From Clavaria fumosa (Eukaryota > Basidiomycota > Agaricomycetes > Agaricales > Clavariaceae): a stretch of 64,000 nucleotides of DNA. The notes beneath the pieces are model-generated. The model was not told where the DNA came from. It worked only from the letters and a program-made list of their open reading frames with translations, and did no database searches. The stretch covers positions 2,294,001 to 2,358,000 of the forward strand of contig OX637800.1 of the NCBI GenBank assembly GCA_951802425.1, read 5' to 3'. Positions 1 to 64,000 of the stretch are shown here, in pieces. The position numbers and the translations under genes were made by a program. Position 1 is the first letter of the stretch, and the number at the start of each line of letters is the position of its first letter.

Positions 1-1
1 G

Positions 2-1150
2 CCGGACCAAACAAAACGACGCACCCCCTTACACCCACACTCGATTCCGTTACAACCGTGGCATACCATTACCTGGGACATGATTGGGCCACTGCCAAAA
101 TCTGCAACCCACGACTGTATCTTGGTGATATGTGACAAGATGACCAAAATGACCCTGCTGGAAGCCACGGACACTAAATTTACAGCTCTGGGAGCCGCCA
201 AGATCTTGCGCGACCGAGTTCTCCAGAGCCACAGAGTCCCTTGCAAAGTCATCAGTGACCGGGGTTCCCAATTCGTCTCAAACTTCATGGAAGAATTCTA
301 TAAGATCGTTGGTATAAAAGGTAATCCTAGCACTGCCTACCACCCACAAACTGACAGCCAAACCGAAAGAATGAACCAAGAAATTGAGGTGTATCTATGC
401 GCCTATGTGGACTTCATGCAGCATGATTGGTCTGAATGGTTAGCCACGGCAGAGTTCGCCCTAAATAACCGACAACATTCCTCTACAAAATTCTCACCTT
501 TCTTCCTCAACTATGGACTCCACCCTAGAATGGGAAATATCAGCATACCGGTTACTATGCATGCCCCGGAAGCTTCGGATTTCGCTAAGAAACTACAGAA
601 GTCACGCGAAAAAGCAAGGGAAGCTATGGAGAAGGCAGCCCAATATATGAAAACTGCCTACAATAAACACAAAAATACTAAAACACTGGAGTACAAGAAG
701 GGAAACCTGGTCTGGCTGGACTCCGAGAACCTAAACACAGAACGGCCTTCGGAGAAGCTCGCAGACAAAAGGGTGGGACCCTTCGCAATAATCGAGAAGG
801 TCGGGGCCTCCGCCTATCGCCTGGATCTACCCCCAACTTGGAAGATTCACCCAGTATTTAATGAGGTGTTACTCACACCATACATAGAAGGATGGTTTCC
901 AAATCAAGAACCAGACAAACGCCCGCCGCCGGAACTCATCGACGAACACCTACAGTACAACGTGGAAGAAGTCCTAAAGAGCCGCAAACGCAGATGCAAA
1001 ATACAATACCTTGTCAAATGGACCAGCTATCCCCACAAGGACAACACGTGGGAACCGAAGACGAACCTGAAAGATGCCGCGGACGCAATCGCAGACTTCC
1101 ACCGCAAGAACCCGCAAGCAGCACAGGCCTTATCTGTCAGGTTCGCGTAA
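2..1150 (+). CDS. Gypsy pol, integrase core and chromodomain (5' partial)
   Basis: Reading is open from base 2, so the protein continues from outside the window; the first in-frame ATG (80) is internal. The product would splice element cDNA into chromatin in the nucleus. Visible parts are the integrase core with the first catalytic Asp in TWDMIGPL, the second in SDRGSQF and the Glu in NQEIE, then a basic GPF-type region, then a C-terminal chromodomain (about residues 320-370, with YLVKWTSYP and NTWEPKTNL). The usual DGQTER signature reads DSQTER. The frame is intact to the stop at 1150. It is very similar to the end of the element B pol, but with many substitutions, so A is not a recent copy of B. 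Confidence 0.93.
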   Translation, partial: PDQTKRRTPLHPHSIPLQPWHTITWDMIGPLPKSATHDCILVICDKMTKMTLLEATDTKFTALGAAKILRDRVLQSHRVPCKVISDRGSQFVSNFMEEFYKIVGIKGNPSTAYHPQTDSQTERMNQEIEVYLCAYVDFMQHDWSEWLATAEFALNNRQHSSTKFSPFFLNYGLHPRMGNISIPVTMHAPEASDFAKKLQKSREKAREAMEKAAQYMKTAYNKHKNTKTLEYKKGNLVWLDSENLNTERPSEKLADKRVGPFAIIEKVGASAYRLDLPPTWKIHPVFNEVLLTPYIEGWFPNQEPDKRPPPELIDEHLQYNVEEVLKSRKRRCKIQYLVKWTSYPHKDNTWEPKTNLKDAADAIADFHRKNPQAAQALSVRFA

Positions 1151-1199
1151 TACTCCCATGACCCCACAACCCTGCAAGAAGAAAAAGACATATAAAAAC

Positions 1200-1957
1200 A
1201 CCCCATACCACACGACCCATCCGATCAAACCCCCTTATCTCCCCACCATTCCAGCCGACCGCACCCCCTTAACCCCACGTCATGGTACTCCAGGATACGC
1301 CCGCCGCGCCGCCGGATGGCCGTGCAACCTACCGCGACCACCACCCCCTGAGACTACTCGGCGGTACATACCAGAGGTGCCACCGCCCACGCTTGAAGGC
1401 CCGCCTTCGTCCCCTGGAACCACTGCCTGTATGCGGTCCGCATCCCCTTAGCGCACCGAACCATGGGATTTGACCCTCCCCCCTTGATGTCAGACGACCC
1501 CCCTGCGCGCATACCGCAATTTCGATGTAACTGAGAGATACTCGAACCAGAAGACGAGGTGTGGCTGCGCCGTTTCACCGAACGCCTCAGCACGAGCCTC
1601 AGCCGAGCCATGTGGCAGGAGATGCGAGGCCTCGAGTTCGACCAACAACGATGGATCTTGCATGCCTCACCAGTCCTCGGTGAGATCTGGGTTAACTGCC
1701 GAAGCGCTAGGATCCGACTCGAGATTCCCCTGCCCCCCGAACCTATCCTGCGCGAAGAATGGGCCATATACTACCGACGAGAAGGCCCGCCCTACATCAT
1801 ACCCGTCACAACCGACGTAAGGAACCCATGGATCGTACCTTCTGACAACTACGACCATCCACTCGTCCCCGACACTTGTGATACAAGCATCGACCCGCCA
1901 ACAGACGTCGCACCGCCGCCACCTGAAGCCGAACGCGAGGGCAGCCAAGAAGTCTGA
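1200..1957 (+). pseudogene. Broken ORF3 downstream of gypsy pol (element A)
   Basis: This corresponds to the intact 62563-63315 ORF of element B. Blocks such as YARRAAGWP, PPSSPGTTA, RIPQF, VWLRR and PLPPEPIL are recognisable, but they lie in different frames, and a TGA stands in the middle block near 1530. The best surviving piece is 1559-1957. I recognise no domain. Presence in two diverged copies shows that ORF3 is a standing part of this family rather than a chance ORF. Confidence 0.75.
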
Positions 1958-1994
1958 ATGGTCCGCCGAGATGTCGGATCACTGGAGGGGGACA

Positions 1995-2365
1995 TGTAAC
2001 AATTTCACACGTACGCTCCCCCTAACCGCACGACCCTCTGCTCCATGCCGTCACTGCCACCCTTGTACCTAACCATGCGGACTCCTCCCCACCCCATTCA
2101 CATCCCATGCAGACTCCTCCCCACCCCTTTCACATCCCATGCGGCGCCACCTCGCCCTTCCCTCGTACACCCCTCATGCCCACATGCTGCGCCCTCTTTA
2201 TCCTCGCCTATGCCCTGTACCCTATGTAGTATAAGTACAGGCCTTTTCTCTGTAGGTAACTCCTTAGGTCGTTACCTCTCCTCCAATATCAGTCTCCTGC
2301 TCCCATTTGGCCAAGCTCCTCTAAGCTTCCTCGAATATACCAGAGTCAGCAACTACTTTGTGACA
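1995..2365 (+). repeat. 3' LTR of element A (371 bp)
   Basis: It starts TGTAACAATTTCAC and ends TTTGTGACA, directly after a purine tract (GGAGGGGGACA). It contains a TATA-like AGTATAAGTA near 2229 and a GGTCGTTACC motif that matches the self-priming motif of the element B LTR. Confidence 0.85.
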
Positions 2366-3045
2366 GTTAGCAGGTCAGTGTTTTTCTTCAGGGCAATGTT
2401 GGCAATGTCTCCCTCCATCTCTGCTTTGTAGGGTTTGAGACAACAGATCATGCAGTGAATTCGGTCTGATGTGATGTGGCAGAATTTCGAAACCAGCAGT
2501 GGGTAATGTTCATCTAGTTTGGCTGGGACCCGTGGTGGGGGGAAAGAAGACGGAGTGTAGAGCCATGCTCTTGCCCTTGTTTGTTGTTGTGGTTGGGTTG
2601 CTGATCCTGGAGGGTTTTGTAGATTGGGTAATCGTGCATGTGTGCCATCATTGGCTGTAGAGGCCATGTATCTGCTGATAGTCCATATGGATTGGTCATC
2701 CATGTCCTCCAGCCATTGTGTCCAGTGTTCCTGTTTGGTCATTCTAATCAGTTGTGAATACTTGTTCCTTTCTTTATGTGCTTCCTCATGTATCAGGTGG
2801 GTGGGGGAAAGCCACAGTGTGTAGGATCACCAGTTGAGCTTTTGTAGAGTGGTGCAGGTCTCGGATAGGTCCTTGGTCCACCATCTTTTGGTGAATGGGC
2901 AGGCAGGGCTTGACCAGCAGCACTGTTTCCATCGTTGCTTTTCATAGGGCATTCTTTAGGTGAGTTGCATGTCAGTTGACACCTTACATGGCAGCGGTCT
3001 CATTTGTAGGGCCACATTCAGAGACATCCTAAACTTTTCCCAGTC
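2366..3045 (-). pseudogene. LINE linker before reverse transcriptase
   Basis: The best piece, 2353-2742, has HWTQWLEDMDDQSIW, the region that usually precedes the reverse transcriptase in fungal Tad-like LINEs, and LDEHYPLLVSKFC further on. No catalytic YADD-type motif is reached, because the element ends at the LTR of element A. Confidence 0.6.
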
Positions 3046-3049
3046 AGTG

Positions 3050-3912
3050 GCTCTCCAGTTGCATTTTCTGACCGTTCACGCTGTAAGGGTGGGTATTTCT
3101 ATGGTAGTAAGTATTGGGAGGTGGTCAGCCTTGGGTGGTGCTTTCTCCAGGGCAGTGTTGCACAGTGTTACTGAGTTGGCTAGTGTGCTCAATATGAATA
3201 CATTGTCTGGCCTGGTCCAGGTCCTGGTGGTCAACAGTTGTAGCATGGGGATTCCCTTCAGTAGCACCATTTCCAAGTCTGCGATTAGGCCGAGTAGTGG
3301 TTGCGCTAAGTCCAGTGCTTGCATCATGAACAGGTGTGCGTTCGCTTCGTCTTCCCAAATGGGGTGGTGTCAGTTAAAGTCCCCCAGGAGGAGGTTATGG
3401 ACAGGGAGGGCTGGTGGGGCGGTAGGTCGGGTGTCGTTCTCGTTGCTTTCAGCATAGCCGTCGGTGTTGGTGCTGTTGATCCAGTCGTTGATAGCTCAGA
3501 TTGTTCTAGAGTGGTCACAGTTGATATAGACATTGAAGAGTTGAAAGGTGCCGAAGTTGCCCCAGAGCTGTATGCTGGTGGCATCTGGTGAGTTGATCAT
3601 GAGGTCCATCCATCTGGCTGTGTCTATTCTGGGGCTGATGAGTGTCACTGCTCTGGTAGGGCTGTCTGGGTTAGTGTTAGTGCTGGTATTCAGATGGTGG
3701 TTGTTGTTATGGGAGGGCGGGAGGATGGCACACCATCCATTGGGGGCACATGTTCTATTCAGAAAGTCGATATGGGGTTCTTGTATGAGGCAAAGGTCAA
3801 AGTGGTCCGGATTGAGGTTGTTTATGAGGTGGAGCATATTATCTAAGGACTTGCAACAGTTTTGCTGCCAGATTCTCAGTTGTGGTTCATCAGGGAACCC
3901 AAAACTTTCTTG
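3050..3912 (-). pseudogene. LINE endonuclease (EEP fold), broken
   Basis: Two in-register blocks are visible. The N-terminal one (3496-3837) has the metal-binding CLIQEPHIDFL motif and later FNVYINCDHSR. The C-terminal one (3076-3327) has FMMQALDLAQPL and ends in DHLPILTT. These belong to the apurinic-type endonuclease that nicks target DNA for LINE insertion. The middle part and the frame are lost. Confidence 0.72.
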
Positions 3913-4103
3913 ACAATTTGAACCTACTTACATGTCTTGATTGCACTTGATTGGTCTTGATTTGTTTCTTGACTGTCTTGAATTCTCAAGTCAAGACAGA
4001 TCAAGACAAAAGGTTCTTGATTAAGTAGGTCCATTTTCTTGATTTGTCTTGACCTGCTTGATTTTGCAGTCAAGACTATCAAGACAAAATCAAGACAATT
4101 TGA
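3913..4103. repeat. AT-rich palindromic insertion with 9-bp direct repeats
   Basis: A 173-bp core built from repeated TCTTGA/TCAAGA words lies between two copies of ACAATTTGA (3913-3921 and 4095-4103). The core has a near-perfect internal inverted repeat around the EcoRI-like GAATTC at its centre and a second arm pair (ACCTACTTA and TAAGTAGGT). It sits between ORF1 and the endonuclease of the LINE. A MITE with a 9-bp TSD is the best reading, but clear terminal inverted repeats are missing. Confidence 0.45.
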
Positions 4104-4109
4104 GGCTTC

Positions 4110-5890
4110 CTGATGCTTGGGTTTGTGAGTTGTCTTCAACAGACATTGGGGCTGTTGTTGTTGCTGGCATTGTCTGCTGGACTGTTCACAGAGTGGGCAG
4201 TGGTGGTGGTGGTGGCAGGGGGGGTGTTTGCATTCGCTGGGTTGGGTTGGCCTGGAGGTCGGCTATCATTGTTTGAGGGTCCAGCTATGGAGTCATCTGT
4301 TGATGTGCGTGCCGTGACTCGAGGTGGTGGTAGTGGGGGTGTGTCAGTCATTTCTATCGTCGCTGTCATCGGGTTGGGGCAGTTACTTACCCATTGGTTG
4401 AGCCTGGTTTGTGTCCCAGGTGTCTTGCATCTTGTGTTGATGGCTATGCCTCCTGCCATTCATCTGGTGTCCACCCTACCCTTACCTTTGTCTCTTTGGG
4501 CCCATCCACCATCCCTTTGGGGGGGTTGGAATGTCGATCTGTATTGTTGGGTGGTTTGTTTGTCCTGAGAGGGGCGGGGGTGGGGTGAGTGTCATGATGT
4601 TGTGAGGGTGCTGGGTGTGTAGGATATCTTCTCTCCATTGTCATATTCTGGGTGGGCGTTGGTTATGTTTTGTCTTTTGGTTGAGCTAGCTCCCAGGTGG
4701 TCAGGTTGTCAATGATGGGGTAATACCTATACTTATTTTCTGGGAAGTGTCAGTTGATCTTTTCACATTCCATTCTGAAATCGGGCAGTTTCTGTCACTG
4801 GCCATGTGTCCCTCTTTCTTGCAGTGAGTGCAAAATTGCCTGGGGTCCTCCATCAGACATTCTGTTGTCCTGTGGATCTGTCCCATATGGTGCATGTGTC
4901 ATGGATTTGGGGGCAATTTGCTGCCATGTGTCTGTGGCATACCCCTGGCACTTGAGGCATTGTCTTGCTTCTTGAATGTCTTAGCAGCTGAACACTTTCT
5001 TTCCCTTGATGATGAGACCCTCCCTGAGAGCCTTGTTGGCCTGTTTCACCATTCTGAAGGTCAATAGGACGAAAGCGATACACTGGTTGGGGTCCATTTC
5101 TTTGGGTCCTTCAGATATCTTGCTTCCAATATCGCTCCTGCAGGGAGCTCATTGATGATCTTGATTGTCATGCTGCCAGAGTTAGGGTCAAACGAGACCA
5201 GTATGTACTCACATATTACACTGTATCCCTGCACCCTGACTCTCACTGGTGTTCCATAGTGGTTGGTGAAGGCTTTCCTGACGTCATCCCTCTGCAGCCA
5301 TTCTGCCACTGCTTCATTAGTCATAAGGTATAGAATTTGGCCATGTACCAGCTTCTGTGCTCCTGTGAATAGTTGGTCAATGGGGGGGGGGGGCATCCAG
5401 GGACTATGTCTCCCATCAAGTTGATCGCGGCATTGGCTTTCTGTACTAGCACTTTCTCTGTGAGTGTTTTGTCAGTTTGAGCGATGGTGTCGTCTGCTGG
5501 TGCTTCCCTTTCAATGATTATTTGTCAGAGTCAGCCTTGCAATCGAGTGAGGACTTCTTCATGCCCTGGGGTCAGGGCAGTGCATACCATGGTGGTGTAA
5601 GAGCTCGGAGGGGACTGGCCTTCGGTTCTGGTCACAGTCGTAGACTTGAGCGTTGCTGCCTTGGGGTTGGTCCTCCATCATGTTCGCATCTTCTGTGTCC
5701 TGTTGTTGTGATGTGTTGCGGGCTGCAGTCTCAGTAGTTTATGCAAGGTTGTTGACTGTCATGTCAAGGCGTTGCCGTAGGTCCTGTAATGCGTGCGATT
5801 TCTCCCTTATCTCGTTTGTGGTGGTGGTGTTGGCCTGTGTGTCAGTTTGAATCTGGGTGGCAGTGTGTCTGATTTTGTCTGTGACCTGAT
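4110..5890 (-). pseudogene. LINE ORF1, gag-like, zinc-knuckle remnants
   Basis: ORF1 of such LINEs binds the element RNA. The likely start is an ATG near 5903 on the minus strand, followed by a coiled-coil-like Gln/Thr-rich stretch with several stops. The best conserved block (5061-5396, about 110 codons) contains TNHYGTPVRVRVQGYSV. Cys/His clusters follow (CTHCKKEGHMASDRNC near 4830 and a CLKCQGY block near 4960), then a Pro-rich tail. The frame is broken at least five times. Confidence 0.7.
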
Positions 5891-5910
5891 TGAGTTTCTC
5901 CATGGCAGGT

Positions 5911-6073
5911 TGTTATTAGAATCTGGTTGTCGGTGTGCTGATCAGTGAGGATCCTATCAAAGGATGACAACAGTGACAATGAGCGAAGTCGAGTCAGTAG
6001 CGGTAGTGGTAGTCCGGGGCACAAAACTGGATAACCAGATGGGTATCTACTACATCTGGTGAGCTACTTATAC
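5911..6073 (-). repeat. Fragment of the gag-only element LTR
   Basis: Nearly identical to 40074-40235, the 5' LTR of the small gag-only element, including TGTTATTAGAATCTGG at the left end and the shared block ending GAGCTACTTATA. It is cut on the right where the MITE begins (6074) and abuts the LINE start on the left. Confidence 0.7.
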
Positions 6074-6239
6074 TTGGGGGGAGTGGGCCATCACAAGTGT
6101 GGCATGAACGAGTCCTTCATTACAAACCCCAGATCCACCAAGTTCAGAGACCCCAGATCCAACAAGTTCAGAGATGTATTGTTGAGCATACAGATGGCAT
6201 ACTTGGTCATACTGCACTTGTGATGGCCCACTCCCCCAA
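6074..6239. mobile_element. MITE with about 25-bp terminal inverted repeats
   Basis: The left end (6074-6099, TTGGGGGGAGTGGGCCATCA...) and right end (6215-6239, ...GATGGCCCACTCCCCCAA) are inverted copies with one indel in the G run. The 116-bp interior has no ORF and contains a 23-bp direct duplication (CCAGATCCA...CAAGTTCAGAGA twice). I could not fix a TSD. Confidence 0.75.
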
Positions 6240-6289
6240 TTTATCCTCTGGCATGGAGTTCTCTTGTGAGCAGAGAGTATTTTCAGATA

Positions 6290-6515
6290 CAAGTAAAGTG
6301 TATAGGAAATGTCAGATAAGGCATATCACATTTTCATCTTGGCATATTAATTTTTTTATACACAAGTACAGTATATAGGAAAGAGCTGATAGGGCATATC
6401 TAGGGCATATTCACTTTTGCTTCTTCTTGTGTAGACATAAACAATTCAGATACAAGTGCAGCATACAGGAAACAGTTAATAGGTCATATCACTTTTGCTT
6501 CTTCTTGTGTACAGG
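6290..6515. repeat. Imperfect tandem repeat downstream of dioxygenase gene
   Basis: Three diverged units of about 75-100 bp share ATACAAGT, AGTATATAGGAAA, GGCATATC and TTTTGCTTCTTCTTGTGTA. The last unit runs into the 3' end of the minus-strand dioxygenase gene, so its final codons derive from the repeat. Confidence 0.6.
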
Positions 6516-8253
6516 CCTTTGTTCCGAGATAGATGGCCAGAAACCAGAGAAGGTGTCATTCCTCCATCCAGGTGCTTGCCCACACAGTCTCTTCAGGGCT
6601 GATTTCTGAGAAAAGAGGACATGTCCAATCCTCCCTGGAACTATGCCATATTTATTGACATGTCCAACAGGCTTCCAATCCCCAACTGCATGATATAAAT
6701 CACCAGCAGGGAAAATAAAAATGTCCCCTGGTCTATAACTGAACTTGAGGTCCAAGTCAGTGAAGTAAAGGTCACCTCCACTGTATTGCCCCACATTGAA
6801 AATGGCTGTTGGCCCTCCATCCTTCTTATCTTGGTGGGGTTTCACTTGAAGTTTATAGACAATGGCCCGACCCAACCATGGACCTGGATATTCTGGTAGC
6901 CAGACTCCTACAGCAAAAGCTTCTTTGTATGTGGTGTGTTCCTTTGGAAAAGCAACTGCAAAATATGCATCCAGAAAAATGGCTACATCTGCTGTGGCCC
7001 TGAAATAGTAGTTCACAGCCAGAGCTGAGTAAGAGCCTTTGCACATGTCATTTGAAGGAATAAGTGCAAACTTGTTGCCTTTTCTTCCTTGCTCAAACCA
7101 GGCATGCACTAAATGAGTCACACCACAGCGCTCATATGACAGAAAAGTGTTGGATTGCTCCACTCCAGGATGAGATGTTTCAGGAGATTCCTCTATGTCC
7201 CCCCTTGCCTGCTGAAACTTGGTGAAGGCCTTTGAGACATGTTTGAAGGCTACAAAAGGCTGGTTTTCTTCTCTCATATCCCTCTCATCTCCATTGTCTT
7301 CTGCACTACCATCCCCCTCATCTTCCTCTTCCTCATCCTCATCCTCATCCCCTTCATCCCTCTCATTTCCCTCTTTATCTCCTCTATCCCTCTCATCCTC
7401 TTCACTTGACAGAGGAGTCAATTCACTCTCATGTGTGTACACTGGTGAATCAACAACAGCCATGTCAATGTCCAACTCCATCTCATTTACTTCACAACTC
7501 TTCTCAGCCTTATATTCCATTACTTCCTCCTCCTCATGCCTAACATCCCTCTTATGGGCTACTGGCCTCAAAATAGTGTGCAGCAACTGAGTTGCAGCTT
7601 GCACCTGGTTTTGAAGCTTCTCCTGTATATGAAAGTCAGAAAGATCTCAATCATAACACTAAGGCCAAATCTCTTCACTTTACCCAAGCTCTCTGCTGTG
7701 GCAACATCAATAGCCCTCCTTCCAACAGCAGAGTTCCTCCCTGTAAAGTATACAGTATACTCCTAAAACTCAACATTAACCAAAAAGTAAATAATATGTT
7801 ATGAATGGACTTACTTGCCCCTTTTCAGATGGTTGGTCCTGGATTGCTCAATTGTCAATAAAGGTACATTGATAATTATGAAGGGGAACTTACCTCCAAG
7901 ATATGGTCTGAAAAAGCAGCTATAAGCAGTTTTCCTTCCTCATCATACCATCTGCCTGAGCATGCATCAGATGGCCATGAACCCATTTCAGCTATCTTCT
8001 GTTCAGCCAACTTTATGTCTTTTTTGGTGTTCCTAGGCCTCTGGGATAATGCATCCAGCAATGTGTCGATAAGACTGAATGATGGAGTGGATTGCTCCCA
8101 AGCAAGTGCCCTTCTCATGCAACTTTCTGCCCAGCAAGTACATTCCACTCTTTCTCCACATCTCTGCGCAAGCGGCTCTGCTCTCAAAGAAAGTTGGGCC
8201 AGAGTTGGGGGAGGGACAGGGGCATCCTGGGGCCGGGGACGTTTAGTAGGCAT
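6489..8253 (-). CDS. TET/JBP-like 2OG-Fe(II) dioxygenase gene, four exons
   Basis: Exons on the minus strand are 8253-7894, 7838-7815, 7740-7684 and 7622-6489. Introns are GT-AG of 55, 74 and 61 nt, and the model keeps one frame for about 524 residues. An N-terminal region precedes a long acidic Glu/Asp stretch, then the catalytic double-stranded beta-helix. Visible are the HxD pair (PHQDKKDG), YSGGDLYFTDLDL, RPGDIFIFP, the distal His (DLYHAVGDW), and the basic PGRIGHVLF end. This pattern fits the fungal TET/JBP family, whose members oxidise 5-methylcytosine; that activity here is inference. Such genes are expanded in mushrooms and often lie near transposons. The exon 3 acceptor is uncertain (7762 is an alternative but breaks the frame). 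The start at 8253 is the first ATG after the low-complexity array. Confidence 0.75.
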
Positions 8254-8299
8254 TGAGCTGGGTGAGGGTGGTAAAGACTGTGGTGGTAGAGAGCAGGTG

Positions 8300-10075
8300 A
8301 ACAGGGAGCGGGCAGGGAGAGGGCAGTGACAAGGGGGCAGGCAGCAACAAGGGGGCAGGCAGCGACAAGGGGGCAGGCGGCGACGAGGGGGCAGGCGGCG
8401 AGCTGACAGGGAGGAGCGGGGAGCAGGCAGCAAGCAGGGAGCAGGCAGTGAGGAGTGGGGAGCAGGCGGTGACAAGGGGGCAGGGGACGAACAGGGAGCA
8501 GGCAATGAGGAGCAGGGAGCAGGCAATGAGATGTCAGCAAGCAGAAAGAAAGAATAAAAGAGAACATACCAGTCGCGGATGATGTTGACCATGATGACAA
8601 GCAGGCAGCGGAGTGGGCCATCGATAAGCGATAACCGATAAGGAAATACAGCTGTTTGCAAATGTTTGGAGGTGCGAGGAGCAGAGTGGGGAGCAGGCGG
8701 CGGGGAGCAGGGAGTGGGCAGCAACCAGGGATGAGGTGGCGAGGAGGGAGTAGGGGGTGAGCAGGGAGCAGGCGGCAAGTGGCGAGCGGGGGGTGAACAG
8801 GGAGCAGGCAAGGACGAGGGAGCAGGCGGCAAGGAGCGGGGAGCAGACAGCGAGGAGCGGGGAGCAGGCAGCGAGGAGCGGGGAGCCGGCGGCGAGGAGT
8901 GGGGAGCAGGCAGCGAGGAGTGGGGAGCCGGCGGCGAGGAGTGGGGAGCAGGCAGCGAGGGGCGGGCAGCAGGCGGCGAGCAGGGGGCAGGCGGCGAAGA
9001 GCAGGGAGCAGGCAGCAGGCGGCGATGAGCGGGGAGCAGGCAGCGAGTGGTGAGCAGGTGGTGAGCAGGGAGCAAGGGAGCAGGGGGCGAACAGGGAGCA
9101 GGCAGCAAGGAACGGGGAGCAGGCAGCGAGAAGCGAGGAGCAGGCAGCGAGCAGCAAGGAGCAGGTGGCAAGCAGTGAGGAGCAGGCGGTGAGCAGTGAG
9201 GAGCAGGTGGTGGGCGGCGAGGAGCAGGCGGCGAGCAGTGAGGAGCAGGCGGCGAGCGGGGGGGAACAGGCGGCAAGCAGCGAGCGGTGAGCGGGGGGCA
9301 AACAGCGAGTGGCGAGCGGGGGGTGAACAGCGAGCGGCAAGTGGGGGGCGAACAGCGAGTGGTGAGCAGGCGGCGAACAGCAAGTGGTGAGCAGGCGGCA
9401 AACAGCAAGTGGTGAGCAGGCGGCAAACAGCGAGTGGTGAGCAGGCGGCAAACAGCGAGTGGTGAGCAGGCGGCAAACAGCGAGTGGTGAGCAGGCGGCA
9501 AACAGCGAGTGGTGAGCAGGCGGCAAACAGCGAGTGGTGAGCAGGCGGCGAGCAGCGAGCAGCGAGCGGGGGGCGAACAGCGAGCAGGCAAGGACGAGGG
9601 AGCAGGCAGTGAGGAGCGGCGAGCAGGTGGTGAGCAGGGAGCAAGGGAGCAGGCAGCAAGCAGGGAGGAGCAAGCGGCGAGCAGCGAGCAGGGGCGAACA
9701 GAGCAGGCAGCGAGGAGTGGGGAGCAGGCAATGAGGAGCAGGGAGCAGGCAATAAGATGTCAGCAAGCAGAAAGAAAGAATAGAAGAGAACGTACCAGTC
9801 GCGGATGATGTGGACGACGATGACAAGCAGGCGGCGGAGTGGGCCATCGATAAGTGAGCAGGGGCGAACAGAGCAGGCAGTGAGGAGTGGGGAGCAGGCA
9901 ATGAGGAGCAGGGAGCAAGCAATGAGATGTCAGCAAGCAGAAAGAAAGAAGAGAAGAGAATGTACCAGTTGCGGATGATGTTGACGACAACGACAAGCAG
10001 GCAGCGGAGTGGGCCATTGATAGCGAAAGCGATAACAAAATACAGCTGTTTGAAAATGTTTGGAGTCTGTGTCAC
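8300..10075. repeat. GC-rich minisatellite with a triplicated 100-150-bp block
   Basis: Degenerate 14-35-bp units built on GAGCAGGCGGCGAGCAG fill most of the interval; 9370-9545 is a clean run of 27-bp units. A longer block (GATGTCAGCAAGCAGAAAG through GGAGTGGGCCATCGATA) recurs at about 8530-8675, 9758-9850 and 9926-10075. On the minus strand that block reads like an exon end plus donor (GACTG|GTATGTTC). All long frames here are artefacts of the repeat. Confidence 0.85.
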
Positions 10076-10132
10076 AATGCACTTTTGTTCACCTAAAAGT
10101 TTCAATCATTACTCAATCAATTCTGAAGATAT

Positions 10133-11464
10133 TGTCAGAACCCATCCATTTTTCCTCAACCTGACAACTCTATCACCACCCATGGACCTCCCGACATTCC
10201 CCTACCACCTCGCGAACCCCCCTACACTCTTCCAAAACCCGCTATCAACTTCTGAACACCTGTCGGGCCTCCATCATCTCCTCACGACACTCGCGACCAT
10301 ACTGCCATACTCGCGTCACCTCCCACCACCTCACCTTACACGTACCCATCATTGAACCCACTATTCGATGCTCAACACGCTCTTACACGACTCCTGCAGC
10401 GGCATGTGACTTGCCGCGCAGCACACCGGCGCTACTCATGTTACCAGCGTTACTCACGTGACACACCGCCCAAGGACTGTCCAAGGTCACCTGCCCCACC
10501 AGCGCCGTCCACGTGACCGCTCGCATGACCTCGTGACCTTAACGATGAAACGCACCACCAGCAGTCAAGCTGTGTATTCTTTCAAATTATGTTCTCCCCT
10601 CTTCTTCTCAGTCATCTATAACTGCGTTAGCCTTGGACCAAATACCTCTGCTCAGTTGTAGTTACATATATGGTTATTTAGTTAGGTCGCGACCCATGAC
10701 CGGTCATGTTCGCAACCTTACCTATGCTTAGTTTACCCCTCGCGACCTTAGTAGAACATGCACACGGTCACTCTACGACTAGTTATATATACCCCGTACT
10801 ACTATAGTCTTGTTGCCTGGTGCTCTCTGTACTTTCCCTTTCTCGTTATACTCTCTGTACGTACGTATATATAAGTCTCGCATGTACTTACTGTACTCCA
10901 GACTTGATATTGACACATTATTGGTTTAAGCTTGAGGCCCGACGCCTTCTGAGCTTTGAACCAAGCGCGATTGATAGTACTTGTCTCATTTGGTGACCAG
11001 ATCGCACCAAAACACGTTCTACTTCCCTTCTATTTCGTCCTCTGCGCTCGCGCGACTCGTTCCCCCGTCAGTTGGCAAAGTCATCGCATTCAACCGACCT
11101 ACTTATCAATATCATCGCAACCTCTCGCGACCTTCTCTATGTTGTCTATTTCCTTCATCTCATCTTTTTTCTCTTCTACGCTTCGTTGGTCGACTTCGCA
11201 ACCATCTCAGCATTACGTGTTTCTCCCATCTCGCCAATTTCTTTCCTTACACTTCGTTGGTCGATCTCGCAACCCCCTCAGCGACCTACCCTTTCTCCCC
11301 AATTCGTCTTTTTCACTCTTACACTTTGTCTATCGACTTCGCAACCTTCTGGGACCGAGTATTGTCGATTATACTCAACAGTTGTCTGGTCTTAGCGAGT
11401 TCTCAAGCTCGGTCACCAATCAATCGACTTCAATACTAGTTGCGAGACGGGACAGGTCCTAACA
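10133..11464 (+). repeat. Solo LTR, 1332 bp, TSD GATAT
   Basis: It starts TGTCAGAACCCATCC and ends GGACAGGTCCTAACA. GATAT flanks it on both sides (10128-10132 and 11465-11469). A core promoter (TTATATATACC) lies near 10786. No internal region remains, so this is an LTR left after recombination of a full element. The first 360 bp are also found at 56573-56624 plus 63702-64000, where another element interrupts them. Confidence 0.9.
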
Positions 11465-11893
11465 GATATCAATGAGTGAAAATAACTATTCTTCATGAGA
11501 AAGAGAGCTCTAGGGCCCTGTAAAAAGAATGAAGCAATTTGGTTGAGTTTTGAAAAAGCTGAGTGGCATATTATACCTTGTAAATTCACCAGAGCATATG
11601 CATGACTACAACTACAATGTGTATGTGCATGCTCCTCACCCTAACCCTTCTTCACCATCATCTGCATCTGCACACATGCTTGTGTCCAGCTTTGCACATT
11701 ATTCACCTTACCTTCAATTTGCCCTCACCTTCATCACACCTTAATCACTGATTTCATTAGGTCACCTTTAACACTATTATTGCTTTCACTTCCAGTTTAC
11801 ATTTGTGCAATAGCAATTGTTATTAGTCTGCCATTTAATCCAAACAAGAACCAGAGGTGAAAGAAATAAACTACAGACACAAAGGCAAAAGGA
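11465..11893. other. No gene seen
   Basis: AT-rich sequence continuing from the solo LTR target site. I found no convincing ORF, exon or repeat. Confidence 0.5.
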
Positions 11894-12184
11894 ATGGGAA
11901 GGGAGGAGAGAGAGGAGAGAGAGGGAGGGGAAGAGGAAGAGGGGTGGGGGGAAGGGAGAGAGAGGAGAGGGAGAGAGGAGAGGGAGAGGGAGAGGGAGAG
12001 GGAGAGGGAGAGGGAGAGGGAGAGGGAGAGGGAGAGGGAGAGGGAGAGGGAGAGGGAGAGGGAGAGGGAGAGGGAGAGGGAGAGGGAGAGGGAGAGGGAG
12101 AGGGAGAGGGAGAGGGAGAGGGAGAGGGAGAGGGAGAGGGAGAGGGAGAGGGAGAGGGAGAGGGAGAGGGAGAGGGAGAGGGAG
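11894..12184. repeat. (GGGAGA)n hexanucleotide array
   Basis: A purine-only tract that becomes perfectly periodic (GGGAGA) from about 11966 to 12184. The long frames coding for Gly-Glu, Arg-Glu, Ser-Leu or Pro-Ser repeats are products of the periodicity, not genes. Confidence 0.95.
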
Positions 12185-12382
12185 AAGCACGATGCATTCA
12201 ATGTGTGACAGCATAAAATGGGCAATACATTCAACTCTGAACAAGTCGCAGCAACTTTGTGTGTATATGAGTTGAGTTCACAGATTTGCTCCTGCCTCCT
12301 CAATAAACTTGTAAAAAGAATGAAAAATATTTATAAAATGGCAATTAATAATGCCTGTAACCATTTTGTTTTTATTACAAAA

Positions 12383-14548
12383 CTAATTAGATGCCAAAAT
12401 AACAAGCCACTGAATGTTGAAAGACAATTGTTTAAGGTAATCCTTACCCACCCATGTATTGGCAGTATAGCCCACAAGACACAAGCTACCAGCAGGGTCA
12501 CGTTTGAAAGGTTTCAAGTCTCAATGCAAATGTTGCAGTTGGGTCATCTTGAAAAGGCCCTTCCTCCCATCATACATAGGAACTGATAAGGGTGTGAGAT
12601 ATAAATGAAATGAAATGAAGTATTATTTACCATCATCACCGAAGTTGAGAGCACCCCTGACAGGAACTGTGCCTCCAGACACCTTCACGGGTGATGATGG
12701 ACTCAACCCATTATTACCAGAAAACAGTTGGCTAATGCCAGACACTGTTCTAGGTTGATCTGTATTATCTGTCAGATCTGTAGACGGAGGCACAGATAGC
12801 ATAATAAACATGCCTTCCCTGGGCCTAGCCCTAGTGCTGAAGGTAACTGCGTCTTCATATATTTGAGCCCTCAATTCTCGCTCTCCAAAGACCATGCAGA
12901 AGAATGCACAGAAATGCTCCCATTCCTGTTGGCATAAGACACCATTGATCTGACAAAACATTGCTGAAGTGTTGCGGTCTGTTAGGTCAGCTCTGGTCAC
13001 AACCACCACAGATGCGAATACAGCATATTGGAATGTCGCAGAGGCATTAACAGACAGGGCATAAGTTGCAGATCGCTGACTGTCCAAAGATGGCTGTTGG
13101 GGTTTAATGCTGTTCGGTGAAGCCCGAGATGGATTAACAAATATCCCCGCAGAGGAGAATGTAATCGCATCAATGATGGCGCTACACATTTGCATTAATT
13201 CAGTTTGTTGCCTGAATTGAGTTACAAAGCTGACCTCATATTCAGGATAGAAAATACATCTGGAACCATGCTGACAGCGAAGGGACCAACAGGGTTGGGG
13301 CCATTCGTAACTGTGCTGAGAACACCCAATCTAAAAATCCAAGGTTAGTAATCTGTATGTGAGAAGTAAAAGACGTTGTACCAGAGGTTGGGTAAATTCT
13401 TGTATGTGTCTTTAAGCAGGGGATCGAAGAGCTTTGGGTTGGTCACCTCACACACAGAGGGAAGATTTCTGTTTGCAGCGTCTGCACGATTGTCACTAAA
13501 AAATGTGTCAGAAATAAGAGAACATGTAATTGAATAAGACGTACTCTTCAATCAAGTCTTCCAAGTAGACTGTCTTTTTATCGAGGTATTCCACTTCCCC
13601 ATCACCCTTAGAGCTGCCCCTGAGATGTCAGACTATTGACCATTTAACTCAAAATGCAAAGGCGAGGGTACATACGTTGGAATGCTGTGGCCTACAGGGT
13701 GTCGCATTGCCTTAGGTGACCTGAAACATGTGGGTAAGTATGCGAATCCAAAAGCTACTATGTAACTTAACTTACTTTGAAATTACAACTTGAACTTTCT
13801 TAGATGTGCGTTCAGGTGTAGGAGACACAGGGGGGGTGTGGCCATCATCAATGTCTGTGTCTCCATCACTACAAGATGTTTCAATCTGTAATGATGCCAT
13901 GAGGATACAATGTGACACACTGGCTGCCCTCTTCAACATCAACAATCAGATGTGATTTCTTGAATAACCTTACAGCTAGAGTGAGAATGAAGGGGAGTCA
14001 GAGTAGAATTCTACCCACATCTTAGCTTGCTTCAGAGTTCTAAGGGAAGGAGTCAGGCATGAGAATAGCACAGGAAATGTCACCTACTTCAGTGCATTGT
14101 CAGGTTCTGGGGAGGAAGCAAGGTGACGCTTGCCACTAAATGAATCATGCCAAGGGTGTAAATGTGAAATCAAATCTGAAAGGAAGTAACTTCATGACAC
14201 TGACCATTTCAAAGGGCTTGAGGGTGAAGAAGCAGCCTTCCCAGTATCAGCGTCACTGTCAGAGATAGAAATCCTGAATTACAGGTGAGGCAAGAACTCT
14301 TAAGGGTGGGAAAAGACAGCACGTAGTATCTATATCGCTGAAAGATGATTCAGCTTTGGGCAGCCATATCATGCAGACCGGCCTACCTCTCCACCGCAAC
14401 ACAACTGTTGGGCAATTGACTTTTCCCTTGTTTCAAGGGTGATCTGCAATGGAAAAGTTAGATCATGGGTTGGGCATAACAGCCAGAAGAATAATACATA
14501 CGTCGAAGGGGTTGCAGCAGACTTGGGAGGTCTACAACGAGATGGCAT
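12383..14548 (-). pseudogene. Eleven-exon gene of unknown function with one internal TGA
   Basis: The exons I can join in one frame are 14548-14502, 14443-14387, 14273-14205, 14135-14088, 14039-14015, 13885-13776, 13720-13676, 13619-13545, 13495-13375, 13330-12631 and 12582-12383, all GT-AG, about 498 codons. The N-terminal third is low complexity and acidic. The rest has NLPSVCEVTNPKLFDPLL, a Trp-containing KNLPNLW block, a long central region (FVNPSRASPNS to QIYEDAVTF) and an end reading LCLVGYTANTW...SFNIQWLVILASN. I recognise no domain; it resembles an uncharacterised Agaricomycete family. A TGA at 12523-12521 interrupts the last exon, although conserved sequence continues after it, so the copy is probably dead or truncated by about 46 residues. 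The donor of exon 9 (13374) is weak. Confidence 0.65.
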
Positions 14549-15467
14549 GGCCAAACCAGCAATGAACCCAAGAAAACGATATTTGGGAGAGAGGGCCTCT
14601 GAGGGATGACCAGAACGTACAAGAAGGGGGAGCTGAGGAATAATTTAAACGCAGTCTGAAGGTATAAAAGCGTTTTCAGATGGTAGTTGACTTCATTCCA
14701 AAGGAAAAGTCATACCATTTCAGAGGCTAGACAGGCCCTGTGCCTGCAGGGTCATAATGACAGTCTTTCGCAGAAGAAGCTTCTAGCTTCTTCAATCAAC
14801 AAGTTTGAATGCCGCGCGCCTCAGAAGTTTGAATGTGTGGGTGAAATATGAAAGGGTCAGTGTGTGAAAAATCACATTTAGGATAAGGAAAAATACACCA
14901 ACTAACCTAGAACTGACTAAAATGCTTGTTTAGGGTTTTTCAGGGACAGGATGGACATCCATCAGAAATTAGTCCTTATCCAATTGAGGTGAGAAGGTGC
15001 ATTGCACATGCTTGCTATTGGAGTGGGGAAGATAGGGCTGCTAAGGACATTCTAAGAAGAATATTGCTTACCAAATGTAGCAGGCACAGCCAGACATAGT
15101 CAGGGTACAGGTGTGTTAGACAGCAACAGACCTTACAGACCAAGACATTTAGAGTGATCCAGGGACAGAATGGATATCCATCAGAAAGTAGTCCCTATCC
15201 AATTGAGGTGAGAATGTGCATTGCGCATGCTTGCTATCAGAGCGGTCAAGGCAGGGTCATTAATCATATTCTAAAAAGAATCTTGCTTACAAAATGTAGC
15301 ATATGGAGCCATAGTCTGGGTGCAGGTGCTTTAGATGGCAATAGAGCCCTGAGGCTGAATGAAGAAAGAAAAAAAAAGGACAGTAAAGAGGGTGAAAAAA
15401 AAGGCTCCCCTCCGAAGAACTCACGCACTCTCTCTTTACACACCTCTCACACTTATTGTCACGTCCC
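14549..15467. other. Spacer between divergent genes, includes a 222-bp duplication
   Basis: This lies between the start codons of the minus-strand (14548) and plus-strand (15468) genes, so promoters of both should be here. It carries a tandem duplication (14940-15160 and 15163-15380). Confidence 0.6.
14940..15380 (+). repeat. Tandem duplication of about 222 bp with an exon-like frame
   Basis: Both copies share GACAGAATGGATATCCATCA-type starts and LLTKC-coding ends. One plus-strand frame is open in both for about 50 codons (PYPIEVRRCIAHACYWSG and PYPIEVRMCIAHACYQSG), and many changes are conservative. It may be a duplicated exon that has lost its gene. Confidence 0.55.
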
Positions 15468-16632
15468 ATGAACAGATTTTATCAAAGCAGAGCAGCTGGT
15501 AAGCTCAATTTTTTCATAAGTGAAGAGACACTGAGTTGCGCCAATGGCAGCTGAGAGGCTGGAGGCTGAGGCAACTGCTCAACATGAAGGACCCCTTCAG
15601 TCGAGATATCTGAGCACTTTGATGAAGGTAAGGTCAAATATGTCAGCGAAGACCAGACACTCACAAGAAGGCAGAGCTATCTTGATACTCCTCTATTTCA
15701 AGTGTGGTATGAAGGTAGTACTCATCAGTATGAATTGGTGAAAGCTGGGTCTGTGGACGAACCTGAGGACATCACACTGCATTTGACTGGAGTCATCATC
15801 CATTGCCGTTTGCCTCCCATCTTGGAAACACCCAAGTAAGCTGTTTACAAGGATTCAAGCTTTGACTCACATTATTCTTTTGCAGAGAACTGAAGAACCT
15901 GCTCCAAGAAGTGACTGTCACAGGTTTAGACACACAAAAGTTCAAAGCGGCCATGGAGGGAATAGTCGCCATTCACAGCACCTTTACCAAGTGTATCTAT
16001 TCTGGCCATTTGCTAGATTGGACTCCACAGGTCATCAACGGATGGAAGAGTATCAGAGCTGGTAGCCGATACTTTACCACTGGCCCAGCATCTGCAGATG
16101 CAGAGATCGTTCCTTTCCTTTCATCAGTTGATCCAGAAGGTATCTTGGGGTCAGTGGATAAACACAGGTTCCGCCATACTATCGACAACGATGTAGGCTA
16201 CTTCAAGAGGGAGGCAAAGGGCAATCAGAAATTCAAGTATGTCATCATAATATCAGTTAATTATAAGTCAAACAGTTTATGGATCTGAAGGTACATACCC
16301 ACCAGCCCTGATGTATTCTCCATAGGAGATATTGTGAAGATAAGGGTTTCATTTTGTGCTGTACCCATCAGTTCACAACCAAGACGTCTGAAGATGGGTA
16401 TTATCCTTCGATCGCTGGCTTTGATTGACAATTCCTTTACCAAAGTGAGTAATGCTTTAAGGAATGTCCATATAAATGAACTTCAGTTACCTTTCAGGAA
16501 GTGTCACTTGCCCTTGCACGGTCTCAATTGGAGGCACCGCAAGCCAACAAATCACTAAAAAGAAAATTGAATTTCTCAGACAATGAGAGTGAATCTGAGG
16601 GTGAGGAGCGCCTCACAAGGCTGAGAATTTAG
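15468..16632 (+). CDS. Five-exon gene of unknown function (about 296 aa)
   Basis: Exons 15468-15498, 15601-15835, 15886-16236, 16306-16444 and 16498-16632 join in one frame, with GT-AG introns of 102, 50, 69 and 53 nt. The product has no signal peptide or membrane segment. It shows blocks EHFDEGKVKYVSEDQTL, DEPEDITLHLTGVIIHC, a helical middle, a TGPASADAEIVPFL stretch, and GDIVKIRVSFCAVP followed by KMGIILRSLALID, then an acidic Ser/Glu tail. I do not recognise a named domain; similar proteins occur in mushrooms as hypothetical proteins. It is divergently paired with the 12383-14548 gene. The start is chosen because its 31-nt first exon gives the right phase; the ATG at 15544 does not lead into the conserved frame. 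Confidence 0.7.
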
Positions 16633-17050
16633 GAAGTATGCAGAGTTGGCGCATTGTGGATGGATCCTTTACTTCACATTACAATGAGGATATATGTTAA
16701 TTAATGATATCTTGAGTAGCGCATAAATAATATATTTTATAGCCACTCACTCCAAGGATACAGAAGGTTTTGGCAGGTGAGGTGTTAGCAGAGAGGTGTT
16801 GATATTGAGGTGTTGGAGTGAGGTGCTGCAATGGCAGTGAGGCCTGCGAGGTGAGGATAGTAACGCAGCTTGGAAAAAAAAAAGCTTACCTAATCTGGTT
16901 GGCTCGTCACCGCACCCACTTACTGTCGCCCACTCCCCACTCGTTACCCACTCGTTACCTCCCACTCCCCACTCATTACCTCTGTCACCCCCTAGTCGCT
17001 GCTCGCCATCGCCATCTCTGCCCAATCCCTACTCGCTGTGGCTGCCCACC
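16633..17050. other. No gene seen
   Basis: AT-rich 3' flank of the preceding gene passing into C-rich degenerate repeat. No supported feature. Confidence 0.4.
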
Positions 17051-17392
17051 CCCCCTCATCGCCGCCTGCTCCCCACTGCTTGCCACCTACTCCCTGCTGC
17101 TCGCCACCTACTCCCTGCTGCTCGCTGCCTGCTCCCCGCTGCTCGCTGCCTGCTCCCCGCTGCTCGCTGCCTGCTCCCCGCTGCTTGCTGCCTGCTCGCT
17201 GCTCCTCGCTGCCTGCTCGCTGCTGCTCACTGCCTGCTTGCTGCTCCTCGCTGCCTGCTCCCCACTGCTCCCCGCTGCTTGCCACCTACTCCCCGCTCCT
17301 CGCTGCCTGCTCCCCGCTGCTCCCCGCCTGCTCCCTGCCTGCTCCCTGCCTGCTCCCCGCCTGCTCCCCGCTGCTCGCTGCCTGCTCCCTTT
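17050..17392. repeat. GC-rich minisatellite, about 21-bp units
   Basis: Units are built on CTGCTCCCCGCTGCTCGCTGC. The motif is the reverse complement of the 8.3-10.0 kb array, so the two arrays are related and in opposite orientation. Confidence 0.85.
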
Positions 17393-17984
17393 CAGGCACG
17401 GTGCGCCGGCAGGACTCAAAGCCACACTGGCTTCCTCGCCTATCGCAATACCACCTCTCTGAGGCACCCCCAGCCCTTCGGTCCCCTCTGGGGATGTGCC
17501 TTTCAGGCACGGTGCGCTGGCAGGACTCAAAGCCATACTGGCTTCCTCGCCTTTCGCAATACCGCCTCCCTGAGGCACTACCACCTCTCTGAGGCACCCC
17601 CAGCCCTTTGGTCCCATCTGGGGATGTGCCTTTCAGGCACGGTGCGCGGCAGGACTCAAAGCCATACTGGCTTCCTCGCCTTTCGCAATACCGCCTCTCT
17701 GAGGCACCCCAGCCCTTCAGTCCCCTCTGGGGATGTGCCTTTCAGGCACGGCGCGCCGGCAGGACTCAAAGCCATACTGGCTTCCTCGCCTTTCGCAATA
17801 CCACCTCTCTGAGGCACCCCAGCCCTTCGGTCCCCTCTGGGGATGTGCCTTTCAGGCATGGCATGCCGGCAGGACTCAAAGCCATACTGGCTTCCTCGCC
17901 TTTCGCAATACCACCTCTCTGAGGCACCCCCAGCCCTTCGGTCCCCTCTGGGGATGTGCCTTTCAGGCACGGTGCGCCGGCAGG
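17393..17984. repeat. Satellite of about 110-bp units, left part
   Basis: About 5.3 copies of a unit running from CAGGACTCAAAGCCATACTGG through GGGGATGTGCCTTTCAGG. One copy is longer by a short internal duplication. The array stops in mid-unit at GCAGG, where gypsy element C begins, and resumes at 26089. Confidence 0.92.
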
Positions 17985-18708
17985 TGTCACGGTCCTAACA
18001 AGGTTAGCGGCGAAGGGGTTAGCGGAGCAGAGTGGAGATATTCTATCGGAGTCCGGTCGGAGTCCGATATCGGAGAAACGGAGAAGTAAACAAGAGGAAG
18101 AGAGACTTATGGGACTGCGGCCTCAACGTATGTGTTGTGCCACCGCGTATATACGTGTCCCTATTTATCAAACAAGAACAATACCAAGGGAGGATCAGAA
18201 CACAAGTCAAAACTCCGAAGTTGATCGGAGTCCGTCGGAGTTGGTCAGAGTTGGTCGGATGACGTGGAGAATGTCGAGGACGATGAGGACGAAAGCTCAG
18301 AGATGTTTTTAGGATCAAGAGACGTTAATATTTGAACTAAGGAGCAGGGAGATACAGGTGGAAACTTATACTGCAAGGACAGAGTATAGGAGTAATGTGA
18401 AACAATGTACATATCAAATTACTAGGAGAGTTTCACCACATGTGCCTGTGCAATTTTCATGGAACAAAGAAACAACAACAAAAGCGACTCCCATGGGTCA
18501 AGGGTATCCTCTCAATAGTAAACAGAATGAGGGGATGGAGGGAGAAGGTTCTAGAACGAAGTCCGAATGGTCCGAAGGTCGGTGGAGTAAAGTCCGATGA
18601 AGATGCGGAGCGGGGCGTACGGAGTTACGGCGGAGCGGATCGGAGTTGGTACGGAGCTCGGAGTCTGGGGCGGGGATAGTGCTTATGCAAGCGGATGGGG
18701 TCGTAACA
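17985..18708 (-). repeat. 3' LTR of element C (724 bp)
   Basis: On the plus strand it runs TGTCACGGTCCTAAC to GGGGTCGTAACA. It differs from the other LTR mainly by an extra 10 bp (GCAGAGTGGA region near 18027) and scattered substitutions. Confidence 0.93.
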
Positions 18709-18939
18709 GTATCCCCCTCTTAGGGTCGAACCCCTGAGACCCTGTGGCCAAAGTCCGCGTGAACACGTGGCTCCCATATCAAGTTAGCACCGGAGTTTCG
18801 TGGCACTTCGATTGGAGTCCGATTTTTTTTTTGGGGGTTAAAACGATTGTGTGCGTCGCACTCTGCTTTTCTCTTCCTTAACTCATCACTCCCACCACTC
18901 CCCCCTAACACGGGCAATTCCTTTCAAAAAAAACTTATC

Positions 18940-19894
18940 ATGTCCAACACGCAATCGACGCCCAGAGCCGGGCCCAGTCGCCCCTCCCGCCCTCGCCCAC
19001 GACCCGTAGTCGCCGTCCCCACGCAACCTCGTGCGGTGGACGAGGACCCCAAGATCGCGGCCCTCACGAAGAAAATTAACGCGTTGAGGGAGAAAAGGGC
19101 GAGGGAGGAGGAGGAGCGACGGAGGCGGGAGGAGGAGGAGCAGAAAGCGAGGGAGGCAGCGGATAGGGTGCAGCGGGAGGAGCTGGAGAGGGCGAAGGCG
19201 GTGGAGGGCAGCGGAAGTGGCACGGGAGCAAGGGGTGGGGAGGAAGCGGTCTCCGACACCGGAGACGGAGGCGGATCGCGCGGAGTGTGCGCGATGCCAT
19301 AGGTTGGGGGTGGCCTGTGTGTGGCCGAGTGGGGGGCGGGGGACGGCCTGCAACGCCTGTGCAGGGGCGAAGCAGAAGTGCAGAGGAGGAGAGGCGGAGA
19401 GGCCGGAGCGGAAAAAGGCGAAGGGGATGCGGACCAAGCGGTCCGTGGAGTCGGAGGAGGATAGGGCGGAGATGTGGGTGCCGTGGGGTCAGCGGATGGA
19501 GGAGGAGGTTAAAAGTTTGATGCAGGCCACGCATAGCGTGGTCCTGAGGGGGGTGTTTGCGATGGAGGAGTGGAGGCCGGAGGCTGCAGTGGAGCGGAAG
19601 ATTCTCCACGGGATTTTGGAGAAGTGGGGGAAGAGGATGGAGGTGGCAGAGAAGGCGGAGGCAGCGGAGGAGGTGAGGAAGGAGAAGGCAGAGGTTCTGA
19701 GGTCGGAGGCGGAGGACATGGTGGTGGAGGTGACGGGGAAGGAGAAGGAGAAGGGAAAGGCGAAGGAGGTGGGGTCGGAGAAAGAGGCGGAGGAAGAGGC
19801 GGAGGCGGAGGCAGGAGAAGTGGGAGCGGAGTCCGGGCTTAAGGAGCCCGAAGGAATTTTGCAGGCGTCGCCCAGCTCACCCCCCTCCGCCTAA
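18940..19894 (+). pseudogene. Antisense Zn-cluster-like ORF within element C
   Basis: This lies on the strand opposite to gag-pol, near the 3' LTR. Starting at the ATG at 18940, frame 1 codes for a Pro/Arg-rich leader and a strongly charged coiled coil (KKINALREKRAREEEERR...). From about 19202 the conserved reading passes to frame 2, which holds six cysteines spaced C-x2-C-x6-C-x10-C-x2-C-x6-C (about 19283-19380), followed by a basic KRKK-like stretch, a helical region and a Glu-rich tail ending at 19894. The spacing resembles a fungal Zn2Cys6 DNA-binding cluster. The frame change is an indel, an unseen intron or a programmed shift. An AATAAA-like A/T stretch follows the stop. Function is unknown; regulation of the element is a guess. 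Confidence 0.6.
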
Positions 19895-20203
19895 AAAATA
19901 AAAATTTTATATACTTGTATTTATTGTTTCTTTTTTCTTTTTTGTTTTCTTTTTTATAAAATTTTTGTTTTTTATCTTTGAACTTGAGTGAAAAGTAAGC
20001 GGAGTGAAAGGAAAATAAAGTAAGACAACACGGAGAAGATGAAGAGAGGTTCGGAGTCGGACTTGGGAGAAAAAATCAAAGGTTTGGAGTTTATGGAGAA
20101 AAGGAATAAGAAGAAAGGAGGTTTTTTAGAGTTTTCGGAGTTTTCGGAGACAGGAACAGAGAGAGAGACGGAGAGACAGAGAGACAGAGAGACAGAAATA
20201 CAG

Positions 20204-20236
<33 letters not shown>

Positions 20237-20374
20237 ATTTTTATTTTTATTTTTATTTTTATATTTTTTTTGGAGAAGACGGAGAAGCGAGAGATGGAGT
20301 AGTATAGAACAGAAAATGTACGTAAGTAGAAGCATAAGAGAGATTTCGGGGTATTGGAGTGAACGGGGAAAGGT
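19895..20374. other. A/T-rich spacer between converging ORFs of element C
   Basis: Contains T-rich runs, a (ATTTTT)n-like tract at 20205-20270 and an AGACAGAG repeat. It serves as the 3' flank for both the antisense ORF and pol. Confidence 0.5.
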
Positions 20375-23300
20375 CTAGAGGGTATTGAGAGGTCCGGGCT
20401 TGTTCGGATAAGCTTGGTGGAAGTCCGAAACAGCCTCGGAGGCATGAACAAGTTCCGTAGCGGGAAGCCAGGATGTTTCCTCATTGGTTCCTTCATATCC
20501 AGACCACCATACCAGGTATAGGAGTTTGCAGGTGCGGCGTTTGTCGATCTTGGAGTCGAGCACTTCGGAGATCTCATGCTCTAAGTCTCCATCGATCTCT
20601 ACCAGAGGAGGCGGGGTGATGGTACGATTCGGAATTGTATTCGGAGTGACTGGCTCCAGCATGGAAATGTGGAAGACGGGGTGGACGGCTCGCATGGCCT
20701 CGGGGAGTCGGAGTACGAAGGAGTGCGAACCGGCCTCTCCAATGATTTTGAAAGGTCTGAGGAACTTGTTGGAGAGTTTTTTGGAGGGTCTGGTCATACG
20801 GAAAAACTTCGCTTTAACGTAGACTCAGTTTCTGACCTTAAACTCCAGTGCTGGAGTCCGACAGTTGTCCGCCGGACCCTGATAGCGACTCTGCGCTTCA
20901 GCGATTTGGTTACAGAGTTCTTGGTGCAGCTGATCCAAGTCTACAGCGAGCTCTCGGGCACGGACCGCAGTTACTTTGCGTTCGGGGAATACCGAGATAT
21001 TCGGGTGATAGCCCTTGTTCGCGAAGAACAGAGAAACCCCAGTGGTGGCGCTCGGGGCATTGTTGTAGGCAAACTCGGTGAGGGGTAGAAGCTGCGACCA
21101 GTTGTCCTGCTGGTAATTGCAGTAACAACGGAGGTACTGTTCCAACGTCTGGTTAGTTCGCTCCGTCTGTCCGTCGCCCTCCGGATGATATCCGGAGGTG
21201 AAGTGTAAAGTCATGTCCAGGACTTTACCCAACGAGCGAAAAAAAATGGGAAACGAACTTGGAGCCGCGATCGGAGGTGACATGCAACGGAACTCCATGT
21301 TTCGAGAAGACGTGGAATACGAATAGACGGGCCAACTCCGCGGAGTTCACTTCGTCGGTCATTGGGATGAAGATTCCCTGCTTCGTAAACCTATCAACAA
21401 CCACCAATATTGCAGTAAAACCGGAGCTCTCAGGGAGTTGCTTGATGAAATCCATCGAAATGGAATTCCACGGTTTCTCGGGTATGGGTAGCTGCTTGAG
21501 TGTTCCATATGGCTTATGCTGAGGGGCTTTCGCCCTACCACAAGTCGTGCAAGACTTGCAAAAGTCCAATACAAATCCTCGGAGTTTCGGCCAGGTATAA
21601 TCCCTGAAGACCAAGGCCGTAGTCTAGGTCCGACCGAAATGTCCAGCGAGCAGGTGATCATGTCTCGCACATAAAACGTGGAGTCGGAGGTCATTGATGT
21701 CCAGTACATAAATCCGTCCGCGCTTGCGGAGAAGTCCGTCGTCGTCCATGGACCACTTAGGGTCCGCGGAGTTCGAGCGGAGGTCTTCTAGGATCGGGAT
21801 GATCACAGGATCGAGCAAGAGTCCAGACCGGATGTCCTCTCGGAGTTGATGATCATCAATCACAAATGACGCGTGGAGTGCGGGTACGTAAAGCGACAAA
21901 GCTCGGAGAGACGATATCAATTGTTCACTGGAGAACATTGGCCGGAGGTTTTGTGGATTGACGCGGGCATAGTCGCTATCCCCCTCTTTGGGATAGACGT
22001 CCCAACGTCTAGTCAACGCATCGGGTTTCATTCCGAGGTGCCTGGGGCGGAATCGGATCACGAAATTGAACTGGGAAAGGAACTCCGACCACCTGGCTTG
22101 ACGCCGGGTGAGCAGGCGGACCGTGGAGAAGTACTCTAGGTTCTTGTGGTCAGTAACAACGTCGACCGGAATTTCAGAACCTTCGAGATAGTGCCTCCAA
22201 GCGGTAAACGCCTCAAATATAGCGAGGAGTTCCTTATCGTGGGTGTCATAGTTCAGTTCGGAGACGCCTAGGGTGTGGGAATGAAAAGCGATAGGATGGA
22301 CTTCACCGTCGGAGGCGACTGTAGAAAGTATCGCAGCGACAGCATAGTCCGAGGTGTCCGTTTCGACTATCAGCGGAGCTCCAGGTATGAAGTGCGAGAG
22401 GATCGGAGCCGTGGAGAACGCGGTTTTTAGATAGTCAAATGCAGACTGGCAATCGTCGGACCAATGCCACTCAATGTTTTTATGCGTCAAGTGGTTCATC
22501 GGAGCGACGATCTCGGAATAGCCATGGACGAAGCGGCGGTAGAAATTGGCAAACCTGAGGAAGGACTGGACATCCTTGACCTTCTGCGGAGTCGGCCAAT
22601 CCTGTATAGTATTCACTTTAGCCATGTCCATAGAAAGTCCGGACGGAGATAAAACAAATCCGAGATACTCCACGGTTTCAGCGTGAAATTCACACTTAGC
22701 CAGGTTCAGGAAGAGACCGTTCTTCCGGAGCCTTCGGAGTACCTCATGGACATGCTCAACGTGTTGTTCCAGGTCCTCTGAGTAAATGAGGATGTCGTCG
22801 AGGTAGACGACCATGAATGTGTCGAGGAGGTTGGAGAATATATTGTTCATGAAGTGCTGGAATGTGGCGGGCGCGTTTGTGAGCCCAAAGGGCATCACAC
22901 ACCATTTGAAGGATCCATATCGGGTGCGGAATGCGGTCTTCCATTTGTCACCCTCAGCGATACGGACCAGGTGGTACACGTGTCGGAGGTCGAGTTTTGT
23001 ATAGATTCGTGCTTTTCCTGGAACATCGAGAAGATCTTTAGTCAGCGGAAGCGGATAACGGTCTTTTTTGGTCACTTTATTGAGACCATGGAAATCAATG
23101 CATAATCGGAGCGTTCCGTTCTTCTTCCGGACAAAGAGCACAGGTGCTCCGTGCGGAGAACGGCTTGGACGGATAAATCCGATGCGGAGGTGCTCGTCCA
23201 AAAACTCGCAGAGTTCGCTGAGTTCGGACTGTGACAGAGAGTAGACCGCACCTGGCAGAGGGGATTGGCCATCCAGCAGGTTGATCTTTAAATCATACAG

Positions 23301-24161
23301 TCGATGCGGAGCAAGGGTATCTGCCTTCTTTTTACTGAAGACATCTGGGAAGTCCCTGTACTCCTCCGGAACGGAGAGGAGGTCCTGGGGGGTGGTGTCG
23401 GGGATGTTGAACGAAGCGGAGGCCGTGTGCGCGGACTCGCTCGACAACGTCATGCCAAAGACTTGGGACCCGCGAAGTCCACAAGCCGTGACGAATGCGG
23501 CAGCATTCACAAAAGAAACTTTGGGTGTCTCCTGGAGAGACAGAGTAGACGGAAAGGTCAGAGACTGGGTCAAAGATGGAGACGGAGTCCGGGTCTGGTT
23601 CAGAGTCGCTGCAGACGACATTTGAACCGGAGCACACAGAGCGGAGACAGACAGAGGGACAGAGTGGAGAGTGCTGGCCGGTGCACCCTCCGGATCAGAT
23701 TTCGGAGTTTTCTCCTCTTTCGTAGATGGTCTGGGCTTTATCTGGCCAGTAATCCAGTCAACCAGCGGGTTGTTTTGGAACAGCCAATTCATTCCCAAGA
23801 TCACATCACTAGAGGGATCAAGATCAGTAACTACACACAAGACGTCGGTCGGATCCATGGCGGAGAGCCGAATGGATAACCAGACCGCTTCGGTAACCCA
23901 TACGGAGGTGGTCCTGTTAATAAAAATGACCTCCCGAGGGGTCACCGGAGTTTTCGGAAGATGGAAGCGAGAAGCAAATTTGGCGTCAATGAAACAAAGT
24001 TCAGTGCCGGAGTCTATCATAGCTTTGAACGGAGACGAAATAGAAGGAGAGGAGGCAAGAAGGGAAAGAGAACAATGAAAGGAAAGGGTATCGAGTATCG
24101 GTTCAGTACGATCGGAGTCGGAGCAGCCGGAGAGTCGTACTATGCTCTCTGGGCTGCTCAA
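20375..24161 (-). pseudogene. Gypsy pol of element C, disrupted
   Basis: The polyprotein cuts itself, copies RNA to DNA and integrates it. In order on the minus strand: aspartic protease (AMIDSGTELCFID, about residue 50), reverse transcriptase (RLCIDFHGLNKVT, then VYLDDILIYS near residue 450), RNase H (VETDTSDYA near 597), integrase zinc finger (HDHLLAGHFGRT and CKSCTTCGRAK), core (SMDFIKQLP, SDRGSKF, HPEGDGQTERTNQTLEQ) and chromodomain (YLVWWSGYEG). Breaks are an in-frame TAG at 21626-21624, a frameshift at the A run near 21241-21248, and a TGA at 20827-20825. It overlaps gag by 4 nt. Confidence 0.93.
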
Positions 24162-25333
24162 TCTTTTTTTGGCATGGAGTCATCTCCCTCAGAGGTGATT
24201 TGTGCAGCGCTGGCACTGGCCCGCGAGGTCCACTTACGACACTCGTTGGCTTTGTGGCCGGCTATTCCACAGAATAGGCACAGATTATTATCGAAACGCC
24301 GTTGGCGTTCCTCTGGAGTCAGTTTTCCATCCTGACCCAGATGAGCCTTCTTTGTGTCGCTGGGGCTACCGGAGTTAGTGGAGCCCTCAGCGGCCTTTGG
24401 AACGGAGTTCCCAGAAGTCGAACCGGAGTTCACCGGACGCTTATCCGAGGGTTTCTCGGACTTGGTACTAGCACCGGAAGTGCTCGGGGACTTGGGAATA
24501 TCTGAAGTCTCCTTTTTTATGGTGTTGTTAGGCATCAGAGCTTTAACGGAGTCCCGAGAGATCTCCTGCTGACGAGCCCAATAACGGCCATCGATTGCAC
24601 TGGCTTGCTCGCGGAGTCCGCGGAGCGTGTCCGCGCGGTTAACGCGGGCCAGTTCGTCCTTGATGCGGCTAGCAAGTCCTTTGTAGAACTGCTGCTGCAA
24701 CGCGTACTCATCCCAATGGACAATGGACGCAAATCTGTTGAACGAAATGGTATATTTCGTCAACTTCTGGTCCTCGCACATCCGGAGGCGTTCGAGTTTG
24801 AACTCCGCCTCGCGGATCGCGTCGTAAGGACCAAAGTTCTCTGTAAGTTGAGCAACGAACATTTTATAGTTCGAAAGAACAGGATGGTCTTCACCATCCA
24901 GGATCATTGGTTCAAACCATTCCAAGGCGAAGCCTCGGAGAAAGGAAAGGACATAGTGTACCTTATGAGAATCAGACTTGAACGCTCTTGGGCAATCAAG
25001 GAAGTTTAACTGGCATTGGACCAAGAAGCTTTTCAACTTCTTAGCATCCGAGCCATCAAATGTGTTGGGGTCGCGTGGTTTTACCGTATCCAGGCGCTTG
25101 TTGGCGTTGATAATTTGCTGAAGAAGGCATGCCGGAGTTGGTTCGTGCTCTGCTCGAGGTGTCGGAGGTTCTTTTAGCTCATCGTCGTTGTCAGTGACCG
25201 AGGGATCTGACTCTTCGTCGTGGTCTGGAGGTCCGGACACACTCGGAGTCAGAGTATTGTCGGTCGGTTCTGGAATGTCGACGTCATCGGCAACAGGAGG
25301 TGGAAGTCGAGCACCGGATCGTGTAGTAGGCAT
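24158..25333 (-). CDS. Gypsy gag of element C (391 aa)
   Basis: The frame is intact from the ATG at 25333. The protein would form the particle and bind element RNA. Visible are an acidic N-terminus, the retrotransposon gag core (PNTFDGSDAKKLKSFLVQC, FALEWFEPMI, FGPYDAIREAEFKLE), a Ser/Thr/Pro-rich linker, and a CCHC knuckle CLFCGIAGHKANEC near residue 358. The stop overlaps the pol start by 4 nt, which suggests reinitiation or a frameshift. Confidence 0.93.
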   Translation of the reverse strand: MPTTRSGARLPPPVADDVDIPEPTDNTLTPSVSGPPDHDEESDPSVTDNDDELKEPPTPRAEHEPTPACLLQQIINANKRLDTVKPRDPNTFDGSDAKKLKSFLVQCQLNFLDCPRAFKSDSHKVHYVLSFLRGFALEWFEPMILDGEDHPVLSNYKMFVAQLTENFGPYDAIREAEFKLERLRMCEDQKLTKYTISFNRFASIVHWDEYALQQQFYKGLASRIKDELARVNRADTLRGLREQASAIDGRYWARQQEISRDSVKALMPNNTIKKETSDIPKSPSTSGASTKSEKPSDKRPVNSGSTSGNSVPKAAEGSTNSGSPSDTKKAHLGQDGKLTPEERQRRFDNNLCLFCGIAGHKANECRKWTSRASASAAQITSEGDDSMPKKD

Positions 25334-25373
25334 TGTTAAGTTTGTATATACGAGGTTTGAAGTTTGAATATAC

Positions 25374-26088
25374 TGTCACGGTCCTAACAAGGTTAGCGGC
25401 AAAGGGGTTAGCGGAGATATTCTATCAGAGTCCGGTCGGAGTCCGATATTGGAGAAACGGAGAAGTAAACAAGAGGAAGAGAGACTTATGGGACTGCGGC
25501 CTCAACGTATGTGTTGTGCCACCGCATATATACGTGTCCCTATTTATCAAACAAGAACAATACCTAAGGGAGGATCAGAACACAAGTCAAAACTCCGAAG
25601 TTGATCGGAGTCCGTCGGAGTTGGTCGGAGTTGGTCGGATGATGTGGAGAACGTCGAGGACGATGAGGACAAAAGCTCAGAGATGTTTTTAGGATCAAGA
25701 GACGTTAATATTTGAACTAAGGAGCAGGGAGATACAGGTGGAAACTTATACTGCAAGGACAGAGTATAGGAGTAATGTGAAACAATGTACATATCAAATT
25801 ACTAGGAGAGTTTCACCACATGTGCCTGTGCAATTTTCATGGAACAAAGAAACAACAACAAAAGCGACTCCCATGGGTCAAGGGTATCCTCTCAATAGTA
25901 AACAGAATGAGGGGATGGAGGGAGAAGGTTCTAGAACAAAGTCCGAATGGTCCGAAGGTCAGCGGAGTAAAGTCCGATGAAGATGCGGAGCGGGGCATAC
26001 GGAGTTATGGCGGAGCGGATCGGAGTTGGTACGGAGCTCGGAGTCCGGGGCGGGGATAGTGCTTATGCAAGTGGATGGGGTCGTAACA
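25374..26088 (-). repeat. 5' LTR of element C (715 bp)
   Basis: Matches the left LTR over its whole length and ends at the GCAGG TSD. On the minus strand the internal region starts GTATATTCAAAC; I found no clear tRNA or self-complementary primer site. Confidence 0.93.
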
Positions 26089-26535
26089 GCAGGACTCAAA
26101 GCCATACTGGCTTCCTCACCTTTCGCAATACTGCCTCTCTGAGGCACCCCAGCCCTTCGGTCCCCTCTGGGGATGTGCCTTTCAGGCATGGCGCACCGGC
26201 AGGACTCAAAGCCATACTGGCTTCTTCGCCTTTCGCAATACCGCCTCTCTGAGGCACCCCCAGCCCTTTGGTCCCCTCTGGGGATGTGCCTTTCAGGCAC
26301 AGCGCACCGGCAGGACTCAAAGCCATACTGGCTTCTTCGCCTTTTGCAATACCGCCTCTCTGAGGCACCCCCAGCCCTTTGGTCCCCTCTCGGGATGTGC
26401 CTTTCAGGCACAGCACGCCGGCAGGACTCAAAGCCATACTGGCTTCCTTGCCTTTCGCAATACCACCTCTCTGAGGCACCCCCAGCCCTTCGGTCCCCTT
26501 AGGGGAAGCGCCTATGGCGTGCCAGAGGGAAAGCC
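26089..26535. repeat. Satellite of about 110-bp units, right part
   Basis: About four copies continue the unit that element C interrupted, beginning with the duplicated GCAGG. The last copy diverges after CCCTTCGGTCCCCT. Confidence 0.92.
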
Positions 26536-26947
26536 ATACCAGCTTTTGTCTAAATAGAGTACAATGTTAACCTTTGAAGGCAGCTAAGTGAGGTATGAAG
26601 CCTGGAGTGATTGTCGGCAAGTGTGGCTGTACACATTGTGTGGCATGTGGCTGTACATGTTGAGGTGCGTGAGGTGGGCATAGGGTGTAGGGCAACGTCT
26701 CAGATCTCAGCACCGAACCACAACATGGACCCATCCATCACACATGCTTTAATGCTTACAATGGTGTTCCTCACCCTTCTTCACCATGGCTATTGTCTGG
26801 CTGTGGAATTTTCACAAGTGAGTCAGTCTTCCAGAATGTTTATATTGGCACACAACCACCATTTGTACAAGATACAGCCGTTGCATGGCCATTGTTTGAG
26901 GGAGGGATATCTTAGTATGTGGCATTCATTATGTCTGACATATACAA
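26536..26947. other. No gene seen
   Basis: Sequence between the satellite and the Helitron frame. It may include the Helitron 5' end, but I could not identify a terminus. Confidence 0.35.
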
Positions 26948-29900
26948 ATGTCTCACAAAGGAACTTCAGCACTGAAGGAGAGAATTTATTCTTTTCCTCT
27001 AGTGTCGCCACTGGACTCAAGGGTGTGTTATCATATGTACCCTGAATCTGCACCCCAGGGGTTTTGGGTGTGTTATAATATTATAAGCCCTGCATCTGCA
27101 CCCCAGGGATGTTGGGTGTGTTATACTGTATGCCCTGTTTCTGCACCCCAGGGTTCTTGGGTGTGTCATACCGTATACCCTGTTTCTGCACCCCAGGGTT
27201 CTTGGGTGTGTCATACTGTATGCCCTGTTTCTGCACCCCAGGGTTCATGGATGTATTATCACAGTACAAACTCCAGTTCTGCATCCTTACATGGACTGGA
27301 GTATTATGTAGTCCATGCTGCTTATGCCGCTTGGGCTTTTTGGGATTCTTGTCATGATAGCATCTATTATCATGACACAAATGCCAGTTTCGCATTGCTA
27401 CAAGGACAAGACCATGCTGCTTATGCTGCTCAGGCTTATTTGGATTCTTGTTGTTGTGCTGTATATTCTAGGGTGCATTATCATGACACAAATTCCAGTT
27501 TTACGTCACTACAAGGACAGGAGTATTATAAAGTCCACCCAGCTTATGCTGCTCAGGCCTTTTGGGGTTCTTGTTGCAATGTATACCACACTTGTCCAAA
27601 AGCATTCATATATTGTTTTGTTTTTATCTGTTTCATGTGTTTCAGATTTTGGAAGACAAGCAGTAAATTTTTCAAAGGAAAGCTGGTAATTGTATTTTGG
27701 AGAAAATTGATGAATTGTCACATATATGCCACACTGTCAGTGAAAGCGTTGAAGAAACCAAAACACCTGTTGGGTTTTATTCCACACAGCAAGATTATGG
27801 GAGGTGGTTTATGTGCATTCTCATATGATGATATCCTGCCTTACATGCAGGAGATTATAGAGCGTAACAATGACTTATACAAGTTCAAGACATACATCAA
27901 AATCAGTGATGCATTTCAGCATGAGTATGTGTGCAACATTCCAAAGGAAATGTTAATTGAGTATCTAACTGTGATGGAGTTGAAACTAATTGCCAAACAG
28001 CACAATATATACACGAGCACTAAAATACAAAAAGAAAAACTCAAGGCCCTTATAATGAAACACAAATGTGATAACTGTGCTGAATTTGTGTCTGTACTTC
28101 AGTGTATAAATATCCATGAACTTCTTAAGGCATCCAAATCAGACAATCTTGCAAGTGTAAGAAAGTATCAAAAGAGGATGGGTGCTGCGTACAAAAGAAT
28201 GAATGTGAAATCTGCTAAAAAGTATAGAAAAGATAGGAAAGATACAACTAAATTGAGTGAAATCACTTGTGCTGAGGATAGAAAGGTTGATATGAAAGGT
28301 GTATCAAAAAAATTGAGTGACATCACTTATGCTGAGGATAGAGAGGTTCATATGAAAGGTGTATCAAAACCAGGCAAGGGAGGCAGATGCCGCACCTTCC
28401 CACCTCCACCTCCATCTTATGAATTGCAGCACCAAATTTTGTCTGACGCATGTAATGACATGGCCATTGATTGCATTCAGGAACAAGGATGTGCAGTATG
28501 TGGAAGGTTGACCTTAATTTGTGACATGAGACAGCTTGTTGATGTTGACTTGAATCTTGATATATTAGTCAGACCTGGGGTCACACAAGCAGAACGTAAA
28601 AGTGAGGCAGAAAGAGTGACAGAGCTATCAGGCCCTGTATTGCTACCAAAAGCAGATAAAATATGTATGACATGCCACACATCTTTAAAGAAAGAAAAGA
28701 TACCTGTCATGAGTCTTGCAAATGGAAACTGGATTGGAGAGGTACCAGATGCATTAGCAAAACTTTCTTTTGCAGAACAACTACTGGTTGCTAGAGTTCG
28801 TCACAACCGATGTATAGTTCGTGTTTCATCTGGAATGCACAAAATGAGAGCCAATGCAATCACATTTGCAAATCCAATACCCAAAGTGTATGATGTGCTG
28901 CCTCCACCAATAGAGGAGCTTGATGATGTACTAGCTTTCATATATACAGGACCATGTCAACCCACTAAATCAGACTTTGAAAGAATGCCACTCTTAGTCA
29001 GACGCAAAAAGGTTAGAGATGCTTTGGAGTGGCTGAAACTTAATCACTCTGATTATTATGATTTGGAAATATCATTGCGGAACCTTGAGGAGTACCCAGA
29101 GGATGAACCTCCTGTGGTTGTAGACTATCGTCTGTCATATGAAAATAAGGATCCAGAGTCAACAGCAGTCAACGATGATGAAAGAGAAGAGGGAGTTGAA
29201 AATGGAATTTGTCCATTTGTTGTCCATGGCTTAACGGGAGAAGAGTATTCTACAAAAAGCCTAAAAGCTCTTAAAGCAATTGCCCTTGAACACCTCACAA
29301 AGAACAGGAAAGTTCTAGCTATAGGTCATGCACCTCAAGCAGAAAGTATATATAACAACCCTCAACTATTTCCACAGATGATGCTGTGGCTTTTTCCATA
29401 TGGTCTTGGAGGGGTTGGAAACAACCTTCATGCAGTACATGTGTCAGATTTTGCACACAAGCAACACTTATTGATGTACCATGACAAAAGATTTCAGAAG
29501 GATCCTTACTTTCCACTGATAGCCTTTAACCATGAGCAAATTAAGCAGAGCACAAGTGGAGGGTATTTACTTGCAGAAAAGACTAAATTTGAAGACATTT
29601 CTAAAAGGTTACTGGATGTAGACCTTTCTGCTTTATCAAATCTCACTTCAAGAATGGAAAAAGGAGAAGCAGTTAACCCAGAAACCAATGAGGAAAAGGT
29701 GTGTTTTCAGCTGTTGAAGGATATTGATCATGTGGGAGGTCATGTGAAGGGTTCAATCACCAACAAGAAGTATATGCGTAATGAAATTTGGGCTTTGATC
29801 TCTTTCATTGGAGCACCATCATGGTTCATTACATTTGCACCTGCAGATGTCAAGCACCCCATTTCTCTGTATTATGCTGACACACAAGTCCAATTTCAAC

Positions 29901-31522
29901 CCAGCATCAAAAGTTATGAACAACAGTACAGGTTAATTGCACAGAATCCTGTAGCAGGGGCAAGGTTTTTCCATTTCATGTCCAAAATGTTTATCAGACA
30001 TGTTTTAGGCATTGGGAAAAAGCATTCTGGACTTTATGGAGATACAGCTGCATATTATGGAACAGTAGAACAACAAGGTCGCCTCACACTACACATGCAT
30101 ATGCTTGTATGGATTAAATTTGCATTATCACCACAGGAAATCCGAGACAAAATAATGGACACATCCTCTGATCTCCTCCAAAAGATAGTTGAATATCTTG
30201 AGGGAGTCCATTCAGGAGAGTTTTTGACTGGATCAATGAGTGATGTCAAAAATAGTGTAGAACATAATGCAACATGTCCAAGCTACCAAGATCCAACACA
30301 AACACTGCCTAATCCCCCTCCCCCAATTTGTCAGTGTAAGGAAAGAACCAATTGTTCTCACACCAAATCATGGAAGGAGAAATATAATGCAGAGGTTGAT
30401 GACTTGATATTTCATTCAAATATCCATACTTGCACCAAAAATCAGGTCATGGGGAGCGGAACCCATGCAAAGGGTAGACCATCTTGTATTAACAAGTATG
30501 GACTATGTAAAGCCAGGTTTCCATGTCATATTTACTTACAGACTGAATTTGATATGAAAACAGGTGCACTTCATATTAAAAAAAGAGAGGCATGGTTGAA
30601 TACATTCACTCCACTTGTGACATATCTACTGCGATGTAACACAGATGTGACTAGCCTTCTATCAGGGACAGCAATTAAAGCTGTAGTGGCATATGTTTCA
30701 GACTATATTACAAAGCCTGGACTGAAAACTTATAGCATTTTTGAAGCAATAAGAGGAGTGTTCAATCGTAATTCCACAATGCTTGGAGGAAATATGAGTC
30801 GCAAAGAGAAAGCACGACGTTTGATTGTACAAATTGTGAATACATTGACGTCAAAGATGGAGATAGGAAGTCCAATGGCATCTCTCTATCTGTTGGGCAA
30901 TCCAGATCATTATACAAGCCATGTCTTTGTTACCATTTACTGGAGGCAGTATGTAAAGGAAGCATTGAAGCCTTGGAGTGAGAATGCTCAAAATGAAGTT
31001 GACATAGAAGGACCAGACAAGGTGATGTTACAACGAGTACAAAATCACTATGTTGGAGTATCATCAGTGCAAGACTATCTGTATATGCCAATGAAATATG
31101 ATGATATCACATTGTATGAGTGGGTTCAGAAAGCTTCTAGGGTTAAACAACCTTCATCACAACAACAGTATTCAAAGGTAGCAGGAGAAATTGATGAACT
31201 AGATCTATTTCAAGATGTAGATACAGAAGCAGAATGTGAGAATGTATTACATGCACCCCAACAATGTCAATCAGCATCAAGTGTTGTATGTGCAGACACT
31301 GATGATGAACTGAACCTTGTCTATGATGACACATGCCAAGATGAAGTAGAGGCACCATGTGCCATTCATGAGAGCACAAGTAAGTTACACAATGAAGACA
31401 GTACCATAGTAGATAAATTATATATGAAGGAGCATCCCTTGCATGAAACTCATATGGTGAAGTTTGATGATAGAAAAGGTGAAGTAGTGCCTAACTTCAT
31501 AGGAGGCACTCTCCCAAGGTGA
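26948..31522 (+). pseudogene. Helitron Rep (HUH endonuclease) part
   Basis: One open frame of 1524 codons. The first 200 or so are in-frame translations of two minisatellites and may not belong to the original protein. Then come a Cys motif (CAVCGRLTLICD, about residue 515), the Helitron-like N-terminal region (MLWLFPYGLGG, SYEQQYRLIAQNP), the HUH motif (LTLHMHMLVW, near 1047), Cys clusters (CQCKERTNC, and CINKYGLCKARFPC), and the two catalytic tyrosines (AYVSDYITK, near 1250). It nicks and rejoins the DNA strand. The ending TGA at 31520-31522 stands where relatives read Arg (LPR-R-DRGDREYY), and the frame continues beyond it. Confidence 0.9.
27005..27570 (+). repeat. Two in-frame minisatellites in the Helitron 5' region
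   Basis: First, about five 45-bp units (CTGCACCCCAGGGTTCTTGG...; 27040-27260). Then three units of about 115 bp (27270-27570, GCTTATGCTGCTCAGGC...). Both unit lengths keep the frame open through the arrays (45 is a multiple of three; the longer units vary in steps of three). Confidence 0.75.
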
Positions 31523-33740
31523 GATCGGGGTGATCGGGAGTATTATTGTGCCACAATGCTCACACTATTTAAGCCATGGAGAAATGGAAAGGATCTAAAA
31601 CTACAAGGGCAGACCTGGGATGAAGCTTTTGAAATCTATGTCTTTACACAAGGACAATTTAAGTTAATGGATAATTTCAATATAAGGTATGAGTGTAATG
31701 ATGCAAGGGATGACTTTGCTGCTCAAATGAAGCAAAATATGTCTACACCTGGTTTGGGCATGCAAAGTTCAGCAACTGATGATTGGGATGATGTAGAATG
31801 TGGACAGGGAGATGATTTTGGGGATGACGAAGGGGAAGACAAGGTGAATTATGGGCTGAATTGTTACACTACACTTGGTGCACGAGGTAAAGTAATACAG
31901 GCTCAAATGAATGCTACAGAGAACTGTGTGAGAAATGCTGGGTGGCTTGATGAAAGTCCAGATGGCATAGATCTCATAGACACCAATCCATATGAACCTG
32001 AAGTAATGCAGCGAGCAGAAAAATGGAAGATGGTTGTACAAGAAAAGCGAAATGCAGTGTTAGCTGAAAGAAGTGCTACTATTATAAAGAACAACTCTGG
32101 CAAAAACATAGACCTGGCATTACAAGGGGATGGAAAAGTTTCTATAGTTGACTCTTCTTATTTACGTAAAAAATTTCAAGCTCAGCATAAAGCAGATCAA
32201 GAACAACTAGATCTGACTGTCATGACCTTCAACCTGAACAAGGAGCAAGAGAGAGCTTTTAGAATTGTTGGCAATCATGCTGTGACACAAGGAAGTAAGC
32301 AACTTAGAATGTACTTGGGTGGGATGGGTGGAACAGGTAAATCACAAGTGATTAAAGCATTGAAGCAATTCTTCTTGCAAAGACAAGAGTCTTATAGGTT
32401 CCTAATATTAGGACCCACAGGAACTTCAGCAGCATTACTGGCAGGTTCTACATATCATTCTGCCTTGGGGATTCAAGTTGGCAGTATTGGTAGAGGAGGT
32501 GCTTCAATGGCTCATGTACAGGCCAGACTTGAAAGAGTGAATTACATCTTTATAGATGAAGTTTCTATGGTGGCATGTCATGACCTGTACAAAATCAGCG
32601 CACAATTAGCCAAAGTCACAGGAGTGATTGATGTACCTTTTGGAGGCATAAATATGATTTTTGCTGGTGACTTTGCACAACTCCCCCCTGTTGGTGGTGC
32701 TCCTCTTTATAGTGGATCAATTGGAACACAAAATGAATCATCATTAAAACCACATTTGCAACAAGCAGCAATAGGTAGGGCCCTTTGGCATCAAGTGACC
32801 ACAGTTGTTATACTTAGAGAAAACATGCGACAGACAAGTCAAACCACATGTGATGCTGCATTTCGAACTGCACTTGTAAATATGAGATATGGGGCATGCA
32901 CACCACATGACATATGTTTCTTGCAAAGTAGAATTGCAGGGATGCTTCCAAACCAACCTAAGCTTGCATCTAAGAATTTCCGAAATGTCCCAATCATTTG
33001 TGGTATGCACACTCAGAAAGACATGATCAATCAACTTGGATGTGAAAGATTTGCAGCGGATACTGGTCAAAGATTGACCAATTTTTTCTCTAAAGGACAA
33101 GTGGGGGAAAGGATGGGACCCTGCTGTAAAAAAGAAAAGAAGTGGCAGTAGAGCAGGTCATTCAATGCCACAACACTCCTCAGATAGCATTGACTTTGAC
33201 ACTCAGAGAGAGATATGGAAAGTCAGGCATGGATCTACAGAACACTTTGCAGGGAAATTGTCATTGTGCATTGGAATGCCTGTGATGATTAGAAATAATG
33301 AAGCTACAGAGTTATGCATAACAAAAGGTCAAGAGGGCTTTGTTGCTGGATGGCAAAGTGGGAAAGGGCAACATAATAAATATGTTCTTGACACCCTTTT
33401 TGTAAGACTTGATAATCCACCTCAAACCATTCATTTACCAGGCCTACCACCTAATGTTGTACCTCTTGTGAAAGGGAAAAAAACAATCAATTGCATGTTC
33501 CCAAGTGACAGAACAGAAAACATTGAGAGACAACAGGTGTGGGTATTGCCAAATTTTGCTATGACAGCTCATGCTTCACAAGGGAAGACAAGGCCATACA
33601 ATGTAGTTCATTTGAATAGCTGCACATCACACATGGCATATTACACTGCTTTGTCTCAAAGTGCTTCAGCATCTGGTACAGTCATCATACAGGGATTTGA
33701 TTCCAGAGTCATTACTAAAGGATGTTCTGGTTATCTCTGA
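31523..33740 (+). pseudogene. Helitron PIF1-type helicase part
   Basis: Continues the Rep frame after the TGA (DRGDREYYC). Walker A is GGMGGTGKSQV near 32320, Walker B is IFIDEVSMV near 32546, and there are GDFAQLPPV and LRENMRQ motifs. After 33094 one extra A in a TCTAAAGG run shifts the frame, ending the frame at 33151 while the true reading goes on in the frame of 33165-33740, with TAHASQGKTR and the final YTALSQSAS motif. The TGA at 33738-33740 again replaces an expected Arg (GYL-R-QEFRE). Confidence 0.9.
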
Positions 33741-34777
33741 CAGGAATTTCGAGAACAAGAGATTCTAGATGACATTACAAGGATGAGATATGAAGGTCAT
33801 CTTCCTGCACATATCAATGGCGAGATACGAAACACCTTGATCAGTCAGTTTCGGGAGTGGAAAGGGGATATGTACATTCCTGACAAGACTGATTCCTGTT
33901 TGAGATGGTGTAGTAAAGATCCCTTCATTACATCTTCTCCACACAATTATGATCCATGGCAGTCTGTTAATAAACACAAACCAAAAGACCTTGACCACTT
34001 GCATCAAATGACTCATATGGTCCTTGAGCCTGTAAATAAGGGTCAACAGTTTCATCATGTCCATTCAATGAAGAAGCATTACTTGGAAGATTTAGATAGT
34101 CATCAGGTTGCCAAAAAATTGAAGATCAAAGTTCAGAATAGTGTCACAAAGGGAAGCATGTCTTTGCATGGATTGACATGGAATAACATGAACTGGAGCT
34201 GTGCATATGATTCTTTATTTGTGATCATTCATGCAATATGGAGTCAAAGGACAAGTGTTTGGACTGAGAGACTAAAATCAGTAGGGAATACATACTTGTC
34301 TCTTCTTGTAGATGGTTTTGTGCAGATGTTACAACAAACAACTACATTTGAAGAAGTAAGAGATGCATTAAAGCTTCACTTGCACAAGAAGGATCCTATA
34401 CAATTCCCTTTAGGTCAAGTTGGGACAAGTGTAGCAGATTTAGCCATTGCAATGATGACATCATGTGACATAATGACTTTGTCACAAGTCAGATGTTCAA
34501 AATGTCATTATGAGGGGGTACATAGGCTAGAGTGTGTATTGCATGCAAATAGGCAAAGGGTTTCTATTACCACTGCAGAATGGGTGGACTCTTTGAAAGA
34601 TCAAGTATATCCAGAGTGTCCTGAATGTCACACTAAAGCATCAAACTCAATCTTGTATCAACAGCCCCCACCTCTATTAATTTTGGAATATCCTGGCTGT
34701 AACATAGTCACAAGTCATACAATTAAGCTGAATGTAGTTAGTGGTTCAGTCCAATTTCACCTGAGAGGCATCATATA

Positions 34778-34990
34778 CAGTGAGGGACAAAACTGTTGCA
34801 ATGTTTGGTCATTTTGCATTGTCATCTGTATTACATATCATATATTGGAGATAAAATTGGCTAAAAATATTCTTTAAATAGACCTACTTCCTGGCTATAT
34901 TTCAACATTTATCCCATATAAATCCATTCATTAATCACTGAGGAATTAAATATTTTGTGTGGGGGTAGCATTGCAACAGTTTTGTCCCTT
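34778..34990 (+). repeat. Left long inverted terminal repeat with two motif copies
   Basis: The outer motif (GAGGGACAAAACTGTTGCAATG) starts at 34782. An inverted copy lies at the inner edge (34961-34987). The stretch between is similar to the right repeat read backwards (GACCTACTTC, TGGCTATATTTCA). Confidence 0.85.
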
Positions 34991-35148
34991 CCAGTCTGAT
35001 GGTACAAAGTCACCTGATTTTGTTGATTTGCTACAAAATAGAGCACAGCCACACATTGCAATCAACAATGTCAGGTGACTGGTTCATTTTGTGGTATATA
35101 TACACCCCCTTGGGGTGCAACCATCCTCCCCCCAGAGCTCAGAGCAGC

Positions 35149-36165
35149 ATGAAGCCCCTCACCACTACTCAGGCTAATCACATCCTTTCTCTGCTTGATT
35201 CTGGGCACTCTGCCCATCAGATATCCTCTCTGACTGGAGTCCACACCAGCACCATCTCCAGGCTTCACTCCAAACATCGTTCCTCCCTTTCCAAATCCCT
35301 TGGTGGTCGACCCTCCCTCCTCTCTGATGCCAACATTCGCTATGCCCTCCACCTTATCTCATCCCAGAAGGCTGAGAATGCCACCCAAATCACCAAATCT
35401 CTTCAGGATATCACCAACCAGCCCCTCTCCTCCAAAACTGTATGTCGTGGCTTGCAGAAGGCTGGGATGAAAGCTGTGGTGAAGCAGAAGAAACCCTCAC
35501 TGTCTCAGAGACACAGGAAGGAGAGGATGGATTTTGCTGTCAGCCACCAAGATTGGACTGTGGAGGATTGGAAGAAGGTTGTCTGGTCTGATGAGACCAA
35601 GATTAATCATTTTGGTTCAGATGGGAGGAGATGGGTGTGGAAAAAGGCAGGGGAGGGCCTGAGTGATAGGCTTGTGCAGGGGACTAGGAAGTTTGGGGGG
35701 GGATCTCTGATGATGTGGGGGTGCATGATGTGGGAAGGACCTGGCTATGCAGTCAAGATTGATGGTAGGATGGATGCAGAGCTCTACACCAAAATCTTGG
35801 AGGAGGATCTTCAAGCCAGCCTCACCTATTATGACAAAACTTCCAGAGATGTCATCTTCCAACAGGACAATGACCCCAAACATGTCAACAAGAAGGCCAA
35901 GGCTTGGTTCCAAGACAATAGTTTCAAGGTCCTCTCATGGCCAGCACAGTCCCCAGACCTCAATCCTATTGAACATTTATGGAATCACCTGAAGAAGAAG
36001 CTTGGGGCATATGACAAGCCACCTGGTGGAATACTGGAGCTTTGAGACAGGGTGGAGAAGGAGTGGAATGGGATAGATGCATCAGTGTGCCAGGGACTTA
36101 TTGAAAGTATGCCTAGGAGAGTTGAGGCAGTGTTAAAGGCCAAAGGGGGCCATACCAAATACTGA
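35149..36165 (+). pseudogene. Tc1/mariner transposase (DD34E), one internal TGA
   Basis: Cuts the element out and inserts it at TA. The ATG at 35149 (MKPLTTTQ) starts a helix-turn-helix region (HQISSLTGVHTSTISRLH), a GRPSLL GRP-type motif, and a second DNA-binding part. The catalytic residues are D in WSDETK, D in FQQDNDPKH and E in LNPIEHLW, 34 residues apart for the last pair. A TGA at 36043-36045 stands where Trp is expected (LEL-W-DRVEKEW), and the normal end follows to 36165. Because the stop lies after the catalytic domain, a truncated protein could still be made. Confidence 0.92.
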
Positions 36166-36189
36166 TAAATAGAGTTTTCTTTACCCTGA

Positions 36190-36407
36190 ACTGTGAGGGA
36201 CAAAACTGTTGCAATGCTACCCCCATACAAAATATTTATTTTCTTAATGAATAATGGATAGATCTGGATGAGATAAAAGCTGAAATATAGCCAAGAAGTA
36301 GGTCTATCCAGTGTATATTTTTACTTAATTTTACCCTTCTTAAATGTTACATAACATGGATAATAATGCAAAATGACTCAACATTGCAACAGTTTTGTCC
36401 CTCACTG
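36190..36407 (-). repeat. Right long inverted terminal repeat with two motif copies
   Basis: Mirror of the left repeat, with the motif at 36194-36216 and inverted at 36385-36404. Two binding-site-like copies per end resemble the IR/DR plan of Tc1-like elements, but here the two copies within an end are inverted, not direct. Confidence 0.82.
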
Positions 36408-36599
36408 TACCATGGAGGTTATCACTTTACATCACATATAATTGATAAAGATGGTATCATATGGTATCATGATGGAATGACAACAAAAGAAAGCTGTAAG
36501 CAGGATGGTAATTTACAGACAGTGACAGATGTCTTCTTAGCAAACTGCAGAGCCAGAAAACTGGTCTTAGCTGTGTATGCATGCTTGTAAAGTAAATGA

Positions 36600-36910
36600 A
36601 CAGGCAGTGACAGGGACAGTTGGTAGGCAGTGACAGCTACAGCAAGGACTATAGTGAGTAGGGAGTGGGCAGTGATGGTGAGTAGGGAATAGGAAGCCCT
36701 GGCAGGTGATGAGGAACAGGGAGGGGCAAGTAGGAAGTGGGTAGTGATGCAGGAAGTGGTTGGCAACAGTGAGTAGAGAACAGGCAGCAATGGTGACAGT
36801 GAGCAGGGGGTGGGCAGTGAACAGGGATCAGGCAGCAACAGTGACAGTGAGCAGGGGTTGGGCAGCAACAGCAACAGTGAGCAGTGAATGAGCAGTGATG
36901 GCAACAGTTA
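36600..36910. repeat. Minisatellite, GCAGTGACAGTGAGCAG-type
   Basis: Degenerate 15-25-bp units immediately after the Helitron stop codon. They are related in wording to the GAGCAGG arrays at 8.3-10.0 kb and 17.1 kb. Confidence 0.75.
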
Positions 36911-36999
36911 TATAGCAAGTGCAACTTGAGTTCACACAAGGGAACAGTAATTTATGTATTGTTAGTTCAACACAGTATTACAAAGATGGGAGGAGGGCA

Positions 37000-38760
37000 C
37001 ATCTGGCTGCCCACTGCCACTGCCACTGCTGTTACCTCTATCATTGCTGCTGCCACTGCCACTGCCGCCCTCGCCTCCTGTCATTGTCATTGTCCCTGGG
37101 GGAAAGGGAGGAGAAGTAGAGAGAGAGAGGAGGGGAGGCATGGGGAGGCACCGCTGCTGCCGCTGCTGCTGTCGTCGTCGCTGTCGTCGCCTGGGGCAGG
37201 GAAGAGAGGAGAGAGAGGGGAGAAAAAGAGAAGGAGAGGGAGCCACCACCGCCACTGTCGTCACAGTTCTCAACCTGTAGATAGAAGAAGAAAAAGTTAA
37301 CCTGTGTAGATAGAAGAAGAAAAAAGAGAAAAGAGAGGGGGAGAGGACACACCTGCTGCTGCTGCTGCTGCCGCTGCCATTGCTGCCCTCGCCTTTGTCG
37401 CTGCAGCCAGCCTCCGTCGCAGCCACACTGTCGCTGTCACCTCTGTCGCTGTCGCCTCTGTCACCGTGGCCATCGCCGCTGCGGTCGCTGTTGAAGAAGA
37501 AAAAAGAGAAAAGAGAAAAGAGAGGGAGAGAGGACACACCTGCTGCAGCCGCCGCCGCCGCCGCCACTGCCGCCCTCGCCTTTGTCGCTGCAGCCATCGC
37601 TGTCACCTCTGTTGTTGCTGCTGTCGCTGTCACCTCTGTCGCCGCTGCCATCGCTGTCACCTCTGTTGCCGCTGCCGTCACTGTTGCCTCTGTTGCGGCC
37701 TCTGTTGCGGCCTCCGTCGCTGTTGAAGAAGAAAAAGAGAAAAGAGAGGGAGAGAGGACATACCTGCTGCAGCTGCCGCCGCCGCTGCCATTGCCGCCCT
37801 CGCCTTTGTCGCTGCAGCCATTGCTGTCACCTCTGTCGCCGCTGCCATTGCTGTCACCTCTGTCGCCGCTGCCATTGCTGTCACCTCTGTCGCCGCTGCC
37901 GTTGCTGTTGCCTCTGTTGCTGCCTCTGTTGCTGCTGCCAGTGTTGCTGCCTCCATCGCTGTCGCCTCTGTCGCGGTCGCTGTCGCCTCTGTCGCCACTG
38001 CAGTCGCAGTCGCAGTCGCCTCTGTCACCACTGCGGTTGCTGTCGCCTCTGTCGCCACTCTCCTCACCCTGTTGTTGCCGTCGTTACTGTCACCTCTGTC
38101 ACCAACACCGTCGCTGTCACCTCCGTCGCCACCGCCCTCGCCATCACTGTCGCCTCCGTCGCCACCGCCCTCGCCATCGCTGTTGCCTCCGTTGCCGCCG
38201 CCGCCGCTGTCACCTCTGTGGCCACCACCGTCGCCGCTCTCCTCACCCTGTCGTTGTCGTCGTTGCTGTCACCTCTGTCGCCACCGCTGTCGCTGTCGCC
38301 TCCGTTGCCGTCGCTGTCGCCTCTGTGGCCACTGCCATCGCCGCTCTCGTCACCCTGTTGTTGCTGTCATCGCCGTCGCCTCTGTCGCCACGGCCATCGC
38401 TGTCACCTCTCGTCAACCTGTGGTCACCGTCGTCACTCAGGGGATGGGAGGAGAAGGAGGGGGAAGGGGAAGGAGAGTGAGAGGAGAGGCATGGGGAGGC
38501 ATTACCGCCACTGCCGCTGTGGTTATTGCTGTCATCACTTGGGGCAGGGAAGAGAGGAGAGAGAGAGGAGAAAAAGAGAAGGAGGAGAGGGCTCACCTGG
38601 GGGGAGAGGGAGCCACTGCTGCCACTGTCGTCCTCATCATCAACCTGTTAGAAAGAAGAAGAAGAAAAAAGAAAAAAGGAAAAGGGGGAGGATGCACCTG
38701 CCACCACCACTGCCACCATCGCCATTGCCTCTGTTGCCTTGATTGCCTTGAGTCAGCCAG
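37000..38760. repeat. GTCGCC-type minisatellite with repeated intron-like spacers
   Basis: Triplet-based units (CTGTCGCCACTGCC, CTCTGTCGCC) give Ala/Thr-rich frames on the minus strand and Ser/Pro/Leu frames on the plus strand. A purine-rich spacer (GAAGAAGAAAAAGAG...GGACACACCTGC) recurs at about 37280-37355, 37488-37545, 37720-37775 and 38650-38705. On the minus strand each reads AG|GTGTGTCC...TTCTTCAACAG, like an intron between repeat exons. No real protein can be argued. Confidence 0.8.
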
Positions 38761-39214
38761 AGGGAGAGAGAGAGAGACCTTATGTCAGTCAGAGGGAGAG
38801 AGGGAAAGACCTTGCCTCAGTTCAGAGGGAGAGAGTGAGAGAAGGAGAGAGGGAGGGAGAGACCTTTGCCTCAGTCAGAGGAGAGAGAGAAGGCACAACA
38901 TTACTGTTGTTCATCACATCTGAGTTTAAAATGGCCATGACACGGAATCGCTTGTACATGTTAAAAACTTTTTCAAAATTCATGAAAATAAAATTGTAGG
39001 GTATGATACTAAGTTCCTATGAGCTGTCAAAATTTGGAGAGATTTCCTCCAGAACTTCTTGAGATATAGACTAAGTAATGAGTCTGAGTTTAAATGGCAG
39101 AGTAAGAAAGGGAAAAAGTTCCTGTGGTAAAATTTATGAATGAACAAAAACACACCAAAAAATCCCCGCAAAATCGAGGAATGAACGATCCTTCCATAAA
39201 CGGAAGGACTCGTA
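38760..39214. other. Spacer with small hairpin, no gene
   Basis: AGAGAGAGGGAGAG-rich start, then AT-rich unique sequence. A hairpin TCCTTCC-ATAAAC-GGAAGGA lies at about 39190-39209, just before the truncated LTR. It could be a Helitron 3' end, but no CTRR with proper spacing is clear. Confidence 0.4.
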
Positions 39215-39372
39215 ATACTACTGTGGTCATGTGATAGCTAATAATAACTACCAATGGCGTTAGTACCTCAAAGTGATCACATGATTGTATTACTAAGGGG
39301 CCCGGACTGATGACTAAAGAGAATTGACTAGATGCTTATCTGATCGATGGGTGAGATAACCCAATTCCAACA
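39215..39372 (-). repeat. 3' LTR of the gag-only element, truncated
   Basis: Matches 40235-40392 with few changes and then stops at ATACTAC. The promoter half is absent. Confidence 0.78.
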
Positions 39373-40040
39373 CTCCCCCTAATTGAATCCATTGATAAGG
39401 CTTCAGGCAGGAGCGGTGGTGACAGCCAGTGTGTGGGCACAGTGGCGGTCTCGGTTGGATTGCGCAATGCAGCGGCAATTGTTGTGGAGGTGGCATAGAG
39501 CGGTGGCGGTGGATAATAGTAGGGCACTGGTCCAAGCAGCAGTGGGAAGTAAGGGGCAGCAGGGGGAGGCGCCTCGAAGGGGTGCTGAGCCCGTCGCTTC
39601 TTGTTCTGCGCGATGCGGCGTCGGACAGTGGAGGGGTCGGCGGTGTGGCAATCGGGTGCCGTATGACTGCGAGTGTGGCACTTCTCACACTTGGTGTACC
39701 AACCGGGTGTGGGGGTGCCTCGGGTTGCTCGACCTGTAGAGGGAGCGGTGACACTGGCATGGGCGGCGGCGATGGTAGTCTCAGTGTCGACGAGGCGGGT
39801 GCGGGTGTTGGACATGTTGGTATCGAGTTCATCGAGTAGGGCATTGGTGTCATCCATACGCCACTCAAGCTGAGCAAGGCGCTCGAGTACCGATGCGAAC
39901 AAAGAGTTTACTGATGTGCGCCATGTGGTGATCAGCTGGATGACCCAGACGATGATGGCAGAGGGGGTGCTGGTCGGGCGCATGGAAAGTAGGTTGTCCA
40001 GTTCTTGTGGCCGGCTTTGGGTCATGTCAGTTGAGGACAT
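39336..40040 (-). CDS. Gag-like protein with CCHC knuckle (234 aa)
   Basis: Intact frame from the ATG at 40040. An N-terminal helical part (NLLSMRPTS, SLFASVLERLAQLEWRMDD) is followed by a Ser/Thr linker, a CCHC knuckle CEKCHTRSHTAPDC near residue 117, a basic patch (RRRIAQNKKRR) and a Pro/Tyr-rich C-terminus. The last 12 codons run into the LTR. The layout fits a nucleocapsid protein; no polymerase domain is present. Confidence 0.78.
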   Translation of the reverse strand: MSSTDMTQSRPQELDNLLSMRPTSTPSAIIVWVIQLITTWRTSVNSLFASVLERLAQLEWRMDDTNALLDELDTNMSNTRTRLVDTETTIAAAHASVTAPSTGRATRGTPTPGWYTKCEKCHTRSHTAPDCHTADPSTVRRRIAQNKKRRAQHPFEAPPPAAPYFPLLLGPVPYYYPPPPLYATSTTIAAALRNPTETATVPTHWLSPPLLPEALSMDSIRGSVGIGLSHPSIR

Positions 40041-40073
40041 TATCGAGGAGGTGCACAGGTTGGTATCTGGTTA

Positions 40074-40392
40074 TGTTATTAGAATCTGGTTGTCGGTGTG
40101 CTGATTGGTGAGGATCCTATCGAAGGACGACAATGGTGACGATGAGCGAAGTCGAGTCAGTAGCGGTAGTGGTAGTCTGGGGCACAAAACTGGATAACCA
40201 GATGGGTATCTACTACATCTGGTGAGCTACTTATATACTACTGCGGTCATGTGATAGCTAACAATAACTACCAATGGCGTTAGTACCTCAAAGTGATCAC
40301 ATGATTGTATTACTAAGGGGCCCGGACTGATGACTAAAGAGAATTGACTAGACACTTATCTGATTGATGGGTGAGATAACCCAATTCCAACA
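40074..40392 (-). repeat. 5' LTR of the gag-only element (319 bp)
   Basis: On the minus strand it starts TGTTGGAATTGGG and ends TTCTAATAACA. It holds a GTAGTATATAAGTAGC core promoter that matches the TATA region of the element B LTR. The promoter half is also present at 5911-6073. Confidence 0.75.
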
Positions 40393-40883
40393 CAGGTGTG
40401 ATTTCTTCATTGATTCTGTCATCCGTTGGTTGGGTCACCTGAGAGTCTTCATCATCATCTGGTAGGTGTGCGTGTGTGGTGGTAGTATAGTTACAGTAGA
40501 TTAATCTGAGTCAGATGTGTTATATGGGCTCTACTACTGGGTGACCAGGGGGTTTTTTGCTTGATTTTTGTGGTGTTGATGTGGTTGCCTAGAAAGGAAG
40601 TCCTCTGCTGACTCCTTTGGTATGAGACATTGACTACACACAGATCAGTTTGCTGACATCTGAGAATTTAGCATATTCTCTGCCAGATACTGTGGTTTGC
40701 AACTTTCTCTTTGGAGCCCCAAGCACAGATATGGGGGAGGAGTGCAAAGGCTACTTGAGATCATTATGTTAGGGCTTGTCCCATCTTTGAAAGTGGTGAG
40801 TGGTGGGTTGGGGAGGAGTAATCCTGGTAGACATAATGATGTTATCTGGGTGTTGAGTGGTGCAAGGGTGAGACTTGATATTA
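40393..40883. other. No gene seen
   Basis: AT-rich unique sequence with a repeated TTATGTTAGGGCTTGTCC phrase (about 40766 and 40882). The second copy starts the LTR relic that follows. Confidence 0.4.
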
Positions 40884-41430
40884 TGTTAGGGCTTGTCCTG
40901 TCTTGAGAATAGTGCCATAGGTCAATTGGTTGGTGACCAAGCCTGGAAACTTGCTAAGACCAAACAACTGTCAAGTATAATCGATAATACTCAGTCCCAG
41001 AAGGTTGTGAAGTCAATAGACAAAGTGGGGGGTGAGAAAAAGATGACTTGAAAGGAAAAGGATGTTGTTGAGAGGGTCACAAAGGGTTGCAATGATATTG
41101 AGAGAGGTGTCAGTTGAAGGCAATGACTTTGCCAACTGATGAGAGAACCTGTAGGATTCCAAGATCAGTACCAAGATGAATGAAAGGAAATACTTAGGTT
41201 GTGCAAGTTGCACAAGTGCAGAGGATGAAGTAAGAGAAAAGCAGAGGTGTCTTGGTGATCTTGAGGTCACCAAGAGAGACAGGACCTATCAATTGCAGTG
41301 GTTCCAAGCTCAAAGGGCATATTAGCCTCAAGCTTAAACCAATTTGTGTCAATATCAAGTCTACAATACAAGAAGTACATGCAAGACTTATATACATGGA
41401 TACTGTTAGGGATGGGAGTAATCGCATAGT
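40884..41430 (-). repeat. CpG-depleted relic of the 1332-bp LTR
   Basis: Aligns in inverse orientation with the right part of the 10133-11464 LTR (for example AAGTATAATCGATAATACTCAG and TTAAACCAATTTGTGTCAATATC). Many CG positions of the intact LTR are TG or CA here. The end beyond about 41430 is not recognisable. Confidence 0.75.
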
Positions 41431-42143
41431 CAGAGTGCAGAGTATCTGGTGCATAGCCTACAATAATTCACTATTATGGCTAGTAGTCAATCGAACCTCT
41501 TGGAGCACTGTTCTATGTTCTAAGATAAGTGGTTGGAGAGAAGCACTAGCAATGGTGTTTCATTGACTAAGCATATTACCTGCCACATCTCTCTGTATTA
41601 CCTGCAAGGATCACCCTTCTGTTACCAGTGTGATTCTGTGATTCTAGGTAACCTCTGACAGGTCCCATTGACAGAACAATCCATTACTCTTATTGTGGAT
41701 ATGAGTATATATGCAAACATTACAGTTAACTATGCACATCTCATTGCATAATTGCATAGGCATATAAAGGATATATTGTAAGGATGTCATGTTTACACTT
41801 TCAGGGTTTCAGATGTATGCCCCTCAAAGTAGAGACATTGCATGTAGCATTCTTATAGTCAAACCATTATATCCACCTATAAGACTGTTCTATTGTACCA
41901 TGTAGTATATAGGTGTATGTCTACATTTATTGTCTACATGTCTACAAAGTTTCATGAGAAAGCAATAGGAACTGGCTGAGATATTTACAAGAGGAATTAT
42001 TGTAAATATTGCACCAAAAATGCGAACTGTTATAGCATGCCAAGTTCCTATTCAACCATTTTGCATATAATATCAAAGTATAGCTATATTTTATTTCTAC
42101 CTATGTGCAAAGTTTCATGAGGATTGGTTGAGAACTCATGGAG
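41431..42143. other. No gene seen
   Basis: AT-rich sequence without a supported feature. The phrase GCAAAGTTTCATGAG(A/G)A recurs in related form near 41947 and 42107. Confidence 0.4.
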
Positions 42144-42715
42144 TTATTCACAGTTTGGTAAAACTTGTTGACAGTCAAAGTGCTGTACCTGCCTCAGCCC
42201 ATTCAGTTGAATATTACCTATATATTCAGAGACTGGTCTAGGAATTGGAGTGTTTACCACACTTGGAAAACTGTGCTGCTGGTGTTGTCTCTTGTGAGGG
42301 AAGCAATGTTCATCAAAGTCAGCCCTCTCACTGATCACAGTTTTCTTGGTGGTAGGGTTATAAAACTTCCAACCCTTGTACCCCTCTGGATAACCAATAA
42401 AGATGCACTTCTCCATGTGTGAACCAAGAAGTGGCCTCTTGTCCTTCTGTATATGCACATAAGCCTGACAACCCCAAACTCTCAAATGGGACACATCTGG
42501 TTTCTTCTTGTGCCAAAGAGTATATGGAGTTGCACCATTCAGAGTTGAAGTGGCACATCTATTTCTCACATGTACAAAGGCTGCAAGTGCCTCTCCCCAG
42601 AATTGCACAGGTAATCCAGATTCCTGCAGCAGGGTTGTTATTCTATCCTGGATGGTGCAGTTGGTGTGCTCTGCCACCCCATTCTGCTGAGGACGATGGG
42701 TAGTCCTGGTATCCG
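42144..42715 (-). pseudogene. Ty1/copia integrase fragment
   Basis: Starts in HRPQQNGVAEHTNCTIQDRI, which holds the last part of the integrase active site, and continues through VQFWGEALAAFVHVRNRC, the RVWGCQAYVHI and FIGYPEGYKGWKFYNP blocks, and a tail. The first catalytic half is missing because the fragment is cut at about 42715. It belongs to a copia element with its leader at 42716-43279. Confidence 0.88.
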
Positions 42716-43279
42716 AAATGGCGAAAGGATTTGATAAGGGGCTGGTGAGATATGACGAACTTTGTCACAGGAGAGCATCTGTTAGGCAAACTTCAAGGTA
42801 GTGATTGAGGGCGAACAGGTGGCCCAAATCAGCTGAAATCTGGTGTTCTGGTAGAAACACTAAGGGGGACTGAGACCTCAGAAGATGAAAGGTATCCCAG
42901 CAACAGTTCCTGAGATATGGGCAAAGTTGTGATAGGGTCCCAGAAGCGAAATAGGCAGGGAGTGAGAACTCGGGAACGAGTCGATGGATCGGTCTGAAAC
43001 CTTGAACAATGGTGGATGGGGTCGACGCGAGGTGTCCCACAATGTTTGGGAGGAATCCGTCAACAGGATGTTGAGATATGGGGAATGGTGAAAATAGGAG
43101 GTGAGTGTCTCAGATGGGGCAGGCGCACTGCGAGCCAATCCACGAAGCTAGCGACCTAAAACTCCGTATCCTGGGGTAATCGAAGGCGTAGAATCCGATG
43201 GTCCAAACCGCGAAGCAATCAGATAAGTAGATCTCGAGATATCGTCGATTTGATCGCTCAGAGGCCAGGTCTCATAATC
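42716..43279 (-). other. Copia leader with half-tRNA-type primer site
   Basis: GATTATGAGACC (43279-43268, minus strand) follows an LTR end reading CCTCAACA. The rest is CpG-containing and non-coding as far as I can see. It joins directly to the integrase fragment, so gag and protease have been deleted. Confidence 0.6.
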
Positions 43280-43560
43280 TGTTGAGGAGACCAGAACAGA
43301 TGAGAAGGGCTACTGAAGCCTATCTGGATTCCTAGAGTCCAGTACAAGTCACTGTATTAGTAGTAGTACATAGGTAAATGAAGTACATGAGGGGACACTC
43401 ACCTAGAGTCCAGTACAAGTCACTGAGGGACTGAAACTGGACTCTGTGGCGAAGTATCCATGCTTACATAAGCAACAACAGTTACATAATGCCTCAGGAT
43501 GAAAGGAAAGAGTCCTGGGCAACAATTACACAGCTTAAGAAGGTGAAACTAATGTGAAGG
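43280..43560 (-). repeat. Probable copia LTR, outer end not resolved
   Basis: On the minus strand it ends CCTCAACA next to the primer site. A repeated phrase (CTAGAGTCCAGTACAAGTCACTG) occurs twice in it (about 43332 and 43411). The other end could not be located. Confidence 0.45.
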
Positions 43561-44236
43561 AAGGATGGGCTATCACATTTAACACATGGTTCATGAAATC
43601 AACAATATCCATGGCACAGACATACTTCCCAATCTCTTGGAGGTAGGTGAGGGCATCCTGCTGAAGGTCTTCATCCTTGATGATGGATTCATTCCAGGTT
43701 CCATAGATGTTGCATGGTAAGTTCTCCCGATCTCAGATAAACACCTTTGTCCATCGACACAGTTGCCGAGCTGCCCACTTTCCAGTAGTACAAAGCTTTG
43801 TTCCAACATCACAGATTTGAATGGCATCATCAGATGCCTGGCTCCATGGTTTGCCATGAATTGGGTCAACATAAATGTTCAGAAATGACCACATGACTTC
43901 AAGCTGGCGACGAAGAAGTAAGTCAAGCTTTGGATCTTTATAACCATTGCCTGAGCCTTGATGGGGGTGTAGAATGTTGTACAGGTCATGCTTTGCAGAA
44001 GATGCAGCCTCGATGGAAGGTGCTGCCTGCCAAAGAAAGTCAGCACTATATTCTGGTGGGTTCTGTACACCTCCCTGCTCTGTCTCATTAGTTCCCCCAT
44101 CCTCATTGGCCATTTCAGGTTGATCAAACAGCTCTCCAATTCCCGGGTTGTCCACAGAGGCAGCAAGCAAGCTGCCAGTTAGTTCACTCTTGCAGTCATG
44201 AGAGCTTGAGTTGTTGACTTGTGTCTCTCTCTCCAA
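43560..44236 (-). pseudogene. Possible N-terminal part of a fungal DDE transposase family protein
   Basis: The frame from 44236 to 43733 (FLWQAAPSIEAASSAKHDLY, GKWAARQLCRWTKVFI) continues past a TGA at 43735-43733 as DRENLPCNIYGTWNESII, then LQEIGKYVCAMDIVDFMNH, to about 43570. The WNESI...YLQEIGKYVxAMDIVxF pattern is one I associate with the N-terminal region of large mushroom transposon proteins; that is from memory and not certain. No catalytic domain follows. Confidence 0.45.
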
Positions 44237-44279
44237 GGGTTTGAAAGGGGTTTCCGTGGATTGGTTAGGTTCTAGTGTA

Positions 44280-45480
44280 GACTCCTGGAGTAGTCTTCAA
44301 GCAGTCAGAGGTTTAGCTTTTATTTCTCGGTGCAGGGGGTCCTCCTGTGAGATGTTTTGAGTTTTGATCAATAGAAAATTAAATTCTCTGCCATACATTT
44401 TCTTTGTCATACCCATCTGACCTTTTCTTTGCAAAATGCCCTAGGTTGCGAGTGCGGCAATCCTTTCTTCGAACAGGCATGAAAATAAACAATTAAACAT
44501 TGATGCGTCCTCATGTGCCCACATGAAGGCTAAATTTAATCTCTGCTCAAATTTGTTTTGGCAGGGGAAACTCGAAAATTGCAAACTACTCTTGCGATAA
44601 CCACTGCCTCAAAAATTGGAAACCATCAAACTGGGCAGATGAAAGTTCTCTTAAATTTGATGGTTCCATATTTGTCTAAAAGTTCCTTGTTGTTGACTAG
44701 TTCAAGCATATGTGTTTGTCATGCATTTTGTCACATGATGTAGGATGTGTATGGATGTGGCCAATCTTACCAATTGGAAGCCTATTGGAAGGCATATTTG
44801 TTTTCATTTCACCCAGTTATGTTAAGTTATAATATCTCATTTATATCCACTGATCAGGAGTCTTAGATAATGGAAGATGACCTTACAATTTATGCATCTA
44901 TCAAATAGCATATCTGATCTTTGGCTTCATAATCTGTGTATGCTATCCCCAGCTTCTTTGGTCTAATTTGTCATGTATGTGCAAGAAGTGTTTCAATAGG
45001 GTGCTTCAGGCCCTTTACACTGGTTTCTAAAATGTGTATTGGCCAGCCCTTTTGAAAGGGCATCTTCAGTACCATGGGATCCCTGTATGCCTAGTGTGAT
45101 TTTGGTATATCAAGTTGATTGGTCAAGCCTATAAAGCAATATCTTGGCCAATGATCAGCTGGGCCCATAAAAAGGGCATCAGTCAAAATTGGCTAGGCCT
45201 TTTGGATAGGGGGTGGGTGTGCTGAAGAGGGTGCAGCAACTACCAGCTGTGATGATGAGCAGCCTGTGGCAACTGGTGCATGTTATGGATCCGGTACTGG
45301 GTGCAAACAGAGATGAGTCACTAAGAGTCAGGATGACTCAAGCAGCTCCTCAACTCCTTATGCAGTTGGTCTACAGGACTAGTAGAACCTCCAGTTCCAT
45401 ACCTTCCTGCTAGCAGTATTGAAACCAACACTGCTAGCAAGGCATTGCTTTGGGCTGATATTATTATTCATTGGTAATTC
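44280..45480. other. No gene seen
   Basis: About 1.2 kb of AT-rich sequence between two transposon fragments. I saw no convincing ORF, exon chain or repeat. Confidence 0.4.
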
Positions 45481-45499
45481 ATTAGTAACCTAAGCATTG

Positions 45500-47877
45500 A
45501 TAAGCTATGGCCTTAGCTACTGACCCCCATGGTCTGCCCCAACCCAGTGGTAGTATGTAGATTTCTTCCTTGATTTTGGCATTGAGGTAAGCTCTGACTA
45601 CATCAATCTGATGTATTTCCCAGTCTAACATTGCTGCGTGGGTGAGAACAGCATGAATAGATGCCATTTTTGCCACAGTGGTGAAGGTTTCATCATAATC
45701 GATGCCTTTTGTTTGTTGATGCCTGCCTGCAACTAGCCTTGCTTTCCTTTTTATGACTTACCCATCTGATCCTTGCTTTTCTTTGAAGATAGGGTGGCAA
45801 GGGATGACAGGCTTATTGGTTGGGCAATCTACAAGGACCCAGGTGCATTGTCTTTGGAGCTGCTCTATTTCCTCATTCCAAGCCTTTTTCCAGTCTTCTG
45901 CATTGGGCCCATTCAGAGCTTCATTGAGTGTGGCTGGTTCATTTCCACACAGAGTTGCAAGACAGAATAATGGCTGGGGCCCATCGTCATTGAACTCAAG
46001 CATGGTGTTAGCAGCTTAGGAGGGTTTTCCATGATGGAGAGCCTTGTAGTACCCAGGCTGAGGTCTGGTTTGGGCAGACATGCGAGGTGCATAGTCTTCT
46101 GGTTCATCAGTTGGTTGGACTGGGTTCTGATCATCTCTTCTTGTCTGGGGATCATTTTTGTCTGGCAAATTGGCTTCAGGTGTGGCTGAGGGGATGTTTG
46201 TATGTTATCTTGTGCATTGGAAGGTGCTGGGTGTCTCTGGTGAGTGGTCAGGTTGTCTCTATCACTCCCCCTCAAACTGAGCCTTGTCAGGTAGGAGGAT
46301 GTCATCATGTTCATTTTTAAAATCAAAGATGACCTCTTGCTCAGGCTTAATAGTGCAGGTTGCAGGGTAGTAGATTCTATAGCCTGTGCTCTCATCATCA
46401 AAGCCAATGAAGTATCCAGGGTTAGCTCTGGAGTCAAGTTTACCAGCATCATGTATTTTGACCCAGGCCTTCATGCCAAAGGGTATGACCCTTGACATGT
46501 CAGGTTTCTTGTTGTATTTTGCCTCATATGGCATTCCTCCATTGAGTGTGCAGGTAGGTGAATGATTCCTGATCCATATGGCATGATGAACAGCTTTGGC
46601 CCACAGGAATCTTGGGAGTTTGGCATTGAGGAGCATGGCATGGGCAAGTTCAATTTTCATTCAGTTGAGTTGCTCTGCTACTCCAACCTGCTTGTGTGTG
46701 TTGTAAATGGTGAGTTTGTGTCTTGTTCCCTTTCCTTCAAGGTGTTCATCAAATTTTGTGTTCTTGAACTCAGTACCTTGATCAGAGTGGAGAAACTTTA
46801 TTGTCATCTTGTCATGCATCTCTACCCTCTTTTCAAACTTTTCATATGCTGCTTGAGCTTGGTTTTTACAAGCTAGGAAGTCTGTTTCTGTCCACCTTGT
46901 TGCATCATTGATGAACTCAATGGTGTAGTGTTTTTGATTTAGTGAGGTGACAGAGGCTGGTCCCCATAGATCAGTATGGATTCTTTCACCATAGGTAGTG
47001 GCTTGGTGTGTTGCCTGCTGAGGGAATGGCTTCCTGTGTGGTTTGGCCTTTGCATGGGCCTTGCAGAATACTTCTTCTGAGTTTTCATCAAGGTGAATTC
47101 CCATTATTTTTCCAGACTTGATTGCTCATTTAATGGTGCTGTAGGATATATGACCAAGTGTGCAGTGTGCTTTGTATAGGCTCATTGGCTTTGGCATGGC
47201 ATGCACATGCAGATGGTGAGTTTGTTTGTTCTCTACAGTATGTGGTATAGGCTTCCAATTAATGGGATCTTGCCTATAACTTTCTTGTTTGGGGCAATGA
47301 TTGTGCATGCTTGGTCTCCAAATGTGGGCATGAAACCCTGCTCAGTCTATCTTGGGGATAGAGATGAGGGTGAAGGCTAGCTGTGGTGAGTAGCAAATGT
47401 CCTTTAGAAGAATGTGAGTGACACTGTCTTCATTGGGGATGTTAATCCATATGTTGCCCATCCCAGTAGCATAGAAGGTGCAGCCATCTGCAGCTTTTAT
47501 TGGGTGAGGTGCCATGTTCATGAATTTAGTGAAACTGCTCTGTTCCAGGGAGAAGTGGACATTGGCTCCACTGTCCACAATCCCTTTGATCACTCACAGG
47601 TTTCCTCCTTCATTCAGGATGGTGTCAGAGTGATCTGACATGCATTTGAATGCATAGGAGTCATCCTCATTTGTTTTGGCTTGTGAAGCAGTGTTCACAG
47701 ATCCCTGAGCCTTCCCTTTTTCTTTTTTGTGCCATGATGCAGGGTATTGACCTTCTTTGCCTCCCCTTTGTGATAACAGGTGGCTTTAACATGTCCCATT
47801 CACCCACAGTTATCACATTTTGGGCATTGCATGTTATTATCCTTATTTTATTTGGGATGTTCTTCTTTCCCCCTTTG
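45500..47877 (-). pseudogene. Ty1/copia gag end and pol, broken and truncated
   Basis: On the minus strand: gag CCHC knuckle with a TGA in it (CDNCG-stop-MGHVKATC, near 47800), protease (IVDSGANVHFS, 47570), GAG-pre-integrase region (HCTLGHISYSTIK), integrase core (HTDLWGPASV, LHSDQGTEFKN, then QVGVAEQLN), integrase C-terminus (FIGFDDESTGYRIYYP) and the start of reverse transcriptase (WNEEIEQLQRQCTWVLVD; QIDVVRAYLNAKIKEEIY). It is cut in the reverse transcriptase at about 45500. Most blocks share one frame, separated by single stops. Its gag N-terminus seems to be at 55330-55694, beyond a 7.4-kb insertion. Confidence 0.88.
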
Positions 47878-48041
47878 TGTAAGACTTTGGTTGAATGAGA
47901 CCAGATATCCTCAGTCACAAGTGTGTTAGAACCCTGTTTATAGCAGTAGTTATGCAGTCATAGTGACAGTAGTAGGATAAGTGTGGCTGATTAGCTAAGC
48001 ATCCAGGGAAAGTCCCTTCACCCCTAGGGTGGACCCTTACA
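47878..48041 (-). repeat. 3' LTR of the 7.4-kb element (164 bp)
   Basis: On the minus strand it starts TGTAAGGGTCCACCC and ends CAAAGTCTTACA, with a CTATAAACAGGG core promoter. It differs from 55161-55324 at two positions. Confidence 0.8.
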
Positions 48042-48350
48042 CCCCCCCACTGGCACCTGCTCAGGTGTCAAACAACGAAAAAATAGAAAGGAAAGGCATA
48101 GGGGTGCCCTGCAACTCCACCTAGGAGCCATGGGCCCATCCAATCACTCAGCCAAGGCCTTGTTGGCCATGGGTCCTTCCCATGTCAAGGCACATAGGGG
48201 TTAGCATCAGGAAAAAATGCTCAAGCAATATAGTACTATGTAGTCATGGTAGCAGCAGTAGCTCAGTAGCTAGTAACGAGTTATTTAGGCCCAGTAGACC
48301 CCATATATTGCTCTGTAGTAACAGTAGTTCCCTGTAGTAACAGTAGTTCC

Positions 48351-49205
48351 TGTCACAGCCCTATCCAGTTACCCAGCCACCTCCGAAACACCTGCAATTA
48401 CCTCCAATACATCTCCGATGTATCTCCGCTCCAACTCCGGCACCCCCGCTCCAACTCCGCCTTCTCCGCTCCAATTCTGCTCTGTCTCCGCTCCGGGGTC
48501 CGAAACTCCGGTCCGGACTTTCGTCGGACTTCGATATTGGTCCTTCGGACCAAATGGACTTTGTTTCTAGCATGTTCCTTGGTGCTAGTCCATGGTTAGT
48601 AACCATTGGGACGATGCCCACTACCCATGGGAACTTATTCTTTGCCTTACATGTATCATCTATGCCTTTCTCACTCCTCAGGTGAAATTATTGTAGATAT
48701 TTGATATATTCATGTTTCACAGTCTGCCCTATGCCCTACCCTAGTAGCATATAAGCCCCCATGTATCTCCATGATCCTCAGTTCGAATATTAACGTTATT
48801 TCTGGTCCTTGCCACTTGGTCTGTGTGTTAAGGGACTTCATCCTCACTGTTCTCAACAGTCCCGACGAGTTCCGCAAAACTCCGGCGGACTCCGACGGAC
48901 TCCAGGCGATTTCCCTTTGGACTTCATCCTTCCTTGTCCTGGAAAGCAAAGTACCAGCAAGGTTAAATTGGGACACGTATACACGTGGTGGCACAACCCA
49001 TAAGTTGAGGCCATAGTCCCACCCCCTTTTACCTCCCTCTAGTCCTTCTAGCTTTTGTGTAGAGGAGAACTCCTTACGCAACTCCGATCCGGACTCCGAC
49101 CGGACTCCGCTCCGCTCCAGCTTCGCCTTTGCCACCCTCCTTTTTGGTCTCCTCTACACTACCCCTCCCTACTCCTGCTTTGAAGCAAAGAATCAGATCT
49201 TAACA
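48351..49205 (+). repeat. Solo LTR, 855 bp, TSD GTTCC
   Basis: It starts TGTCACAGCC and ends GATCTTAACA, flanked by GTTCC (48346-48350 and 49206-49210). The block GGGACACGTATACACGTGGT and the CGGAGTCCG words relate it to the LTR family of element C. It lies inside the 7.4-kb element and so is younger. Confidence 0.88.
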
Positions 49206-49439
49206 GTTCCCATATATTGCTCTGTAGCACTGAGTAGATTCCATACAATGCACCAGAGTTTACTTGTCTCAAACAGTAGCCAGGGTTGATACTACAGTAG
49301 ACTGTGGTAGTGCTATGTGCTGCTTCCTGCTGCCACCACTGCTCCTTCCTTCCTCTGCACACCAGCTACCACGAAATCAATGGCCCAGGTCCCCACTGTC
49401 AGTCTGTGACTGCAGTAGGGGGCCTGGGCCATTGCTGCT

Positions 49440-50490
49440 GCTGCCGCCCTCACTGCCATTATGGTCGCTGCCACCGCCATCATCGCCGCTGTTGCCGCTG
49501 CTGTTGTCGCCGCTGTCACCACCGTCACTGTTGCTGCGCCACCGCCGCCGCCGTTGTCGCCACTGTCACTGCCGCCGCTGTCGCCACCGCCATCGCCGCC
49601 ACTGTTGCCACCGCCGTCGCCGCCGCTGTTGCCACCGCCGTCGCCGCCGCTGTTGCCACCGCCGTCGCCGCCGCTGTTGCCACCGCCGTCGCCGCCGCTG
49701 TTGCCACCGCCATCGCCGCCGCTGTTGCCACCGCCGTCGCCGCCGCTGTTGCCACCGCCGTCACCGCCGCTGTTGCCACCGCCGTCGCCGCCACTGTTGC
49801 CACCGCCGTCACCGCCGCTGTTGCCGCTGCTGTTGTTGCCGCTGTCACCACCGCTGTTGCTGCTGCTGTTGTCACCGCTGTCGCCACCGCTGTTGCCGCT
49901 GCTGTTGTCGCCGCTGTCGCCACCGCCGCCGCCGTTGTCGCCACTGTCACTGCCGCCGCCATCACCGCCGCTGTTGCCACCGCCGTCGCCGCCGCTGTTG
50001 CTGCCACTGTTGCCGCCGTCACTGTCGCTGCGCCACCGCCACCGCCGCCGCCATCGTCGCCGCCGTTGTCACCGTCACTGTCGCCACCATTGTCACCGCC
50101 GCCGTCGCTGTCACTGCCGCCACCACCACCACCGCCGCCGCTGTCGTCGCTGTCGCTGTCACCGCCGCCACCGTTGTCGCCGTCACTGTCACTGCCGCCG
50201 CTGTTGCCGCCGCCGCCGTCACTGTCGCCGCCGCCGTTGCTGTTGCCGCCACCGCCGCCGCCATCGCTGTCACCACCGCTGCCGCCATCGCTGTCGCCAC
50301 CGCTGCCACCATTGCTGTCGCCACCGCTGCCGCCATTGCTGTCGCCACCGCCGCCGCCATTGCTGTCGCCACCGCCGCCGCCATTGCTGTCGCCACCGCC
50401 GCCGCCATTGCTGTCGCTGCCGCCGCCGTCGCTGTCACTGCTGCCGCCGTCGCTGTCGCTGCCGCCGCTGTTGCCGCCGCTGTAATGAAA
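49440..50490. repeat. GCC-rich minisatellite, 24-bp core unit
   Basis: 49570-49850 is a clean array of GTCGCCGCCGCTGTTGCCACCGCC units; the rest is degenerate triplet repeat of the same wording as 37.0-38.5 kb. All six frames stay open for long stretches, so the ORFs are not evidence of genes. Confidence 0.92.
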
Positions 50491-50515
50491 AGAAAGAAAG
50501 AAAAAAGGCATGCAC

Positions 50516-51645
50516 TCAACGACGCTTAGGGAGCAATGTGATGTACTTCTCAGCCTTGATGCGTCTTCCGTCCTTGCCAAAATAGTGCTCCTCCTCGAAC
50601 GACCAATGTAGGCTGCCGACGATCCAGTCCGCCAGCCCTTGGACATACACAGCGACGTCGCGGTCCACCGCGGAGCCCCACAAGGGCAGCCCTGCGCGTA
50701 GCACAACGAAGCGGTTGATGGATTGTTTGCAGAGCGCGCCCACGACATCGACCGCGGCCTGCAGGTCCAGCCCGTCTTGGTGCATGATCACGGAGATCAT
50801 GTTGTGCGTGTCGCCCTTGGACTGCTCGACGTTGTAGGAGAAGATGTCCTGCGTTCCGAGCGAGAGTTAGGATACGCGAAAAAGCGCAGAGGGCTGGCGT
50901 GACGCACGTTGCTCCAGGTGACTAAATCGTTCGCGCTTTCGCCTAGAGCATGGATGGTAGGGTGGTCCATCACTTCGTCTGGGATGTCGAGGTTGTTCGC
51001 ATACTCGATGAGGGCCCAACAGGGCTTGCAGCCACTCGTGTCACGTCGGAGGGCAATGTATGTTTCCAGGTCGGGTATGACGCCGTTCGCACGATCGCGT
51101 GCCTGTTGAGTCACCGCCTGGAAGAAGAAGTCGAAGGTCTCAATGAAGCGCTGCTGCGTTCCGGGTTTCGCAGTGAGGACGAGTCGTCTCCAGTAGCTAG
51201 AAGGGGGTGGGTGAACATCAATTGGACGACAGCGCAGCCACACTTACTCTCTTGTCATCCTCCCGGGGAGACAATCTGAAGCTGGGTCAGCGGAAAGCAT
51301 TCCACGGCCTCAAGGCTGGGCTCCTTACTGCGATGTGCTATCCCGAGGCAGGACTCCCTCAGCTCAGAGTGTGCTGCGATTTCATGAACTATCTCTTCCA
51401 TCTCGACAATCTGTCAGATGACATGAATAATCGTGAGACGCGCAGCATCGCTGATGCAGTCCTGAACTCGCTCTACCATCCGAATTCCCGGCATTCTCCT
51501 GCTAGAGTCGAAAAAGCCACTTTTTCGACTCGACGGTGGCCTGCTTGCGATTACGGTTGCATCGGAGTGCAAAGGTACAGTGCGAAACAAGGTCCGGAAG
51601 GATAATTTTGCGAGGATTCGTGGTAGGTGTGTAAGAAGCGGCCAT
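50516..51645 (-). pseudogene. Sesquiterpene synthase (protoilludene-synthase-like) with inverted segment
   Basis: Class I terpene synthases cyclise farnesyl diphosphate. On the minus strand: exon 1 at 51645-51505 (MAASYT..., then ILPDLVSHCTFALR); an exon end RMTRD to 51248; intron 51247-51197; exon 51196-50908 (YWRRLVLTAKPG, KPCWALIEYANNLD); intron 50907-50849; last exon 50848-50516. The Mg-binding NDxxSxxxE motif is formed across the last intron (SN|DIFSYNVE). The C-terminal pair usually RY reads HY (EEEHYFG). The missing part (AFHGLKAGLLTAMCYP, then the FHLDNLSDDM Asp-rich motif) is at 51264-51504 on the plus strand, that is inverted in place. Otherwise frames and splice sites are intact, and the length (about 340 aa) is normal for the family. 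The present copy cannot make an enzyme. Confidence 0.9.
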
Positions 51646-51789
51646 GGTACATGTAGATTGATTGGCATAGCGAGCGACAATGTAAAAGAGGGGTTAGAAA
51701 GGAATGGCGAGCAAAGGGCTGGTAAGACAACGACTTTGAGAGCCTTGCTTTATACCCAGAAATCCCGGCCTGAGACGTGAAGATTGTGA

Positions 51790-52265
51790 TCTAAACGGCA
51801 TGCGTTGCTGCTGCTGCCGCTGCCGTCATGGTAGTTGCTGGAGGAGAGGGGAAGGAAGAGGGAGGAGAGAGGGAGGGAGGAGAGGGAGGAGAGGGAGAGT
51901 GAGAAGAGTGAGAGAGAAGAGAGGGAGAAGTGCCGCCGCCCTCACCATCGCCCTGTAGATTAAAAAAATGAAATGAATCATGAAAAAAAGGGAGAGGGCG
52001 CACCTGGTGGCCCCTCATTGAGGGTGCCGCCGCTGCCGTGGTTGTCACTGAAGGAGAGGGAGAGGGAGAGAGAGAAGGTGCCGCCACTGCCGCCGTCATC
52101 GCTAGAGGAGAGAGAGAGGGTGAGGGTACTGCCGCCGTCGTCGTCATCGCTGGAGGAGGGTGAGGGTGAGGCTGCCGTCGTCGTCATCGCTGGAGGTGAG
52201 GGTGAGGCCGCCGTCGCCGCTGTCGTTGTTGCTGGGGATGGGAGAAAGGGAGGAGAGAGGGTGAT
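51790..52265. repeat. GCC/GAGGG minisatellite near terpene synthase
   Basis: Alternating GCCGCCGTC and GGAGAGAGGGAG units with one intron-like spacer (51952-52003, minus strand reads AG|GTGCGCC...ATCTACAG). It starts about 150 bp upstream of the synthase start codon. Confidence 0.75.
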
Positions 52266-52329
52266 GGTGGGAGGCAGAGAGAACGACAAGTTCAACACAG
52301 AGCATGTGACGACTTTCTGAGATGGCATG

Positions 52330-52877
52330 CCACAAGTACAGCCACAAGCTTACCAAATCAGTGACCCACAAATGTTCTTGCCTATTTCTCAGTCAATTCT
52401 CAAGCAATTCTCAAGATTATTTTTTTCATAAGACACTACTTGATCTGTAGATTAATGTGGATATGTCAAAAAAAAAATCTGTACTAATTTACCAAAATAA
52501 ATGGGTACCAAGCTTTATCCAAGCTTTGAACACCTTTTTGGAGCAATCTTTTGGAAGAGATCATATTCATCCAAACTATTATGATTGATTTGATGTGTAT
52601 AAATATATTACTGTCAAGTTGCCATCCAAGCCCCAAGCTGATGAACAATTATATCAGATTCATGGAATGCCTGGCCATTCTAATGGACCATGCAAGCCAG
52701 CAACTTGAACTCCACCATGCTTTGACACTACCTTGATCATTGAAAACAAATCACAGTGGAAAGAGGATGGATTAAAGGGTTAGTCTAAGGCTATCAATTG
52801 TCTACAATTTGATGTCAACTTCAACTAGGTCTTCATGTAGCAAGATTGCATGTGATTTTTGATCTTCCAAAGCATCT
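52330..52877. other. No gene seen
   Basis: AT-rich interior of the 7.4-kb element without a supported gene. Confidence 0.4.
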
Positions 52878-53280
52878 CATCAGCAAAACAGCTCAGCTAA
52901 GTTGTCAGTATACTGTACCATTTCATTCAATTGACCTGTCATGCATCACACACACACCCAATTTGGCCAAAAATCACACTGGTCACACATCATTTGAGGA
53001 ATCAGTCAATTTGTAAGGTGAAATCCCCTTTTTGGGTGACAATTACCTAATATATATATATACTGGTGGAGGGGCAGTCAATTATCCCTCATGTCATGCT
53101 TGACTTCTACTTTCAGTCAATTCAAATTTGACTGGAGGTGTCATGCATCACACCACCTGGTCAATTGAATGAAATGGTACAGTAGAGAGGTATGTAACAC
53201 CCCAAGACAACTTGGGGTGTTACACACCAGTCTATACCAGTCCATACTTACATTTAGCCAAGCTGTTTTGCTGATGCCAC
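52878..53280. repeat. Imperfect inverted repeat with nested perfect hairpin
   Basis: The left arm (52878-52937, CATCAGCAAAACAGCT and TACTGTACCATTTCATTCAA) returns inverted at 53158-53184 and 53260-53280. The right arm is longer because it holds a perfect 13-bp palindrome (53194-53206 and 53211-53223, GTAACACCCCAAG with loop ACAA). This fits a MITE-like foldback with a second small insertion. Confidence 0.6.
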
Positions 53281-54042
53281 CTGGGCATAGTACCACATCC
53301 TTTAGCATATGTTCATTGGTACAGACCACTTACAAGCTTTGATCTAGCAACTGGCATGTATCAGATTATTTTGTCTACTTGACAAAATTCTGCAAATGCT
53401 GAAGTAGTCAGCATTGATAGGATTTAGCACAGTTGTCTGTTGATTCCTCACTTTGGATCAGCAGATGTACCTATCTCATGGACTGGAAATCATGCTCTTG
53501 ATTCAGCAGCTTGATTTTATCTCAACAAGTATACTGATATGCATTCATTTATGGAGTACAAATCTTTGTAACAATTTTAGTCAAAAAGAGACTACTCTAT
53601 GTACTTGTCATATACTGCACAATATCATGAATTGTTCATTTTAATCCTAATCTATAGCCTGCTGAAACACTCATGAGTTTATTGCTTCAACCTTGCATTG
53701 GAACTCACCTCACCTCCACTCAGCTCCTGATTATATCATAATCATGACAACATCTGAAAAGGGTACAAGAAAGGTAAAGATGCAGTATATAATGAGTGGT
53801 TCAGGTGTTGCTGGCATTCCCACACTTGGACCCCAAATGTCACGTGATGCACCAGGGCCCAGGTCATGTGACTTAGCCATTATGTAATCAGTCTGCAGTT
53901 CAGGTCACATGATCTACCCACAATCTTCTGCAACTCTTCCACAATCCTCTTTGGGCCTTTCTGGCAATGCTTATATAAGCAGTCCTGACACATACTCTCA
54001 CTTCTATGGCTATAATTTGGTTACTGTCTGCTACTGAATTCA
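53281..54042. other. No gene seen
   Basis: AT-rich sequence with no supported feature. Confidence 0.4.
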
Positions 54043-54345
54043 ATGTAGTACATAGGCTCTACTACCATGACTACAATGCACTCATAATATGCTACTAGGC
54101 TCAATATAGTACATAGGTTCTACTACTGTGACTACAATGCACTCATAATATGCTACTAGGCTCAACATAGTACATAGGCTCTACTACCGTGACTACAATG
54201 CACTCATAATATGCTACTAGGCTCAACATAGTACATAGGCTCTACTACCGTGACTACAATGCACTCATAATATGCTACTAGGCTCAACATAGTACATAGG
54301 CTCTACTACCGTGACTACAATGCACTCATAATATGCTACCCAGTC
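54043..54345. repeat. Tandem array, 61-bp unit, nearly five copies
   Basis: Unit GTACATAGGCTCTACTACCG...GGCTCAACATA repeats with only a few changes, and more in the first copy, so it expanded recently. There are no spacers of unique sequence, so it is not CRISPR-like. Confidence 0.9.
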
Positions 54346-55160
54346 TATTGCATGCTATATAGTAATCATACCTTCTATGTATTACTATTTTTCTCACTAC
54401 ATATGCTACAGTGGTCTATACAGTCTGTGTAGTCTACATAGTCTTTGCTGACAGCTACTGCTGGGGGTTCTTTTTCCTGATGCTATTTTGGTATGGGGCA
54501 TGGGTATCGTGGGGAATAGGGAAGGGCATAGCAGGTGAGGACAGGGCTGCCAGATGATGGGGTGAGGTCAGAAGACCTTGGTGAGGCTGTAAAGCCTACA
54601 GCAGTAACCAACTGCCGTGAACCTCAGGGAGCAACGGTGTGGACGCAAAGCTTGCGATATCTTGATAACGATGAAGGCTCACCGGAAGCGCTTTAGACCA
54701 TGTGAAAGCGCGTCGAAAGGAGCCCAGAATCGATCCCAAATCGAAAGGGATCAGGCAGGAATTGATGGGATGCCGAAAAGGTGGGGGGAAGGGGGAGCAG
54801 ACCGAAGAAGATGGCGATGCGCCATAACAGCTGGACGGATTGGCGCGCAAAGAATATCGTCTGAACGCGGTTGAGGCGGCCTTTCGAAGGAGCCTACCCG
54901 CGTGCGATTTCGTCCGCTCGATGTTGAGTTATCGTCGAATCTTGTTTTCAGATCTGTGTCCTGGTTTCTCCCCAACCGCTCCACCAACACCCACCAACAC
55001 CCACGTATTAGGGCTCGTTCGAACGCGGTTCTTGAGGCGAATCGATCGGCGGTCGAATCGAGTGAATCCGATAAGTGGTCGTTGAGAAAAAACACAAACA
55101 GTGCGTAGCACTGCTACAATGCCTGCCCAAATTAATGGGAGGCAAGGTAATGCAAAAAGG
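54346..55160. other. Leader-like region of the 7.4-kb element, no clear gene
   Basis: 54600-55100 is CpG-rich, unlike the AT-rich flanks, and holds open frames of about 110 codons on the minus strand and 80 on the plus strand, but I see no motif or conserved pattern. Confidence 0.4.
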
Positions 55161-55324
55161 TGTAAGACTTTGGTTGAATGAGACCAGATATCCTCAGTCA
55201 CAAGTGCGTTAGAACCCTGTTTATAGCAGTAGTTATGCAGTCATAGTGACAGTAGTAGGACAAGTGTGGCTGATTAGCTAAGCATCCAGGGAAAGTCCCT
55301 TCACCCCTAGGGTGGACCCTTACA
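55161..55324 (-). repeat. 5' LTR of the 7.4-kb element (164 bp)
   Basis: Same length and ends as 47878-48041. Its outer flank, CTTTG, matches the outer flank of the other copy. Confidence 0.8.
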
Positions 55325-55329
55325 CTTTG

Positions 55330-55694
55330 GTATAGAGGGCTATATCAGAGTTCTGATCTGTGCATTGGGCAATGGCTTGCAGAGAGATTGTCATGAGTAT
55401 AATATGCTGAGCCATGTATTTGTGTTGGTCAAAGTCATTGAGCCTCTTTACTTTAGCTTCAATTTTGTCATCAGTGGCTGGAGTCCCAGATTCTGTGACC
55501 AGGCAGCTTCCTTTTTGTTCATACTCTTTAGGTCAGATAGAAGTACCATCAACATGATGTATCAAACCTCAGGACCCCATAGTGGTTCTGGCACATACAT
55601 AGTTGACCCAGTTAGAACCATTATCATTCAATTTGGGTATGCCAAGAGGGGTTGTGATAGGTGTTGTCATGTTGCTAGTGGTACTGGGTCTCAT
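55330..55694 (-). pseudogene. Ty1/copia gag N-terminus (minus strand)
   Basis: Reads LGIPKLNDNGSNWVNYV, HHVDGTSI, then KRLNDFDQHKYMAQHIIL and AQCTDQNSDIALYTK, the start of a copia gag. Two TGA codons interrupt it, both where Arg-like codons are likely. It ends at the 5' LTR of the 7.4-kb element. The region expected between this and the knuckle at 47.8 kb is missing and the frames differ by one, so a deletion also occurred. Confidence 0.78.
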
Positions 55695-55698
55695 AATC
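55687..55698 (-). promoter_or_regulatory. Copia primer-binding site (minus strand)
   Basis: GATTATGAGACC directly after an LTR end in TGCA. The complement, GGTCTCATAATC, matches the anticodon arm of elongator tRNA-Met. The same 12 bases occur at 43268-43279 and 56013-56024. Confidence 0.6.
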
Positions 55699-56012
55699 TG
55701 CAGAGAGAGCTGACTAGAGTGTTGGATGTTCAAGCAGAGCGCAAACCTAAATTACACTTTTCACAGCCATGCGTATGGCGCGATACTGCTCAGTTCAGAC
55801 TACCAACTGAGCAGTGAGTCTAAACAAATTTTATCTTGTTATACTCTTTGTGCTGACACTAGTTATGTATAGTCTAACTGTAGTGTCAGGTGAATACAAG
55901 ATCAGTTCAGACTACCGACTGAGCATCTAACTGTAGTGTCAGGTGAATACAAGATCAGTTCGGACTACCGACTGAGCATCTAACTGTAGTGTCAGGTCAC
56001 ATCTATTCTAGA
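55699..56012. repeat. Two copia LTR remnants, head to head
   Basis: The left part belongs to the minus-strand copia and the right part to the plus-strand copia; 314 bp are too short for two full LTRs. A 61-bp unit (CATCTAACTGTAGTGTCAGG...) is repeated twice near 55868-55990, and the phrase GTTCAGACTACCxACTGAGCA recurs at 55792, 55896 and 55957. Confidence 0.55.
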
Positions 56013-56016
56013 GATT

Positions 56017-56572
56017 ATGAGACCCGCTTCCCAACACGAAGATTCTGTTGCCCCCCAGAGCTCCTCATCCGCAATAATAAAGCTTCGTGACGACAGATCC
56101 AATTGGCCTGATTACGAAATGAGAGCCAAGACTGCTATGGGAGCCAAGGGACTGATCAGACACGTCGAAGGGACAGCGAGGCGACCCCTACCTTTTGACA
56201 TTGAAAACAGCTGACCAGTTTCTGACCCCGGAAAACCCACCACATGTCTCGAGATCCAAGAGCTCAAATGCGCTATGGACGAATATGAGCAAAAGGAATA
56301 TGCGGCATGACACATAATGCTTACCTCTGTCTTGCTGCGGCTTTCCACAATGCTCTGGGCAAATACTTCAGCTGCACAGATGTGGCAGCAAATAATCTCA
56401 GATGCTACGAAGAAAAGTCGTGTTCATCAAGTTGATACCCGCCGACGTATTCAGGAGCTTCGCTGCCCCGAGGGAGGAGATGTGCGTGTGCACCTCAATG
56501 CGATGACCGACCTGCGAAATGAACTAGAGGCAATCAGTGTGCCAGTCGATGACAACTTCACGATGATGATAC
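56017..56572 (+). pseudogene. Ty1/copia gag (plus strand), interrupted
   Basis: Reads IIKLRDDRSNWPDYEMRAKT, GLIRHVEGTA, then YEQKEYAA, MWQQIISDATKKSR and VDDNFTMMIL, a copia gag of the UBN2 type. TGA codons stand at 56212 and about 56307 (YAA-stop-HIML, where Arg is typical). The frame is cut at 56573 by an LTR. The ATG at 56017 lies within the primer-binding site (56013-56024), so it may not be the true start. Confidence 0.85.
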
Positions 56573-56624
56573 TGTCAGGACCCATCCATTTTTCCTCAAC
56601 CTAACAACTCTATCACCACTCATG
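56573..56624 (+). repeat. 1332-bp-type LTR, first 52 bp
   Basis: TGTCAGGACCCATCC... equals 10133-10184 with few changes. The LTR is interrupted at TCATG by element B and resumes at 63702. It entered the copia gag. Confidence 0.9.
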
Positions 56625-56967
56625 TGTTACAATTTCACCACGTCACCCCCCTCTTTTCCTCTTCACCATATCACTGCCCCCCTTTCTACTCTTCACGTCT
56701 TCCCTTCTCTCACATCACATGCCTCATGCCGCGCCCCTCCTATGTTATCACATGTGAGTCATCCCCGGCCTCGCCTCCTATGCACGGACTACACGCTTCC
56801 TCCATGCTGCGTTATGATTCACCCCCCCGTAGTATATAAGTAGCCGTATCTACCTGTAACAATCCCTTAGGTTGTTACTTTCCTATCACACATTTCCTTT
56901 GCTCCCATTCGGCCGACTCTGCCTGAGTCCCTCGAACACCCGGGAGTCAACGCGACTATTGTTGACA
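56625..56967 (+). repeat. 5' LTR of element B (343 bp)
   Basis: TGTTACAATTTCAC to ATTGTTGACA. The core promoter TATATAAG is at 56834-56841. AGGTTGTTACT at 56869-56879 is the likely start of the transcript repeat and pairs with the primer site. Confidence 0.96.
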
Positions 56968-56978
56968 AGTAACAACCT
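56968..56978 (+). promoter_or_regulatory. Self-complementary primer-binding site
   Basis: AGTAACAACCT follows the LTR without a gap and is the exact reverse complement of 56869-56879 in the LTR. No TGG of a tRNA-type site is present. This is the Tf1-like self-priming arrangement, in which the 5' end of the RNA folds back as primer. Confidence 0.75.
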
Positions 56979-57007
56979 CTCCCCCGCCTACCTCCTCACG
57001 GACCTAG

Positions 57008-57622
57008 GCACCCCCACCCTGCCCGAGCCGAAGCAAGGCTTGCGTATTCGGAGAACACACCCTGGCACGCTTCTGGACAGCGTTTGAAAGACACGAGAGG
57101 CGCAGAGCTCTCGTAGGACTTGACGAAGACACCGACTTCGAGCAATTGACCCCGCCGACTACACCGCAGAGCAGAACCTACGAACGGTTCTTGTACCCGA
57201 GACAATCCGAAGCCGCACAGTTGGCGCCAAGATATCATTTTGCCACCAGAAGAATCTGTATCCCCCAAGACCCGAGCACAGACAACGTGCTATCGCTTGC
57301 GCACCGACCGGAGTGGCGCGCCTTTCGAACCCGATTAGTGGCCCTGCTTGCTGAAGTTGCGGCCGAACAAGCTTACGAACAAGAGAGCCTAGAATTTTTG
57401 GCTGGAGAAGACGATCTCCTTGAAGAAGACAGCGACTACTACAGCGCCCTCGAACAACTCGAGGACGACACTCGCATATCCGTTGCCGTGCAAACCGACA
57501 GTTTACCCGAGTGCCACTCTGCTGAAGCCCAAACCGACCTCACTTTTGGATCGTTCCAAGATCGCCTACGTATAAACCTTTTCCAAGACCCACCTCGAAT
57601 TTGGCTCGAAGACCTCGACTGA
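57008..57622 (+). other. Leader ORF of element B without ATG
   Basis: Open for about 204 codons between a TAG (57005) and the TGA at 57620, with no ATG. It is acidic in the second half (FLAGEDDLLEEDSDYYSALEQ) with a VAVQTDSLPECHSAEAQTDL repeat. It ends 4 nt before the gag ATG. No domain recognised. It may be translated by a spliced or frameshifted start, or be the worn first part of gag. Confidence 0.5.
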
Positions 57623-57626
57623 ACAA

Positions 57627-58925
57627 ATGGCTGACGCCGCACCCGCACCCGCACCTGCCCCTGCCCCCGCAGCGGCACCAGTAACGTTGAATTTGAAGAT
57701 CGCCCCCTACTCGGGAGAGCGAACAGAGTTCCAAACCTTCCTCCGCAGTCTCCACCTGGAATTTAGGGTGAACGCTGCCAGATATCCCACGGACTTCCTC
57801 AAGGTGGTCTTCACCTTGAGCAACATGACAGAAGGCTACGCTGCAGAGTGGGCAAATCAAGCTGCCACGGTTCTGCTAGAGGAAGGAGGAGAGCAGGTCA
57901 TCTGGGCGACCTTTGAAGCGAGGATGAGGGAGGCCTTCTCCCCCATTGAGGACCAAGCCCTGGCGGTCCAGAAGATAAACCTCTTCAAGCAAGTGCAGAT
58001 GGACGCTGCACAGTTTTTCCAAAAGTTCGAAACGCTGATGAACCAGGCCGGCTACGACGAGGAGACGCACTGGAACGTGATCCACGCGCTACTAATGAGG
58101 GCCCTACACCCTAAACTGATGGAGAAAGTGCTCTCCTGCGCCGAGCAACCCGCGGATTACCAAGCTTTCCGGGTGCTCACCATACGACTAGACCGTCAGC
58201 ACCAACTACACACAGCGGTACAGAGAGAAATGCGAGCCCAAACGGCACCCGCTCCTCGCTCCGCCTGGAACCAGCCCGCGCAACGCCAACCCCCACAGAA
58301 CCGTTACTGGCGCTCGCCTCAGTGGCAGCCACAGGCGGTATGGGAAAGGCAAAACCAGTGGAACGCACCACCCGCACAGCCACAGCAGGCACAATGGCAA
58401 CCACCCCCCCAGCAGCAGCAGCAACAACAGCGACAGCAGGCACCGCCCCCCGGACAATGGAACAGACAGGCCCCGCCGGGTACCAGGCAAGGTACCCCGA
58501 TGGACACGAGCCGAGGAACCGGCCCTCGTCGCCCGCTCATTTGTTATAATTGCGGACAAGTTGGTCACCCAGCCCGACTGTGCCCTGAGCCGCCCCAGCG
58601 TCGCGCCACACCTAGACAACAAGCCAGACTCGGAAGTGCATTTGAGATGCGCTCGCCCCCCGGGTATTACACGCCGCCCCCGTTTTCACCATACCCTGTG
58701 CCCGCCTATCCGTCATCACATCCAGCCTCCCTAACGTCATTCAACCCCTCGTACGCAGCCTCGACGGCTGCACAGAACGACTACGAGGAAATGGAAAATA
58801 CCATTGCGCAGTTGAGAGATCAACTGCACATCCAGCAGAGACCCAGAGCACCGACGCCTGGACCGGAGACAACCACAGCAACGTCAAATGCCGGAGATCA
58901 GGATTTTCGAGAGGGATCCACTTAA
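57627..58925 (+). CDS. Gypsy gag of element B (432 aa)
   Basis: Builds the particle and binds RNA. An Ala/Pro repeat at the N-terminus is followed by the retrotransposon gag core (IAPYSGERTEFQTFLRSLHL, WATFEARMREAFSP, FFQKFETLMNQAGY), a Gln/Pro-rich linker (QPPPQQQQQQQRQQ), a CCHC knuckle CYNCGQVGHPARLC near residue 306, then a Pro/Tyr-rich tail with a short coiled coil. The start is the ATG 4 nt after the leader ORF. The frame is intact; pol follows in the -1 frame. Confidence 0.95.
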   Translation: MADAAPAPAPAPAPAAAPVTLNLKIAPYSGERTEFQTFLRSLHLEFRVNAARYPTDFLKVVFTLSNMTEGYAAEWANQAATVLLEEGGEQVIWATFEARMREAFSPIEDQALAVQKINLFKQVQMDAAQFFQKFETLMNQAGYDEETHWNVIHALLMRALHPKLMEKVLSCAEQPADYQAFRVLTIRLDRQHQLHTAVQREMRAQTAPAPRSAWNQPAQRQPPQNRYWRSPQWQPQAVWERQNQWNAPPAQPQQAQWQPPPQQQQQQQRQQAPPPGQWNRQAPPGTRQGTPMDTSRGTGPRRPLICYNCGQVGHPARLCPEPPQRRATPRQQARLGSAFEMRSPPGYYTPPPFSPYPVPAYPSSHPASLTSFNPSYAASTAAQNDYEEMENTIAQLRDQLHIQQRPRAPTPGPETTTATSNAGDQDFREGST

Positions 58926-58942
58926 GTGCTAAAGTAGGATCC

Positions 58943-61900
58943 GTGTATATTGTCCCCGCCCGTCGACACCATGTAAACCAGGTCGCAAATGACACACCAA
59001 TGTTTCCTTTGTCGAAAGAGGCTGAGAGGGCTAAGCACACCCTCAAGAACCTCACCCATAAGAAACTCCCAGGGTATAACGATGATCTGGACTGGGATAG
59101 GGATCCCAGGACCACGTACGGGAGAGGAGGAGAACGACAATTGGACATGCCAGGTTTCGTGACCACGCTGGACACCAAGGAGATCTACGACATCAAGCTG
59201 TTAATTGACTCTGGCTGTACGATGTCTGTCATGGACCTGGAATGGGCCACCACCAGGAAGATGAACCTCACAGAACTTGAAACCCCTATAGTGTTCAAAA
59301 ACATCGATGGAACAACGAACATATCAGGGGCCTTCAAGCATTCGGTAACCCTGCGACTCAACATCGGAGGCCATGTCGAAATCAAACAATTTCTATTGGG
59401 GCGAGTCACTGGCTACCCAGCGATTTTAGGGCACGATTGGCTCCGACACCACAACCCTAGTATCCGTTGGTTTGAGAAATACATCCGCTTCGACAAATGC
59501 AAGAAGAAGGACTGCCACATCGTAGACTACGGCTATGGCTTACGAAACACGCACGATACAACGACCGCGCTTGACTGGAAGGCCCTGTACCCTTTGGTGT
59601 TCGCTGGGAAGATGGGCCAAAAGTTGCCCAAATCTCTACCAGGTATCGACTATGAAATCAAGTTTAAAAACGACCCCGGTTTCCTACGTTCGAAAGTCTA
59701 CCCGCTGACCAACAGGGAAGACGAAGCATTGAAAGCCTGGCTCAAAGAAAACTTAGAAAATGGGCGACTAGTATGGGGAGAGTCGGACTATGTCAGCCCC
59801 ATCTTCTTCAAAGACGAGGGAGACAAGCTCCGACCCATTATCGACTATAAACGGCTAAATTCATTCTGCGTGAAGGACATATACCCGCTACCTAGGATTG
59901 ACGAAACAGTAGCGAGCCTGAAGAAAGCCAGAGTGTTCACGAGCGTGGACGTGGAATGGGGCTATTGGAACGTCGCGATGGCCAAATGGGCGCAGCACCT
60001 CGCCGCGATAATCACCAAGTACGGCACGGTGTGGCCCACCGTAATGCAATTCGGGTTAATGAATGCCCCTTCGGTCTTCCAGAGGAGGATGAACTATATT
60101 CTCCGTACCCTAATAGCCACTGGGAAGGTGTTCGTGTACATCGACGACATCCTCGTAGCAACTGAAACAATTGAGGAACACCGACGCCTACTTCACGAGG
60201 TATTCAAGATACTCCAGGAAAATGACCTCTGTGTCCGAGAATCGAAATGCAAAATAGAACAGGCAGAGGTCACGTTTCTGGGATTGCTAATCTCGGAAGG
60301 GAGTATCCGACATTCACCCAAGAAATGTAAAGGGATAGCCGACTGGCCGGTGCCGAGGAACAAGCACGCCCTCCAAAAAGGGATTGGCCTACTAAACTAC
60401 TTCCGGAGATTCATACAGGGATTCGCTACCATCGCCAAACCGCTATACGAACTACTGAGCGACAACGCACCGTATATCTGGACAGACCGACAAGAACGAG
60501 CGTGGAGACGCCTGATCGATACATTGCAGAGCGATGTAGTGTTGGCGATCCCGCAAGATGAAGGCAAGTGGAAGATGGAAGTAGACGCGAGCAATTATGC
60601 CACCGGAGGGGTACTATCACAGCAGCAACCCGACGGCGTCTGGCGACCTGTAGATTTTATTTCAAAGACCTTCTCCCCGGCGGAGATGAACTATGCGACA
60701 TATGATAAGGAATTTTTAGCAATCATCAGGGGACTAGAGGAGTGGCGCCACTACTTGCTAGGGGCCAAGGACCCTTTCGAAATCCACACCGACCATGCAA
60801 ACCTTCAATATTTTCAAAAAAGTCAAAAGCTCAACCCCAGGCAAACGCGATGGCAATCAAAGTTACAGTGCTTTAACTTCGAAGTAAAGTACAAACCAGG
60901 AAAAACAAACATGAAAGCGGACGCCCTCTCCCGACGGCCAGACCACTGGGAGGGAACAGACAAGTACGAAAAACCCTTAGTACAGGTTTTCCCGGCCCAG
61001 CGCCTTGCTACACTCTTAATCCCCGAGCCAACAATTGACCAATTACTCCTGGAGGCACACACAAACTCCATGCCACCTAAAGCGATACCCTATGAGAAAG
61101 GAGCAGATGGACTTTTCAGACACGAAGGAAAAGTCTGGGTACCCCGGGACCTAATACATAAGGTGCTAATGGAGCTACATGACTCCCCACTCGGAGGGCA
61201 CCCTGGACCCGAAAAGACGTTGGAAAGTGTCACCCGACAGTTCACGTGGCCAGGGGTCAAAGAAGACGTAACGGAATATGTAGACGGCTGCGAAAAATGC
61301 CAAAGGACGAAGCCTGACCGAACGAAACGACGCGCGCCCCTGCACCCGCACGCGATACCGCCCTGCCCATGGCACACGATTACCTGGGACCTGATCGGAC
61401 CGCTGTCGAAGTCTGCCACGAACAACGCCATTCTGGTAATATGCGACAAACTTACGAAGATGACCCTGCTGGAAGCTACAGACACGAAACTAACGGCACT
61501 AGGGGCAGCAAAAATCCTACGAGACCGGGTACTTCGCAGCCATGGAGTGCCTTGCAAGGTGATAAGCGACCGAGGATCCCAATTCGTCTCGAATTTCATG
61601 GAAGAATTTTATAAAATTATTGGCATAAAAGGAAACCCGAGCACCGCTTATCACCCGCAAACCGACGGGCAAACGGAGAGGATGAACCAGGAGATAGAAA
61701 TATACCTGCGCTCATACGTCGACTTCATGCAGGATGACTGGTCGGACTGGTTACCCACCGCGGAATTCGCCTTGAACAACCGACAGCACTCCACGACCAA
61801 ATACAGCCCCTTCTTCTTAAACTATGGCTTTCACCCTCGCATGGGTGATATTAGCTTGCCCAATGTGCCGCACACCCCGGAAGCCTCTGACTTCGCCGCG

Positions 61901-62461
61901 AAATTACAAAAAGCCAGAGAAAATGCGAAGAAGGCTATGGAGAAGGCCGCGCAATACATGAAAACCGCCTACGATAAACACAAAAATAAAAAAACATTGG
62001 ACTACAAGAAAGGGAACCTGGTCTGGTTAGACGCCACCAACCTGAACACGGAACGACCAGTAGAAAAACTCACAGACAGAAGAGTTGGCCCTTTCGTGGT
62101 CATAGAAAAAGTAGGACCGGCCGCCTACCGACTCAACCTGCCCGCGACTTGGAAAATCCACCCGGTATTTAACGAGGCGCTACTCACGCCATATAAGGAA
62201 GGGAAATTCCCCAATCAAACTCCAGACGAGCGCCCACCCCCCGAGCTGATCAACGACCACCTACAGCATGAGGTAGAAGAGGTGTTGAAGAGCCGGAAGC
62301 ACAGACGAAAACTGCAGTACCTGGTGAAGTGGACTGGCTATCCCCATGAAGACAACACGTGGGAACCGAAGACGAACCTGAAGGATGCGGCGGAAGCGGT
62401 TGCGGACTTCCACCGGAAGCACCCTGAAGCAGCGCGTTCTCTCACGGTGTCCTTCGCCTGA
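58943..62461 (+). CDS. Gypsy pol of element B (about 1172 aa)
   Basis: Protease (LIDSGCTMSVMD, about residue 87), reverse transcriptase (RPIIDYKRLNSF, then FVYIDDILVA near 398), RNase H (EVDASNYATGGVL near 546), integrase zinc finger (HDSPLGGH...CEKCQRTK, 747-788), core (TWDLIGPL, SDRGSQF, DGQTERMNQEIE), GPF-like region and chromodomain (YLVKWTGYP, DNTWEPKTNL, about 1110-1150). There are no breaks. No ATG opens the frame: it begins at GTG 58943 by convention, but is open upstream across the gag stop in the -1 frame, so it is probably made as a gag-pol fusion. The chromodomain would direct insertion to particular chromatin. Confidence 0.96.
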   Translation: MYIVPARRHHVNQVANDTPMFPLSKEAERAKHTLKNLTHKKLPGYNDDLDWDRDPRTTYGRGGERQLDMPGFVTTLDTKEIYDIKLLIDSGCTMSVMDLEWATTRKMNLTELETPIVFKNIDGTTNISGAFKHSVTLRLNIGGHVEIKQFLLGRVTGYPAILGHDWLRHHNPSIRWFEKYIRFDKCKKKDCHIVDYGYGLRNTHDTTTALDWKALYPLVFAGKMGQKLPKSLPGIDYEIKFKNDPGFLRSKVYPLTNREDEALKAWLKENLENGRLVWGESDYVSPIFFKDEGDKLRPIIDYKRLNSFCVKDIYPLPRIDETVASLKKARVFTSVDVEWGYWNVAMAKWAQHLAAIITKYGTVWPTVMQFGLMNAPSVFQRRMNYILRTLIATGKVFVYIDDILVATETIEEHRRLLHEVFKILQENDLCVRESKCKIEQAEVTFLGLLISEGSIRHSPKKCKGIADWPVPRNKHALQKGIGLLNYFRRFIQGFATIAKPLYELLSDNAPYIWTDRQERAWRRLIDTLQSDVVLAIPQDEGKWKMEVDASNYATGGVLSQQQPDGVWRPVDFISKTFSPAEMNYATYDKEFLAIIRGLEEWRHYLLGAKDPFEIHTDHANLQYFQKSQKLNPRQTRWQSKLQCFNFEVKYKPGKTNMKADALSRRPDHWEGTDKYEKPLVQVFPAQRLATLLIPEPTIDQLLLEAHTNSMPPKAIPYEKGADGLFRHEGKVWVPRDLIHKVLMELHDSPLGGHPGPEKTLESVTRQFTWPGVKEDVTEYVDGCEKCQRTKPDRTKRRAPLHPHAIPPCPWHTITWDLIGPLSKSATNNAILVICDKLTKMTLLEATDTKLTALGAAKILRDRVLRSHGVPCKVISDRGSQFVSNFMEEFYKIIGIKGNPSTAYHPQTDGQTERMNQEIEIYLRSYVDFMQDDWSDWLPTAEFALNNRQHSTTKYSPFFLNYGFHPRMGDISLPNVPHTPEASDFAAKLQKARENAKKAMEKAAQYMKTAYDKHKNKKTLDYKKGNLVWLDATNLNTERPVEKLTDRRVGPFVVIEKVGPAAYRLNLPATWKIHPVFNEALLTPYKEGKFPNQTPDERPPPELINDHLQHEVEEVLKSRKHRRKLQYLVKWTGYPHEDNTWEPKTNLKDAAEAVADFHRKHPEAARSLTVSFA

Positions 62462-62562
62462 ACAATCACACACTCAGGGTCGAGCACCTAAAAAGAAAAC
62501 CGCAGGTAACTTTGCCGACCGAACACCTTCTTCCTCTCCCCCCACAACCTACACCCACTGCC

Positions 62563-63315
62563 ATGCCGCCCGAACGCACCCCTCAGACCCCACGCCGCGG
62601 AATGTACGCCCGCCGTGCCGCAGGATGGCCGAACCACCTGCCACGCCCCCCTCCCGCTGAAACCACCCGCCAACGACCTGCACTTGACCTACGACCTGGA
62701 CCGGACCCGCGAGGCACGCCGCCGGCCCTCCAACGCCCACCGTCGTCCCCTGGGACAACCGCTCGCATGCGCCATATCCTAGATGCGGTGCGGATCCCCC
62801 ACGCACGGCGAGTATTAGGACTGGACCCTCCGCCGCTGATGACGGACGACCCCCCTTCACGGATACCGCAGTTCCGACAGAACCGGGAACTCCTGGAGCC
62901 CGAGGACGACGTCTGGCTTCGCAGGATGGCCGAACGGCTCAGCGTGAGCTTTAGCCGCGCGATGTGGACCGAGTTACGAGGACTACAATTCGAGCAGCAA
63001 CGACGTGTCCTCCGCGCCTCCCCCATCCTCGTCGAGATATGGGTGAATTCTCGGAGCTCAAGACTGCGATTCGAGGTTCCGTTGCCACCGGAGCCTATCC
63101 TACAAGAAGAATGGGCCGTACACCACAGTCGCACAGGCCCCCCCTGGGTCATACCCGTGTCCACCGACGTCATGACCCCGTGGATTGTCCCCGCCGACGC
63201 CTACGAACACCCCCTCGTACCCGACACACGCGACACGAGTCTCGACCCACCCACCGAACTCGAGCCGCCAACCGAACTACCACCGTGCGAACGCCAGGAG
63301 AGCCCGGAAGCCTAG
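62563..63315 (+). CDS. Third ORF of element B, function unknown (250 aa)
   Basis: Starts at MPPERTPQTPRR about 100 nt after pol and ends 38 nt before the 3' LTR. It is Arg/Pro-rich with a conserved middle (PPPLMTDDPPSRIPQFRQN, DVWLRRMAERLSVSFSRAMW, ILVEIWVNSRSSRLRFEVPL) and a Pro/Glu-rich end. There is no knuckle, signal peptide or membrane segment, and I know no match. A decayed copy stands at the same place in element A. Confidence 0.8.
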   Translation: MPPERTPQTPRRGMYARRAAGWPNHLPRPPPAETTRQRPALDLRPGPDPRGTPPALQRPPSSPGTTARMRHILDAVRIPHARRVLGLDPPPLMTDDPPSRIPQFRQNRELLEPEDDVWLRRMAERLSVSFSRAMWTELRGLQFEQQRRVLRASPILVEIWVNSRSSRLRFEVPLPPEPILQEEWAVHHSRTGPPWVIPVSTDVMTPWIVPADAYEHPLVPDTRDTSLDPPTELEPPTELPPCERQESPEA

Positions 63316-63353
63316 CGGGTCCGTCGGGACGCCGGACCACAGGAGGGGGACTA

Positions 63354-63696
63354 TGTTACAATTTCACCACGTCACCCCCCTCTTTTCCTCTTCACCATAT
63401 CACTGCCCCCCTTTCTACTCTTCACGTCTTCCCTTCTCTCACATCACATGCCTCATGCCGCGCCCCTCCTATGTTATCACATGTGAGTCATCCCCGGCCT
63501 CGCCTCCTATGCACGGACTACACGCTTCCTCCATGCTGCGTTATGATTCACCCCCCCGTAGTATATAAGTAGCCGTATCTACCTGTAACAATCCCTTAGG
63601 TTGTTACTTTCCTATCACACATTTCCTTTGCTCCCATTCGGCCGACTCTGCCTGAGTCCCTCGAACACCCGGGAGTCAACGCGACTATTGTTGACA
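63354..63696 (+). repeat. 3' LTR of element B (343 bp)
   Basis: Same length and, by eye, the same sequence as the 5' LTR. Confidence 0.96.
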
Positions 63697-63701
63697 TCAT
63701 G

Positions 63702-64000
63702 GACCTCCCGACATTCCCCTACCACCTCGCGAACCCCCCTACACTCTTCCGAAACCCGCTATCAACTTCCGAACACCTCTCAGGCCTCCATCATCTCCTC
63801 ACGACACTCGCGATCATACCACCATACTCGCGTCACCTCCCGCCACCTCACCTTACGCGTACTCACCGCCGAACCCACTATTCGATGCTCAACACGCTCT
63901 TACACGACTCCTGCAGCGACACGTGACTTGCCGCACGGCACACCGGCGTTACTCGTGTTACTCGCATTACCAGCATTACTCACGTGACATACCGCCCAAA
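63702..64000 (+). repeat. 1332-bp-type LTR resumed after element B
   Basis: Equals about 10186-10490 of the solo LTR with few differences and runs off the right edge of the window, so the outer element's other end and TSD are not visible. Confidence 0.9.

Follow-up and report, generated by a model that had tools for sequence, protein, structure and literature searches.

A copy of a putative sesquiterpene synthase gene within a TIR transposon of Clavaria fumosa, broken by a small in-place inversion

The window is a 64,000-nucleotide stretch of the Clavaria fumosa genome (C7:2294001-2358000) taken from an assembly of 48.76 Mb in 17 contigs, and it contains a copy of a terpene synthase gene in which part of the first exon is reversed. 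A genome search with window positions 51200-51700 returns the window itself and a single place on C12, where the middle part of the match (query 64-311) is in the opposite orientation to both of its sides; the flanking parts, when used as queries in the same genome, are also found at two places, C7 and C12 only. The matching stretch covers 50483-51802 in three blocks, which are 96.7, 97.2 (the reversed block) and 94.1% identical to C12. The features of the window copy are as follows:

50483..51802, minus strand: captured gene copy of 1.32-kb, comprising 3' flank, three exons, two introns and ~155 bp of upstream sequence; its blocks are 94-97% identical to C12:1708693-1710020
50516..50848, minus strand: exon 3; PF19086 at 4.6e-13 on the piece 50516-50866; changed WxxxxxRY motif (R317H), S285L and S315E
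50908..51196, minus strand: exon 2; PF19086 at 7.8e-30 on the piece 50887-51195
51248..51263, minus strand: 3' remainder of exon 1, ending at the splice donor, from comparison with C12
51264..51510, plus strand: inverted exon 1 segment of 247 bp, including the Asp-rich motif DNLSDD; ends uncertain by 1-2 bp
51511..51645, minus strand: 5' part of exon 1; start codon at 51643-51645

The window copy is collinear with the C12 copy except for ~247 bp of exon 1, which is reversed in place with no change in net length. A sequence-only reading of this DNA had described a plus-strand DNLSDD segment enclosed by exons on the minus strand, and both the reading frames and the comparison with C12 bear this arrangement out; the inversion it placed at 51264-51504 is real, however its right end was set 6 bp short of the 51510 found here. 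The frame of the window copy meets a stop at 51502-51504 after 47 aa, and one continuous coding frame with all motifs is absent from this copy owing to the stop, the reversed segment and the changed R317. The inverted segment has no Pfam match when searched alone, and an Rfam search of the window gave 0 matches.

The C12 copy (coding part C12:1708724-1709853) has all of its parts on one strand. Two introns split the gene, which is read from the minus strand, into three exons (398, 289 and 333 bp); together these encode 339 continuous residues, and this is the complete synthase of normal length that flipping the segment had been expected to yield. PF19086 is recognized at C12:1709116-1709604 with 110.8 bits against a curated cut-off of 23.7, as is characteristic of a class I terpene synthase, and the protein contains all three expected motifs: DNLSDD at residue 93, NDIFSYNVE at 229 and WSFESERY near the C terminus. 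A total of 571 homologous proteins was found; the best of the 120 listed is 79% identical, and most of the named homologues among those 120 come from mushroom-forming fungi, the best ones from several genera. The best solved relative is 7ofl (384.6 bits, residues 10-338), which is identified as Copu9 of Coniophora puteana, since 7OFL is the sole deposit of a paper whose available portion describes the Copu9 structure and treats Copu5 as a model. Copu9 shares the NSE pattern and WSFxxxRY with the C12 protein, however its Asp-rich motif is given there as DDWLD as opposed to DNLSDD in the C12 copy; in the same portion of the paper the WxxxxxRY motif of Copu9 is described as folding onto the active site. 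By homology, the C12 gene is predicted to encode a sesquiterpene synthase whose nearest solved relative is a delta-cadinol synthase. The identity of a Delta(6)-protoilludene synthase is rejected; the protoilludene synthase 8h72 scores 218.1 bits in this comparison of solved structures only, and the protoilludene synthase homology proposed earlier gives way to a closer relationship with the (+)-delta-cadinol synthase Copu9.

Codon by codon, the C7 copy differs from the C12 copy by 19 synonymous (including base 51511) and 11 nonsynonymous changes (dS 0.0857, dN 0.0142, ratio 0.166). No further stop was found in this comparison, and the 1020 bp of coding sequence have no indel away from the inversion junctions; at the junctions themselves the alignment places one base out and one in, which stems from the block ends chosen. 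The flanks of the gene copy display four indel events relative to C12. The clean frames had been taken to mean that the inversion was recent; with a dS of 0.086 between the copies they are little guide to its date.

The effect of the nonsynonymous changes was assessed against 90 homologues, the first 90 with 325-360 residues among the 120 listed (571 found). R317H replaces the arginine of the WxxxxxRY motif, which is R in 90/90 homologues aligned; S285L (S in 85, C in 3, T in 2), D274N (D in 87, N in 2, E in 1) and S315E (S in 66, T in 24) also fall at conserved sites. H32N and R215H affect intermediate sites (H in 71 and N in 7; R in 59 and H in 1), and P9T, A278V, T120S and R122H affect variable ones. 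Because changes hit conserved sites, the WxxxxxRY motif included, the C7 copy would probably encode an impaired enzyme even if exon 1 had kept its original orientation.

The two junctions of the inversion carry the following features, both of which are as described in the sequence-only reading:

51260..51270, no strand: left junction, near-palindrome CTCCCGGGGAG; 3-bp CCG/CGG overlap of both sides
51505..51531, no strand: right junction, perfect 12-bp-arm palindrome with a 3-nt loop (inverted repeat I2), from an inverted repeat search and comparison with C12

A model in which the C12 sequence undergoes an equal-length inversion leaves 10 mismatches over 431 bp, compared to 191 without inversion. 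Four intervals of 243-249 bp tie as the best; the one used here is 4973-5219 of the C12 locus L005, corresponding to 51264-51510 of the window. Of the ten mismatches, seven are dispersed over the segment and two over the 5' flank; the tenth is the junction base 51511, where plain inversion predicts G and the window has A, and this A completes the 12-bp-arm palindrome. At the right breakpoint C12 already contains a stem of 8 bp with one mismatch, the quasi-palindrome CGGAAAAG CCA CTTTTTCG. The other half of the palindrome comes from CGACTC, which occurs in the right flank as well as at the segment's far end. Among random inversions of 100-500 bp in the C12 gene, a junction stem of at least 12 (one mismatch allowed) arises in 10/6000; if the left end alone is varied it arises in 5/800, the observed inversion being among these 5. 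The palindrome was already known when this junction-stem test was designed. The comparison with C12 and the palindrome together uphold the earlier description of a terpene synthase gene that a short inversion in place has disrupted, one of its breakpoints coinciding with a hairpin.

The gene copy is bordered on both sides by sequence from one repeat family, and this places it within a transposon:

48205..54482, plus strand: TIR DNA transposon copy holding the gene copy, from a family that looks non-autonomous, with ends CATCAGGAAAAA / TTTTTCCTGATG, from the family alignment and termini
49428..50482, plus strand: GCC/GCT-type triplet minisatellite of the transposon, start approximate; the gene copy is inserted at its end

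A 35-place pattern of the 5' end, allowing at most 3 mismatches, has 43 matches in the genome including the window copy and 0 for a control read backwards. Ten other copies of the transposon were fetched and both ends were recognized in six; all six of these relatives (6/6) are flanked by 2-bp target duplications, a count in which a second, more distant and unpaired 5' candidate in L050 was set aside. The window copy has no 2-bp target duplication (AG / CT at 48203-48204 and 54483-54484). Because the duplication is missing, the history of this transposon copy has itself been disturbed, and one of its ends may have been rearranged or replaced. Capture by a Helitron, suggested by ORFs at 31-34 kb with a helicase-like appearance by eye, is rejected, as the termini found are TIRs and the relatives have 2-bp target duplications.

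Gene sequence is present in 0/10 of the fetched transposon copies. In 8/10 the 3'-side alignment begins no more than 5 bp from the insertion point, and the triplet tract extends right to that point; the offset is 42 bp in L045 and 38 bp in L047, where the insertion point is approximate. At the right capture junction ~2 bp (TG) are shared with the gene-less copies, and at the left junction there are almost none. L042 looks to be non-autonomous, since the minisatellite and the adjoining tract account for all five of its ORFs longer than 100 aa, which are of low complexity. With regard to Pack-TIR elements or transduplication, host DNA does lie between the TIRs (48205, 54482) and is absent from the sister copies; the chimeric element, however, has AG / CT in place of a target duplication, and there is no sign that it moved or multiplied, with gene pieces at C7 and C12 only. 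The position of the gene copy as an insertion within a transposon was absent from the sequence-only reading and is new here.

The history considered probable is a Pack-TIR-like capture of the terpene synthase gene, followed by a hairpin-assisted inversion that disabled the captured copy; the order of events and both mechanisms are what we infer from the comparison of the copies. Direct observations are the existence of two gene copies, the inversion as measured against C12, the unbroken C12 frame, and the transposon with its gene-less relatives. The intron-containing C12 gene would have entered the triplet-minisatellite end of the TIR element on C7 as a 1.32-kb DNA copy, with gap repair or template switching guided by microhomology as the most likely route. 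The captured copy then seems to have been kept under some constraint for a while. Later, the growing strand is proposed to have folded back at the existing quasi-palindrome and copied its own arm, producing a perfect stem; the new end, ..CGACTC, would have annealed to the corresponding 6 bp at the opposite end of the segment and served as a primer, from which the polymerase would have copied the segment backwards and rejoined its own template through the 3-bp CCG/CGG match. The outcome would be a dead C7 copy beside an intact C12 gene. Fold-back template switching is favoured because the right breakpoint sits in a quasi-palindrome whose sole mismatch is corrected at 51511, and because random inversions seldom produce a long junction stem; base 51511 could also be an ordinary substitution among the ~3% separating the copies.

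An ordinary substitution at 51511 is assumed by the first alternative, in which two double-strand breaks ~247 bp apart were followed by end joining in the reversed orientation and no hairpin was involved. The equal length, the near absence of bases gained or lost, and junction overlaps of 0-3 bp are all in keeping with end joining; it leaves unexplained, however, why a breakpoint falls in the quasi-palindrome, why its mismatch is corrected and why CGACTC is common to both places, and the 10/6000 frequency of long stems also argues against it. This alternative is judged unlikely.

The second alternative overlaps the preferred capture and later inversion and differs in the order of events; a polymerase filling a gap would have copied the C12 gene and switched strands within exon 1, leaving the C7 copy defective from the start. 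Capture and inversion would then be one template-switching repair event, and the 247-bp flip a fossil of the polymerase changing strands. Template switching would be needed for both steps, and the insertion lies at a triplet minisatellite, where replication forks may stall. The four C7 nonsynonymous changes at conserved residues (D274N, S285L, S315E and R317H) also speak for this order, and the nonsynonymous rate is not significantly lower than the noncoding rate (P 0.13). The synonymous excess over nonsynonymous changes, however, suggests constraint after copying: for a C7 copy that was neutral since copying, at most 11 nonsynonymous changes of 30 have P 0.0008-0.047 across 12 model combinations, and the lack of any coding indel apart from the junctions points the same way. 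Since nonsynonymous changes are few and coding indels away from the junctions are missing, the comparison suggests that the C7 copy was under constraint for a time and that the inversion came later. This dating from dN/dS is moderate evidence only, as the synonymous and noncoding yardsticks disagree; introns and flanks have 9 substitutions in 308 bp, which is below the synonymous divergence (Fisher P 0.0098). A single event is a doubtful reading; if true, it would document directly, at sequence level, the route by which host genes enter such elements.

An assembly artefact, which had been mentioned as possible, is very improbable; low-complexity tracts on both sides would favour one, however the segment is non-repetitive, diverges from C12 by ~3% inside and outside the inversion alike, bears a mutational signature at base level at its junctions, and belongs to an assembly of 48.8 Mb in only 17 contigs. 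The reversible genetic switch also raised earlier, in which a recombinase flips the segment back and forth, is scarcely credible despite the exact segment ends and the open frame on the segment's own strand, as similar inverted recombination sites are absent from the ends (the longest inverted match between the breakpoint surroundings is 5 bp in the window and 6 bp in C12) and the C7 copy has also lost the conserved motif Arg.

The inversion resembles the microinversions ascribed to template switching in human and chimpanzee, in great apes and in S. cerevisiae, with which it has in common an in-place reverse complement with length kept and no net loss, a palindrome at a breakpoint with correction of a quasi-palindrome, and a short end match; inverted repeats of at least 3 nt abutting the segment are represented by CCG/CGG, of 3 bp only. 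The human-chimpanzee set is described, in the available part of PMC8755829, as 17-33 nt long and bordered by inverted repeats, of which 11% measure just 3 nt, whereas the inversion here spans ~247 bp inside the exon of a captured gene; where the repeats are as short as 3-4 nt, that same part favours microhomology-mediated break-induced replication above plain template switching as the mechanism. Template switching is reported to homogenise arms and invert spacers in yeast genes (PMC8604942, in part) and to make perfect inverted repeats, with quasi-palindrome conversion suggested for some great-ape events (PMC7954356, likewise in part).

The capture is comparable to Pack-TIR, Pack-TYPE and transduplication events, which also feature intron-containing host gene DNA between TIRs, in single copy and inserted away from the ends. 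It differs from Pack-TIR and Pack-TYPE elements in that a whole gene with upstream sequence was taken, in one copy with no sign that the chimera moved, and in that the window copy is without target duplication while its relatives have one of 2-bp; the element is placed with TIR elements and not in a superfamily. For single-copy Pack-TIRs in animals, the accessible text of PMC8277862 proposes an origin in gap filling, with template switches guided by a median microhomology of 2 bp; gene capture between TIRs has been described in a fungus (PMC3538342), and capture by helicase-bearing elements has been suggested in fungi (PMC10799480), as far as the portions available of these two papers go. Among the literature matches listed, in which subscription papers are sparsely covered, there was no case of a microinversion in a fungal pseudogene or of an inverted basidiomycete sesquiterpene synthase pseudogene.

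The locus belongs to known kinds of mutation and combines gene capture with template-switch inversion; no new kind of switch is revealed. The case is unusually well documented: a single assembly contains the source gene in intact form, its broken counterpart, the transposon around the latter and ten gene-less sister copies, which makes the breakpoints and the one corrected base directly readable. The locus links gene capture with hairpin-assisted template switching, and further strains could decide whether the two co-occur.

Several minor observations accompany the two gene copies. Within 50483-51802, 10 sites are CG in C12 (L005) and TG/CA in C7, and 4 differ the opposite way; the excess of CpG decay in the transposon copy could be a trace of cytosine methylation acting on the element. 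On C12, L005:6575-6777, which lies about 1 kb from the matching stretch, is 74% identical, in reverse, to window 53756-53955 in the same transposon; this could be the relic of an old element close to the source gene. At C10:2648092-2657045, the Asp-rich segment has four matches within 9 kb (L008, L009, L011 and L012), which probably represent clustered terpene synthase genes belonging to another lineage.

Within the transposon, an 856-bp repeat in the 5' part (48350-49205) has at least 40 other nearly full-length places in the genome at 90-99% identity, with 40 of 605 candidates scored; it is possibly a solo LTR or another small element. Elsewhere in the window, four long plus-strand ORFs at 26948-34877 are taken by eye to be a Helitron-type replication-helicase set (helicase-like at 31-34 kb), the ORFs at 21624-25333 and 57627-62461 resemble, again by eye, Ty3/gypsy-type gag and pol, and a 348-aa ORF at 34999-36045 has the appearance, by eye, of a Tc1/mariner transposase.
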